Shown: one piece after another, positions 1 through 64,000 of the stretch | How the letters are laid out: every line of letters starts with the position of its first letter | Position numbering within the stretch: position 1 is the stretch's first letter | Origin: Ectocarpus siliculosus | Taxonomy: Eukaryota; Sar; Phaeophyceae; Ectocarpales; Ectocarpaceae | DNA length: 64,000 nt | Reading direction: 5' to 3' | Assembly: GCA_000310025.1 (NCBI GenBank) | Contig: FN649741.1 | Location: 1,229,474 to 1,293,473, forward strand | Position numbers and translations under genes: made by a program | Notes under the pieces: generated by a model | The model's database searches: none | Told to the model about the DNA's origin: nothing | Seen by the model: the letters and a program-made list of their open reading frames with translations, nothing else

Positions 1-1785
1 TCCCCCCCCCCCCCCCCCCACCGCCGCTACTTGGTGGAGTTACCCTTGGTATTACACCGCCCTCTGCTTCGGGGTTAACGCTCGTGTCGCTCTCCCGGCC
101 GATTGTCGCTCTCCCGGCCGATTTCTTGGTGGCGCAAGCACGGGTGGTGCTAACCTTCCTTTTGGTCATGTTGAGATAAACACTGCTGCTGTGACGTCGC
201 TTACCCGCTAGGAGGTCTAGAGCGAGTGTAAAGCAGTAAGCAGTTGCAGGTTGGCCCGCTCGTGCAGAGATACGGTGCCTCGTTTGTGTGGTCCTTGCGC
301 TGAGTTGTCTAAAGTATGGTAAGAACGCCGTGTGGGGGGGTCGGGCACGTGGTGTGTTTTGTCCACCCTGCCGCGCGCGGGGCTAGAATAACGAGAGATG
401 CTAGGCTGGCCTCGATGTTGACATTCAACACAACTGGGATGTCTCCGCCCCCCTCGGCTTTTCAATCCGTTTTGTGGCCATTGTGTGTTGGCGTCAGGCT
501 GTTCGTGCTCCTCTCCCCCCCCGTGCGCGCGCCCTGGTTAGCATAATTGTGTTTGCGATAATAATCTGGCTTGATTTTGTACTCTGTCGGGTGGCTGCGC
601 TTCAAGGCCAAGGAAAGAAAGTATTTGGGAGAGAACTTCGCTCGTCTCAGCTGGTTGTTGTGTCCTAATTCAATGCACGTACCGTGTGCTGAACTTACTG
701 CTGTCTCTGGAGTTGTGCTTTATCGTAGCTCGGAGGATCTTCTGTTGTGGTCGTTTCGTTTCCGATGTTGAGAACACAAAGGTACAAGGCGCAAAGACAC
801 TTCTGAGTAGTGTTCTCTCTGCGAGACACAGGGCAGGTCTTTGTCGCTGAAGGTTGCGGACTGGTTAGGTGCGTGTTGTTGCCTGCAGGAATGTATGTAT
901 GCCTGCTCGAGAGTGTCATCCAGTCTTGTTGTCGCAATCGATGAGGGCAGAGTACCACTAAATAATTCCTGTTTGAAGCAACAGCCCAGAACCAGCACGC
1001 CGAAGGGACGTTGCAGGGGGAAGAAATTGCTCTCTGCCTCGCGGTTCGGGGTAGGTCGTTTCGTATATTGAGCCATGAGTCGTAGGAAATGATCCCCCCC
1101 CCCCCCGTAGTGACAAGCTTGTTAGGGCGCGTACCATGAGGTAGGCTTGATGATGCAAGGAGACTGTTGAGTGGTAGGGTAGACAGATGTCCAATGTTGA
1201 GTGGATCGTCAGCTGTGTCCGTAGTCAAATGCCCACGCACCCCTTTCTTTTCGATACGTTCTCGGGATACTCATCAAATTGCCAATTTTGCTTGCGGCTG
1301 ACTCACCAAATACTGTATCAACTCTTTTTCTTCTTGTTCGATTGGTTACCGGAGGTGTTGGTCTTGGCTGCCGCCGAGGATCTAACCGCTATGCATATGC
1401 ATACATGCTCACAACGATCAAATGTCGTTCAAGTTCTCATGCTCCGTCTGCTTGTTACGTCGCGCGGACTGCAACTCAATTGCACCACCAGCCGTCAAGA
1501 TTTGCTTCAAACATTTTGTAGACTGACCCACCGTTCTACAACAAAATGTAGAGTCGGATGTTTCGCACCGCGGCTTAGCTGCAACCTTCGACAGCGCTGC
1601 CCCAGCAACAGATTTTAGCGTGGCAACGCACACGTCGCCGCTTCATGTTGTCCTACTGGTACAGTTGGTAGTTCGCAATGATGCTATTTATTTGAGAACC
1701 CACCGTATCGCATGCTTCCTCATGGAGACAGGTGTAATGTTTTTTGTCTTGGACTGAGAGAAGGTGTGAAGATAGACTCCACGTA
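1..1785. other. intergenic, no gene recognised
   Basis: The stretch starts with a run of C and contains only short overlapping reading frames with no domain, no convincing splice structure and no GC-rich codon pattern. A 21-base unit ending in cggccg is doubled near 90-120. Nothing else is supported. Confidence 0.5.
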
Positions 1786-2846
1786 ACGCTTGTGGAGACA
1801 AGCCCCAACCGCTCGCTGCTCTGTGCCACTACGAACGGTTTTTCCTTTGCATAAAACAGTGCGCCTGCTCTTCATTGTAAGTGCCTCGTGTCCGATTGCT
1901 GGGTACAGTCCTATTTTGCCGGGAAGGGGGGCTATGTCGACGTTCTCCCTCGGTTGTTTCAACATCAATCACCAGTCAATTTCAAGACAGATTTTTGGAA
2001 TGACCAGTACGGCATGTACTGATGCTGTCTACTGTACCGTGCGTACATAGATTGCCAGTTGAGGATGAACTTCATGGAAACGGCGCCGTCTGCCCACCGA
2101 AAATCAGTCTCACTTTTTGTCACGCGTTTTTTAAGGTATGGTCTTCCTCGGAGTGGATCATTTGATGAAAGCATTGGTATGGTGAGGCCTCCGACCGCGG
2201 GCGGAGGTTCCTCGCTTGTGGATACTCCCCGCCGGTGCTGAGCGTTCTCACAGCACCAGGGGGGCATATCCCGCAAACGATCGCAGCACCGAGTGCCGAG
2301 TGTGGGTGGGTGGGTGGGATGGGTCTCAATTTTTTCCGGTCCTCTACGCGCTCTCTTGAGGCTTTTGGGGAGCGAAAGAGACAAACGACCACTTTCTGTA
2401 CTCTCCTCCACAAAATTAATACTTCCCCGACGAAGTTTCATTGTTTGTGCCAAATTTGAATGGTTCGATAGGGCAACGACTTTCTTGTCCCATCACATCA
2501 CAGATTTCTTTACTGCTTGTGTTGTACTGGCGACAAACCCCACTTTGCGTTAGGGGAACTTCAGATCTTCAGATTGAAAACATCAAACACCGTCACGCAG
2601 CTGAACTCCGGCCCGGAGCTTCTAGTTCACACCGCGGAAACCAGACAAACGGACAAGTCGGGGGTAAAACAAGGACAAACTTCACACTTATGTTCGACGT
2701 GACTTGCGAGACCAAGTAATAAGAAAAACGTGCACGTGCGGGGTTAGAGCTTGATTTTTTATTTTGTATGTAGACCTCGGAATTACAAAAAAACGAATGC
2801 GAGCACCATGAGAGTGTGATGGTCGACGCACAGAGGTGTATCAACT
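1786..2846 (+). repeat. 1.06-kb dispersed repeat, copy 1
   Basis: This block aligns almost end to end with 48,906-50,050 in the same orientation. Shared landmarks include gtgtccgatt, ttctccctcggttgtttca, cctcggagtggatcatttga and gagcaccatgagagtg. Divergence is perhaps 15-20 percent with small indels. Neither copy encodes a recognisable protein, and no terminal inverted or long terminal repeats are visible. It may be a non-autonomous mobile element, but its class is unknown. Confidence 0.8.
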
Positions 2847-4063
2847 TACTCGAAAAGGTTGAAACGATTTTTAGACTATGAAACGACTAGGGCTTGCTTC
2901 AATAGGAAAACCACACACTGGGCATCGACGCTACCGTAGGACCTTGAAATAACGCACGAAGTAGCACGTATCTAGTCTAAACAAGCACTAAATGCTGCAA
3001 AAAGTGGCTTCATCAGTCGCCACCAACGAAAGGCGTTGGGAGACATAGTCTACATTGTTCCTGCCATTCTTCATCACCGGGAAGCTTCTACAGGCACCAA
3101 ATACGCACAACGCGCTTAAAAATATCGTCCCATGCATACTCTGGATTATGCTGTTGTAATAGGCACGATAACTCCTTCCGCCCGTGGAGAACACGGACAA
3201 GGTAATCCTCGACACTCAACTCACCCAACTACCCAGGCGTGTCATCACCGGATATTCTTCCAGGACTCATACGACCGCTGAAAACTACACGATACCACGC
3301 TCCCGCCCAAAATTGACGGCGAATTAGCGCATCACCTTGGCCAAATTCTCTCCGTGTCAGCTACACGCATACATAGTACACGTTTCGTTGAAGTCCCAGG
3401 TATGACTCCCGATTGGGGATTGTTACGACACCCCTTGACCCTACTTAGCCAGCATGCACTCGCAATGCGAAACGTCCCATGCAAATGCTATGGGTATCAA
3501 AAGCCGTTCTCCATTTTGCAAGTGACGAGTTTAGACAATAATAGTTGATGAGTGAGGTGAAACGACAGATAGACCAAAACATCACCTTGTGAATAAACAA
3601 CCCTAGATACACAATACCTTCTTCAACGAGGGCAGCGACAACCTGGCAAGCACGTCCCGTACGCGCTTTTCACAATAGAGAGCAATACGAGCGATGGGAG
3701 GTGGGTTCAACCAGAGTAAGACTCCCACAACATTCGTTGTAACTGCAGTACTGAGGGGGTGAGGCAAGACTAACGCTGTACAGTAAAGCTAACAGACAAT
3801 CTACCATCGAAACAGAAGCCGGTAGCAAAATATCAAACAAAAAGCCATAAAAAGAAGGGCATGTAGCCAAAACCAAACGCACCCAAACCACGCATAAACA
3901 GGAGTAAAAGACAAGGCTTGCGCGTCTAGACTATGCATAGAGCCATCGATGAATTTCAGAATTTCAGACGCACGCAACGGTAAACATGCTACACATGCAT
4001 GGAAAGAAATATGCTACAAACTACTTACAAGGAAGCTCGTCTAACTCCAGTAGTAGTTACACG
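2847..4063. other. intergenic, 3' of the 454-aa gene
   Basis: No coding exon, RNA gene or repeat is recognised here. The reading frames are short and AT-richer than the exons next door. The 3' UTR of the minus-strand gene ending at 4,064 must lie in its upper part. Confidence 0.5.
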
Positions 4064-7000
4064 CTATATCTTGCAAATAGCTTCTGGATCACATGGCCAG
4101 TCGATCTTGCGGAACTGGGACGGCCTGCTCAGTCGAAGTTGCCGAAGCACCAGGATTTTGTTTCCGCTAATCTTCTTCGAGTCCAGCAGCTGCAGCCTCC
4201 CCGTCAACTCCACCTCTACTCCCTCAAGGTTCGAAAGGATCCCGACCCTGACGTTCATCTGCAAGTGTTGCTTGAGATCGCACAACAGGTCGCAGTCCTC
4301 GTAGGTCCCGACGTCCACGATGTTGGTAATTTTTTCAAATGCGGCGGGAGTGGCCCCGCCTGCAGCAGAATGCTGGTCGCGTCTCCCACCCCAAAGGGAT
4401 ATCCCGCCCGCTCCGATTCCCCCGTTGCCTTCGCTCTCTCCGGAGACTGCCGTGTGCTGGACGATCGGGTAGCAGGTGAACGTCGCGCAGTGCTCCTGGT
4501 TTGTTTGGTGGAAACCCGGATGAAGGTGGGGCGGGTAGATAAGCATTATGTAATGCAGGAACATGGACGCTGGCTTGGGGATGGGCTTGCCATGGTAGCA
4601 CAACACCTCCCACGTGCTGTTACCGCGCGTCTTGCCACAAACAGCCGCTGGGAGGGAATTCTGGGGTACAAAAGACATGACAACTGAATCCGTCCCACCG
4701 TTCTGTGTGCAGTTCTGACTTACTTTGTGTGCCTAAAGATCGCGGGCGTGCCTCGTCTAAGGGACAAAACATATCGACAGACCAAGAGGCAACCAACGCT
4801 ATTTCGTCATGTGCACAACGTAGCACACAGTACCATGTGCCTAGTACTCTCTCTGATGTTGGGAGGTTCTTTTACCAGAACCAATAGACTAACTGCCAAA
4901 TATCCAAAACTGAAGATACCACCGGCGGGTGCATGAGACTCCTCAACATGTGATCAACCCGGTCCCGCGTGCGCAAGAGAGGGCAGAGACAGCGCGGACC
5001 GGAGCCGATGTGACCAAGGACTGCCTCGGTGTGTGTGGTTCCAAGTGGGAGTGTGGTGGGAGTGAAAGGGGATCCATCTACCCTATGCACCTCTTCGCGA
5101 CAGGAAAGGTACGTGACTGTGAGTTCCGATAGCAGTTCCGACAACCGTCATGCACTCCTTGTACGGAATCGTCTAAGAATGCATTGTTTTCACTCATTTT
5201 GCGCGCGATACAAGCCGATTTGCTGCGTCGTATCTTTTTGGCATCGCTCTGGCGCGTGTGCTAGACCTTTTCCCTTGAACGCTCTCACCTATGGGCCTCC
5301 TACTCTAGGGTTTATGATATCCTCCGTCCGTTCAGGGATGAGGAAGACAAGGTCCTTGTGCAAACATGCATTTCTTGAGAGCTTGAGAGATGTATCCTCT
5401 GTGCTCTTGCGGATGGTTGCTGCTAGAGATATAGAGGTACATCGCTGCTTCTGTGGATTTCTCTCTCATGGTATCCTGTTCGTCATTCTTACATACACGC
5501 GCGTCCCCCATCTCTTTGAGGCACACACGAAGACTTCTCTCGGTATTCTGTACCATCCTTACTGCCGTGATGATTGTATGATGTCCTTGGCGATTGTGTG
5601 CACACATGTAAGGTTTTGGAGCATTTGTCCTCCAAGAGAGAGAGCCACTGTTCGAGGAGGACAGAGAAAAGTCAGATTAACTAAAATGTTCCGACAAACT
5701 TTGATTCGCCAGCGAGCGAGCGGACACCAACATCTACCTCACGGTGCGTATTCTTTGGCACCGTAACTCTCTTGCCTTGGTTGTGTTGCCAAAGCGGACT
5801 TTGGGCACCGACGAGCGTCCTTTAAACCACCACCTGAGCCCGCCCATATCCCCGTAGTAGTAGGACTGGTTCTTGCCCCCTTTATCGGTCTTCATCGCGT
5901 TGGAGAAGACCCTCAAGTGATTCACGGGAGTCTCGACCCACACTTCCCGCTCCCCTAGCTGCCGACGACAAATTACCGAGTACGGGCCCAAAGTTGTCCA
6001 GTCCCCAACCCCGTCCGGGCTCGTTAGCGGTCTGTACGTCTTGAGTATATCGCGCTCGATTTCCTCGTCGGAAACTGCCACCTGCGGCGTCGTTGTGATT
6101 GGCGTGCCAGAAACAGGACGGTATCCGATGTATCATACACAGGAATAGCGTGGGTGGTGCATGACAAAAAAGATACTTCACTCGTGCAAATGACATTAGG
6201 TTTGCGGTGCTGGGGGCAGTACGAACAGCGAAATCACACAACGGCGACAGACTCACTTGGTCCAAGCCTTCTCCGGCTGGTGTAGACTCATCGACGTACC
6301 CCAAGAAGAAGCGCAGCTTGGCAGGTTTATCCTCCGGAAAGGTGACCCCCTCCGGACCGTGAACAAAATTCATGGCCAAGAACTCTTCCGTCGAGGCGTC
6401 GTCGTAAAAAGGGGCTCTTCGGCATTGTTGGCAGAGGGGAGTGGCCGGCGTAAGCTTTGGTTTAGTTTTCCTCGTTCTTTTATTTTTCCTTTCAATTTCT
6501 TTCACCATACATGGTGAATAACCCAAAAAAACTCACCTGCTAGGGTTCGTGCGGGAACCATGCAATGAAGTCAGGGGGAAAATGTGTCCTAACCTTTGGC
6601 AAGGCGAAGGTGATGTGAGAATGTGCGGGGGTCCGAGTTTGGATCTCAGTACTGTCATGTCCTGTACATGTCTTCCTCCAAAAACAAAACTTGAATACCA
6701 ACCACACTTACTAAAACCGGAACATATTTGAACGACATCTGGACCTACCAAGTTGACGACCAGGGAGAAAATCTTGACCGTTCACTTATCCTTTAGACTG
6801 GAGTCGACAACATTTCATTACCTTGAAAATTTTAGCAGAGCTGGGAGAATTCGCGTGAACCTAACCAGCAACGATGTGATATCGCTCCAACACGGTATTC
6901 ACCATTTCTTGAGAGGCAGAAAGCAAACTACTTTTTAACCACGATGGCTTTCGACCAAAAAACAAAAATCCCACCTGGCTGATCCCTCGGTGCGACAATC

Positions 7001-7254
7001 GACGAAAGCTAAGCTTCGGGTAATTGTCATCTCGAGAGCCAGCTCCTCATCCAAGGACCCAGCTTGAAGCTCGAATTCAATGCTGTGGCGTTTCGAGACA
7101 TAGGTTGCGGGACCCGGTCCCAATGACGTCATCAGGACATCCTCGCGACCTACAACATCAGGTGTCGAGAAGGAGGGGATAGGTGGTATCCATCGTTCTC
7201 GACATGTGGAACGATACCGTCAGCCTTTGAATTTTCTGTTTTTGCGTCCTCCAT
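4064..7254 (-). CDS. unrecognised six-exon gene, about 454 aa
   Basis: I do not recognise this protein. The phase-consistent model has exons 7,254-7,218 (ATG), 7,149-6,975, 6,593-6,537, 6,416-6,257, 6,081-5,743 and 4,660-4,064 (TAG). Most introns begin GTGAGT, GTGAGG, GTGGGA or GTATCG and all end in AG. The total is 1,365 nt. Visible features are an acidic N-terminus (MEDAKTENSKAD), a charged stretch around SLDEELALEM, a motif FYDDASTEEFLAMNFVHGPE, a tryptophan-rich patch MGGLRWWFKG and a long last exon holding a Gly-rich segment followed by CDLLCDLKQHLQMNVRVG. No signal peptide or membrane span is evident. The first, 37-nt exon and the second junction are the least certain parts. The gene lies 2.7 kb beyond the proposed end of the CLU gene on the same strand. 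It might instead be a 3' extension of that gene, but the in-frame stop at 9,989 and the own ATG argue against this. Confidence 0.68.
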
Positions 7255-9118
7255 CACTATATAGTAATTAAATGTACAGGCTAGTGTGCGATAGCACCGG
7301 CCGAGTAAAAACACTGATCATGACCAGTCTTGGGCGAGACTGCTGTGAGATCGCATAAATCTTCACGTGCCAACGACAGCACATAGTGGTGCGACAAGGT
7401 CGTCATTGGTCGCGTGTGGGTCAACACACGCTTTGATTTTCCTCCTTCTTATGCACAGCCGGTTTTCGTTGTGGTCGACCCGGGACTCGGCGTGCCCATA
7501 GTCACCTGTCGCCGCGCTCTGCAAAAAACCTGAAAGGTCGACACAATTGGCGTGGGTTGTGTGATGGTGATCGTGTCCAGGTGACCGCACAGTGGTCTAC
7601 TGTTTGCGACTGTGGTCAGGCAGGTTGACAAAAAAACAAACCTTTTGTAGTTGTCGGCGCGGGTTGCTGCGGCTGCTCCCGCCTCCTCGTCGACCATCTG
7701 TCTTGCGACATCCCAGGGGCAGGGGCAGGTATCTGCAGGTCGTGGGGGTTGAGGAGGGCAGGTAGTGTATGAGTTGTGAGAGGCTTGTGACGCGTTTTAG
7801 GAAGCCGTCCTTTGATAATGAGCTTTGCGTTCGGACAAAACCCTAGTACCCCTTCCTGCTAGTAATACCCTTCAAAGAACCAACATTTTCGGGCTTCCGG
7901 AAGGACTAACAACGGGAGGGCGCTCTTTTTTGCCCCATATTCAATACTTCAGCGAATCTTTACCAGCCAAACTTACAAAAGTAAAGTTTCACACCGCAAT
8001 ACTAAACCACATAAACACAAAACCAACAGATGACGGGCTCACTTCGACGAAGCCTGCCCCACCATCGCAACCAAAAATAGGAAGTGAAAGAAATTGGATA
8101 ACCCAAAACTACAAACATTCGCAAAACGCATCGGGCAGAATGTAACCACCCTATTTCAAAATACATCTGCGTGGTGCAAATCGCTGACGTCACCATGCCA
8201 GCCAGCCCTTCATGCAGCGAACCAGGAATAAAGCTACGTGCTGACATGCAATGAAGACGCACTAGCCGTGTCGTGAAAAAGTATCACCATCAACCAAGCT
8301 GCACACAATTCGAGGCTTCGCACCTCCATTCTTCCCTTACCCCGTCCCCTGCCGACACACCTCCCACCCCCCGAGTGTTGTTGTTGTTGTTGTTGTTGTC
8401 TTCACATTAAAAACCGTTCCGATCTCTCTTCCCAGTACCTTCTTCTGTCCGTACTATTATAGTCTAACACTTGACGGGGTCGATTCCCGTGGTCACAGGC
8501 TAACTTACCCCAAAAGAAAAAGGTATACGATAATGAAATGGGCCCGAAGAGTCCGCACGTCAATAGAAATCAACGGCAGGTAGCCAGCCTAGAACCCTCC
8601 GCTCGCCTCTACACGCTATGCGAGGTTAACATAGACGGAAGAACAAGAAAAAGAAAAATAAGAAGAAGAAGAAGGCAGAGGGAGAAAAAGAGAAAGACAC
8701 AGAGAAAGACACACGCCAGCACCACTACCGCAGCGACAAACAAACAAAACAACACAAGACAACACAAAACGGGCCACCCGACATGGCAAAGGCACGTCAT
8801 CGCTCGTGGGGGGTTGCCGCAATGGTGCAGAGACGGCGGGGGGGGGGGGGGATCAGTCGATCAAGGGGTTCAATCCGGCACAGCATGTCGCGCCACTCGG
8901 TCCGCCTCTTCTCGATCAAAAAGCCAAGACGATTATCGTTCAAACTTCGCGGCCGCCCTGTCGGGGAAGCCCATGAGTAGAAAACATGCTCGAATATTTA
9001 TGCCCTGGTACTGGGACTGGCGTCTTGTCATTGACCAGGGGTTCAGCGCGGTCGATGCCAGTCAAAATGCACACACAGATCTATGTTACAACAAAAAAAC
9101 ACACACCACCACAGCGAG
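7255..9118. other. intergenic with microsatellite
   Basis: This is the spacer between the 454-aa gene and the end of the CLU gene. It has a (GTT) tract at about 8,372-8,399 and an arginine-rich low-complexity purine stretch near 8,640-8,720. On the minus strand 7,699-7,645 reads MVDEEAGAAAATRADNYK between an AG and a GT and could be a stray exon or an alternative 5' exon. It could not be joined in phase to anything. Confidence 0.4.
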
Positions 9119-9593
9119 ACTGATACTTGTAACGTAAACTGTTATGTATGTTTCGTTGAGGTTCTTGCGGCTGTCCGAGTGGAGAATTAAAGTAAAGAAC
9201 AGACGCAAAAAGAAACATGTACTTGTTGTTTGGCAAGTGCCCCTGTGCGGTAGATAGATTCCTCGCACACCAGTCGGATGTGATGCTCTGAGCTTAAAAC
9301 TTCACCAAGATATAATGCGAGAGTAAGAGAGATCGGTTGCTGTTGTTGTCGTTGTGAGCTGCTAAAATCAGGACTTTGTTTAGACCTTCCAACACCTCTA
9401 CCGAGAAGCTGCATTCAAACTCGAGAAAAAACGGCGACCGAGCTGAAGGAAGCAACGTTTGCTACGAACCTCAAAAAGCTCAAAACACATGAACAACTGG
9501 TCCATCAACACCGTGCACTAAAACCTACGTTGTCCAAGTTACCTCGAAGATAATACAAGAACCGAGCCTCGGGCTAAAACAAGAGGTTATCAA
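9119..9593 (+). repeat. 475-bp dispersed repeat, copy 1
   Basis: This block matches 40,419-40,894 over its whole length in the same orientation. Shared blocks include aacgtaaactgtt, gttcgttgaggttcttgcgg-like sequence, agatagattcctcgcaca, gcttaaacttcaccaagata-like sequence and accgagcctcgggctaaaac. A shorter relative of its 3' end appears at about 12,948-13,020. There is no coding capacity and no visible terminal repeats. It is a non-autonomous repeat of unknown class. Confidence 0.8.
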
Positions 9594-9988
9594 CCGCATG
9601 CGCATTCTGTAAACGCTGGTCGTGGGGGTAGTCGAAACGGGGCATCTCTTCTGGACGTGAAGCCAGCACCTAGCTGCGACCAAGGAAGCTGAACTGATTT
9701 TCGCGTGGTGGGTCTAGTTTTGGATGTTGCGCCACGCCGTTTGCGCCACGCCGTTCTACGCGCGTGGAGGGCTCTGTCAAGAACAGCAGCCTTGACAGGG
9801 TTCTTCTGTGAAGTAAATATGCTGGTCAAAGCATGCAATCGGGGAAGTTTGGCCGAGTTCGACCACACACACACACATGACATCCGACCAATTTCGTTGG
9901 GTAGCTCGCTGGGGCTCTTCGACGCCACCTGTTGTTCGAGCTTGGAAAACGCCATAGATGGTAGTCAGCCAGCTGTGCGAGCTTTCTT

Positions 9989-12912
9989 CTACATCGTGCA
10001 TCCCCGCTTTGACGACACTGCCGCGCAATCATGAGCCCGCTGCGGGGATATTAACAAATAGCATACCTCGTAGAATTATGGAATTGACTTACCCGTGAGC
10101 GTTCCGGACCAGCAAAGTGGAAGTATCCAGGAGAATGACCTGGTGGTGGTCCTAGCTCATCGTTGTCGTTGTTATTTCTTTCCTGCTCAAGCATGGAGGC
10201 ATTTTCCTGGGGGGGGGGGGGGGGGGTGAAGAGACTAACGTAAGAATGTGGATCTTCGCACGGATCGGCTACATCGCACAGGTCGGGGTCTTGGCACAGC
10301 GCTGCTGGTGTATTCTCATTGGTCGGCCGGGTATTGGTAGCGCGGTTCGACGCAAACTTGCAGCAAACAACAAAAGCAAAACCCGCCAAAGTCTTTCCCA
10401 CCCGATTGGGACGCTCGCTCACCCTGAAAGCTGACGTCATCTTCGTCAGGCTGCGAATGACGAGGCCGGAACGCGTGCCTGTCTCCGAGCTTTGGGCGGC
10501 CCCGGAGTCGCTCTCGCTCTCGCCGGCGTCGACGCCACCGGCGCCGCTGGAGAAGTGCGCCGGCTGATCGCCTGGTGCGCTGCTGAACAGCGAGAAGCCC
10601 GCGGACTTGGAGTACGATAGGATGGCCGCCCGCGTGTTCTGCCGGAACCAAAAATAAGACAAGAACGGAACGAATCGCGTAACAACCGTGGATGCGGGGG
10701 GATCTGTACAGCATCGCCCCGGGAGCAATAATCGCCTTCGTTTGAGCAAAACAGAAGGAGAAAGATGTAAACGACCCAAGGACAGACGCAGTTGCGGCAC
10801 ATTTCGTGGTGTTTACACCGCAAAACCGGCTTCCTCCAAAGATTTTTTCGCGTTGACTTTGCGGGGGGAATGGCCGTTGGCCGTTGTGTGTGTTGCAAGG
10901 AACGACACATGGCGGAGTCGGCGATTGCGATGCAACAGAAAGGGCACCAGGCCACCAGGCCACCAGCAGGCGTTGAAAAATTGGAAACCGGTAGCTGTGA
11001 CCAGAGCTGATCACTTTTCTACCGGCAAACACCCAACCTTGCGTCAAATTGGACAGGAAAGCATGCCATGATCCCCACGAACCCCTTCTCTGACAGCTGT
11101 GAGTGAAAAACGGGGCAGGATGGGTGGGCGGACGCCACAGCGCCCGTGTGGATGTGGACCATATCGGTCATCTGGCTCGTTTATTAAAGAGGAATAATTG
11201 GTTTTCGCGAACCGGCACCTCTGAAATTGCAGTGGCATCGCTGGGTCGTTGTCGGAACTTTTCGGTCCGAAAAATTAGTAGTCTTTTATGCAAATTCTTC
11301 ACAGCAGTCCCGGTTTTCCATCACGCCGGCTGAAACACAAAAACGCATACGAAGGCAACAAAGTGAACAGACCCTCTTTTTTTCGACGACAACTGTCGCG
11401 TTGTACAAGCGGTTTCGTCGCGACGGCATCTCTGCAGTAGCAGCAGCAGTAGCAGGCTATACCCACCGGATCATCCGGGAGGGATCTGTAGGCCGTGATG
11501 AAGAACTGGTTGGCCATGCCGTGAAGGCGTTCCACTGTGCGCGTGTTCCCCTTGCCCTCTGCCATCAGCCTTTGTGCCTGATTTTCGTTCCAATGACGGC
11601 AAAACGAAACGACGTCAAAACGAGTGAACGACCAGAACAAATAGAGCGTGGCATATAGTTGTACTCCAATTTTCCTCACATGGTTGATTGTTGAATGAGG
11701 CGCCAGATGCACACATTGTTTCTGCAGTCAAAAAGTTCTAAGATAAGCACCGCCACCGCTGGGAATGTACGCCACGGTTGGGGGCGGCGGGTATCTCGGG
11801 AATACCAAAGCATCTTTTGGCGTGACCAAGTGTGTGCTCAACTCTCCAGATATACATACTTTATATAAAATCACAGAAATACTGCTGTACCCGTTTGAGA
11901 CATAACCACAGTCATAGGGGATGGGTTGAAGTATTTACAGTGAGGAGGAGAATACCTGCGAAGAATAGAGGAGCGCGACCAATGTTTAGTTCCGATATCA
12001 AGGACAAATTCCAGGTGCAAACGGGGCGAAATCCAGATGGAATAAGTCGGTCGTGTGTGTGCGTTTTTGTCTCGTGTACTCTGGGCGCCACGGTACACTT
12101 TTCGGTATGGTCTTGACATGCCAGCCGGGATGATACAGGAGGAAGATAAGAACGAGTTGTTTCTCGTTCTCCGTATTCCTCCTGCGGTAGATGCTTGCTT
12201 GCAATTTTCTCGCGAGGAGGGTTGGGCATGTCGTTCCATCTCTTCTTGGGGAGATACGAACATGTGCATTCGGTACAGGAGGAAATTAAACCGGAACCAC
12301 CATAAAAGCGTGTGGGAAGATCAAGTCTTCAGCAGTTCGTCTAAGTCTAACATCAACACAACCCCATATAGCCGAAACAACAGCAGTAGAACGACAACAC
12401 GACGGGTCCCCAACACCGCTAAAAGGAAAGGACAACAGCTTCAACATCGGTATAAACGGTGTTGTAGCTGTTGTCCTGGTCCTTTCGCTGTGTTGGGGCC
12501 CGTCGACAAACAACAGCAAGCATCGCCCGCCCCGCCCCCCAGTCGAACACACAGGACCTCAGCAGGCCAAGCGTGATAAAAAAAGACGCGGAGGCTTTCT
12601 CGGGCCATGAAAACACCCTAAAGCGCACCCTTCAACTTGCGTACCAAGTCTGACTCCTTCTTAACAAAACCTCACCTGCATCGATAGCATTACGCCCCCG
12701 CCGTAGTCCAGGATGTGCATGTACTGATGCAGGCAAAAGTTGTACGGATAGAGTTCAGGGATCGGGTTAGGTGTGCATGCACTGACACAGGCAAGACTTT
12801 TCCGGATAGGGTTCAGGGATCGGGTCAAGTGCAAAAAGAGTGTACAGAACCGGCCCGCACTCACGAACTTGTCAGTTAGGGACTTGAGCCTCGAAATTTC
12901 CACAGTCATAGA
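9989..12912 (-). CDS. CLU gene exons 17-22: TPR-like region and C-terminus
   Basis: Exons are 12,912-12,865 (SMTVEISRLKSLTDKF), 12,723-12,676 (YMHILDYGGGVMLSMQ), 11,577-11,467 (AQRLMAEGKGNTRT... ending FITAYRSLPDDP), 10,638-10,423, 10,206-10,093 and 10,039-9,989 (TAG). All are phase 0. The LPDDP ending resembles the end of a TPR helix pair, as expected after a CLU domain. Exons 20 and 21 encode a Ser/Gly/Asp-rich tail and an Asn/Asp-rich stretch followed by PGYFHFAGPERSR. The final 17-codon exon follows a good AG but has no family support, so the C-terminus is provisional. Donor GTAAGT after exon 21 and GTGAGC after exon 20 are strong. Confidence 0.68.
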
Positions 12913-15900
12913 CTTGACGATAACAACAGGTGCTCGGTGCAGAGGCCTACACTAAAACCTATATCGTCGCCGTGGGGGTACCCCATAGACAAACGAGCCT
13001 CGCCCAAAGTAAGAGGTTGTTTATTGAGGGTCCTAACTGCAGCGTATGCAAGGAAGTAAGCACAAGATGCCGAACACCCTTAGCAGGATGCTGCGCATCT
13101 TCCATGCGACCCGCCGAATACCTCTCGGCGCTTCGCGCTTGGTGAATACCTCTCGGCACTTCGCGCCTGGTCCGGTGAGAACTCGGCGTGCTCCGTCCAG
13201 GCCTTGTAGGGATGCGAGGTCAACGATCTTACGACTACGCTTGGTGATGTGAGAGCCTGGTCCGGTAAGAACCCCGCGGTCCCAGCTTTGTAGGGATGCG
13301 AGGTCAATGGTCTAACGACTACGGCATGCACAACTATGAGTACAGCCCTCAACTGTAGCGGGGACAACTTTGCAAACAACTGAGGCGCCACAAACAACAA
13401 TGTCGAACCACATTTTTTCCCGACCAATGTTGTTTTTGGCTCTTCCCAACAATTGTTGCAATGGGCAAAGACCGAAACTCTTTCTGTTTTTCATCACATT
13501 TGATCAGCGCCCCTCGGCACTACAGCTCCGTTCCGTCGGAAACAAAAAAAACAAAAGCAGAAGCCCGACCGAGAAAAACGCAACGGCGGGTTTGCCTTTG
13601 AGGAAAAAATAAAAAGACTAAAAATGTGGGGAAACGGGTCGATTGTAGTGGGCCTGACGCTGTATTGCATCCCCAAACCTGAAAAATAAAAAATACCCAC
13701 AACAAAAACAAGCAACACCCCAAACCCAATAATCTGTATCCATATATCTCTATTGGACTCCCGACAACCGTTTTTTCTCGGCAACTAAGAAACCGTTGTT
13801 TCTCGACAACGTAGAGACAAAACAAATGCGATCCGGAGATATAAAAAAAAAAACACGTGGACAAACTACCAACTCCACGGTATGGGATGTACTACAAATC
13901 GAATGCTTGATCGATTCGGATCTTTCTTCTCACCCTGACAATGGGGTTGATCTCGCGGATGTCTGAAACCGTGAACTCGAAGCCGACCGGGGAGTCGGCG
14001 TAGAAGTGGGCCTTGGTGTCTTCCGTAAGCACCACTCCCTACATACAGAGAGACAGGGGAGACAGGGTGACAGACAGAGAGACAGAAAGACAAGGACAAA
14101 GAGACAGAGAGACAGGGGGACAGAGAAACAGGGAGACAGAGAAACACGAAGACAGAGAAACAGGGAGACAGAGAGACAGTCAGACTAGACACACCCGCGA
14201 CGGCAAGGAAACATCCGGCTTTGCTAGGGCAGGTCAGGCACTCGTTCGTGTCAACAAGGGTCACCGCGAAGCTTGTTGGTCACAAGGGGCGCCAACAAAC
14301 ACGGCTGTTTGATCTCTCATGCATCAGGTAAAGCCCCTCTCCCTCCGACTGCTCATAATTTATCTGCCGCTCGCGAGGGTACCGTAAGAGGCGGAGAGAT
14401 GGCATCCCCCCTACGCCGATATTCAAAAAGTCCAATTGCTCCTGTCAACCTCGGGGCAATCAAAACTCGCCTGCATCTCCGTCAGCTTGAAGACGCAGTC
14501 CTGGAGGACATACGGGTCCCGGCTGATCTTCTGGACGTCTCTCCTCTCCGACGTCGTGAGGGACACAAGCCCGAACCTCTGCAGCACCCCGGTCAACACC
14601 TTGTGGTTGTGTTGGTGTTGACAGTGGTGGTGTTGGTGGTCACGAGCATGCGTCAACACAAGAGAGAGAATGAAAAAGGGGGCATGGCATCGGAAGCGGG
14701 CGTGAGGTAAGACAAAAAAGCAATGCAAGGCCGCGTGCATGCCTACCCACCAAGTAACACGAACTCGGCAACAACGGAGCAAGCAGACGCTTGATGGTGG
14801 GCGGTGTTGACTCTCCTCCATCGAGCCTACGACGATAAGCGTAGTTTGTGTCCCCTCAAGCTCTCTCGCGTGACTTCCGATTTTTGCGTCAGTCCCGGCC
14901 TTGAAGGCGCACGAGGGCCTCGGTTACGTACGATACCACACACCCTAACCCCCCGAATCTTGCGTTCCTATCCCTGGGCTAACACTACCCCGGACCCTTC
15001 ACCGAACCTGATCATACCCTTACCTTTTCCTTCCAGAACGTGGCGGAGTTGATGTGGGCTCCGGTCACCAGGTTGAGGAATCTCACCACTATTTCATCCA
15101 GTACGAAGACAGGGCGGTTACGCTTAGGCTTAGGCTTGAGCTTAGACTCCGGAGGCCTAAGCTTACAATCAGGAGGCTTGTCTTACGCTTACGCTCAGAG
15201 GGCCTAGGGTTAGCCTGGGGGTCATCGTTCAGGTTGAGGAAACACATATCTGTTCAATCCAACACGAAGACGAAGCGGCTTAGACCCAAGAGGCTTAGGG
15301 ATAGTCTGGGGGTCATATGTACTCCGTCCAGGTTGAGGAAACACAAATCTGTTCCATCTAACACGAAGACAAGGCGGTTAGGCTTAGGCCTAGGCTTGAC
15401 GACTCCATCCCGAATGGAGGGCGGAGACCTGCCGTGTATATACAACGATGTTTCTCCCTCCACTACTGCTGTCGTTCACTCTCAAGAACTTCCTAAATAG
15501 GAGTTTTAAACAGAGCGCTATTTCCCCAAAGTTTTGGAACTGTTTCCAAATTAAGGAACTGTGCGAAGCTAGTTCGAAGGAAATCAAAACATTCTGAAAT
15601 TTTCCAAAATTTGGAAGCTACCGTGCCAATTTTTCTGGGCCCATTGCATACTCAATTTCATTTTTTTGGAAAAGTTTTTTTCGAAGACTTGCAACAATGA
15701 GAAATTTGGAAACATCAGTCACGTTTAAAACACCCCTTAGCCCGAGGCTCGCTACAGAGTCCTTTGTGGGGTGTAGCCCAACAGACAATATTGATGTGTG
15801 GTGAAGCTGTAATTAAGCTACCCTACATTGCAACTGGATGTATTAACACCCAGACAGGCGTCTCACCAAGCATGCGCATGCCCTGCTCGCTCGTTGACTT

Positions 15901-18900
15901 TTCTGCCTTCATCCACGTTCGCTGAAAACATCGAAGGATGTTTTTCAGCGTGCGTGCGATCATCTCCGTCAGCATCATATCCTTCAGCAACCTGTTCGAT
16001 TTTTTATTTTTGGCGGGGGGATGGGCAGGTGGAGGAACAGACACACATGCGAAAAAAAAAAGCAGCCGTCATCGTGAGTAAGTGAACAGCAAGGGGGCGG
16101 TTGTACATGGATGAAAAAAACAACAATAGCAAGAAAGAGTGTCCGCGAGAGCGTCGTCGGGTAACCGGCACAACGAAGAAAGCCGACAGAACAGAAGCAT
16201 ACTGTAAAGACTGCCACACATCCCTTTCGACCGTGGTATTATCTCGAATGGCAGTCTCTCTTTGTATGTATACGTTCAAAAAGATGTTCGTTCTCCTTTC
16301 CTTCTCGCTGATCGTGAGACATCGCAGGCTTCATCAAGAACAACGCCTCGTATACCAACAAACTCCCATCTCCTTCCTTGCCGATGGCGACACCATCCAA
16401 GCAGGCAGTCAAAACGTTTCACCGTTTCCTCCTCTCATTCTTGCAGTGGGGGTCCCCGAATAAGGCGGTCGCCCTGTATATGGCGTATGGAATTGGCTGG
16501 CCTAGACCGGATAATAACGTTGTTCTACACCTTGAATAAGGCAGCTGCCCTAAATAAGGCGGAAGTATCAGCTACACATTGAGTAAGGCGGCTGCCCTAT
16601 AGAAGGCTGTCATTATCAGCTGCCCCACCGCCACCGCCTTATTGAGACACCCCACCGTACTTGTAACTCCCATTTTTCTTGTCGGAGTTGCTCACCCGTT
16701 CTCGGGCTTGTTCTGCTCCATGAGCAGAAAGCGCACTTTCCCGAGGTGTCGAACATTGACACCGTGCCTGCGAAAACAGAGTACACACAACAAGTCTAGT
16801 TAAAATAGTCAGGTTTCTGACAAAAACAAGCGGAGTCAACACACTCAGGTTTCTGACAAACCTGGATGAAGGCCAAACAGGTGAAAACATATACATTTTT
16901 TCGTTTTTCGCAAGCCGTATGAAAGCTCGACAACTTCGCACCCCGGGATTAAAAAAATGCCCACGAAGAGGGGGGGGGGGGGGGGGGTCCGGAAGTAAGG
17001 TAGAAGCACTCCCCGGCGGAGCTCGACGACCAATGCGTCTTCTGTACTGCATGAATCGTATACCACATCCTGACCTCCACATGTGTATCTCTTCGTCGAC
17101 GTTGCAATGTGAAAAGACGGGATCGTCCTCGAGACACGTTCGGGAGATTGTACCCATGTGAAGGGGATCGCCACAATCTTCGCTATTCATCATGAAACAA
17201 CCCGCTAGCGCCATCGTTCGGTCGCACCGCCTGCTCGGCGCGCCATCTTTGATTCGCTCCTCAATAGCTACCGACCAACTCGCCACCACGCACATGAGTT
17301 CTTCCGGGGTACGGGGCATGCCTTGAACTTTCCATGGGAACCGCTGTCATCAAAAGGGTTGATGAAAGATGAACAGCAAGGCTCCAACGTCAGCCGCGAT
17401 ATCTTCCAGCCCACACCGCTGACTCGAAGAGCCCACCGAACCAAACAGACGACCCGTTTAGACCCCAGGAGCCCACCGAACCAAAAAGAAAAAAACTGTA
17501 CACAGCAGTCTGTAACGCCTGTTGCATTGTTTTCACCTGTGGAGCTCCACATCGAGGTGGAGTGTTTTCTGAACATCTTGGGGGAGGCTTGTCAGCTTTT
17601 CCACCACGTTGGGCACCGCAACCTCGAGCATCACCGAGGTCGCATCGTGGATCTGCGGGACCCAACCGGCACGACAGCGTAGGACAAGTGGAGCGCCCAT
17701 CTAAATATAAGGGTCATGTAATGACGGCAACATGTTCAGCTGCAAGGTGTATGATCGCCTCTAGCTCTTCCGAGGCCTTCCCGCCCATCGTTGACAAGCG
17801 GGCAGACTCTACCACAATACACACACGTGGACTGGTGGGGGTCAACCTCAACCTCGTCGCACCACCACGACCACCACCACAACAACCCCAACAACCTCCA
17901 TCGCTCACAAACACATTAACGTTCACCCGGTGCCGGCACCACTATCACCATCACCAACGACAACAACCGCAACCAACAACAACAACGACCACTCGTGACA
18001 AGCCTTCCAAACCCTAACGGAGGGAGAGTACGGTAGGAAGAACAGCATACTACCATGCAGCTGACCGAAGCTCAGCTGGCCGCGGCCACGGTCGTGGACT
18101 CAGGGAAGGCGGTGAAGGAGTTCGTTTGCTACGACAGCAGCGCCACGCTCGGCTCGTTGCCGACTCAACCACAACCACCATTCACCGGCTCGAACAAGGC
18201 ATCAACCTAGTTCGCGAAAGAAAAAAAACACGGTGCTGTCGCGCCACCATTAAAACGCCTACCCCCAAGTTTAGGAACACCCCCCCCCCACAAGTAATGC
18301 AGCCGCCAGGGCAGAACTGGGGATCCGATCCCTACGGTCGGGAAGAGACTCAAGGAAGCTGACATTGCAGTATCGCATGTACGGTGTGGGAAAAGAGAGG
18401 TTACCGAGAATAGCTTGGGAGGTGGAGTGGGCAAACAAGAAGAAGAGGGGTAGACAACCCACGAGTGGGTCAACGTTGTACGTGACGTATCGAAGGGGTT
18501 CGATTGACGAAGGCGAACGCTGGATACGGAGGGTCTCAAAAGGGTAAGGGTTCAAGGAGAAATATCTGTTGGTGTTGCCGAGAGAGAAGAACAGAATCTA
18601 AGAAAAAAAAAACAAGGATAAGGAGGGTCTAGAAGTGTACGGAATGTTGAAAGAAGGAACAGGTACCAACATGGACCAATGGATGCAGGGACAAAGGGTC
18701 AAATTCAGGACCGGGGGCATTGGCCTTCGAGAACGTAGCCGAAGATGAGAACGACAAGTTCAAATGTGATTGCGACTCCGAGTGCGAAGACCTTGTTCAT
18801 GTAGTCGCGGAATGTCGGCTGTACAAGGAGGAGAGGGGAGTGTACATGACTGAGCTGGGACAAGTAGAGGCAAAGAGTACAGGGACATGTTTGAGGCATG

Positions 18901-21781
18901 GGATAGACAGGAGAAGACGTTAGCTGCACTGGGGCACAGGAAGTGGGTTGAAAAGGCGAGAAATGATATCGGTAGGATGGATAAACTAGGGACGACATTT
19001 TTGAGCCACCTTTGGCAAAGTAGGAAGGAACGATTGGCCATCGGTGATCGATCCTGTGGGAACAATGCTCCGTCCTCTCTAGAACGCGTGGTCAATGGTC
19101 TTAACCGCTAAGGCATGCAAAGCATAAGAGTACCCTCCCCCCCACCCCCTTTACTGGGATATTTCTGCAATACTCCGGTATGGCAATCTGTCCACTTCAG
19201 TCAGTTCCTCTTGTACCTCCTGGTTTCGCTCGGCTCGGTCGATACTGCCCTTGGTGAAGAAGGTCAAGGCATCGGGGGAAAGGGGGATGAAGCGATACCC
19301 GTCCGCTGAATCATCGGAAGCCGTCACTGCCGCAGGCTAAGGTAGCAAAGGTCGGGAGGCCAGAGCAGCAGAAGCAGCAGCGGCAGCGGCAGCGGCAGCG
19401 GTGGAAGAACAGAAAGGTGGGACAGATCTCAGCTCAAATGGAGTAGGAACGCGGACAGCTTAGGGTAGGACAGTTTGGAGACAAATCTTTGACCTGACCC
19501 TGAAACTTCCTGATGAAAGCTCGGCGTCAGGATGGTACTGGGGACAAAGCACGCGTGCACTGCCGGGAAACACGCAGCAGCTGCAGGAGGAGGGGACACC
19601 CCCTACAGAACAACAAGGCGACAGCGACAACAACCACGACGACGACGGCATCAGCCGCCGCAACAAGAACAAGAACAAGAACAAGAACAAGAACAAGAAC
19701 AAGAACCAGAACAGAACAACTACAACAATACCAGTAACAGCCACAAACAACCACACAACCCGCACTTGACCTGTTGGTCACCGTCGTCAGGTTCAGGTTC
19801 AGGGTCGGGGTAGAACCGGTAGGACACGTTGGCCCGGCCCCTGGTCATATCCTCCAGTACCACTCCCCGTCCGGCGCCCCCCCCGACTGTGACACAAGGC
19901 CACGAGAGCAGGGGGAGCCGGAGGACGAGATAGCGGGGCGGGAAGGGCACATGGACAGCCCGGAAGCGAGAGGAGGGAGGGACAAGGTATTTTCGGCTGC
20001 TTTGCTAGCTGTTGGTGTTGCTGGCTGGACGTTCAAACCCGATTAGGGCCGCACGAACCATCGCACCCCCCCATCAAGACCGATTTTCAAAGCTCGAAAC
20101 TTTTCCAGCGCAACCACCCCGTTCGGCATTGGAACCCACTTTGGTTGTGGAGGCAATCGAGCGGTGAAAGTCGGTCTAGCGTGAGTGCGATTCCTACGGC
20201 ACCTGTCCCAACGCCGCGCCCTTACCTTGGACGGGAGAGGCGCCGACGCAACTTCCTACGAAGTCCCAGGAGTAGTCACCCAGATCGCACAAAAAAAACA
20301 GTTTCGGGCCATGAAAGTCCTTGTTTGCGACTTCTTGCGCTACGGCAAGCCAGACCTATCGGAGATAGAGGTAAAGATATTCTTCTGGTGAACTGCTATT
20401 GTTCGGTGTTTGGCAATAGAGACCAAATCTACCCATCGAACAAGGCCGTAAGTACTGCGCGATTTGTCTATACTTGACAACCAACCTTGTTAGAGCTACC
20501 AGTACTAACGTCACATTGATGATCACTAATCTTCTTCGGCTTTCCAAAGCGAAATTAGCGAACCGAAACGAACGTAATAGAGGTGAAATCAACGGAGGAA
20601 TCTCGTCCCAATCACACCTCCCAAACGAGCCCATACAATAATATAAGTGAGCTCTGTTGTGGAATCACGTCCCGACCATATCCCCCTAACTCAAACAAAC
20701 ACGAGCCATGGCACAATTACTTCCCGAGAGCCAAAATTGTGTCTTACCTCAGGGCACACACAAAAAAAAAATCTGCACAAATGAATGCCACCAGAAAGAG
20801 GTGGCAAACTCGAAGTTCGATTGGACCAATAACATATTTTGACCCCTACCCCTTGACGCTAACCCACCGTTGCCCTCGCTCCCTGTTCCGCCTCCTCCGA
20901 AGAGTATCGATTGACCGGTTTGCCCTTGCCCCTGTCGGCGGAAAACGACACAAAAATCGAGCAACGCGTTCGTTAGAGGAGGTTAGTCATTTTCCTTCCG
21001 CGGCACGGGCGGCATTCTCACTGCGTGGTGGGGCATAGTCGGCAAATGCGGGGAGTAAAAAAAAAAGGCTCCGAGAAGAAAAAAATGTGCGTCGTGTGAA
21101 CGGCCTTGAACATGAACAAACATCACCACCGCTAACATTGTCACGAACACCATCATACACATCACGAACGCCATAATCACGATCATCTACAACTTCAACA
21201 ACATACCCACAAGACACGTGTCATTCATACCGCGCTGTATCAACATCAAGAAAACTAGCAGGGGACGAGACACGCCCTGTTCGTGAAATCCCAGGCAAGG
21301 AACGACTACGTTCCCGGAGATGGTCAATCGAACACGTTCGTACATCTACTTGTAACGGACGCAAGACTTACGTGGTTGTCTGGGTACACCTGCAGACAGC
21401 GAACGCAAGTGCGCACGGGGGGGGTGGAGGTGGCGGGTCAAAAACGCAACGATTGGGTCAAAACAAGCTGCATTAGATGGCATCGGCAACGCCAAGAAAG
21501 GGCGTCATGTTTTCCCTCCTCTTTCGATCCGAAGAAAGAGCGTCTCTGGAACCTGCAAGCAAAGGACTACCATCAGTACTACTTCTGTGCACCAAATGAA
21601 GGCAAGCACCGTATTTTCTGGGGTTCATTTTCATTTTGTTTATATTTTTTCAGAAGGTGTACCCCCCCTTGGGGACAGTTGGCTTGTGACCACGAAAGGC
21701 GTCCGCGTCAGTTGAACCAGTACAGAAAGTACAGACATTAGAAGGTACTGAGCGGAGATCCGAACGGTTCTTAATGTGAAG

Positions 21782-21815
<34 letters not shown>

Positions 21816-23311
21816 CCGCAGCGGAAAAGGTGGAGAGGAGGTGAGAGATAACTCTGGCGTTTACCTTCAACATTTTCTACTAGCTGGGCTTGCAGCTTCT
21901 CGGTCCTCGTGCCAAACCCTTACCGGAGCCGACCCGGCCCTCCCAAAATACGACGACGAGAAGTGATAGCTCTGGACACCGACCAAGCCGATGCGCCTGC
22001 TACGCCTGCTGCTGAAGGACCAGTTGTTCGAGCTGCCCGCACGGAGCGAGCCAGTGGGCAACCCCCTCTCGTACCTGTCGATCGCACAAAAAAAAAAAAA
22101 CGGTGGTGGCGAGAGATCTCGTCGCGGAGCGGGCCGTTCTGCGGACCCCCCCCCGATAACGCCCGCCCTAAAAAACTCTAGTTCAAGCCGGGAGTGGAGT
22201 TCTTAGATCCTCCTGCGGGCTACGAATGGTCGCCACATGGGTTTTGGTGTGAGGGATTATTAACCGGGCTCGCAGGTGGTGCTATTTATGTTCCAGACAA
22301 CGTTGAGCATGAAGTACTTAGCCAAGTTCTGTAAACGTGCGGGCGGGCGTTGTCCGTACACACTCACTGATTGTTTTCGTCGAAGTCGATGAACGCTTCG
22401 CACGACCCGCCGGACTCAGTCAACGTCAAGGTTTCCACGTTGGCGTCGTAACCGTCAGTGGCCGGGTCCCGGCCCCCCTCCCTCCCGCCCCCAGGCATGC
22501 CCCTCCCGGGCGGGGTGGCATCCCCCCTCCTTCCGCCTCCTCCGTGCGTCCTCCTGCCGGGGGTCCCGCGGACCGGAGGAGTCTGCGGTACTTTTCGGCG
22601 GAATGTTACACTTGGGGACGCTGCGGCAGCAGCGGTGGGGGCAGGGCTTCCACTTGGTGGGCTGGCGTTGTCGACGGCCTCGCCGCCGCTGCCCGGGATG
22701 GAGGGGGCGTTCCAGCCGGTCGGGGCGGCGTGTTCGTCGCCGTTTCCGCTCACATCCACGCCCCGCTCAGAATCGTCCAAGAACCCTTGCTCATAATGCC
22801 CGGACAGAGGGTTGAGCGGAGGCGGCGCCTCATCCCCGTGTTCGACCGGTCCGAAAGCCCTACCGCCGGTGTCGGCGGCGGCGTCTGGGGCGGGTCCTTG
22901 CCCGTCCTGAGGACCGCGTGACGCCAACGGGCGGAAGGCCGCCGTCATCGGCAGCGCCGCTCCCGTCGAAGAGCCCGAGGTTGCCCCGGATGAGGCCCCG
23001 CTCTCTTCTTCGGGCCTTTCGGAGATCCTGGAGGGGAAACCGATCGGCAAGGTCCGCGCGGCAGCGGGGGCGGGGCTGTCCAGTTCTTGCCGTGCTTCTG
23101 CTGCGGCGGCCGTCGGTACTGCTGCCGCTCCCACATGGGCTCCCTTTCTCCGTGGAAGGCACACGCGCAAGGAGGGACAAGCAGGAGTCGTTGTAAGGTG
23201 AGAAATGGGAAGAAACGACAGCGGCGGCAGCAGCAGCAGCAGCAGCAGTGCTGCACCTGGGGGGGGCACAAGCAGGATCGTCGTTATGTACCATAGTGGT
23301 GGGAAGCAACG

Positions 23312-23352
<41 letters not shown>

Positions 23353-24452
23353 GTCACATGAATACATTTGAACATCCTCCTCGGTCGACGAGACTTGTTG
23401 GACGTGTTGGTTTTTTTGTTGTTCACATACATGGAACAAAACAACGTTCACGTCAAAATAAAGCAACAACAGCCGCCGTCGGGTTTCTCGGCACAATTTG
23501 TAGTATTTCGGCGTTTTACCGATTGGAAAACTGCGGGCCACAATTATTTTTCGGCCTGGCGCGACCGGGGGGGGGGGCAGTTGAGCCCGTGATTGCTTAA
23601 GCTTTCCCTAATGTCAATGATGTGTTGACTCGTCTTCGATTACTGTACTGCATCGGCATGAATACCACGATGGAAGAAACCAAAACTTAGGTTTCGACCC
23701 CTCGTGTGTGTATGTGTGTTTTGGTCCTACCTCATCAGTCCCTGCACCCCCTGGTGCCTCACATCATTGACGAAATGGCCGAGGTCAAACAGGAGGGAAG
23801 TATAATAGGGGCTGCGTGGGCAACCTAGTCTTGACAGTTCCTTTTTGGTTCGTTGAGGTTCGCTGGGCTCTTCGAGTCAAAACACGTCAGCTGTGTGAGC
23901 ATGGGAAACGTCTTACCGCAACTGGCGCTGTGGGCTGGTCCTGCTGCCTGCTTTCATCGCCATTCTTCATCACCCCTTTATGACAGTGTTCTCTCATCGG
24001 CCCACTCCGGAGGGATGGATTTATCACTATTTATATTGTTGACCCTTTATCTATGGACAGAGATAGATTGATGGCGTTAAACAAAAAACGTTTGCAGCCT
24101 CCGTAGACCGAACAAACCGGCGAATATTGTGACACCGGAGAATTTACATCTATCACGATTGTGTACGTATCTCGATGCGTGTTGGTTCGGCTCGGTTTTC
24201 TGGGGTCCCAGAGAATGGCGGGTTCTCACCACGACCGCCATTGTCTCCGAGTCACCCTTGACGAATTCGGGCCGGAGCATTCTCCAGAAAACGGACTGGT
24301 AACGGTCCGATATCTTGTCCCCGAAGACTTCTATGACTTCTCGGGTTGAGTCGAGCAGGACCTGAGGGATGTGCGTGCGCGGTATGCATGGATGAGGGAG
24401 GTGCGTGGCATCACGCACATTCGGACGCACGGTTGTTGTCGTCGTCGTTTTC

Positions 24453-24494
<42 letters not shown>

Positions 24495-27400
24495 CAAAAT
24501 CCGGTCTGTGTCCAAGAACCCGTTAATTTATATTTGATTCATGACACCATACCGAGGATCATCTAATCAAAGAATTTGGCGATAGCAGCTTCTCGCTAGT
24601 TGTCGGAGCGAAAAAAGGAAGTGATCTCTTGTGCGCGAACAGATTTCCAGACATTATATTTGTCTGATCGCTGTTTTATTTTCCCGTCCGCACCTGCTCA
24701 GGCAACGACGAATTTTCATGGCCACAACGCCTAACCCCCCCCCCGAAGGACGTTTTTCTACAAAAGAGAAAGGGGGGGGCGAACGACAAGGAATAACATA
24801 CGGAAAACAACACACCGGAATAAATGCGAGCGAAACGCCAGGTTGATTTGTACCGTCCAACCTGTTTGGGCACAGTAAATGTGAAACTCTTTGCCAGAAA
24901 CACGGGTCTGGATACAGAGTAAAAGAAATTGTACGTGGTTCGCTTTTTTCCGGGGTGGGGGGAAGACACGCTAGACCGAATCTACGGGTGGGTTTCGCCG
25001 ATTGGACGCACAACTCAATCAGTACCTGTTTGGGGTTTACGCAACGAAGCGAAGACCACGTGTTGCCCAGAAGATAGCAGAACCACTGGCAGATCACGCG
25101 ACATCACCGTAGATTGCGTAAGACACCACACCCCCTGGACCGATTTTCCAAGTGCAATTGCTCCCCGAGGAAGGGGACGCCAAAAAATACCAATACGTGT
25201 TTCGGAAAGCTCTCGACGAGACAGTTCCAACGCTACCACTTTCGGCTCCCTTACTGCTCTTCCTTGCCGAGTAATCCAGCGGTACAGAGGGTGTGGTATC
25301 TTACGCAACCTTTGGTATTTCTTTCACTGATCGTTCTTCGGCGACAAAAACATAAGGCCAGACTCGTTACCTGATACTTGATGTTTTTCCTCGCCAGGTT
25401 GTGCCTGTCTAACGGGACCATAGCCGACAAGATGATGCCTTTCTTGGGGGGGTAGTAGATGTGAACATACACGGGGGTCCTGTCGCTGAGGATGTCCGAC
25501 AGGTGGTCCACCTGGTAAAAAGTGGGCAACCATGGGAAGCGTCCCCGTCAGTTGGACCGGACGGATGTTTTGAGGAGAGACCGGAACGGTATTAATTGTG
25601 AAGACAACAACACGTACTGGGGGCGGGCGGGGGGGGGGGGGTATTTTGGAGGGGCGTCCCGCAGGAGTGTTGCCTTATACCAGGCGATTTTGAACGCATG
25701 AAGTCACGGAAGTACTGGGGGGGGATTTCCGCATTATTCAGGGGGAGAAACAGCCTTCGATGCATTTGTCGCGTCACGCTTTTTCACCGGCACTATTGCG
25801 GGCATGCGGCACTGTAGCGGGCATCCGCCAGGACGGTGTACCTAGCCCCCTTTCAAGCTTGGGTGAATCACGTGGGGACTCCGCCGCCCACGAGGCGGGG
25901 GGAGTGAATATTTTATTTGCCACAATTAGTTTGAACATCGAGGAGTTTGTATCCGTGATGTTACATACCGGTGTGCAACAGTTGTGGACGGGTAAGGCAG
26001 GCAATTCACGCCATGCTCACGGTTCTTCTGGTGGCCACGGCGGTGATGATGACAATATCATGATCAACAACAACCCAGACTGTGTAGCAGCAACAACACC
26101 AACAAAGAAGCGAATATTTCAGATGGATCCTACCAAAGGGGGGAGGAGTCTGAAATTGGTGTTTATTGGAGTTGGTAGAAGGAGTGGGCATTTATATTAT
26201 ATGGCAAAGAGTATGTCTGCGTGCTTGCAGGAGAGGAGGCATGCGCACCGAGATAAGGCAGCTGCCCGCAGGACATTCCGTTTGCGCCCGATCACGTTGG
26301 AGCATCAGCAGTGCTGGAGCACAGGGACTGCTAGACGTACGATTGGACAACACTCTGCCAGCTGCTGGTTTAGGACATTCTGTTGCGGGAGCTAGTGTTG
26401 TCGTCTTTTCCGACGGGGCGGAGGCCACTACCGCTGGGCGGGAGGAGTCGCTACGTCGAGCCTGGAACACATCGACTTCGCTTGGTACGTGCGACTGACT
26501 GCGATGTGGCGTGTTATCCCAGCAGCATCACAGCGAGAGCTGGCTTTCGCAGACAGCAGTTAGTGCACACAATGACAAATGTTGTTATTGTATACGGCAC
26601 ACGGGGGCCGAGGCTGTAAGGATTCACGTGCCATATGTGAAGTGGCGGGCGGGTGTGGGCATGCTGTATCGATGTTGTTGACTGCTGTTGGGCGTGTTCG
26701 GAAAGCGCGTCCGAAGAAAGAAGCCACCGGTTACTGGTGTGACTGCGGTGTGTGCGCGGGTGTGCATGCGGTAGGCGCCGCGACTCCCTCGATTCGTTCG
26801 CTTGCGCGGGGTACCGGCCGAGTTTGCATCATGCGACAGCAGATATCATCGAGCATGTCCGAAGCACCCGATCACTTCTGGTGTGCTGAGTGATGGTCAC
26901 ATAGAGCGGTACGAGCGCGTGTTCGCGTTCCTATGTATGCATACAGCATATATTTATGTCTCACCGACAATGTGGTTAGGTGGCCGCGGTGCGTGTGCTG
27001 GTGTGCGCGGGAGAGGCGCCGCGGCCGGTTATGGGTGTCGCATTACAGGGCACCGTGCCGAAGGTGGAATTCGGGGTGCTGCGTGCGGTTATGATGTGAC
27101 TGCGGTCCCAATTTTTAAATTTCAACGCATCGACTATGAGAATGATGCGAAAGACAGGACCGCATCGAAAACGCGTTGTGCTTTCCGGTCCGTAGTGTCA
27201 GAGACACTATGGTGTGATTATCAGAAATACTGATCGCGAGACGAGACACATCGTCTGGGGGTGTTTGTCGCAGTGCGACAAGGGTGGTGGATTGGTGACA
27301 CACAAAACTGCCGTCCAAACCCAGTGCCAAACCCACACACAAAAACAAATCTATTTTCGGTTGTTATTGCTGCTTGTCATGTCGTGTACACTTGATGGAC

Positions 27401-30400
27401 GGGTTTTTTTTTCCCACGAGGTTTTCCAGAAGTCAATGTGGACCGGATGAGAAGAGTACGATGACCGATCGTTGGACATGATAACGACTAATCGATGATG
27501 GGTCGTAGTTATCAGGGGCCGAAAGCAAGATGTATGGCATGTAGGTCGCTGGTGCGAATGTGGACGGCATGAGGCCGTCATGGCACATACTGAATCTTGC
27601 ATGGGCCGGTTGGGCACGCACGAATGTGGGTAGTCGTGCGTGGAATAATCGGTGGAACGGCACGATAAACAAAGAAAAATCAATAGATATGGAGCTGGTT
27701 GCGCTGGAGCGTATGGTGCCGGCTCGCGGCCTATTGATGGTGGCGTCTCGTCATGTGATGAGTCGTGGTGATCAGGAGCCAACAGCAAGATGTATGGCAT
27801 GTAGGCGCTGGTGCGCCTGTGTAACGGCGTGCGGCCGTCATGACACATACGGAATCTTACATGGGCCGGTTGTGCACGCGCGACGGTGGATCGCGGTGCT
27901 GGGAATAATCGGTGGAACGGCACGATCAACGGAAGAAGTCAATAAAGAGCTGGTTGCGCTGGAGCGTATGGTTGCCGGCTCACGGCCTATTGATGGTAGA
28001 CCCAGGCGGACATTGAAGATGATCCGTAATGGTCAGGAACCGCACGCCAGGCGTATGGCATGTAGGTCGCTGGTGCGACTGCGAGACGATACGAGGTCGT
28101 CAGGACACATACCATATGTGGCAGGGGCCGGTTGTGCGCGCCCAAATGTGGATTCCGTGCATGGACAAATCGGTGGAACCAAATAATTTGGTGGAAAGAC
28201 ACACGGCACACAAACCAACCCAACAACAGAATGCGTACGTGACCCATTCGACAGTCTATCATCGCGCATTTCGTGAGCCTAGGCCCGGCGATGCCTAAGC
28301 ACAATGGTCAGATTGGGTGGTGCATGGTTTGCACCGGTGTGTGGATCAGGGGTGGCACTATGTACATGTGACAGTGGTGGGTGCCGCAGATAAGCATGCT
28401 TCGTTAGTCATCCACGAGTGATGTACTGGTGTACATGGAGCTGCATACAATGATGCGAAAGGAAATCAATAGCATCGCAAAAGTGTTGTACTTTTCGATC
28501 CATATTGTCAGAGAAACTATGGTGTGGTTGTGATAAATCCCGATCACAAGACGAGACTTATTATCTAGGGTGTTTGTCGGCGCGAGACAAGGGTGGTGGA
28601 TTGGTGAAAAACCGCCGTCCAAACCCAGAGACAAACACAAATCTACTTTCGGTTGTCGTTGCTGCTTGTCATGTCGTGTACACTTGATGAATGTTTTTTT
28701 TTTTCCACGAGGTTTTCCAGAAGTCAATGTGGACCGGATGAGAAGGGTGAGATGATTGATTGTCGAACATGGTACAATTGTAGCGACTAATCGGGTGACG
28801 AGTCGTGGTTACCAGGAGCCGAAAGCAAGATGTATGGCGTGAATGTCGCTGGTGCGACTGCGAAACGGCATGCGGCCGTCATGACACAGACTGAATCTTA
28901 CATGGGCCGGTTGTGCACGCGCGAATGCGGGTCGTCGTGCATGGAATAATCGGTGGAACGGCGAGATAAACAAAACAAGTCAATAGATATGGAGCTGGTT
29001 ACGCCGGAGCGTATGGTTGCCGGCTCACGGCCTATTGATGGTAGCGTCTCATCAGGTGAGGAGTCGTGGTTAGCAGGCGAGATAAACAAAACAAGTCAAT
29101 AGATATGGAGCTGGTTACGCCGGAGCGTATGGTTGCCGGCTCACGGCCTATTGATGGTAGCGTCTCATCAGGTAATGAGTCGTGGTTAGCAGGCGAGATA
29201 AACAAAACAAGTCACTAGATATGGAGCTGGTTACGCTGGAGCGTATGGTTGCCGGCTCATGGCCTATTGATGGTAGCGTCTCATCAGGTGATGCGTCGTG
29301 GTTATCAGGAGCCGAAAGCAAGACGTATGGCATGTAGGTCGCTGGTGCGACTGCGGAACGGCATGCGGCCGTCATGACACATACTGAATCTTACATGGGC
29401 CGGTTGGGCGCGCGCGACTGTGGGTCGTCGTGCATGGAAAATCGGTGGAACGGCAAGATAAGTCAATAGATATGGAGCTGGTTACGCTGGAGCGCATGGT
29501 TGCCGGCTCACGGCCTATTGATGGTAGCGTCTCATCAGGTGATGCGTCGTGGTTATCAGGAGCCGAAAGCAAGATGTATGGCATGTAGGTCGCTGGTGCG
29601 ACTGCGGAATGGCGTGCGGCCGTCATGACACACACTGAATCTTACATGGGCCGGTTGTGCGTGCGCGACTGTAGGTCGTCGTGCGTGAAATAATCGATGG
29701 AACAGCACGATAAACAGAACAAGTCAATAGATATGGAGCTGGTTATGCTGGAGCGCATGGTTGCCGGCTCACGGCCTCTTGATGGTAGACCAGGATGGCG
29801 GGTCGTTGGAGATGATCCGTGGTGGTCAGGAACCGCGCGCCAGGTGTATGGCATGTAGGTCGCTGGTGCGACTGCGAGAAGGTATGCGGTCATGACACAT
29901 ACCAAATGTTGCATGGGCCGGTTGTGCACGCCCGAATGTGGGTTGTAGTGCACGGGATAGTCGGTGGAACGACATAATTTGGTGGAAAGAAACAATATAT
30001 GTAGAGTTGGTTACGCTGGTGTGTATGGTACTGGCTTACGGCCTCGCGTCTCGCCCACTTGTTGCGCATCGATGTGGTAAACCCAGACACCTGTGTCGAT
30101 GTTGCTAGTACAGGTGGGCAGGGAGACAGGGTTTGTTGTCTTTTCCTGGCATGCTTGTAGCAAGGAAAAACAAACATGCGAGACTACGGGAGTGGAGAGA
30201 GACACGGAACCAACATGTATGCCGTCATATGATGAGACTACATACATGTGCCGCATGGGTGCGGGCGTCTTCTTATGGACACCTCTAAACAAGAATTGCT
30301 GTCTATCGGTGTACACAGCTTCGCATCCCACTAGCCCGTGGCGCATCAAATACATCGATAAATCCGTCGATGACGCTGGTATGAATGGGAAGGAATCGTC

Positions 30401-33400
30401 TCACATACGAGGGATGGAGGGATGGGTATGCAAGAAACCATAGCTGGACGGAGCCAAAACACAAACGCGCTCGTGGAAAGTCGACACATGTACTGGTGGA
30501 CATGATCGCGCAACTTATTGGCCTACGCCCGGTGATGTCTAGGCACAGTGGTTCACATCTGATAAGGGGAGCATGTGGTTCATTGCACACCATGATGGCG
30601 TGTCGTCTGGGGACGAGTCGTGGTTGTCAGGAGCCGGCCGCCAGATGTATGACATATATGTTGCTAATAGCGTGCCTACGAGACGGAAGGCGGCCGTCAT
30701 GACACACGATGTATCTTGCAATGACCGGTCTGGTACACGCGACTGGTGGGTCGTCGTGCACTGCTTGAGGGGTACATGGTCCGACTGCACCGGCTATTAC
30801 ACGAGCGAGGAGATGTTACTGTGCGCGCTGGTAGGCAGGTGTATACCGTGACGCGTTTACTACATCATCGTTCTGACGTCCCCCATATATAATTTTGTCC
30901 TTGTGTCTTCATACCCAATTGTTCGCCCGTGATCAGGATATTGATCGGTCATCGGGGGGCCGTCGTCGGGGGACGGGGGTATGAGTCGGGACGGGGACGT
31001 CTCGGATGAGTCCGTGATTGGCCGCGAGGAGTACCAGGCGGAAAGGCAGGACAGCGCTAACGAACGGGCCATTATTAGCGCGTCGGTTGAGGACCTCAAA
31101 ACCGACATGGCGGCGAGGTTCGAGGAGGCGCTGGCGGCCGTACGCGCTCGGAGCGACGGGTCTGCGGCGGGTGGTGCTGCCGGGGTTGCGCCAGCGCCGA
31201 TGTATGGGGGCGCGGGGGCGCAGGGCTCCTCGTCCGATGCAGTCGTTACCGAGCTAGGACGTAGAGCCACGGACCATGTTGAGGTCCCCTTGCCTAGCGA
31301 ACGGGATACGCCACCCCCCTTTCCCCCTGGGTGTCGCATTCCCCCCGGTTCAGGAGGCGGTCGTTCCGACTCGTTTTTCGTGAAGCCCTATGTAGACGGT
31401 GGTATCCTTGTCGAAGTCATGTGGACCCCGACTGGCGCACGGTGTAAAGTGTCGTCCGCGTCGTGTGAATCGGACCATTTCCGTGTGTTTGGCGCGCGAG
31501 GGCCTGGGGACCCCCCCCCCTGTTGTCTCCGCATAAACTCTCTTCGTGGCAAACACGATTGTGTGTGCTCGGGTGGGACATTGATACAGTAGCTATGACG
31601 ATTTCGGTTCCCGCAGACAAGCTGGCACGTCTGCGGGCGCAATCCGCGAGTGGCCCCCCAAGCGCCACTGTGCTTCTGAGCCCGAGTTGCGGGGGGTGAT
31701 TGGTTCGCTGTTGCATATATGTGAAGTCGTGCGGCCTGGTAAATACTTTGTTCGCCGTGTGTTCAACCAGTTGGGGCTCCCGCCGGTGCAATTGACAGCC
31801 CGGGGGCAGGAGCGGACACGGATAGGTCCCGAGTTTCATGCAGAGATGCAGTTTTGGCGTCTGATGGTAGACGGGGGCTTGGGGTCGCCGTCGCGGGTGT
31901 TAACAGCCCCACTTGTTAATTTGTTTGTTTTTTCGATCAACCATATTCGTGTCTTTTGTGGTCAGATGCATCTGGTGATGCCATGGGGGGGTATTTCTTG
32001 CATGCTGAATTCCGTTCGGGAGTATAATGGTGTTTCGAATTCAGTCAGGACGTGCGGGAGCGGTTTCGCCAGCAGGCTGAGGTCTTGGACCCGGAGGTCT
32101 CCGATATTTGTACCGGCGTTTTAGCTGCGAGTACGTCCGCGAGTCAGTTGCGCAGTCGTCTCGAAGAACTTACAGGTCGGGTTGGCGGGCTTAGTGTGTT
32201 TTTCTCGGGTTGATTAGCGAGTCGGTGTACCTCTCGGGGGAGGCGGACGATACGGTGCTGGGACAAGCACTCCTGGAATTTGTGGCGTGGTGTTGTGCAG
32301 GTAAGGGTAACGTTGCACCGACCATTTCCGGCAAGCTCGCCGCTGTACAGTATTTTCATCGCGTCGATAGGCAGGTCTATGCTTGGCGTTGTCGTATTTT
32401 CTGGTGGCGCGTTCGGATGTGATTTTTGCCACGATGTCGGGACACTGCCACCAGGTGCATTGTTTGCGGCGGAGCGACGTCGAGTTTTTCGACGGGGAGC
32501 ACGTGTTAACCCCGTTGCACTGGCACAAGGCTACGGGTGTCCGGGTTCGGTTTCGTGGCCACAAGGGAGATCAGTCGGAATGGGGGCGTACGTTACACGA
32601 GTGCGCGATGTCGCACGAGGTCCGAGTTCTCAGATAGGCGCCGGTGGCGGTGCCGTGGCGGTGTTGGTGGAATTGATGGCGTGCCATCTTGCTTTGCCTG
32701 AGAACGCCCCTCTGTGCTCGTTTCGTTGCAGTAGGAGCAGGTCGGTTAAGGTTTGGGGATATTCCAAAGCTCTTAGCGCCCTTCGCCAGATTGTGGAGAA
32801 GGTAGGTGGCGACCCGAGACAGGTTGGCTTGCATTCATTGAGGATCGGGGCCGCCACCACGTTGGCAGCGGGAGGAGACGTACCGGATAGAATTATACAG
32901 AGAGAGGGTAGATGGAAGGAAGGGTCCGGTACGTACAAGATATATACTCGGGACAATATGGTGGACGTAGACATAGTATCCCGTAAACTAGCAAAGGGAT
33001 GGAAGGAGCAGAAGGAGGGTTAGCATATACGAAGGTACGGGCAAGGGAGACAGAATGCCGTCCCACTAAACGTCGATGTTGGTGGATGTCAATGGTAGAG
33101 TACCATTGGGGGTCTCGGTATACTGAGACGACATTTTGTTAGGCCCAGCCAGTTGACATGAAAGGAAACTTGGATTCTGGATGAGAGAGGGAAGCGACCG
33201 GTGTCGCCCCCTCGTTATTTGCCAGAGAGTTACCTTTCAGACTTCGTGGAAAATAATAATAATAATGACACTTCGGAAAATACAATAAAGCGAATATTTC
33301 AGATGGATCCTACCAAAGGGGGGAGGAGTCTGAAATTGGTGTTTATTGGAGTTGGTAGAAGGAGTGGGCATTTATATTATATGGCAAAGAGTATGTCTGC

Positions 33401-36400
33401 GTGCTTGCAGGAGAGGAGGCATGCGCACCGAGATAAGGCAGCTGCCCGCAGGACATTCCGTTTGCGCCCGATCACGTTGGAGCATCAGCAGTGCTGGAGC
33501 ACAGGGACTGCTAGACGTACGATTGGACAACACTCTGCCAGCTGCTGGTTTAGGACATTCTGTTGCGGGAGCTAGTGTTGTCGTCTTCCCACCCACGCCA
33601 CCCTCAAAAAAAAATTTCCGAAAGAGGGGGGGGGGGGGGGGGCGATAACAGGGGGTATGTATACCGGGAAGATATGTAGTAGACATGTCGATTTATGATT
33701 GCTATTATTCCACGGGGAACTGGGTGATGAGGGTCTGATTGGTGGATGTGGATGTCAATGGTAGAGTACCATTGGGGGTCTCGGTATACTGAGACGACAT
33801 TTTGTTAGGCCCAGCCAGTTGACATGAAAGGAAACTTGGATTCTGGATGAGAGAGGGAAGCGACCGGTGTCGCCCCCTCGTTATTTGCCAGAGAGTTACC
33901 TTTCAGACTTCGTGGAAAATAATAATAATAATGACACTTCGGAAAATACAATAAAGCCACAGTTAACAACAACGACGTCAACATTGAAGCAAAACAAAAA
34001 TTAAGGAAACAGCTACAATTACCCAACGATGACAACAATATCTTTGGAGAAAACAGCCCCATCGACAACACACCTTTTTCGGGCTCTCTGGTGGGAAGCT
34101 CCGGGCGAAGTCAAGCAGGTAGTGGCTACCGCCTTCACCGACGTGTCCTTCGATGTCGCATGCCGAGTACATTTCCTGCACATCCATTATCATAATCATC
34201 TTCATCAGCGTCATATCTACCATCGACATGGTCATCATTATCGCCATCATCTTCGTCATGATCGTCACAAACATCACTGTCATCACCACCAGCTCACTCA
34301 TTAACCATGCGGCGCATAAACTACAGGCAGTGTGGGTCCGCTTACCTTATCATTGACCCAGTGCGTGCGGAGGTTGAGCTTCTTTGCCACGGCCTTGAGC
34401 TTCTTGGCCAGGTTTTCGCTGTCATTATGAACAGTCCTGCCCGCGTCAGACGACCCGTAGCGAAGGGTTTCCGAGCTCACCGGAAGCACGGCCTGACAAC
34501 AGCAGAAGCAGCAGCAGCAGCAACAACAAGCACAAGATCAACGGCGGGATTCCGAGGTCACCGGAATAACGACTCGACAACAGCAGCAGCAACAACAACA
34601 TCATAAACGCAGGTATTCCGAGCTCACCGGAAGCCCGGCTTGACAACAGCAACGGCAACAACAATAATTACAACAACGATTGCCAGAATGTCAAGTACGT
34701 TCGCCCCGTCTACCCTGGACGCCTGGACCTACCAAGGAAACAAAAATGAAGTTACACCGGTCGCCCCGGTGATCCAGTTGTAACCTCGAAACCGCTAGTG
34801 GCGAAGTCGTGAGTTCGGATCCCCATGGGGGGAGGGGGTGTACTCATAGTCGTGGATGCCGTAGTCGTTAGACCATTGACCTCGCATCCCCACAAAGCCG
34901 GGACGGAGCACGCCGGGTTCTCACCGGACCAGGCTCTCACATCACCAAGCGCGAAGCGCCGTGAGGTATTCGGCGAGTCACATGAATGGTGCGCTGCATC
35001 CTGCTAAGGGTGTTCGGCACCTTGTGCTTACTTCCTTGTGTACGGATGACAGCTGCGCATGACTTCACATATTTTCTTGTCCTTTCACTTCCAGGGGCAG
35101 TTCTAAGCATTGTGTATCTGCGTCGAGGGTGCTTGACCAATTTTAACACAACGTGGTGCGATCATCTCCTTTGCGCGGAGTGAGGGTTCTTGACCCCGCA
35201 CTACATAATCTACTGGACCACCATTATGGTCGCCGCAAAAAAAAAAGCCAAAGGCGAAAAAAAGAGAGAAGCGGTAACCTGGTTGCCGAGCTCACAAAGT
35301 GATCGGCTTATTTTACAACGTCGTTGCCAAGCGACGAAAACCCAACCCCGATGGCAAACACCGAGGGGGGGTCGAATCCCCATGGGGGTGAAAAATTTAC
35401 AACTTCGCACGTAAAGCGAAAGAAAAAAAGATGAAAAGCTCTCGAGAGTACCAAACTTCGAGGTTAGCACCGTCAGCGAGGGAAACGGACGGCTGGACCC
35501 TTCTCGCGATAAAGAAAACAAAATTCAGCACGCACCGCAGGAGGAAGGTGGAGCATGAAAACAAAACATAAAGAAAAAGAAAGCCACGGTGTTTCTCCCT
35601 TCCTGTGTGACCCTGGATGGTTGTAGATGTACGAAAAAGTAAACTGAAAAGTGTAGTACTCCACATACACTGAATAGTGAGGTACACGTCTCACCACGAA
35701 AAACGGGGGGGCTGTCGCCATAGGAAATAGGACGAAAAACGCAACACAACAGGGTACTGATCCCGACTACGGTACGCCCGTGATATCACAGGTCCCGATT
35801 GCGACCCCGGATACCTAACTCAACAAACAAATACGCCCCGCAGTGGTAAAACCAAAGGAGCAAAATCCAGCATAATAGTAATTCCACAAAATGGCACCAT
35901 GGTACAACACCCCGGAACAGGCGGTGGAAGAGGCAAAACACGCCCAGACAACAAAAAATTACAAATAAATGGTACACACCAGACGATGTTGAAAGTTTTA
36001 TTTACAGTTTCACCTGTGCCGTCATTCGGAAGCCCTTGTAGTCGATGAGGCACTGGAGCGCGTACCGCAGCCCGCGAATGCGTGCGTCTAGGTAGTGTGT
36101 CGCGCCTCTCAAGTCGTGCCCCGCTCCTACCAAAAAAGAGTGGTGAGGTGTTTGGGAATGGGTGCTGTTAGGTATTCCAGCAAAGGCTAGGCGTGCCCGC
36201 TAGAGTTCTAGCAAGAGGCAGCAGCAGCATCAGCTCCACTAGCGAAAGGCTGCAACATTCAGCCAGCCAGCTTATGCCGCTGATATGTGAAGCGCTGAGG
36301 CAAGAGGGACAGGGTCAGAACTCTGAAAAACTCGTCCCGTAAAATCGTAAAATCTTCCCCTATTATCTTCCCGTACAACCATCCAGTGAAACCGTCGCGG

Positions 36401-39400
36401 ACAACCGTCCCGTAACTTTTGCGGAAATCGTCCCGTAAAACCTTCCCATAAAACTGTCCCTCAATTCCGTTCCGTACCTTTTGCGGCAGCTTCGTCGTTT
36501 CCGAGGTAGGGCCCCCTCGACCCATCCGCGAGCTTGAACAGAATCCCTCGCCACACGAACTTCATCCCTCCTGCTGACCCCCCGAGGTTCTCGTTGGGCC
36601 TGTTGCGACCATCACCAGCGCGAAAGAAAAATGCCGCCAGGCTTCGATGAGACAAGACAACCCAGGGTCACCGCTGAGATTCCCCAACCCGATTGATTAG
36701 TTGTTTTTTGGTTGTGATGGATGCAATTATGGATACACATCCACCGCTCTGTCTAAATACTGTAGTGCGCGCGAAGCCCTCGAAGAGCAAGATGTGCATG
36801 GTACGAGATCATTCGCAATGTGGTCTCGCTGCGACAGTAGCTCGCTTCAGCGGCCCCAAATGCCCAGGCAAAAAAACATGGCATGGAAGCTGCCTCTCTG
36901 GGCACGAATTGATACCGGTTTCGTGCACCAGGATGAGCAGTGAGGGTACCGTGACGTACGGAGGTTGCGCAGCAACGGGGCCCCGCCGGGGGGAAATTCG
37001 GGGGGGGGGGGTGCGGGCAGCACCCGGTGATGCCGACCCCCGAATCGAGAAAAAAGAGGAAGGATAGGCGTCCCAAGGTGCTGGGCATACCACATACTCT
37101 TGCTTGGCAGTGGCGCCTACATCGCGTACACCAGCAATCGGTGGGGAAATAAATTTTGAACGCTCCATTACTCCACGACGAAGAGGGTGCATTAATCAAG
37201 GGATACGTTTTCGGGGAAGCTCTCGACGAGACCGTTCCAACTACGCCATTTTCGGCGCCGCCAATCTTCGGCTGTGGAGTAATCGGGCTTTGGAAATCAG
37301 TGCAGGGGGTGTGGTGCCTTACGTCACCTACGGTAACCATTCGACTCGCCGAATACCTCCGCGCTTGGTGATGTGCTACTACTGTAGCCTGGTCCTGTGA
37401 AAACCCGGCGTGCTCCGTCCTGGCTTTGTAGGCATGCGAGGTCAATGGTCTAACGACTACGGCATGCAAAGCTATGACTACCCCCCCCGTCTCCGTCGTC
37501 TCGAGGACGCGTGGTCTGACAGGTAATGCATGAAAAACGGGTATACCACCCTCCCCTTCCACCCATGTGTCCATGGGTCAACCGCTAAGGCATGCAAAAC
37601 ATGGGTGTACCCCTCCCCCCCCTCCCCCGTTTTCCTCACTTGATGCTCTTGTGCTTCAAGTCCAGGAAGTACTCCGAGATGATTGTTTTCCCGTAGGTAA
37701 CCGCCGCCGCCTTGAAGTCCCGGTTAACCGTGGTCATGCGCTCCCACTTCCTGTAGCACTGGTCGGGAGTATCTTCCGGGAGATCGAGCGCCGATTGGAA
37801 GAGCTCGTTCCAATTCCCCGTTTCCTAAGGCGTGCAAACAACAAAAAAATGAGGAACAAAAACAATGGAACGTTGGCATCGACAGCAAATATTATTGTTC
37901 AACAAATTTGGTAGCTTTGCCTTCAATTCAACTGTAATATAAAATTGGTTTTAGGCAGGAACTGTTTCTAGGATTTTGGGGAGCCGGTGTTGTTTTCGGC
38001 GTGGCGTGGTGGGATGACTCTCAAGTGGAACGGGGCGCAGCCGGACTTGAAAATTAGCTAGGCAGGGGCAAGAGAAGGCCAGACAAGGTATGGGGCACGT
38101 CTTCCTATGTAAGTACAGCAGTAGGTCCCTGTATACAGCCAGCTGGTGCCAAGCTAGCGATTTGGCGGCCTTACACCAGGCATCCGGCACGCATCAGAGA
38201 ACTAGGCAATATGAATATCCCACCTGTGTGTCACGCGAACATATAGGGCGACCGGCCTTTTTATGCGGCCTCACTACTGGATGACTTTAGGGTTGACTGG
38301 ATCCTTGCAGAACGACAATTATTTCAATGTTAGCTTGGCTGCTTGGCTGCTGTTCCTCACAGTGCGGTTCGCGGGGACCCCCGCTAGACGGTAGGTCTTG
38401 TGTCAGGATACACGCGTGCGCGAGGAAACAGTCTGCCCCCGTCCGATTGTACCGTATGGGAGTCGCGGAAGGGGGGGGTGGTCTCAGCCAAAAATGAGGG
38501 AGGATGTTGACAGCAGCTGCAGGGTCCTAACGCGTAGCTGGAGGGGTTGGTCGAGAGACAACAACATGCTGTGACAAAGCCAAAGAGGGTTAGGTACCCT
38601 TGGCTACATATCTTGTTCTATTGCCTCTCTCAACCAAGTATCCGACGACACAGGAGGGTACAGGATCTAGGGAAACAATGATCAATCCAGCAACATCGAC
38701 ACCCGCTTCCCACACACCCTACTGCCACGCCGCCACCATCCCTCATTGCCACCACCGACCACAAAACAAAACCAACAGCAAGCTGTTCTTGTCGCCCACG
38801 AAAGGTCGGGGTGGGGGGCGGTGGGTGGCACAACAACTTGCTGCGCTGACGTGTCATCCCCCAACCCCGAACCTTCAAGGGAGCTCCAACAAACACCTAC
38901 AAACGGCAGAAGAGCACACCGGGCAAGCGAAGAAACACGCGCGACTCTCTTTCCAAGGACCGACTTCCAATCTAACTACTTTGTCCGTTGCTGAAGACAA
39001 GGAACGGGCAACAACAAGGCCGGGAGCCCGAGATAATATTACAGGAGCAGGCTCACCCATCAACAACCCTAAGCGCCATGAGGTGTTCGGCGAGCTGCAT
39101 CGACGGTGCGCTGCATCCTTCACAAAAAAACTGTCACCGGGTGCCTTGTCTTAGAGGTGTGTGTGTGTTAGCCTGTGTGGCAAACGCGGCAAACGCGCCA
39201 CGACCTCGTAATTTAGCTGACAAGAACGGAGCGCCAACCAACCGCAGGAAACAAGGTCGGGATAAGAGACGCATCAACAATAACCTCCACAAGCCGAGGC
39301 AAAGAAAGAACCCAAGATGGACTTTCCAAACAACCAAAGTTTTTTTATTGATGTTTCTTGACAAGAACATTCCAAAAAGCCAGGGCATTTCTTCTTACAA

Positions 39401-39936
39401 CATGACACGATAAACCCATCTCTACCGTAGATTAGGGTATGTCTTACCTGGCAAAGAAAAAAAACAAAGTGAACATTCCAAACAACCAAAGCATGGTATT
39501 TTCGTAACCCAACACGGTGAATCCATCTCTACAGTATCCACAGAGATACGTAAAGGGTTAGCGTGGTATTTCTTACCCGGTACGGCTGCTCCATAGCGTC
39601 GGGGAACAACAGGTCCCGGATCGGTCCCCAGCTCCTGCCCGGGACTTCTCGAGCACCACAACCACCGTCACCTTCCCCTCCACCACCCCCGCGACGACCA
39701 TCTATCTGAGAAAAACCCATGCTGCCAACGCCACGGCTTGACCCACCACCACCCCTAGCGCTACCCCTCCCGCGGCCGACAAGTACATGTGTACCCCCCT
39801 CCGTCCACGTCCAGGTCCCCACCGCGGGGTCCCCAGCGCCCCGGGAAACATCGTTGCGCAAGCTATCCCGGCGTTGCTCCTGAGGGAGGATACCGCGTGA
39901 AGCAAGGGAAGGAACGCGTACTGTCATGTTTTGCAT
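9989..39936 (-). CDS. giant CLU-domain (clustered mitochondria) gene, at least 22 exons
   Basis: Exons spread over 30 kb read, in order, as a CLU-family protein of at least about 1,130 aa. CLU/CLUH/FRIENDLY proteins are cytosolic, bind mRNAs for mitochondrial proteins and control mitochondrial distribution. Family landmarks seen in order are WNELFQSALDLPEDTP, MKFVWRGILFKLA, AGHDLRGATHYLDARIRGL, CLIDYKGFRMTAQAVLPV, YGSSDAGRTVHND, HYLLDFARSFPPE, FWRMLRPEF, RHGVNVRHLGKV, LLTEM-type helix (MLTEMIARTLKN), VRFLNLVTG, and FEFTVSDIREINPIVR before a TPR-like tail. Almost all junctions close in phase, and exon blocks are listed separately. Weak points are the true 5' end, one unresolved junction between 22,368 and 19,886, and the last short exon. 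Introns are packed with antisense mobile elements. The family assignment rests on motif order; the exact function is inferred. Confidence 0.82.
12664..12840 (-). repeat. 57-bp tandem duplication of an intron/exon boundary
   Basis: On the minus strand the unit from CCGATCCCTGAAC through the branch/pyrimidine tract and CAG|T.CATGCACA occurs twice in a row. The copy next to exon 18 is the functional acceptor; the upstream copy is decayed and opens into a stop. This places two 3' splice-site candidates before one exon. Confidence 0.7.
13040..13345 (+). repeat. SINE-like repeat with internal tandem duplication
   Basis: The element runs from cttagcaggatgctgcgc through gccgaatacctc, cttcgcgcttggtgat and gatgcgaggtcaatggtcta to a tail ggcatgca. 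The central part is present two to three times in tandem. Related copies lie at 34,835-35,055 (minus), 37,345-37,490 (plus) and a fragment at 39,060-39,125 (minus). The 3' tail resembles that of the LINE at 18.4-19.1 kb. It lies in CLU intron 16. Confidence 0.65.
13934..19886 (-). CDS. CLU gene exons 10-16: second half of the CLU domain
   Basis: Exons are 19,886-19,771, 17,652-17,537, 16,767-16,696, 15,991-15,867, 15,088-15,024, 14,599-14,471 and 14,038-13,934, with phases closing throughout. Exon 11 ends ...DVELH and joins exon 12 to give RHGVNVRHLGKV, the most diagnostic CLU motif. Exon 13 gives MLTEMIARTLKNILR, exon 14 VRFLNLVTGAHINSATFW, exon 15 VLQRFGLVSLTTSE, and exon 16 the Gly-Val-Val-Leu to INPIVR block that precedes the TPRs in CLU proteins. 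Exon 15 seems to use a GC donor (CAG|GCGAGT); the alternative is GTTGAC 15 nt further on. The long frame at 17,319-17,000 lies inside intron 11 and is skipped by the phase-perfect join. Confidence 0.8.
14043..14190 (+). repeat. GACAGAGA-type microsatellite
   Basis: A 150-base run of gacaga/gagaca permutations lies directly upstream of the acceptor of CLU exon 16. Read in the gene's sense it is a long pyrimidine-rich tract (tctctgtctc), so it may serve as an extended polypyrimidine tract. Confidence 0.85.
14375..14465. mobile_element. MITE fragment abutting CLU exon 15
   Basis: The sequence gtaccgtaagaggcggagag, the gatggca-C-run and gccgatattcaaa match one arm of the 59.48-kb MITE, and the following aattgctcc resembles the interior of the 25.1-kb copy. 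No second arm is seen. It ends within a few bases of the non-canonical donor of exon 15. Confidence 0.5.
15066..15392. repeat. tandem repeats duplicating the start of CLU exon 14
   Basis: Three units at about 15,066, 15,228 and 15,326 share caggttgaggaa, an interval of about 25 bases, then cacgaagaca and a (cttagg)n-like stretch. The first unit contains the true 5' end of exon 14; the other two are intronic copies of this exon boundary that no longer keep the exon frame. TTAGGC-like hexamers fill the spaces between units. Confidence 0.7.
16447..16661. mobile_element. about 215-bp MITE-like inverted-repeat element
   Basis: The left end gtggg(g)gtccccgaataaggcggt and the inverted right end accgccttattgagacaccc pair as imperfect terminal inverted repeats of about 25 bp. 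The interior holds four degenerate copies of aaggcggctgccct. No ORF is present. It lies in CLU intron 12 close to the donor of exon 12. Confidence 0.6.
18365..19140 (+). mobile_element. decayed LINE (non-LTR retrotransposon) 3' end
   Basis: Three frames carry successive parts of a non-LTR retrotransposon C-terminus. These are a basic stretch at 18,365-18,547; a cysteine/histidine motif CDCDSECEDLVHVVAECRLY at about 18,760-18,820, typical of the region after LINE reverse transcriptase; and LAALGHRKWVEKARNDIGR with LWQSRKER up to 19,110. At least two frameshifts separate them. The element ends in gtggtcaatggtcttaacc, gctaaggcatgcaaagcata and a C-rich run. Reverse transcriptase itself is absent (5'-truncated). 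It lies antisense in CLU intron 10. Further tails of this family are at 37,495-37,625 (plus) and 39,926-40,042 (minus). Confidence 0.78.
19380..19800. repeat. microsatellite cluster
   Basis: (GGCAGC)n at about 19,378-19,402, (AACAAG)n at about 19,664-19,706 and short GGTTCA repeats near 19,790 flank CLU exon 10. The encoded PEPEPD of exon 10 derives from the last of these. Confidence 0.8.
20050..20202. mobile_element. short MITE related to the 59.48-kb copy
   Basis: The left arm atcgcaccccccatcaagac cgattttcaaagctcg and an inverted right arm tcgagcggtgaaagtcggtc form imperfect terminal inverted repeats about 150 bp apart. The arms match the MITE family at 25.1, 37.2, 41.2 and 59.5 kb. Confidence 0.5.
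21690..21818 (+). repeat. CAA-tailed dispersed repeat
   Basis: The unit running from ggcgtccgcgtcagttgaac to taatgtgaagacaacaac, followed by a (CAA) tract, is repeated in diverged form at 25,535-25,612 (agcgtccccgtcagttggac to taattgtgaagacaacaac). The (CAA)n end looks like the tail of a retroposed element. The class is unknown. Confidence 0.5.
22368..25511 (-). CDS. CLU gene exons 7-9, including a 258-residue low-complexity insert
   Basis: Exons are 25,511-25,371, 24,361-24,230 and about 23,143-22,368. Exon 7 encodes VDHLSDILSDRTPVYVHIYY and a following basic stretch. Exon 8 encodes the FWRMLRPEF motif. Exon 9 is Ala/Gly/Pro/Ser-rich and acidic, ending TLTESGGSCEAFIDFDENN. The reading frame of exon 9 meets a TGA that overlaps a GTGAGT donor, so I take it as a splice site and not a stop. 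The start of exon 9 is approximate (AG at 23,144). Its phase-2 end needs an exon with one leading base. A 151-nt candidate at 22,077-21,927 satisfies this, but its own end does not join exon 10 in phase, so this link is unresolved. Confidence 0.72.
23228..23352 (+). repeat. (CAG)n microsatellites
   Basis: Two CAG tracts, about 6 units at 23,228 and about 14 at 23,311-23,352, lie upstream (in gene sense) of CLU exon 9. A (CAA)n tract of about 14 units follows at 24,450-24,494. Confidence 0.9.
25098..25318. mobile_element. about 215-bp MITE, complete copy
   Basis: Ends ttgcgtaagacaccacaccc and its inverted partner gggtgtggtatcttacgcaa differ by one base in 20, and similarity continues outward (caccgtaga / tacca). 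The interior shares cgattttcca, ttcggaaagctctcgacgag and acagttccaac with copies at 37,157-37,345 and 41,186-41,421. There is no ORF. It lies in CLU intron 7. Confidence 0.7.
26108..26407 (+). repeat. split direct repeat A1 (partner A2 at 33,288-33,587)
   Basis: The 300-bp block begins aagcgaatatttcagatgg and ends gctagtgttgtcgtctt in both copies. Flanks differ immediately outside. Confidence 0.92.
27100..30860 (+). repeat. satellite-like array inside the retroelement
   Basis: A monomer of about 260 bp recurs at roughly 27,500, 27,760, 28,030, 28,800, 29,296, 29,548, 29,822 and 30,617, marked by variants of gtcgtggttatcaggagccg, gcatgtaggtcgctggtgcg and ggagctggttacgctggagc. A separate 345-bp head block at about 27,130-27,475 recurs at 28,447-28,775, giving a higher-order unit near 1.3 kb. 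The long minus-strand frames here (for example 27,351-27,929) are by-products of the repeat. Confidence 0.8.
28960..29300 (+). repeat. 117-bp tandem repeat, three units
   Basis: The unit gcgagataaacaaaacaagtc ... gtctcatcaggtgaggagtc is repeated three times with only a few changes (for example cacggcc/catggcc). It is a partial monomer of the surrounding satellite that has been amplified separately. Confidence 0.85.
30981..31592 (+). CDS. Gag-like ORF of the retroelement
   Basis: This ORF of about 203 aa starts MSRDGDVSDESVIGREEYQA and contains a charged, probably helical segment up to FEEALAAVRARSDG, then a Gly/Ala/Pro-rich linker and a C-terminal part with a few cysteines but no zinc knuckle. 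Position upstream of the RT/RNase H stump and the recombinase suggests the structural protein of a DIRS/Ngaro element. It ends two bases before the RT-derived reading frame. Assignment is by position and composition, not by a diagnostic motif. Confidence 0.6.
   Translation: MSRDGDVSDESVIGREEYQAERQDSANERAIISASVEDLKTDMAARFEEALAAVRARSDGSAAGGAAGVAPAPMYGGAGAQGSSSDAVVTELGRRATDHVEVPLPSERDTPPPFPPGCRIPPGSGGGRSDSFFVKPYVDGGILVEVMWTPTGARCKVSSASCESDHFRVFGARGPGDPPPCCLRINSLRGKHDCVCSGGTLIQ
31594..32212 (+). pseudogene. RT/RNase H remnant of the retroelement
   Basis: Starting directly after the gag stop, ISVPADKLARLRAQ continues after a one-base frameshift as REWPPKRHCASEPELRGVIG, then LLHICEVVRPGKYFVRRVF, which is typical of the end of the reverse transcriptase and connection region in YR retroelements. 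Further coding (DVRERFRQQAEVLDPEVSD) extends to about 32,212 in another frame. The RT palm with its YxDD motif is missing, so about 150-250 codons have been deleted between gag and this segment. Confidence 0.7.
32210..33023 (+). pseudogene. tyrosine recombinase (integrase) of the retroelement, frameshifted
   Basis: The N-terminal SAM-like part reads LLEFVAWCCAGKGNVAPTIS. The catalytic domain follows with HCLRRSDVEFFDG and RFRGHKGDQSE. The box II signature HSLRIGAATTLAAGGD carries the His-x-x-Arg pair. The C-terminus IIQREGRWKEGSGTYKIYTR carries the catalytic Tyr candidate. At least two frame changes, near 32,400 and near 32,580-32,590, interrupt the frame. This is the enzyme that would integrate circular cDNA without target-site duplication. 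It is not intact as read. Confidence 0.8.
33082..33290 (+). repeat. split direct repeat B1 (partner B2 at 33,748-33,956)
   Basis: The 209-bp block includes ggtagagtaccattgggggt and ends gaaaatacaataaag in both copies. Its last three bases aag are also the first three of A2, so B1 and A2 overlap. This aag also starts A1 and ends B2, as expected for the recombination core of a tyrosine recombinase. Confidence 0.92.
33288..33956 (+). repeat. repeats A2 and B2 with 160-bp unique spacer
   Basis: A2 occupies 33,288-33,587 and B2 33,748-33,956. The 160 bp between them include an A run, a G run of about 17 and no coding sequence. B2 ends at aag, followed by host intron sequence ccacagttaac. Confidence 0.9.
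34074..39936 (-). CDS. CLU gene exons 1-6: N-terminal region and first half of the CLU domain
   Basis: Exons are 39,936-39,577, 37,824-37,640, 36,599-36,478, 36,126-36,014, 34,492-34,346 and 34,175-34,074. Phases close as 0, 2, 1, 0, 0, and every donor is GT (GTAAGA, GTGAGG, GTACGG, GTGAAA, GTAAGC, GTGTGT). Exon 1 encodes a Gly/Arg-rich low-complexity region (RGRGSARGGGGSSRG) ending EQPYR. Exon 2 starts the CLU domain. Exons 3-6 carry the conserved core through LLDFARSFPPE. The first two ATG-like codons of exon 1 lie in or beside LINE-derived sequence, so the true start may be M4 of this frame or an exon further upstream. CLU proteins usually have an additional N-terminal CLU_N domain, which I did not find. 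Confidence 0.85.
34835..35055 (-). repeat. SINE-like repeat, reverse copy
   Basis: This is the reverse complement of the 13,040-13,345 repeat: gccgtagtcgttagaccatt, gacctcgcatcc, ccaagcgcgaagcgc and ggtattcggcga. It lies in CLU intron 4. The bases just before it contain a tRNA B-box-like gagttcggatcc, which hints at a tRNA-derived head, but no tRNA fold is supported. Confidence 0.65.
36300..36490. repeat. degenerate minisatellite in CLU intron 3
   Basis: Variants of cgtcccgtaaaa / cttcccgtacaac recur about ten times at 12-20 base spacing, directly after exon 3's donor in gene sense. There is no coding or element signature. Confidence 0.6.
37157..37625 (+). mobile_element. nested cluster: 5'-truncated MITE, SINE-like copy and LINE tail
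   Basis: 37,157-37,345 matches the interior and one arm of the 41.2-kb MITE (gctctcgacgagaccgttcc, ggggtgtggtgccttacgtc). 37,345-37,490 is a SINE-like copy (gactcgccgaatacctc, gaggtcaatggtctaacgac). 37,495-37,625 is a LINE 3' tail (aaccgctaaggcatgcaaaa) with a second, decayed tail before it. The three lie head to tail in CLU intron 2, next to exon 2's donor. Confidence 0.65.
39060..39125 (-). repeat. SINE-like fragment
   Basis: The bases aagcgccatgaggtgttcgg cgagctgcat and tgcgctgcatcct match the 5' part of the SINE-like family in reverse orientation. The rest of the element is absent. Confidence 0.5.
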
Positions 39937-40042
39937 GCCTTAGCGGTTAGACCATTGACCACGCGTCCTCGAGGGGACGGAGTATTGGTCCCCACAAGAC
40001 CGATCACCGCTGGCCAATCGTTCCTCCCTACTTTGCCACAGT
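39926..40042 (-). mobile_element. LINE 3' tail at the 5' edge of the CLU gene
   Basis: The reverse complement matches 19,010-19,110: ttggcaaagtagg, gaacgattggcca, gtgatcg, gcgtggtcaatggtc, ccgctaaggcatgcaaa. It is a short 5'-truncated LINE copy in the same orientation as the CLU gene. It supplies the first ATG of the exon-1 reading frame. Confidence 0.75.
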
Positions 40043-40418
40043 GAAGCGCGGGAAGGGGTGCTGGTGGCACCTCATCACAGGCATGTTATGTTTTGGTCGC
40101 AATGTGTACGAGCCTCAATGTGTTATCGCTCTCTTTCGTGTTATCGCGGTACACAAGTACGAAAGATTGCTGTTGTTGTCATGTCGTCTTTGTCAGCCTG
40201 ATTTTATTCTTGGTTCTCAGCGTAGGCGTTCGGACGGCTACCAAACAGACCGTGGGCCTACACTGACTCTTCAAGTGTCATGAAATCGTGCAAAATAAAA
40301 CTTGTGTTGCTCTCGGTGCTCCCACAGGCAGCGGAGGCGTTTCGGTGTGTTTCTGGAAAACCAGTTCGTGGCTAACAAAACACGGAGGATAGTTGCTCGT
40401 TCTGCTAAATACTACTGT

Positions 40419-40894
40419 GAGACTGATAACGTAAACTGTTGTTTATGGTTCGTTGAGGTTCTTGCGGCTATCCGATTGGAGAATTAACGTAAAGAACAGG
40501 CGCACAAAAGAACATTGTTTTTTTGTTTGGCAAGTGCGGCCGTGCGGTAGATAGATTCCTCGCACACCAGCGGGATGTGATGCTCTGAGCTTAAACTTCA
40601 CCAAGATATAATGCGAGAGGAAGAGAGATCGGTTGCTGTTGTTGTCGTTGTGAGCTGCTAAAAGCAGGGCTTTGTTTAAATCGACCTTCCTACACCTCTA
40701 CCGAGAAGCTGCAACCAAACTCGAGAAAAAACGATGGCCGACCTTAAGGAAGCAACGTTTACCTACGAACCTCAAAAAGACCGAAACACAAGAACAACTG
40801 GTCCAACAAAACCGTACATTAAAACCTATGTTGTCCAAGTTACCTCCAAGAGAAGGCAAGAACCGAGCCTCGGGCTAAAACAAGAGGTTATCAA
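40419..40894 (+). repeat. 475-bp dispersed repeat, copy 2
   Basis: Partner of 9,119-9,593 in the same orientation, about 85-90 percent similar by eye. Both have the same ends, so they are probably full-length copies of a small element. Confidence 0.8.
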
Positions 40895-41185
40895 ATTCCG
40901 AGACATGGATGAGAGGAGGGTACAGTCCGTCACATTGTTTATCGGTCAGAGCTTCGCATGCGAATAGGACACCCCATGCCCAAACTAGTTTTGTGACTCT
41001 CACCGTCCACAAAGGGTGCGGATGGCTATACCCTCAATGGAGGACATGCGTATGTACCTACAAGACGCTGTGCATTAGGTTTAACCTCGGTTCAGTAAGG
41101 GGCAGGAAGCACCTATTGCAGGACAACTGAAGGGCGAAACGCGCTGACCATCAGGAGCATGGGCTTCTTCGGGAACACTACTATT

Positions 41186-41421
41186 AAAGGTACAGTAGAT
41201 GTAAGGTACCACACCCCCTACACTGATTTTCAAAGACCGACATCTCCACAGCCGAAGATCGGTGGCGCCGAACATGGCGTAGTTGGAACAGCCTTGTCGA
41301 GAGCTTCCCCGAAAGCGTATCGCTTGATTAATGCACCCTCTTCGTCGTGGAGTAATCGGGCGTTCAAATCGATGCACGGGGTATGATATCTGACGTCATG
41401 TACGGTATCTGACATGCCAGG
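41186..41421. mobile_element. about 235-bp MITE, complete copy
   Basis: The left end ggtacagtagatgtaaggta ccacacccccta and the inverted right end ggggtatgatatctgacgtc atgtacggtatc are imperfect terminal inverted repeats. The interior (gccgaagatcggtggcgccg, tgattaatgcaccctcttcg) matches 37,157-37,345 in reverse. Confidence 0.68.
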
Positions 41422-43514
41422 ATAGCGGTGATGGAGTGCAATCACGCGGGCGGAGCCTGCGAACACATGCGAAGCATTTTTATTCGCCAAAACCAGGACC
41501 GCACGCCTTGCGACGTTGTCGTCCTTAATCTACCGACGTGACATCTCCGATATCCCTCTATGTACTACAGCCGCTGAGCACGTTGTGCGTACTTGGTGCT
41601 GATTGATACGTGGGACGATCGTTTCACAAAAAACCTTGGACGTCAGGAAGAACAACACCTGATATCTGCACCGCTCCAAACGTTGAGATATTTGAAGTGC
41701 GTGTGTGAGTGAGTAGCCGCCGTGTGACACATACTGCACACGTCGTCCGCACGATGAAAGTTAAGTATCCTCGTTCTTCTTCGATGGACACCCTACACCG
41801 GGCACTTTCTGCGCGGTAAACCTGTACGGCTGTTTCTTTGCTGCCGGCGACGACACCTCGTCTGCTCTGGTATTTTGTTTCCTTGTGCAACCGTTTGGCC
41901 CATTCGATTGATGATGACGCCGGTGTTTCATACATTCAAAAATAACTCTTGTATTTCAAAGGACAGACTTAAGTCAAGAAACCTCGCGCACAGATACAGA
42001 GACGCCACAGCACCACAGCGTTACTTGAGGTGGTCCAGAGGGACGATGGGCGTGGAGATCGAAACACTGCTGTAGTTCGACATGGTATGCTGTGTGTCAC
42101 ACGCTCCTCACTGTTTCTGAGCTGTGGGCTTGTGCTGCCGCGTGCTCGTTACGTATCGACATGTTAAACAGACCAGAGTGGACTGCTGGTCCCATCCTGA
42201 TGTGGATGTGCGATACGGACCGGTTGCAGCTCCCCCGCTGCTGCAAACGTTGAGTGTCGGCTTGGATTGGGTGCCCCGCCCGAATGCGGCGTAATTGCCG
42301 AAAAAACTCTAAAATAGACAAGACGCGAAAGTGGCGCCAAGTTAGAAAGAGGCCGCCTTGCTGATTGGCGGACGCCAAGTTAAATCTGTCCCTCCGTTTT
42401 CCTGCCGTATCGTACAAATACACGCCACGCGTGATCTCTCCGTGATATTCGGACTGTTACACTCAGTAGCCTCTGCTGTGGTGGTACAAGATTCCGCGGG
42501 ACCCCTCGGTGACAAGTTTACATATTTGGATTCCATGCCGTGAGCGCTAGCGTGGTGGGTGATGCTTGCCCACGTGAACCCGCGAGGGAAAATGAAAATT
42601 GCGCAGACAACATTGGGCGCGGACAAAAGAAGCGGGGTGGTCGTAGCAGCGCAATTTTCGGCGTAAGTGCCTACATTTATATATATACTAATGGCAGAAA
42701 TAAGCCACCTTTTCGCTTTCGGCTGTTATATTTCGAACGGGTAGTCTTTCTGTGAGATTATGTGTACTTTCTAAAGACCACCTACAGAACTGTAGAGCAG
42801 TTGCTCTCTGCTGCAGGGCGCTAACGAGAAAAACCCCATGGAATAAAAGCATCCAGCGCCAGCATCGGCCATATTTTGATCCGGCCCTGTCTTGCTGCAG
42901 AGTAGGGTAACATGGACATATTTGCTTCGTACATCGCCCCTATCGTTTGCGTGCCATGTGCAGAATAGTGCAGCAAGGATACATGGAGCTGGAAATGTCA
43001 CACGCAACAAACAGTAGTCTCACCGGATCTGCCCCATCTTCCTCCACCGCTACAAGCCCTGCTGCTGACCCGCTGACTATCGTCCGGCTGTTGTCCTTGC
43101 TTTGCAAGGAAATGTGACCTGTATCTCCAAGAGCATCGGTTCCGGGTGAGGCTACAACTCCAGGGGAACAGATGCATGGTGCAAGGGGAAAAGTGCCACG
43201 CCTGAGTCATGCCTGCGCCTCTACGATGTACAACGGTTCGAAGGTGTGAGATTGTTATCGATCCGATATTGTAGTTTTTTTTTAAACTATGGTCTAAAAA
43301 GTCACGCCATTGCCAGCCTCCTGTGGCCTCGCTTCCGGTGCGTAGTCGATACGTTCCGAGGACGTGGTGATGATAAGGGCAACTCTTAGAGGTGCACTGC
43401 ATGACACGTCCTGAGATGCAAGTACGACCCATCGTGAAGCTGGTGTGGCAGGGATTAGGACAAGCCGTGACAATACCCCAACACATCAAACGAGGAGCGA
43501 CCGATGCGCTGCTT

Positions 43515-46258
43515 TCATGTTTGGGGGAGTTGGTTGCCGCTTAGCCAAAGCTGTTCCAACTTGCCGAGAACTCCGAGTTCTCCCGGGATGGACGCTGCAC
43601 AAATCAAAAGAGCCAAGTGGTGAACTCGTTAGCCTGCCGATGGTCGGCGCGGCGTAGTGAAACATGTGTGTGACGAGGCCGGCTGGTTTCAAAATCGGTT
43701 CGACCTACCGCGTGGGCGAGACACGAAAGGAACCAATATTCCCACGCCATCCTCCCTCACCAGTGAGCTTGTTGTCGTGCATGCTACCCTGCCTCAGCCC
43801 GGTGAGCGCCCCACGCGCCGCGGGGATGGGCCCTGCACGAGGCAAAAGCACAATGAGTCACATGTAACGCAAGACATCATGCGTCGCCCACGCCCTATGT
43901 GTACGGAGATGCTTCACAACCTAGCCAAACTGTTTACCAGGGAACACCAGCTATAAGTCAACGGGTTTTGCTTCCCTCAGAATTCAGGTTGGTTTGGATC
44001 GCGACGAGCACGATCAGCACATCGCACTGACACTTAGGTCAAGCATCCCGATCTCTCAAACGCCCCCCGTGATAAAACCCGCCGATCGTCTCGCTGTTCG
44101 ACTGCCGGATATTTTGCAGGCACCAATGTCTCCCTACCCAGGCGAGACGTGACCTATCTCTCCACGGGAATCCGTTCCGGATGTCGGAGACAACTCCGGG
44201 GACGACGATGCAGGGAGCAAGACGAAAAACTCCCGCTCGGGGTATGTCTTCGGGTGCTTTATCTAGACACAACGACTCGAAGATGCGGGGTCGGTATCGT
44301 CCAACGCAATGGTTGGAAACCCATGGCACAAGCGGATGTCAATCCGTTAGGAACTTCCTGTGGCCTCGAGTTCCAGTGCCTAGTCGAGAGGTTCCGATGA
44401 TAAGCGAGAGCGCAGTAAAATAGCCCTCTCTTCGAGGTGTAAACCATGGAGCATCCTGAGTTGCGTCTACAATGCACCGTGAGGCTGTCGACGTCACACG
44501 ACAACTTATGACGACATCTCAGGACACCAACAAGAAGACCACCGACGTGCTGTTGCCGCCATGAGTGAGCAAATCATGAAAAGCTACAGCAAAACCTCCA
44601 CTAGGACGCCTATCAATGGCCACACTTGAATGACACCGTGCAAAACGCGTCCCAAATATCGGATAAAAGCTGCAAGCTGCTTGGAGCGTTGTCTTCGCGA
44701 CAGCAAAAACGCAAGACAAAAACAATGAACATCAAAACATCATCGTCAATGTTGCGATTCTACTGCACACAACCCTCTCTATCATCGTGAGTGGCATTCT
44801 TCCCGCTTCGCAACGCGTTCCATTCTTCCTCACCGGTCAGCCTGTTGCCGTCGAGTTGAAGACTTTGCAGCTTTACGAGGCCTGCAAGCTCTCTGGGGAT
44901 CGACCCTGCACAAGCGTACAGCAGACGGCGCGCTCGGTATGTTGCTGCTGGTGCACTGGGCACGGGGAAACGTGTGTGACGCCGCCGGCTTGTTCACCAT
45001 CAGACCCACGCCATGATCTCTCACCGATGAACGTGTTGTCGTTCATCACACAAGACTCTTTCAGCTCGTGATATGAGTCTCACTTGTGATCAAAACTGCA
45101 TGCGTTCTCCAAGACAGGAATGTCGCCAACGTTTCGTGAGTCCGGGGGATGATATACAAGCGCCCCAGACCCATTGGAACCCGAGCAAGACCGACTGGCG
45201 GTCACACGCTTTTTGCCGGTGAGGTCGCTTGCTTCGGGACTACCACGATCAACACATCGACCTGACACTCAGGCCAGCAGGTGAACAGCCTCAAGCTCTC
45301 CAACGTCTATATCCTGCCGATCGTCTCACTATCTGACGACCGATTGGTATTGTTGCGGGGCACCAAGGCCTCCCTACTCAGACGAAATGTGGCCTGTATC
45401 TCCAAGAGCATCGATTCCGGGTTTAGGGAACAACTCCAGGGATACAGATGCATGGTGCAACGGGAAAAGTTCCCCGCCCGAGTCATGCCTGCGGCTCTAC
45501 GATGTACATCGACTCGAAGGTATGACATTGCTATCGTTATCGTTCCGATACTGCTGTAGCAATCGTTTGAAGTTGGGTAACCAGATGTCACGCCATTGCC
45601 AGCCCCTGTGGCCTCGCTTTCCGGTGCGCAGTCGATAGGTTCCGAGGAAGGGCGAAAGGGCGATGAAAAGAGCACCTCTTAGAGGTGCATTGGCCTTGCC
45701 CTAAAAACATATGTGCGGTTTTTGTCCCGGGTACGCGAGGACCGGGCATTCAGCGCAAACCTGTCCACTCTGTTCGTCTCTTACCGGTAAGGTGGTTTCC
45801 ACTCATTGAAAGATGCGTCAGCTCGTTGAGAGTTCCCAACGCCTCAGGGATGGGTCCTGTACAGTCAACGAAAGAAAGCAAACACAAACGTAAAACATAC
45901 GTACATGTCCTGGAAACACACGGTCGGACCATTTATTGTGCACCCAGCTGGCTTCTCGATGAAAAACGCTTGCTTTGTATCTACACAGGAGCTTGCAGGG
46001 TGCTACAATAGGGAGGATCGAGCGACAACGAAAGTCAAGCAGAAGGTAAGGGCAAACGTTTGTTGCCGTAGGCATTGTACTACCGTGGAGGTTGTTGTCG
46101 GGCAGAATGAGCTGCACCACGCGCCCCTCATCGTTGACTTCGACTCCTGCCCACGTAGCTAGCTCCGCATCCGTGTCCCAGTTGCTATTAGTCTTCCAAT
46201 TTGCTCCATCAGTCGAACGAAAAAGCGCAATCAGTGCGGCACGATCCATCGTGGACAT
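43515..46258 (-). CDS. leucine-rich repeat protein built from 72-nt cassette exons, 156 aa
   Basis: Exons are 46,258-46,084 (ATG), 45,856-45,785, 44,905-44,834, 43,832-43,761 and 43,594-43,515 (TGA). All introns are phase 1 and the three middle exons are each exactly 72 nt, one 24-residue LRR. Exon 1 encodes the N-terminal cap DRAALIALFRSTDGANW, NSNWDTDAELATWAGVEV and the first LRR half ILPDNNLHG. The LRRs read GPIPEALGTL...LTG, GSIPRELAGL...LTG, GPIPAARGAL...LTG and a final SIPGELGVL...GNQLPQT with stop. No signal peptide, membrane span or kinase/ROCO domain is present, so it may be a secreted-like or truncated member of the brown-algal LRR family. The last exon lacks a cassette donor and runs into a stop, which may mark truncation. 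Confidence 0.82.
45025..45095 (-). pseudogene. dead LRR cassette exon, 71 nt
   Basis: Between an intact acceptor (tgcag|) and an intact donor (TTCATCG|GTGAGA) lie 71 nt, one base short of a cassette. The second half still reads ELKESCVMNDNTFIG. The first half is out of frame and hits TGA. Including it would break the gene, so it must be skipped. Confidence 0.75.
45217..45289 (-). pseudogene. degraded LRR cassette exon
   Basis: The 3' end reads PEASDLTG followed by GCAAAA where a GT donor is expected. The 5' half contains stops. Its length of about 73 nt from an AG fits a former cassette. A more decayed relative lies near 44,030-43,980. Confidence 0.5.
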
Positions 46259-47689
46259 TGATTCCTCCGAGAGGTTGCTTCAGGCTGCACAACGAGAAAA
46301 AACGTGAGTACACGCAACAGAGGGGAGGGACTTCTGAAACCCTTGTCGCGTTGAAAACTGAAGGCAAGAGACACCACAGCAGGAGAGACACATCATGCTG
46401 ATGTCCTGTCGACAGACATATGCCGAAAGGTAGGTGCAGATTGGCGCCCAGAATGGATGGGACGAAACAAACCAACAGGGAAAACGCGGGGTACGATTCC
46501 CTAACCATTTCGGTGGATTCGCCTCAGAATGGATGGCGACACGGCTGGTGACGTGACATGCACGGTCAGATTCGTCGGGCAAAACCACTTCAGTCCGGGA
46601 CCAGAGCATCGAATTCTCTGGATTTGGTGCAAATGAGTGCGTCACTCAACATGTGGTTTCCGCCGGTTTCGCCACCATGCGCAACGAATCGATTTCAGCA
46701 TCCTTCCAAAATGGACTCGCCATCACAACGTATTCACGTACGGGTGTGTATTTGAGCAAAAAACATGTACACCAGGTAACACAGCTCAGAGGTAACCAGG
46801 TACGTAATCTGTGGTCTGTGCATCACACGGGCTGCTTGTTGGTAATAGCCCGGCTGGTACGCAGTTACAGTACTTTCTCATTTTTGCTATCCAATTTATT
46901 CGGGACGTCGGAAATATTACGCCTCATCAGCCGGGTCACACAGGAGGAAGGCCACTCCGCCTTCTGTGCTTGCCTCGCTAAACCTTCGTGGCGAAAAGGT
47001 TCAGCTGCCGTTCATTTCCCTCGTCGATCGTAAACTCGAATTTTTTGCGTACACACGAAAGTTTATCGCTCTCCGCAACTCTCCATAGGTGCGATAAATA
47101 ATTCGATTCAGAAGTAAAATGAAGAGAAGGTTGCCATTTGCTGTTGTACGCGACCGAGAAAAATATAAAAATATACCGATACGTTGACCTGCGACCACGA
47201 AAGAAAGCCGCCCGGTTCAGACCGGTACCGATGTGCCAATACTAGAAGGCTAGGCTACTGAGTAGAGGCCGGTGTTTTGTAAAATGCAAAGAGTCTTCCG
47301 TCTATAACTTCCCAACATAACATGCAGATAGATACACAAGATGGCTCCCAAACTGCGTTGTTGAGCCTGTTACCCACAGGGGAGATATCGCTGTGTGCTG
47401 TTCGGGAAATCGTAGACTTCTTTCTGAAGATAGAGATGGATTTATTGTGTCATAATAACAAAAAAGAAAAAAAAAGACAACACCTGATCAACAACATCAA
47501 CAACGCGATTATTTGCGCAGAGATGTACATGGGAGCAAACACCTCCGCTCCGTACTTTTACTTCTACTCTTTCGGGCAAGCAATTTTTTTTGGGGGAAAT
47601 TGAAAATTGTAATGCGTCTGTAGGGCCGCTGTTAACCGCAGAGGTTCACCAAAATTTGAGCAAGGCTAGGCCGTACAGCAGTGTCGCAA

Positions 47690-47770
47690 GGATTGGGCAC
47701 ATGCTGTTCAAGGAGCATAGGGAATGTCCGTTTGATTGGGCACATTCTGTTCAAGGAGCACAGGATACAT
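47690..47770 (+). repeat. about 49-bp tandem pair
   Basis: ttgggcacatgctgttcaag gagca...tccgttt is followed by a second copy ttgggcacattctgttcaag gagca...tccgttt. The function is unknown. Confidence 0.75.
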
Positions 47771-48561
47771 ATCCGTTTCTGATTTAAAACCTGAAACCTT
47801 TCAAACTTTCATGCAGCTTTTGTCGATTTCTTCAAGACTTTTAGACTACAGCAGTGTAGCGTGGTGACGCCGGCCGAATCAAAACACAGACAGAGAGTGC
47901 AACGAGCTTCCCTTGCACACCTCAGCTACGACCGCAAAAGCAGCTCGATATAGTGGCATGTAGGGGAAAGCGGAGAATGGTCTAGGCCACTCCCGGGGCA
48001 GTGCAACCATTCGATGGAGAATCTGCTGTGGGTGGAAAAGTGGCGCCGCACAACAGAAGAACATGTGTTGCCTCTGAAGCTCTGAATGTGTGCCTCGGCG
48101 CCAAACTCTGTAAAGGCAAACCGCGTCTCCACGGCAAGCTGGGCTCCTACGAGAAAAAATTGCCCTGCTTCTAGTTGGCGGCAAGGCACGCGTTGAGCGG
48201 GCGATGAGATGCTCACGCATTATGCTGTACTATCCTCCTGTTGCCTCCCACGTACCCGCAGGGACAGCACGGGGCCAACGCCCCCCCAATTGCGAGCACG
48301 CACATCTCAAATCGTTGCGGCAGGGTTGGAGAGGGGGACGGGCGCTTCTCGCTTCTCTCTGTACTGCGGGAAAATCATGCTCACCAGTGACAGATGAGAT
48401 GCGCCAGAAGCAGGGGTGTGTGCCAGAAGTCAACAGCAGTAGGTACGAGACAGGTTGCCAAGGTTGCTCAATTGCGGAACGCGGAACGTTCCTGGAAGAA
48501 ATGAGGAACTGGGACAAGAAGACAAGAACCTGCACAGAACCGCTGTGAAATGGTTCTGAAA

Positions 48562-48605
48562 ACGGTTTCGGGTTTCGGGTTTCGGGTTTCGGGTTTCGGG
48601 GTTTC
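48562..48605 (+). repeat. GGGTTTC heptamer array
   Basis: Five to six tandem GGGTTTC units, the last slightly degenerate. The motif differs by one base from the plant-type telomere repeat TTTAGGG. It is internal, so it is not a chromosome end. Confidence 0.85.
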
Positions 48606-48905
48606 GGTTTCCCTCGTTCGGGTACGACATCACGACCAGACGACCAGTCACAACGTCACAACGCCTTGTTTTTCACAACGCCTTGTTTTTAGGGTCGCCC
48701 CCGCACCCCGCACTCTGAAGGTATCTTCGATTTAATGTTGCTTGGGGTTGTTCAATGGTCATGGTTTCGAATCCGGCGTGTGACGTTCTCGACATAGACT
48801 ACTGCTGTACTGTAATAAGATGAATATTATAATAAGATGAATATTAATATTTCACCATTTGGAAAGAGGGTTCCAGCCTTTGCCATATGCTGTAGCTCTG
48901 TAGCT

Positions 48906-50050
48906 GTGCGTGGTGGAGACAGACATGCCCCGACCGTTCGCTGCTCGGAGTGCCACAACAAACGTATTTTTCTTAGCTCAAAAAAGTGCACCTGGTCTTT
49001 ATCTTAGGTGTCTCGTGTCCGATTCTGGGTACAGTACTATTTTGCGCCGGGGGGAGTGGCGTTGTGTACGTTCTCCCTCGGTTGTTTCAGCATCAATCAC
49101 AGTTACAGTTGTAGTCAAGACAGATTCAGTAGATTTTTTTGGGACGACCAGTACGGCCATGCATTGATGCTGTCTACCGTGCATACATAGATTGCCCTTC
49201 TGAGGTTGAAAATTCGTGGAAACGGCGCCGTCTGCCCCACGAAAATCAGTCTCACTTTTGTGTCACACGTTTCCTAAGGTATTGTCTTCCTCGGAGTGGA
49301 TCATTTGATGAAAGCTTGGACTTGGTGAGGCCTCCAACCGCAGGCGGAGGTCCTCGCCTATGGAGTGGATACACTCTCCCGTCGGTGCTGAGCGCGCTCA
49401 CAGCACCGGGGGCGCACATCCCGCAAATCATTGCAGCACCGAGTGAGTGCTGAGTGTGGGGTGGGTGGAATGGTCTCCAAAATTATCCTGTATGTCTCCC
49501 GCTCTCTCGAGGCTTCGGGAGCGAAAGAGACGAACGATCACTTTCGGCACATTCCTCCACGTAATAAATATCTGCCTGACGAAGTTTTATTATTTGTGCC
49601 ACGTTTGAATCGTTCAGTAGGGCAACGACTTTATTTACTGCTGTCACACCACATCACTGACGACTTCTTTAGTACTTGCTTGTGTTTACTGGCGACTGAA
49701 ACTCCAGTTCATGTTTGGGGAACTTCAGATCTATCTTCAGATTGAAAACTAAAAACATCAGCCTTCGACCGGAGCTTTGCAGTAGTTCACACTGCAACAA
49801 CCAGACAAACGGACAAAAGTCAGTGGCAAACCAAGGACAAACTTCACACTTGCTTCCGATGTGACACCACGCAACAAAAACACGAGACCAAACAATAACA
49901 AGAAAACGTGCGCGCCGGGCGTATAGTCTATAAAAGCTTGTTTGTTTGGTGGGTTGCGACTAGACCTCGGAACTACTAAAAACCAAATATGCGACGGTAC
50001 GAAATCCGAGCACCATGAGAGTGAGGTGGTCGACGCACCGAGGTATATCA
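48906..50050 (+). repeat. 1.1-kb dispersed repeat, copy 2
   Basis: Partner of 1,786-2,846. Indels between copies are small and scattered, and both ends coincide approximately, which suggests an element with fixed termini and not a random segmental duplication. Confidence 0.8.
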
Positions 50051-51482
50051 AGTTTCAAGTTACACGCGTCATTACCCTCTACAAAGCATCCACACTATGT
50101 AGACTATAGTTGTCCCCGCGTACCCCGGCACCACCCTTGCCCAGTAGTTTTCAAAGGAGGAGACAACCATGCCATTCTTCGCGAGGTAAAACAGGTGAAG
50201 AGGATGGGGACAAAATGTGTCCCGATAACGTCGGCAGCCTTCGTTGTACATACCATGGTACGGTTAACGAAAATTTCTGACAGTCCCCCCGTACCCGGTA
50301 TGTAGTGCCGGTAAAATTAAGAAAAAATAAATACACAACGGAGGGATTCTCCCCGATATTTTGTCGTTGCCCCGGAAGAAAACTACAGGGGATGTATTGT
50401 AAAATGTAAGTTACCTATTTATACAGATGTTTTTGTCCTTAGCACCAGCTGGCGTCACTGATGTAAATCATCAGTGTATTAAATACACACACAGAAAATC
50501 TTCTGTCATAGATTAAAGGTGCAGTCGAGGGACCTCTATAGTGCAGGTTGAATAGTGCTGCATGCAAGTGCCTGGTATAGTGCCGGTTAAATCTGCTGAC
50601 ACGGATTTGAGCTGGTACGAAAACCTTTTATTCCTCGATCCTGAATAGTGCAGGTAAAATCTCCGGACACCTGCATGATAGAGGGCCTGCTGTAGTTGTT
50701 GCCGTTCATTACGTGAGATACATACCTGTAGGTATATCTCGAATGGGTAGTCTTTCTGTGCATGTATTTATTTTTCCTTGAAACCTGCTGCGCTGCTGCT
50801 GGCACACGAAGTTAGTTCGGGCGAATGGAAGGTGGGTACAGCCGCAGCACAATAGGTACTATTTTGGGGGGGCATCTCTCGGTTTCCCTTCAGATCTATT
50901 GTATGCATGATATTGGTCCATGCGGTCGCGAGTCTCGAGAAATAAAACAAAAAAGTATTAGACTTATCTACGCATTATCACGAAGTGTGGTACCTAGATA
51001 TATATGTAGAAACCTCGATGTATTTCTAATCCTAACGTGACAGGGTCCATCCGTGTTGTATGACCGCCCCCGCTCCATGCAAGGGATGTTTACCCGGTTG
51101 GTGATAAAGCTGATGATGGCGCCGGAGCTAGGTGCTTCGTAACAGGAAAATTCACAAACGAACCGCTCGCCAAACCACCACTACAAACTCCTGGTGCTCT
51201 CGAGTACATCATCCACCGCTACCAACGTGTACATGATGTTACACACATGCATACACGATACATCTCGTTGGCTGAACCAACCTTCTACAACATAGACGCA
51301 GTACGTCGGGAAAGAAGCAAACTTCATGAGCACAAAAGCATCTACTTGTGGTCTCGACCATGGTCCAGATTGCTTCTCGCCGTGAGACGTTGTCAAACAC
51401 CACGACACTCCTGCCCATCAGAACGACGACTGCAAAACGTACATACCAGTAACATCCTCCGGAAGGATCAAGCAGCCTTGAC

Positions 51483-51935
51483 TTATGTTTCATCCAACCT
51501 GACCGATCGCCCCGTACGGCAACGCACGACAGGTACTATTGTGGTCCACCTTCGCATTTTTTTTGCAGTCGACAGCCTTAGCTCCTTTTCTTCCAGAAAG
51601 CCCGCTTCGAGCACAACCTCAACCACACGTACTTTCGACACGTAAACCGGGGGACTCGGTACCCTGCCGTTTCGTGCGGTTTTAGTAGCTTCGCTCTGGC
51701 GGTATGAGCGGACACCGAGTTCTACGGAACCCCGCTTGTTGTCCAGTTCCCGCCATGCCTTCAACACTTCCTCGCGGGTTTGCCCCGTTATTTTCATACG
51801 TAAGAGCAGTGCAGAGAAGAGATACGAGAGAGAGCGGAACATATATATATCCCTAGCGTAACCGCTGACCCTACGGGTTCCTTCCACGGTCACAGACTCC
51901 CCCCTAAGACCGACCAACTTCTTCATCGGCCGCAT
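51483..51935 (-). CDS. unassigned ORF, 150 aa
   Basis: One uninterrupted frame starts MRPMKKLVGLRGESV, contains a plausible helix ITGQTREEVLKAWRELDNKR and ends TGRSVRLDET. It has no recognised domain, no promoter evidence and no clear codon bias. It could be a relic of a mobile element or chance. It ends 120 bases upstream of the pseudokinase gene's stop on the same strand and does not join to it. Confidence 0.22.
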   Translation of the reverse strand: MRPMKKLVGLRGESVTVEGTRRVSGYARDIYMFRSLSYLFSALLLRMKITGQTREEVLKAWRELDNKRGSVELGVRSYRQSEATKTARNGRVPSPPVYVSKVRVVEVVLEAGFLEEKELRLSTAKKMRRWTTIVPVVRCRTGRSVRLDET

Positions 51936-52062
51936 TCTTTGCCATCTCGCCGGGAGGTGTCGTTGATGCTGGGGCTTTGGGCATTGGAGTGTTGGCGCCG
52001 CTGGCAGGGCTGCCCTTGGTAGCGGTGGCAGCCATAGGCTCTACTGCTCGAGACGGGGGGGG

Positions 52063-55000
52063 TCAGGCTGATGCTGCTTCCGATCTCGATCCTGCGAGGC
52101 CACTGCTGCTACCGCGGGCGTCGTTCGAGCGGGGTGATGATGATGATCGGCTGCCGTCTCCATCCGAGACAGGCGTCGCCGCTGCCTCCCCCGCCACGGC
52201 GAGGGTGGGCTGTATAAGGTCCTCGCACTCAGGGTGGAAGTGCAGGACGTCCTCGAGAATCAACGACCGCAGATTGTGCTTCGTCAGCTCCACCTGTCAC
52301 AATATGACGTAATGACATGCTGAGGCACGGCACGATTTCATGACGTAGAAACGCATTGTTTGGCGTGAGGTGATAGTCACCTGCGGCAAACGGCAGGTAA
52401 CCGAGGGCGCAAAACTGTCCATCAGCCACTCGAGCGAGATTCGTGCCCCTGTCGCACGAAGATGGGGAAGTACGAAAGCGCTCACCTTCGGAGAACGGCA
52501 GGAAGTCGAGGGCGCAAACTTAAACTTTTCATCAATGACACGAGCGAGATCGAATGTCACTAGCACGAAGGTGTGCTGCTGCAGGTCTCACACGCGCGAC
52601 AAATTCGGGAAGTGGCTTGCGCCAAAAAGGCGGGCATCATCGCCATCCCAAACCCCAAAAGCGCAAAAATTGAAACGGTGTTGTCGTGCGTAGAATTTAT
52701 CTCACCGCTTCGATGGGCTTTACGTCCACGGGGATCTCCGCTATCGGCTCCGAGGATACATCGTGCAGTTCCGCTAGATACGGGTGCTCCAGCGCCTCCT
52801 CCGCCGAGATGCGCTCGTTCGGGTCGAGGACGAGCATCCTCGACAACAGGTCCACCGCGTCCGAACTGGCGGTGGGGAACTCGACGCCCAGATTGGAAGG
52901 CGGGGAGTCCGGTAGTGCCAGCATGCACCGCTTTGCCCTTGGGAGAAAGAAGATCGGACAACAGAGAGAGAGAGAGAGAGAGAGAGGGTGAGCAATGAGC
53001 AGCGCTTGGTAGTGCTGGTGTGTGCCAGCCAATGTGCGAACAAAAACCACACAAACACGGGCGACACGCGCAAGCAGACCTCGGCTGGGCTGCGTCCGGA
53101 CAAGCGAGGGTCTGTGTTCGCACATAACGAGAAAATGACGGAAAGTCGCCTACGGTGTGATATATTCGCACAGTAGTGGTCATGATGTGTGCACAAGGAA
53201 AGCCGATGTTGTACGCACAAGGGCAGAACGACTACTTGAACAGAGAGCTACTGCTGCAAGCCGGCTAACAGCTACGCGTCAATTTTGCACCGCGTTTACT
53301 TTGATGCCATACAATACTTGGCCACGCCACGCGGCAGGGGAGCATGGTCGTTGCACAAGATTCGGAGACCCCAACAAAACACGGCACGAGCAAGTTTTCC
53401 AGGAACCGGTCGACACGCCACCAAAAAATCTGTGCGATGCTGGCTAGCGCTGCTCACATCGGACTTGGAAATAAAAGAGGCATGCGGTCATTGTACTCTG
53501 TGCCGTAACTGAGACCGGCCACCGATCGTGTGTGGTGCGACGTGGGTGGTGGCAAGGAATTACCATCTCGTGCTACCTTATTTTTACCTTGGGTTGGTGA
53601 CGAACCAAAGGTCGGGCTCGGTAGGCTTTCCGATGAGCGCAGAGATTCCCGTGAGCACGCCGATGTGGTCGAGGCCTACAAACAGGGGTCTACGCCGCAG
53701 CATCTCAGCGAAGATACACCCCACGCTCCAAAGGTCGACGGACTCGTCGTAGATTTGTGCGGCGAGCAATATCTCCGGTGCACAGTACCACTGGGTCATG
53801 ATCTCTGAAAGACTAATATATTTCGAGAAACAAAGCAAAGCAAACACACCGCAGAGCGTAGCAAGGAAGTGACGTCAAAGGAGACTCCAACAGGCGAAAT
53901 TACCGCGGGGTAGAAACATGCATACAACTTGATGAGGAACGAAGCAAAGAACAGACGAGATCCATCCACCGAGTTCACGAAACGTGGGTTGGTGAGGTCG
54001 AAAAACTCGAAGAAATCCCGGCAACACCAGCGGGAAAAGTCATGCACTATACTATTGTGCGAGTCTAAAAACAGGCGGAAAGGCGAGGACAGGGGGGACC
54101 GCAGCTGCGGAAGGCGGAGGGAACATAGCCAACGAAGCAGCACAAGTGCAAGAAAGATGCAACACCCGGGGAACTCATCATGCCGTCACACTTTTCAAGG
54201 AAAAATTGACAGGTCACTCACAACGGCAGATCGGCCGTGTTGTGCTCGCTTTGCGCTCCCCTCGACAACTCGAAGTCGGAAATTTTTAAGTCGCAGTTCT
54301 GCGTGCAGGTGGTGAAGAGCGACGAGCGGTTGGGAGATATAAAGGAAGGTGGGATTTGGGGTTGGGGAGTCAGAAGCAGGTCCTGCTTGTGTGCGAACAG
54401 GGACCACCGTTGCAAGTTCAACGTTGTAGCGCATCAGCTAATGCACGGGCTATTACCCTTTGCTTCAGCGTGTGTGGACATGGAGTGCCGGAGAAGTAAG
54501 CGCATGAACCGGACCGTGCTCGATACGGGCCCAAAGGTTGAATCGTATTTGTAGGTGTCGGAGTAACGCTTGGGCGGCCTTCTGGCAGGGGCGGCCCTTT
54601 TTAAGGAGAAAGAGACAAGTTTCACTAAGTACGACCGTTGCGGCCAACAAAAAATAAATGACAACTGAAGGGAAACTGGAAGTACACGTTTGACCACGGT
54701 TCGAGAAGCTAGGCTCTTCTAGTGGAGAGTGGTGCACACAGGCCACCGCCGCACACACCGCGTTGAGCATCACCCTCGAAGGCCTGAGGCCCTGGTGGAT
54801 CAAGGAGGCCGAGTGGATGTACTTGACGGCGCACAGGATCTGGTAGAGGAAGTACTGCGTATGCTCGTTCGTGAGGTGCTGTCTGGAATAAATCACACGA
54901 TGCAGGTCGGTTTCCATCAGCTCGGACACAATGTACACGTCCTGTCATTGGAGAAACGACAAGAAAGCCAGAACGCAAGAAGGAGTCAGAGCCCTGAAGA

Positions 55001-57246
55001 GGGCGAAATATCAACACAGCATCGCGGCGGTCCCTTCTTCTGCAACGGACCTGTAGGCAACGGGCACCATGAGAGGGGCGATGTGTCCCCCCTCGCTTGA
55101 CGTCAAGGCTACCCCTTCCGCCACCAAAAGCAACAAAGCGGTGATTTAACTTGGCAGCAGCGTGGCGAGGAAGTCCATAGAGAAATAGTTCACCTTGCTT
55201 GGCACTCACAAGTGAACATGGTCACTTTTCCTCTGCTGTGTCAATGATTTGACATGGACCCTTGCGGAGCACGGCTTAACTTCGCTGCGATACCAAGCGT
55301 AATAATGGGGCGTTGCATACGAACAGACGATATTAGCCCTGCTGTACCAGCAGCAACCATGAGCAATCCTCCGATCGCAACGGTCCGTCCGTTGGTATGC
55401 TCAATCGTTTCGTTAATGACACCGCTGAACCCACATCGAAGTCTTCCACCGAGGGCGGAGGCAGGACGTCGACCACCTTGAGGATGTTCTCGTGGTCCAA
55501 GTTCCGCATGATGCAGATATCCCTAGCGATGCCCTTGGCTTCAGTGAGATCCTCGAACGCTCCGCGATGCTTACTTATCAGCACCTGCACAAGCACGACA
55601 TGAATTGAAACGACAATCATTGTTGAACACGCAGTTGCAAGGCTACCCAGCTTTACATCCCCCATAACATTCGCACGTACCTACCGATTACCGGAATCGC
55701 GGGGTACGACTGACGGCAGTAGGAAAAAAGCTTCTCACGGCGTTTGACGTCAAGCCTCAATATATGTACGGCAACGAGCCTTGGCCGAGTTCTGCTGCCT
55801 ATGTCGCAACGGATAAGTCGCAACGGATAATATACTACTACTAATCCGGAGTATGAAATTCGACGTGTCCTCCCCATAGATCCATAAACCACGACTGCTA
55901 TGGGGTACTCTACTGTATACGCACCTGGTTGTTCGACTGGCGGTCCAACGCACGGACCCCTCGGCCTCCGTACGGCTTAATTATGTCATACCTAACGTCT
56001 AGCTCGAAGGTACTACCGCCTGATACAACACTTCTGTGCAGCAGGTTTTCGCGGTGGATGTCGAATCGCGCAGCACCGAAGGAAGAAGATGGGAAATGAA
56101 CGGGCGTGAAGCGATCATCGACGGAGCGAGGAAGCGCACAAGACGCACGGGACAAAAAACAATTTGAAGTCGGAAGGCAGGGCAACGAAAAAGCAAGAAA
56201 ATCGCCCGTCAAACATCAAACAGGGAGGGAGGGGAGCAGGGACACAGAGAGACAGACAGACAGAGAAACAGAGAGAGAGAGGGAGCAAGGCAGAGAGACT
56301 GGGACACAATCAGCCATGTCGCCCGCACAAACCTGCTGACCAATAACAAGACGCCAGCATCACCCGGTGGGAAACAAGTCTTGATGACCTGGAACGTATT
56401 GCGGTTCGATAGGGGCCAACATGCTGAATGTGCTTTCGAGAAATACCCCTACACTAGACACAATCTTTTTTCGGTCCCCCGACAAGTAAGCGAACGACAC
56501 ACTACCGGGACACTCGCACTCGTGGTCCAAAAGAAATATCCCAGACCGTGAGACGTCCGAGGTCAGGAGTCGAAGCCACGGTGGCGACACTGTGTGCAGA
56601 AGCGGCTGTCCTTGTGTGTACGACACTTGACGCAGAATTGTCGACCAGGGAAATTATCGCTATGAAGGGGCTACAACTGAGAGGATATTCGCACCTGCCT
56701 TCGGCGACGCAAGAATTGAAACCCCGCCGTTTTTTGTTTCGGGGGGTACACCCATGATCTCTGTGTATGGCATATGGTTGTGCGCACAAGGAACACAGCG
56801 TGCCGTCCATCACTCACCAGGGTAGGACACTTCACTATGAACCTCCCGCCAACCAGTTGTTGACTGTCGTGTCTGTGGCCCTCTAGCTCACACCTGGTGT
56901 TCTGGCGTCTTCGACGTGGCGGGCCCCCTTCCTTCATCCGTTGGTTGATCCGCTTGTTCACGGCCGTGAACCAACGATCACGCTCCTCCTTGGTATCGGC
57001 GAACACCTTGAGCACGGTCGCGTTGGAAGCGACTACTTGGAAAGCGTTGGCCGGCGTGGTCAGATGGATGACCGTAGACTTGCCGTCGAGGGCCAGGCGG
57101 CCCTCCGGAATCAAGTTTCCCCGTGCCGAGGAGTAGTACGTTATCACGTCGTCGTCGAGAACAAACCAATATCGTTTCCACTGGACGCCGGCCTTCTTGG
57201 TCAAGTATCCCTCCGCAGTTGACGGCTCGTGGGCAGATGCCTCCAT
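52063..57246 (-). CDS. PH domain-MAP kinase fusion with a dead kinase domain, 519 aa
   Basis: Eight exons close in phase: 57,246-56,894, 56,033-55,925, 55,584-55,435, 54,941-54,759, 54,298-54,222, 53,812-53,588, 52,937-52,706 and 52,293-52,063. Residues 12-105 form a PH domain (EGYLTKKAGVQWKRYWFVLD). The rest is a MAPK fold (YDIIKPYGG, AFEDLTEAK, HENILKVVDVLPPPS, YIVSELMETDLHRVIYS, DLWSVGCIFAEML, SRMLVLDPNERISAEEALEH, C-terminal CHFHPE-like LHFHPE). Catalytic positions are lost. The Gly-loop is shortened (YGGRGVRALDR), the VAIK lysine is Ser (VLISK), HRDLKPSN is HQGLRPSR, DFG is DFE, and the TxY loop is replaced (DLPFLSEIMTQWYCAPE). A Ser/Gly-rich tail follows. It is probably a membrane-lipid-targeted scaffold or decoy in MAPK signalling (inference). 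The open frames and clean splicing argue against a decayed pseudogene. Confidence 0.88.
52380..52570. repeat. tandem duplication in the last intron of the pseudokinase gene
   Basis: aacggcaggtaaccgagggc gcaaa...ctcgagcgagat is repeated about 113 bases further on as aacggcaggaagtcgagggc gcaaac...acgagcgagat. It lies between exons 7 and 8 and has no coding role. Confidence 0.75.
52966..52987 (+). repeat. (GA)n microsatellite
   Basis: Eleven or so GA units lie just upstream of the exon 7 acceptor of the pseudokinase gene and read as a CT tract in gene sense, fitting an extended polypyrimidine tract. A GACAGACAGA run at about 56,245-56,282 sits in intron 1. Confidence 0.85.
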
Positions 57247-58915
57247 CGTCAGAGGGATGGGCCGCACCCACCACGGACGTGGAGCACCCAGCGTCTTCCT
57301 CGGTTTGGAGCATGGGGGGGTGGAACAACGAAGACACAAAGAAAGCTGTCTGGGATTAAGCGTGTTGACGCGGGATGCTCGGGCAAAGCGTGTGATATTC
57401 TATACGTGTATGTACAGCGCGAAGCAAACCGCCTGGACTGGGTTTCATGGCGGGGTCAGCTTTCACCATGGTCGGATTCTCAGGTCGTTAGTCGCTGGAA
57501 ATCCTACAGAGTTGCGACTTTAGTGCTTGTTTCGGCGCCATCCAGGGCAGGTGCAAAGGGTGTCCGTAGCGATTGAAAAAATCCGGCCCCACAAAACTGA
57601 TGTGTCTGCATACACAGTGGTATTCCAAGAGACTAAAGGCAAGGATCCATACAAAAAACAGAGAGACCTCTCATTGGTGCTCGCCGTTTCTCCAATATCT
57701 CTCTTCTTGCCCTCACCCGAAACAAATTATGCGCGTGCCCTACCCACCACTATGCACAATTGATGCGATGACTTTATATTTCATTAGTATGTGTTCGTTC
57801 TGATGTTTTCTTGATATAGGGATTTGAGCACAAGGATCTGAATCGTTCTCGGAAAGATGAATAAATGGCGGGGGTCGCAACTCCCCATCATAGGATAGAC
57901 CTGTGATCCCGGGGGTGCTGCCACTACGACCCCTCCTTGCAAGGAGGTCCCGCCCCATTTCGTTCGGTTTACCAAAGAGAGCAAGGAAACAGCAAGTACT
58001 GCTGTTCAAGAGGTTAGTCTAATCAACAAGTGAGTCCTCATCAAGGGTCTCAGGGATTGCTACGCGTGTAAAACCTGGCAAAACGTACAGCAGTACCTCC
58101 TGCCGGTTTTCAGATAGGAATTCTTGTTCTTCCTGAATAGAAACTGCCAACACTCCTACTCAGATACGGACTGCCTGGCATCTATTTCCTCATTGATAAC
58201 ACTAACTTCCAAGCCGGCTAGCTCTTTTACCACGTGATATCTTTTGAAAGAGGCGGGTCTACCGCTGTATGAACTCTCTGGTCATGGGGCGCGTTCCGCG
58301 GAACGGTGCAGAAAAACGGCGCAGGTTCAACATTCAACAAGGGCGCAAGTCATATATATCTAGAAAAACAAAATGTGTACGCCTGGAACAAAGAGAGGGA
58401 CCTTCAGTTCTCCTATTGCATCAATGTCAGATGTTCACTCCCAATCTTGGGGAGGGGAACGCGGCAGAGGGGGCCGATGTACCCGCCGGCCAAAACATTT
58501 TCACCCGAACATCTTTCTCCGCACACAAGGGCATGATGAGATCATGAGATCGGATTCTAGCCAAAAGCGGGCTTGAGAGACCTCTCATTGGTGCTCGTCT
58601 TTTCCAATATATCTCACCAGTGCACCACGGAGCAAGTTCCCCCTCCTTGCTTGGTGTCTACTCCCGCCGTCTACTACCTGTAGAACGTGCCCCACCTCAT
58701 AAAGAACGCGGGGCTACATGTTCGGGGTCCCCTTAATTAACGAATCCTTCGTGAACCATGCTGCATTTGAAAACCTTTTGCGGGGCACGCTCCGTTTGCT
58801 TTCGATCATCGCGTCGCCCCCACCGCTGGTTTAGCGCTGATCAGACAGACCAGACAGAGACACAGCAGACAGCACACCTGCTGCGTGAGAGGTGCTGGGG
58901 AAGCAGAGAGTCAAG
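57247..58915. other. divergent intergenic region of the pseudokinase and SRP14 genes
   Basis: The 1.67-kb spacer separates two start codons on opposite strands and so should hold both promoters. A 45-base sequence around gagacctctcattggtgctc occurs at 57,661 and again at 58,569. I could not identify core promoter elements with confidence. Confidence 0.45.
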
Positions 58916-61694
58916 ATGGTCTTGCTGGATTCGGCAGATTCCTTCTTCGTCGAGTTGGAGCAGATGTTCGCGCTGTGCAAACAGCGAGGAGCAGGAACAG
59001 TCTACACCACACTGAAGAAAGTAGAGGCTGGGAACAAACAGCAGCTCAAGAAGGGAAATACGGAGACAGGGGCAGGGCGAAAGGCGGCGGGTCCCGGAGG
59101 AAGGAGAGAAGGATGGCTTGCTCGCGCCAAGATATCGAACCAAAAAGCCCGCAAAATATCCGTACTGGTAAGGAAACGCTTTGAGGATACATGTTTTTAG
59201 CAGCTTTGCTGATAACTGCTGCTGCTGGTGTACTGTTTTGCGAGCGAGAGGCACACCTGGCAAAGAGAGCCAGCTTGTTTGTGTGCCCTGCGGTGAAAGG
59301 TTGCTTACAAGACCCACCACTTGGTGCGTACTCGGTGCACACCTTTGGGGTGCTCAGCTTGAAGCAGACTTTTGGAAAAACTGCCTTGTTTAGAATGGTG
59401 TCATGTCTACACACACCCTTTCGAGAGAGCCCTGCGAGGAACGGGTGCCCGATATGGCGGTGCAACGGAGAACGCCTACCGTAAGAGGCGGAGATGGCAC
59501 CCCCCTAGAGCGATTTTCAAAGCTCGATTTCTCCACAACCAAGCTTGTGCCAACACCAATAATGGTGGTGGAAACATCTCGTCGAACATCTCGTCGACGG
59601 CTGTCCCTAGACGTATCGGGCTCTTTGCGCACCCACTTGGCTACGGAGCAATCGAGCTGTGAAAGTCGGTCTGCACTGCTGTAGGGGGGGTGCCATCTCT
59701 CCTCATTTCATGGTAGTTGGGTAGTTGATGGTTTTCAACATCGCCCCTCCGGTTGGTTGCTACCCCGAGCTTTGAGTACTGTTGTCGCAGAACGATTGAC
59801 GTACATCCAAACATTCGGCACGTGATTGCAGACCAACGAGCTCTATTCGTACAGCGCCATATACCCCCCGAGCCTGGGAGTACTTCGGTATGGTTGGTTG
59901 CATCCACGGGGCTATGAATAGACCAACCGAAGCTGCTGACTTCACGCGACCCCGATATACTACACAACAACAGCGAGTAGTATGGAAGGTGCATGTGGAC
60001 CGTCTTGATAGGGATGTTTGGGTCGACTCGCTTTTGTAACGGCGACTTGACCCCTTCGCCAAGCAATCGGTCTATCGCTGAGGCTGCGACAGCAAGGTGC
60101 TAGTAGAATTCCGGTAGTACATCGTACGCCCGCTTTAGAAGCCGAGATCAAACCTTAGACTAAACCGTCTAATTGTTTAGTCTAGTGGTTTGATTTCGGC
60201 TTCTATACCGCTCGTAAGAAATACGGAGTATGTTTGTAGTAACCGAGGCTCAGATTTTGGACAAACTCAAGAAATTGAGCTTAGCGGCCGGCGCGCATTA
60301 TATCCTACGTAGAAGCCGTTGGTCAGCGGTGACAAAATTTTGAGTCTCGCCAAGGTCTCGCTCAAAATAGGTCTGCACTGCTGTGTGGAGTCTCCACTGG
60401 CTACTCTGTTGCGATCAGTGCTGTCCTTGGCTGTTCAGACGCTCCCAGTGCACACCGGGTGAAATGGAACCATTCGCCTCCTAGAACACATCCCCCAAGT
60501 GCCACTTGAAAAGGAGGCGACGGACGGTGTCCGCTGCTTTCATGCTACATGATACGCCGAGCGCAAGTATCGCGGCTGCACACCTTGGAGGGCAAACGGC
60601 CACATCAGCCGAACCCGTCAATCGAAGCAGCTGAGTATGGGACGAGGCTCTTCTTTTACCACAATTTCACCCCTTGGCCATCGAAAAAAAGGTTCGAGAC
60701 CCTCGTTTCTTGAAGCCATTCAGGTGGCTGTGAGCTTTTGGAGTCCTCGTCGAATCATCACCAAAATCGACCCTGGAGAACCCCTGAAAAAGTGCGAAAC
60801 CGTCGAGCTACCGTGATGGTGACCCGCGAGGAATCTGGTAGTATTTTGACCCGCAGCCAGCATGTCAACCGCAAAATTCAGCCAGCGTTCTTTGCCACTG
60901 ATGACGGTTTTCTCGCGCAACGGCAGGGAGTGAGATGTTGTGTCGGCTTCCTGTTCTTCTTATGACCAACCCTTGTGCCGTATGCCATTATGTAGGCCTC
61001 TCTAGACACGCCGCCTGATGACGGGCGTCCACAACAAACATACGACGTGTCGTGCCCCCTGTGTTTCCCCGTGTTCTTCACTCGCCGGCAACACCGACCA
61101 AGTGTGTTCTTCTCAGATATCGCGTGCAACGTTTCCGCTAAAGTTGGTGCTGCTGAAATACCATATTCTTGGCATCATGCGGTGGGCAGCTATCGTGGTG
61201 CCTCTGGTGTTGCGAAAGGTGCTCAAGTGACAACGTTGCCTATGTAATTTAGCAGTGCTGCGAATGAGACTTTTTTTTTTCTTAATTTGCACCCCAGACC
61301 ACTGAACGGATGGGCTCTCAGTTTATTTCGCGGTTGCCTGCGTCCAGTATGTGTTGAGGCACAGCATCGAAAATCTCGGCTGTCTCTCTCTCGAGCGCAG
61401 TTCATCCAACCCGAGAGATGCTCCCCGAGACGGTGCGATGCTCGTTAAATTCTCAACCCGGGATGTGCGTGCCCCCGCCTCCGTTCGTCGTTTTTTGTGC
61501 AGGTGTCAGACGCAGAGGTAGCTCAGTGCCGGGATCGATTAGAGGCCGTAAAGAAGGCAATGCCTGTATGTACGATAGCGGGAGGCACCAAGAAGCGCGG
61601 GCGGAAGCCAGCGGGAAATGGGGCGGCAGGGGCAACAGGGTCCCAGAACGGCAAGAGGCCTAAGGGGGGCCCCGTGGGTTCGGGTGCGACATGA
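58916..61694 (+). CDS. SRP14: signal recognition particle subunit SRP14
   Basis: Two exons, 58,916-59,167 and 61,503-61,694, join in phase 0 (GTAAGG...TTTTTTGTGCAG) to encode 147 aa. The start MVLLDSADSFFVELEQMF and the motif GTVYTTLKKV are diagnostic of SRP14; ARAKISNQKARKISVL continues across the junction into VSDAEVAQCRDRLEAVKKAM, matching the family's C-terminal helix. SRP14 pairs with SRP9 to bind the Alu domain of SRP RNA and arrest elongation during targeting of secretory proteins to the ER. The C-terminal tail is basic and Gly/Lys/Arg-rich (KKRGRKPAGNG), as in other SRP14 proteins. The central loop is longer and Gly-rich relative to the animal protein. The 2.3-kb intron carries a MITE and a large hairpin. 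The upstream in-frame codon at 58,892 is GTG, so the ATG at 58,916 is chosen. Confidence 0.93.
59477..59715. mobile_element. 239-bp MITE in the SRP14 intron
   Basis: The left end taccgtaagaggcggagatg gcacccccct and inverted right end ggggggtgccatctctcctc atttcatggta form long imperfect inverted repeats. Inner arms cgattttcaaagctcgat and atcgagctgtgaaagtcg extend the pairing. Related to 20,050-20,202 and 14,375-14,465. No ORF. Confidence 0.7.
60136..60205. repeat. 30-bp perfect-like inverted repeat (hairpin) in the SRP14 intron
   Basis: Arms 60,136-60,165 and 60,175-60,205 pair with one mismatch and one single-base bulge around a 9-base loop. The arms carry tagaagccgagatcaaacc and its complement. 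A transcript would fold into a stable stem, and in DNA it could extrude as a cruciform. Confidence 0.85.
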
Positions 61695-63470
61695 CACCAT
61701 GGGTACCTGGATATTTCGTGTGTACAACTGGGTGGTGGAATGTTTTTTTGAGTCCGTTGTCATGGGTTTATTTCTAGCAGCTCGCTGTGAGGGGCGGTGG
61801 CGCTTTCAGGGTACGTGGCACAAGCGCTGAAATGAGATAGATGGCAAGAAGCACGTGGAGATTTCGCTCTCGTACGTTGATGGTGCAAGGATGGGGTGAT
61901 TTCTCGTGGGAAAAAGGACGTGTTCGTTGCAGGTGTGTACCAACACATGCCTGACGGGTACATGTATGGTTAAAAAACAAAGGCAGAACAATCTGATCGC
62001 CCTGTCGATGTGTAGTTTTATACCTGAGACTTCGAAGGCAAAAAGGTCGTTGGTTGCACCATTACCGATTGTACCATGGTGCACCCGTAGCCTGTCTGCA
62101 GGCAGCACCCCTTGCCATTAGACTCGACGACTTGTTTGGTATTCTACCATCCCCCCAGCCTCTTGTTTTTGCCCTCGACGTGTGCTTTTGCAACCACACG
62201 TGTAGTTTCTTTGACAACCCGCGGGAAGCCCGTCTCTCACGTCTCCTTTTCTGTTTCGCGACGCAAAGAAGAGACCTCGAGCCTCCATCTTGTGAGGCCT
62301 CCCTCTTCGTTGCCGTTTTTCGGGCTGCCGGTCCCGCGCTTGCATCGTCTGTACTGGTACAATACAGCATGCATTTCATGTCTCGGGCGGACTGCTTCGA
62401 AAGCAGAGCTTCACGGGCCAAACATCAACTAGTTGAAGGGCTTTCCACAGTCTGCGAATTCGAGAACACCCGTTCATTACATGTCATCATGATCAACCTT
62501 TTCCCGAGACAATCCATGCGCATTTTGACTGGCTTATGTACCTTTTGGCCTACCGCACACAAAAAAGAATACGATCTTCAGGGCCTGTTTTAACGTTTAT
62601 TTTTGTCACCTAAATTGAGGACCTGCAAAAAATAAGTTTCGGGGGGGTGCCCGGGGCCAAAAACGCTGGTTGGTCAACAGGAAAAAACACGATGAGGCTT
62701 TCTCTGCCCGGAAAAGCGGGACTTCGATGTTGTGTGCAGCAAAAAACAATTGCAAATTGATTTGTTTTTTGCTGAATCGAAGCGTACCCGAGATGCACTG
62801 CGCCCCTTTTGCACCCCCCGTGATGAGCTGAACTCGTGCTGGCGTTACCCCTGACGGGACTGCATGTGGCACACTGGCCGTGCGGCACTCACACGCATCG
62901 CCCACTGCCCGCTGCTGGGAAATAATTAGCTAGCTGCATTGCAATGATTCTGTGAGCGTGCCAACTTTTCGTGCTGGTTGGGTTGCTGTGGAGGTTGCTT
63001 TCCAACATGTGCGATGCCAACAGTCAACGGTCGGTTGTGTGCAGCGAGACGGTCCAAACAACAGTGTTTAAACGACGCAAGCCCTTTTTGGCCGAAAACC
63101 CAAATTGGTTCAACTTATTTCAGGTGACAAAAATAACGGCCTCAGCGAATACCTCCGCGAATACAGCAGTACGTGTAATACTTCGATAAGTGGGTACGAG
63201 TCATTTATTCCCGCGATCGGTGCTACAGAGTGTAGAAAACCCTCTTTTAAAAGAACACTGCAGAATAACAACGGCACGTGCACGCACCAATCAATGCCAT
63301 GATGCCCATCACATACGCCATGGATCCTGGATCTGCGGAGGTGAAGGGGCGAAGGGGCACTGCGAGGGCCCGGATGTTCACTGATTCCGCGTCCCCCCCC
63401 CCCAACACTCTGGAATTCACGTACCCAACACGCACACAGGAGCGGCGCCCTGATCTGGCCATAACATAAC
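61695..63470. other. intergenic, no gene recognised
   Basis: The frame at 62,054-62,593 (plus) is open for 179 codons but lacks any domain, splice logic or codon bias. I treat it as chance. Downstream flank of SRP14. Confidence 0.4.
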
Positions 63471-63625
63471 ATGATCGACGCTATGCGCCGGCGGGCGGAA
63501 ACCCACCATGTGCAGTCCGAGGAGCCATTCGCCTGCGGGGAAACGTTCCTAGGTTTTGGAGGGAACGGGAATTGGGAGGGAGGTGCTGCTGCTGTGCTGG
63601 AGCCACAACAGTTTCGGCAGCAGCA

Positions 63626-63657
<32 letters not shown>

Positions 63658-63863
63658 CGCTACCTCTGCAGCAGCGCGGGTTTTTGAACTGTTTCTTCTG
63701 GTGCGGTGGGCCATCTGGCAATATCTCGGAGGATGAGGATGGACAGGAGGACGAGGAGGACCCTACCCTGGGCTTGTCGGATGTGAGTTGTGGAGCATGT
63801 GTCGCTTCGGATGCCCGCGGCTGTTGTTCCGTTTTTTCGGGGACCGGCAGAGGAAGCGGCTGA
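63471..63863 (+). CDS. polyglutamine ORF, possibly a first exon
   Basis: A 130-codon frame starts MIDAMRRRAETHHVQSEE and includes a Gln run encoded by a CAG tract at about 63,617-63,656. It then reads LNCFFWCGGPSGNISEDED and an acidic segment (DGQEDEEDP) before TGA. The non-repeat part has GC-rich codons and a mix of residues that looks coding. No family is recognised. It may be the 5' part of a gene running beyond the window; ATG at 63,471 or 63,483. Confidence 0.35.
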
Positions 63864-64000
63864 TTTGAATCACCCTTCCCCGGGTCCGAGCGTCCGAGCC
63901 TTGGCGTCCCGGCTCGTGACTGCCGTCTACGTTCTGTGGTTAGGAGGAAGAGCTGGTCATGTTTCCTAATTCTGCTTCGAACCCAACCCTTGGATGGACG

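Follow-up and report, generated by a model that had tools for sequence, protein, structure and literature searches.

To our knowledge, MAP kinases (MAPKs) seldom lose catalysis entirely. An inactive duplicate standing beside an active MAPK has been described in yeast, in which Mlp1 (also named Kdx1) is a pseudokinase paralogue of the MAPK Slt2/Mpk1. According to passages of two papers, Mlp1 and Slt2 both activate Swi4/Swi6 through binding, and the phosphatase Msg5 binds the two proteins through one motif (PMC9106771, PMC3898958). A passage in the first of these describes Mlp1 as acting in its Mkk1/2-phosphorylated form (PMC9106771). The gene analyzed here lies in a stretch of 64,000 nucleotides of Ectocarpus siliculosus DNA (the window). 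Its product is most likely comparable to Mlp1 beside Slt2, as a retained docking decoy or scaffold, and a motif-complete MAPK paralogue is indeed found in the same genome. The two cases also differ, in that Mlp1, in the passages cited, acts when phosphorylated by Mkk1/2, whereas the window protein is without any TxY motif and carries a PH domain.

Plant and ERK-type MAPKs (MPK4, MPK6, ERK1/2) have the fold, the MAPK insert, the L16 extension and much of the D-motif groove in common with the window protein, which differs from them by its lost catalytic and activation residues and by its N-terminal PH domain. The PH domains of cytohesin/Grp1 share the PH fold and the WKRxWF motif, but have Arg in the phosphoinositide motif where the window protein has Tyr. 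In the kinome of Phytophthora infestans, PH domains occur on AGC, CAMK and CMGC kinases, and the passages concerned, with Table 2, name no PH-MAPK (PMC3019232). Papers on the oomycete MAPKs PlMAPK10 and PlMAPK2, which cite PsMPK7, contain neither "PH domain" nor "pleckstrin", and a survey of the brown algal and stramenopile MAPK literature by title and start of abstract found no paper on such a protein.

The gene consists of eight minus-strand exons between 57246 and 52063, modelled from homology and splice consensus only, with GT-AG introns and exon start phases of 0/2/0/0/0/2/2/0. The features are as follows.

Exon 1, 56894..57246, minus strand: start codon, PH domain (residues 12-100) and linker.
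Exon 2, 55925..56033, minus strand: beta1-beta2, with the Gly-loop four residues short; 109 nt as against 121 nt in the paralogue.
Exon 3, 55435..55584, minus strand: VLISK in place of VAIKK; alphaC Glu changed to Asp.
Exon 4, 54759..54941, minus strand: hinge, alphaD-alphaE docking groove and catalytic loop HQGLRPSR; 82% identical to the paralogue exon.
Exon 5, 54222..54298, minus strand: DFE in place of DFG; activation loop, with the Thr of TEY changed to Pro in an exon-anchored alignment.
Exon 6, 53588..53812, minus strand: rest of the activation loop (Tyr of TEY replaced), APE and alphaF; TAG acceptor.
Segment of 8 bases between the modelled TAG acceptor and a paralogue-like CAG, 53805..53812, minus strand.
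Exon 7, 52706..52937, minus strand: MAPK insert, C-lobe and the CD-type stretch HDVSSEP.
Exon 8, 52063..52293, minus strand: L16-type C-terminal extension, start of a low-complexity tail and TGA stop.
In-frame remnant of the paralogue tail past the TGA, 51904..52062, minus strand: 52 codons.

Joined in phase, as an earlier note on this DNA had read them, the exons yield a product of 519 amino acids. The same note called the gene intact, which holds for the PH and kinase parts, where the model contains no stop codon, but needs qualifying at two places. First, the full product requires an exon 6 acceptor, TAG, 8 nt upstream of the ancestral-looking CAG; with splicing at the CAG, which looks like the counterpart of the acceptor used in the paralogue, the reading frame changes and the product has 323 amino acids. 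TAG acceptors are rare: across six other MAPK genes, 30 introns were modelled, and one of them uses TAG. Second, the TGA at 52063-52065 falls within the tail. Because the paralogue tail runs about 120 residues further and the window frame stays open and paralogue-like for 52 codons past the TGA, the comparison identifies the stop as a nonsense codon inside the low-complexity tail; paralogue residues 450-580 match 52293-51928 across it at 52% identity (E 8.6e-25).

That the model is wrong, with hidden exons that restore the motifs, is scarcely credible. Such exons could be entertained at all because of the way the model was built, but tblastn with the paralogue across the whole window, on both strands, returned the eight modelled exons and nothing else at E 1e-4 or better, which rules out motif-restoring alternatives at that level. 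A Pfam scan of ten open reading frames of the window gave a single match, below the cut-off.

The in-phase fusion to an N-terminal PH domain, also proposed in the earlier note, agrees with the exon model and with a Pfam PH match over residues 12-100 (E 2.3e-10, 41.4 bits against a cut-off of 25.1). Structure prediction covered exon 1 alone: the best of five single-sequence AlphaFold2 models has a pLDDT of 80 (the others 71, 52, 48 and 47) and consists of seven strands and a C-terminal helix, and the matches that Foldseek listed for this model are PH domains, with TM scores of 0.5-0.65 by query. The Arg of the K-x-R motif, which we take to be the classical phosphoinositide-binding residue, is gone, the protein reading WKRYWF where both the paralogue and cytohesin/Grp1 read WKRRWF. 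The lipid-directed role that had been suggested is made less likely by this Tyr, and a lipid-targeted scaffold is disfavoured.

The kinase domain gives a Pfam Pkinase match above the cut-off (residues 145-420, E 1.6e-45), and among relatives of known structure plant MPK4 matches best (E 1.4e-89, covering residues 124-464); these alignments indicate a kinase fold that includes the MAPK insert and, at its C-terminus, the L16 extension. The residue changes had been read correctly. The ATP-binding Lys is Ser158; HRD is HQG, its Asp being replaced by G255; DLKPSN reads GLRPSR, with Arg257 for Lys and Arg260 for Asn; DFG is DFE, which leaves the protein without the combination of VAIK Lys, HRD Asp, Asn and DFG of an active MAP kinase; the TxY motif is missing (ADLPFLSE where GDLTEY is expected); and the Gly-loop has a four-residue deletion and a changed second Gly. 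To these can be added losses absent from that reading, namely the alphaC Glu, now Asp, and a pair of Arg residues in the P+1 region, replaced by Gln and Cys. The claim that every catalytic motif is lost was slightly too strong: the Lys, the HRD Asp and TEY are gone, but DFG keeps its Asp and Phe, HRD keeps its His, and APE and the alphaF Asp are still present. Pseudokinases lack at least one of the Lys, the HRD Asp and the DFG Asp, and here the first two are gone and the third stays. The losses cluster in the active site: among otherwise invariant positions, 12 of the 16 with a catalytic or activation role are changed, as against 9 of the 64 others (Fisher p 5e-6, a descriptive value, the catalytic positions having been picked after the earlier note was read). 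An atypical form of catalysis, perhaps using Lys159, the neighbour of the lost Lys, or an ability to bind nucleotide but not transfer phosphate, could draw on Lys159 and the retained DFG Asp, but the HRD Asp, alphaC Glu, Asn, second loop Gly and DFG Gly have all changed, and we regard this as very improbable.

The paralogue (L001, G000:C489:24585-32644) has a PH domain and a MAPK domain with complete motifs (IGHGAYGVV, VAIKK, REIRLL, HRDLKPSN, DFG and TEY). It keeps the PH Arg, has a tail about 120 residues longer than that of the window protein, and is identical to it at 310 of 513 aligned residues. All seven introns match in position and phase. Since the motifs are complete in the paralogue and every intron is shared, the comparison marks the window gene as a diverged duplicate of a PH-MAPK, and the earlier idea of a PH-MAPK fusion turned pseudokinase is well supported. 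One intron of the paralogue contains a tRNA-like sequence, but ARAGORN found no tRNA there and the idea was dropped. The sister node of the two copies has a support of 85/90, under the tool's starred level, and the protein branch of the window copy is about 19 times longer than the paralogue's (0.54 and 0.029).

An estimate of dN/dS had been suggested as a check. The pairwise omega of the window gene and its paralogue, a mean of both branches, is 0.139 at a dS of about 1.8, and omega=1 is rejected (2dlnL 181); for exons 6-8 alone the value is 0.137. With four outgroups, whose branches are saturated in the codon fits, kinase branch omega is 0.14-0.23 for the window copy and 0.03-0.06 for the paralogue, a difference significant in no fit (largest 2dlnL 3.57). 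On the window branch, the fits fail to reject omega=1 for exons 2-5 with outgroup L003 (3.79) and for exons 6-8 with L003 or L006 (2.1 and 3.2), and they reject it only narrowly for exons 6-8 with L005 (4.0). These values point to purifying selection on the window gene, averaged over its branch.

Neutral evolution was also simulated from the paralogue, a run being counted as fitting when it had no stop and at least nine of ten key residues were hit, the ten being residues changed in the window copy. No run fitted: five distances from 0.01 to 0.10 were covered by 20,000 runs apiece, and five larger ones, from 0.14 to 0.90, by 1,000 apiece. Purely neutral decay is excluded by this simulation; a history in which selection was first relaxed and function then ended recently is still compatible with it. 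Zero stops in 465 PH-plus-kinase codons limit a recent neutral phase to at most about 0.075 substitutions per site, and with a window branch dS of 0.7-1.4, depending on the outgroup, an end of selection may fall in the final 5-11% of the branch (0.075 divided by 1.4-0.7). In this one genome, with some segment tests non-significant, omega, the simulation and the conserved introns indicate that coding constraint persisted along most of the branch that saw the loss of catalysis.

These data bear on whether the gene is a recently dead paralogue that lost its catalytic role, then selection, and looks intact by chance. In favour of such decay, and against retention, are the tail nonsense codon, the exon 6 frame change rescued only by a shifted, rare acceptor, the loss of the PH Arg along with the kinase residues, as in general decay, and the higher, if not significantly higher, omega of the window branch. 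They are opposed by the lack of stops despite the length of that branch, the clustering of losses in the active site, the seven conserved GT-AG introns, the constraint on exons 6-8 and the failure of purely neutral runs to produce this outcome. We consider decay rather improbable, and think it very probable that selection maintained the pseudokinase along most of its branch. Taken whole, the best explanation, an old duplicate of a catalytic-looking PH-MAPK retained as a pseudokinase, has in our judgment an even chance of being right.

As to what might have been retained, the alignments indicate that the MAPK fold signatures, the MAPK insert, the L16 extension and most D-motif groove residues are kept. 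At positions whose roles we presume to be those of the D-motif groove and F-pocket, 12 of 14 and 3 of 6 residues, respectively, are as in the paralogue; the second CD Asp is missing from both proteins. The conserved groove fits a docking or scaffold role, and the protein probably acts as a partner or decoy and not as an enzyme; we put a docking competitor or scaffold as the mechanism at slightly below an even chance. A PH-MAPK was duplicated with all its introns, and the window copy has lost residues for ATP, catalysis and activation while keeping the fold signatures and most of the D-groove. The protein would fold as an unphosphorylated MAPK that a MAP2K could not switch through TEY and that would transfer no phosphate. 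It might still bind proteins with D-motifs (MAP2K, phosphatase, substrates), which the paralogue would use as well, and such binding would either compete with the paralogue or hold partners together. Because the key PH Arg is Tyr, recruitment by 3-phosphoinositides, which may occur in the paralogue, is not expected for the window protein, and partners would be held elsewhere.

The C-lobe and L16 region form a contact surface in MAPKs, and exons 6-8, which encode them, are 62-65% identical to the paralogue. Together with the survival of the paralogue in the same genome, this would also suit an allosteric role, in which the protein would bind the PH-MAPK paralogue or its MAP2K and modulate the paralogue's activity, much as certain pseudokinases act on active kinases. 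Sequence does not distinguish this from docking competition, and we hold it to be fairly unlikely. A bolder version of the docking or scaffold reading would make the protein doubly ligand-blind, lipid and ATP both being lost as ligands and only the folded docking surface kept by selection, and hence a constitutive, signal-independent antagonist or scaffold of the PH-MAPK pathway in brown algae; we offer this as a possibility on the unlikely side. A PH-fused pair with identical introns, one member motif-complete and the other dead, is a natural experiment that can tell which surfaces of a MAPK are important when catalysis is absent, found in a lineage that evolved complex multicellularity independently.

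The exon 4 protein was also compared with viral and prokaryotic contigs, sets that are silent on conservation among brown algae. In the viral set, 18 stretches matched a pattern and none was a relative; in the prokaryotic set there were 61 such stretches and one relative, from a Desulfobacterales MAG, with 33% identity, and not an orthologue. Third-position GC, which also speaks for a retained gene, is 0.75 in the window gene and 0.84 in the paralogue, and the GC content of the window is 0.52.

The window copy reads on the minus strand, from 57246 to 52063, as eight exons separated by GT-AG introns of 860, 340, 493, 460, 409, 650 and 412 nt. The joined exons (1,560 nt) encode 519 amino acids and a stop codon, with Pfam PH (residues 12-100) and Pkinase (145-420) domains each above cut-off; among chains of solved structure, sequence comparison places plant MPK4 and MPK6 nearest, ahead of ERK2/ERK1. 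When exon 1 was folded alone from its single sequence, the best model was PH-like with a pLDDT of 80 (the remaining four reached 71, 52, 48 and 47), and all 50 Foldseek matches listed for the exon-1 model are PH domains or PH-containing proteins.

When the spliced protein was compared with its own genome (G000), one locus outside the window (L001, G000:C489:24585-32644) matched six of the eight exons, including PH, and the two remaining short exons were located within the L001 sequence. This paralogue encodes 656 amino acids with complete catalytic motifs, and its seven introns share their positions and phases with those of the window copy. Identities for exons 1-8 are 48, 50, 58, 82, 64, 62, 65 and 64 percent. 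The highest is that of exon 4, which encodes the hinge and docking helices, even though the dead catalytic loop lies at its end. A tree of nine MAPKs pairs the two copies as sisters at moderate support (85/90, short of the tool's starred level), with branch lengths of 0.54 for the window copy versus 0.029 for the paralogue.

The window protein was aligned with the paralogue and with five further MAPKs encoded by this genome; the models of two of these, L002 and L006, are partial. It departs from 21 of the 80 columns that are invariant with at least four of the six MAPKs present: 12 of 16 catalytic or activation positions are altered and four retained, against 9 of 64 altered elsewhere (Fisher p 5e-6, which is descriptive rather than a test because the catalytic list was made after the finding). 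The changes affect the second Gly of the glycine loop, the ATP-binding Lys (to Ser), the alphaC Glu (to Asp), the catalytic loop (HRD Arg to Gln, HRD Asp to Gly, Lys to Arg, Asn to Arg), the DFG Gly (to Glu) and, in the P+1 region, two Arg (to Gln and Cys). Both Thr and Tyr of the TEY activation motif are replaced, in a stretch of uncertain alignment where the Thr pairs with Leu in one alignment and with Pro in the exon-anchored one.

Pairwise codon likelihood (custom script, GY-type, F3x4), which averages over the window-copy and paralogue branches, gave an omega of 0.139 at dS ~1.8 over 460 codons, with omega = 1 rejected (2dlnL 181). Each segment also rejected omega = 1: PH (0.188, 2dlnL 37), exons 2-5 (0.110, 74), exons 6-8 (0.137, 68) and the tail up to the stop (0.241, 10.8). 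Three-taxon fits with four outgroups, whose branches are saturated, placed omega for all segments at 0.12-0.26 on the window branch and 0.02-0.10 on the paralogue's, a difference significant in none of the fits. For the kinase columns, omega = 1 on the window branch was rejected with each outgroup MAPK: L005 (333 codons, 2dlnL 10.0), L002 (220, 9.6), L006 (237, 10.4) and L003 (326, 5.1). By part, it was not rejected for exons 2-5 with L003 (3.79) or for exons 6-8 with L003 (2.1) or L006 (3.2), and was just barely rejected for exons 6-8 with L005 (4.0). Neutral drift simulated from the paralogue never yielded a stop-free sequence in which 9 or more of 10 key residues had changed: the count was 0 in 20,000 runs per distance for five distances reaching 0.10, and 0 in 1,000 runs per distance for another five spanning 0.14-0.90. 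With zero stops in 465 codons, a recent neutral phase can have lasted no longer than ~0.075 substitutions per site (P is 0.063 at 0.07 and 0.040 at 0.08), which is at most 5-11% of the window branch (dS 1.4-0.7).

An unlikely alternative is that the gene is a recently dead paralogue in decay. One of its two best arguments is that the ancestral-looking CAG acceptor of exon 6 now shifts the frame, giving a 323-residue product, and that the model needs a TAG acceptor eight bases upstream, a type found in 1 of 30 introns modelled across six other MAPK genes. The other concerns the stop, which lies within a tail; in the paralogue this tail runs on for about 120 residues more, and the window frame past the stop codon keeps a resemblance to it. 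The pairwise constraint on exons 6-8, however, argues that their reading frame has been kept. On these sequence comparisons, the window copy is very probably a pseudokinase derived from a PH-MAPK and maintained for most of its branch.

The PH motif is WKRRWF in the paralogue, as in cytohesin-2 and cytohesin-3/Grp1, and WKRYWF in the window copy. The altered Arg presumably corresponds to Grp1 R284, Btk R28 and Akt R25, the loss of which abolishes 3-phosphoinositide binding. Because this Arg is replaced, a role in lipid recruitment is doubtful.

Docking positions, with their residue roles, were mapped through ERK1 in ERK2 numbering. The window protein matches the paralogue at 12 of 14 positions in the D-motif groove and CD site and at 3 of 6 in the F-motif pocket, both small numbers. 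DEF motifs bind a pocket that activation alone exposes (PMC3898958, introduction), so the changed pocket would fit the loss of activation, and the two together appear consistent with retention of the D groove, on small numbers.

Non-catalytic binding of partners shared with the paralogue would be expected by analogy with yeast Mlp1, an inactive MAPK copy beside its active paralogue Slt2. In two accounts, Mlp1 acts on Swi4/Swi6 without catalysis, and the phosphatase Msg5 binds both Mlp1 and Slt2 (PMC9106771, PMC3898958). The oomycete P. infestans offers a parallel in its PH-bearing kinases (AGC, CAMK and CMGC; PMC3019232, Table 2) and its 32 inactive kinases, of which five belong to CMGC (PMC3019232); the portions of that kinome account drawn on here contain no PH-MAPK pseudokinase.

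Intron 1 of the paralogue contains a dispersed repeat (L001 2219-2366) that has window copies, 73-86% identical, at 21657-21810, 8376-8511 and 25529-25612. A tRNA-like stretch in intron 2 (L001 4210-4277) recurs at window 34758-34823 with 78% identity; ARAGORN called no tRNA, and the stretch is perhaps a SINE head. The ORF at 32214-33023 (+), with an end reading HSLRIGAATTLAAGG...GRWKEGSGTYKIYTRDN that resembles the C-terminus of a mobile-element tyrosine recombinase, had no Pfam match at E 0.01. Short repeats in or adjoining other MAPK genes of the genome (L002 3474-3559, L005 5481-5689) recur in the window, 72-91% identical:

13165-13329, recurrence of an L002/L005 short repeat
25121-25232, recurrence of an L002/L005 short repeat
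34856-34935, recurrence of an L002/L005 short repeat
37153-37467, recurrence of an L002/L005 short repeat
41203-41398, recurrence of an L002/L005 short repeat

The host is very likely a brown alga, since the EsV-1-7 repeat family, which is expanded in brown algae, has 0 matches in 14 prokaryote control genomes and at least 150 in G000.
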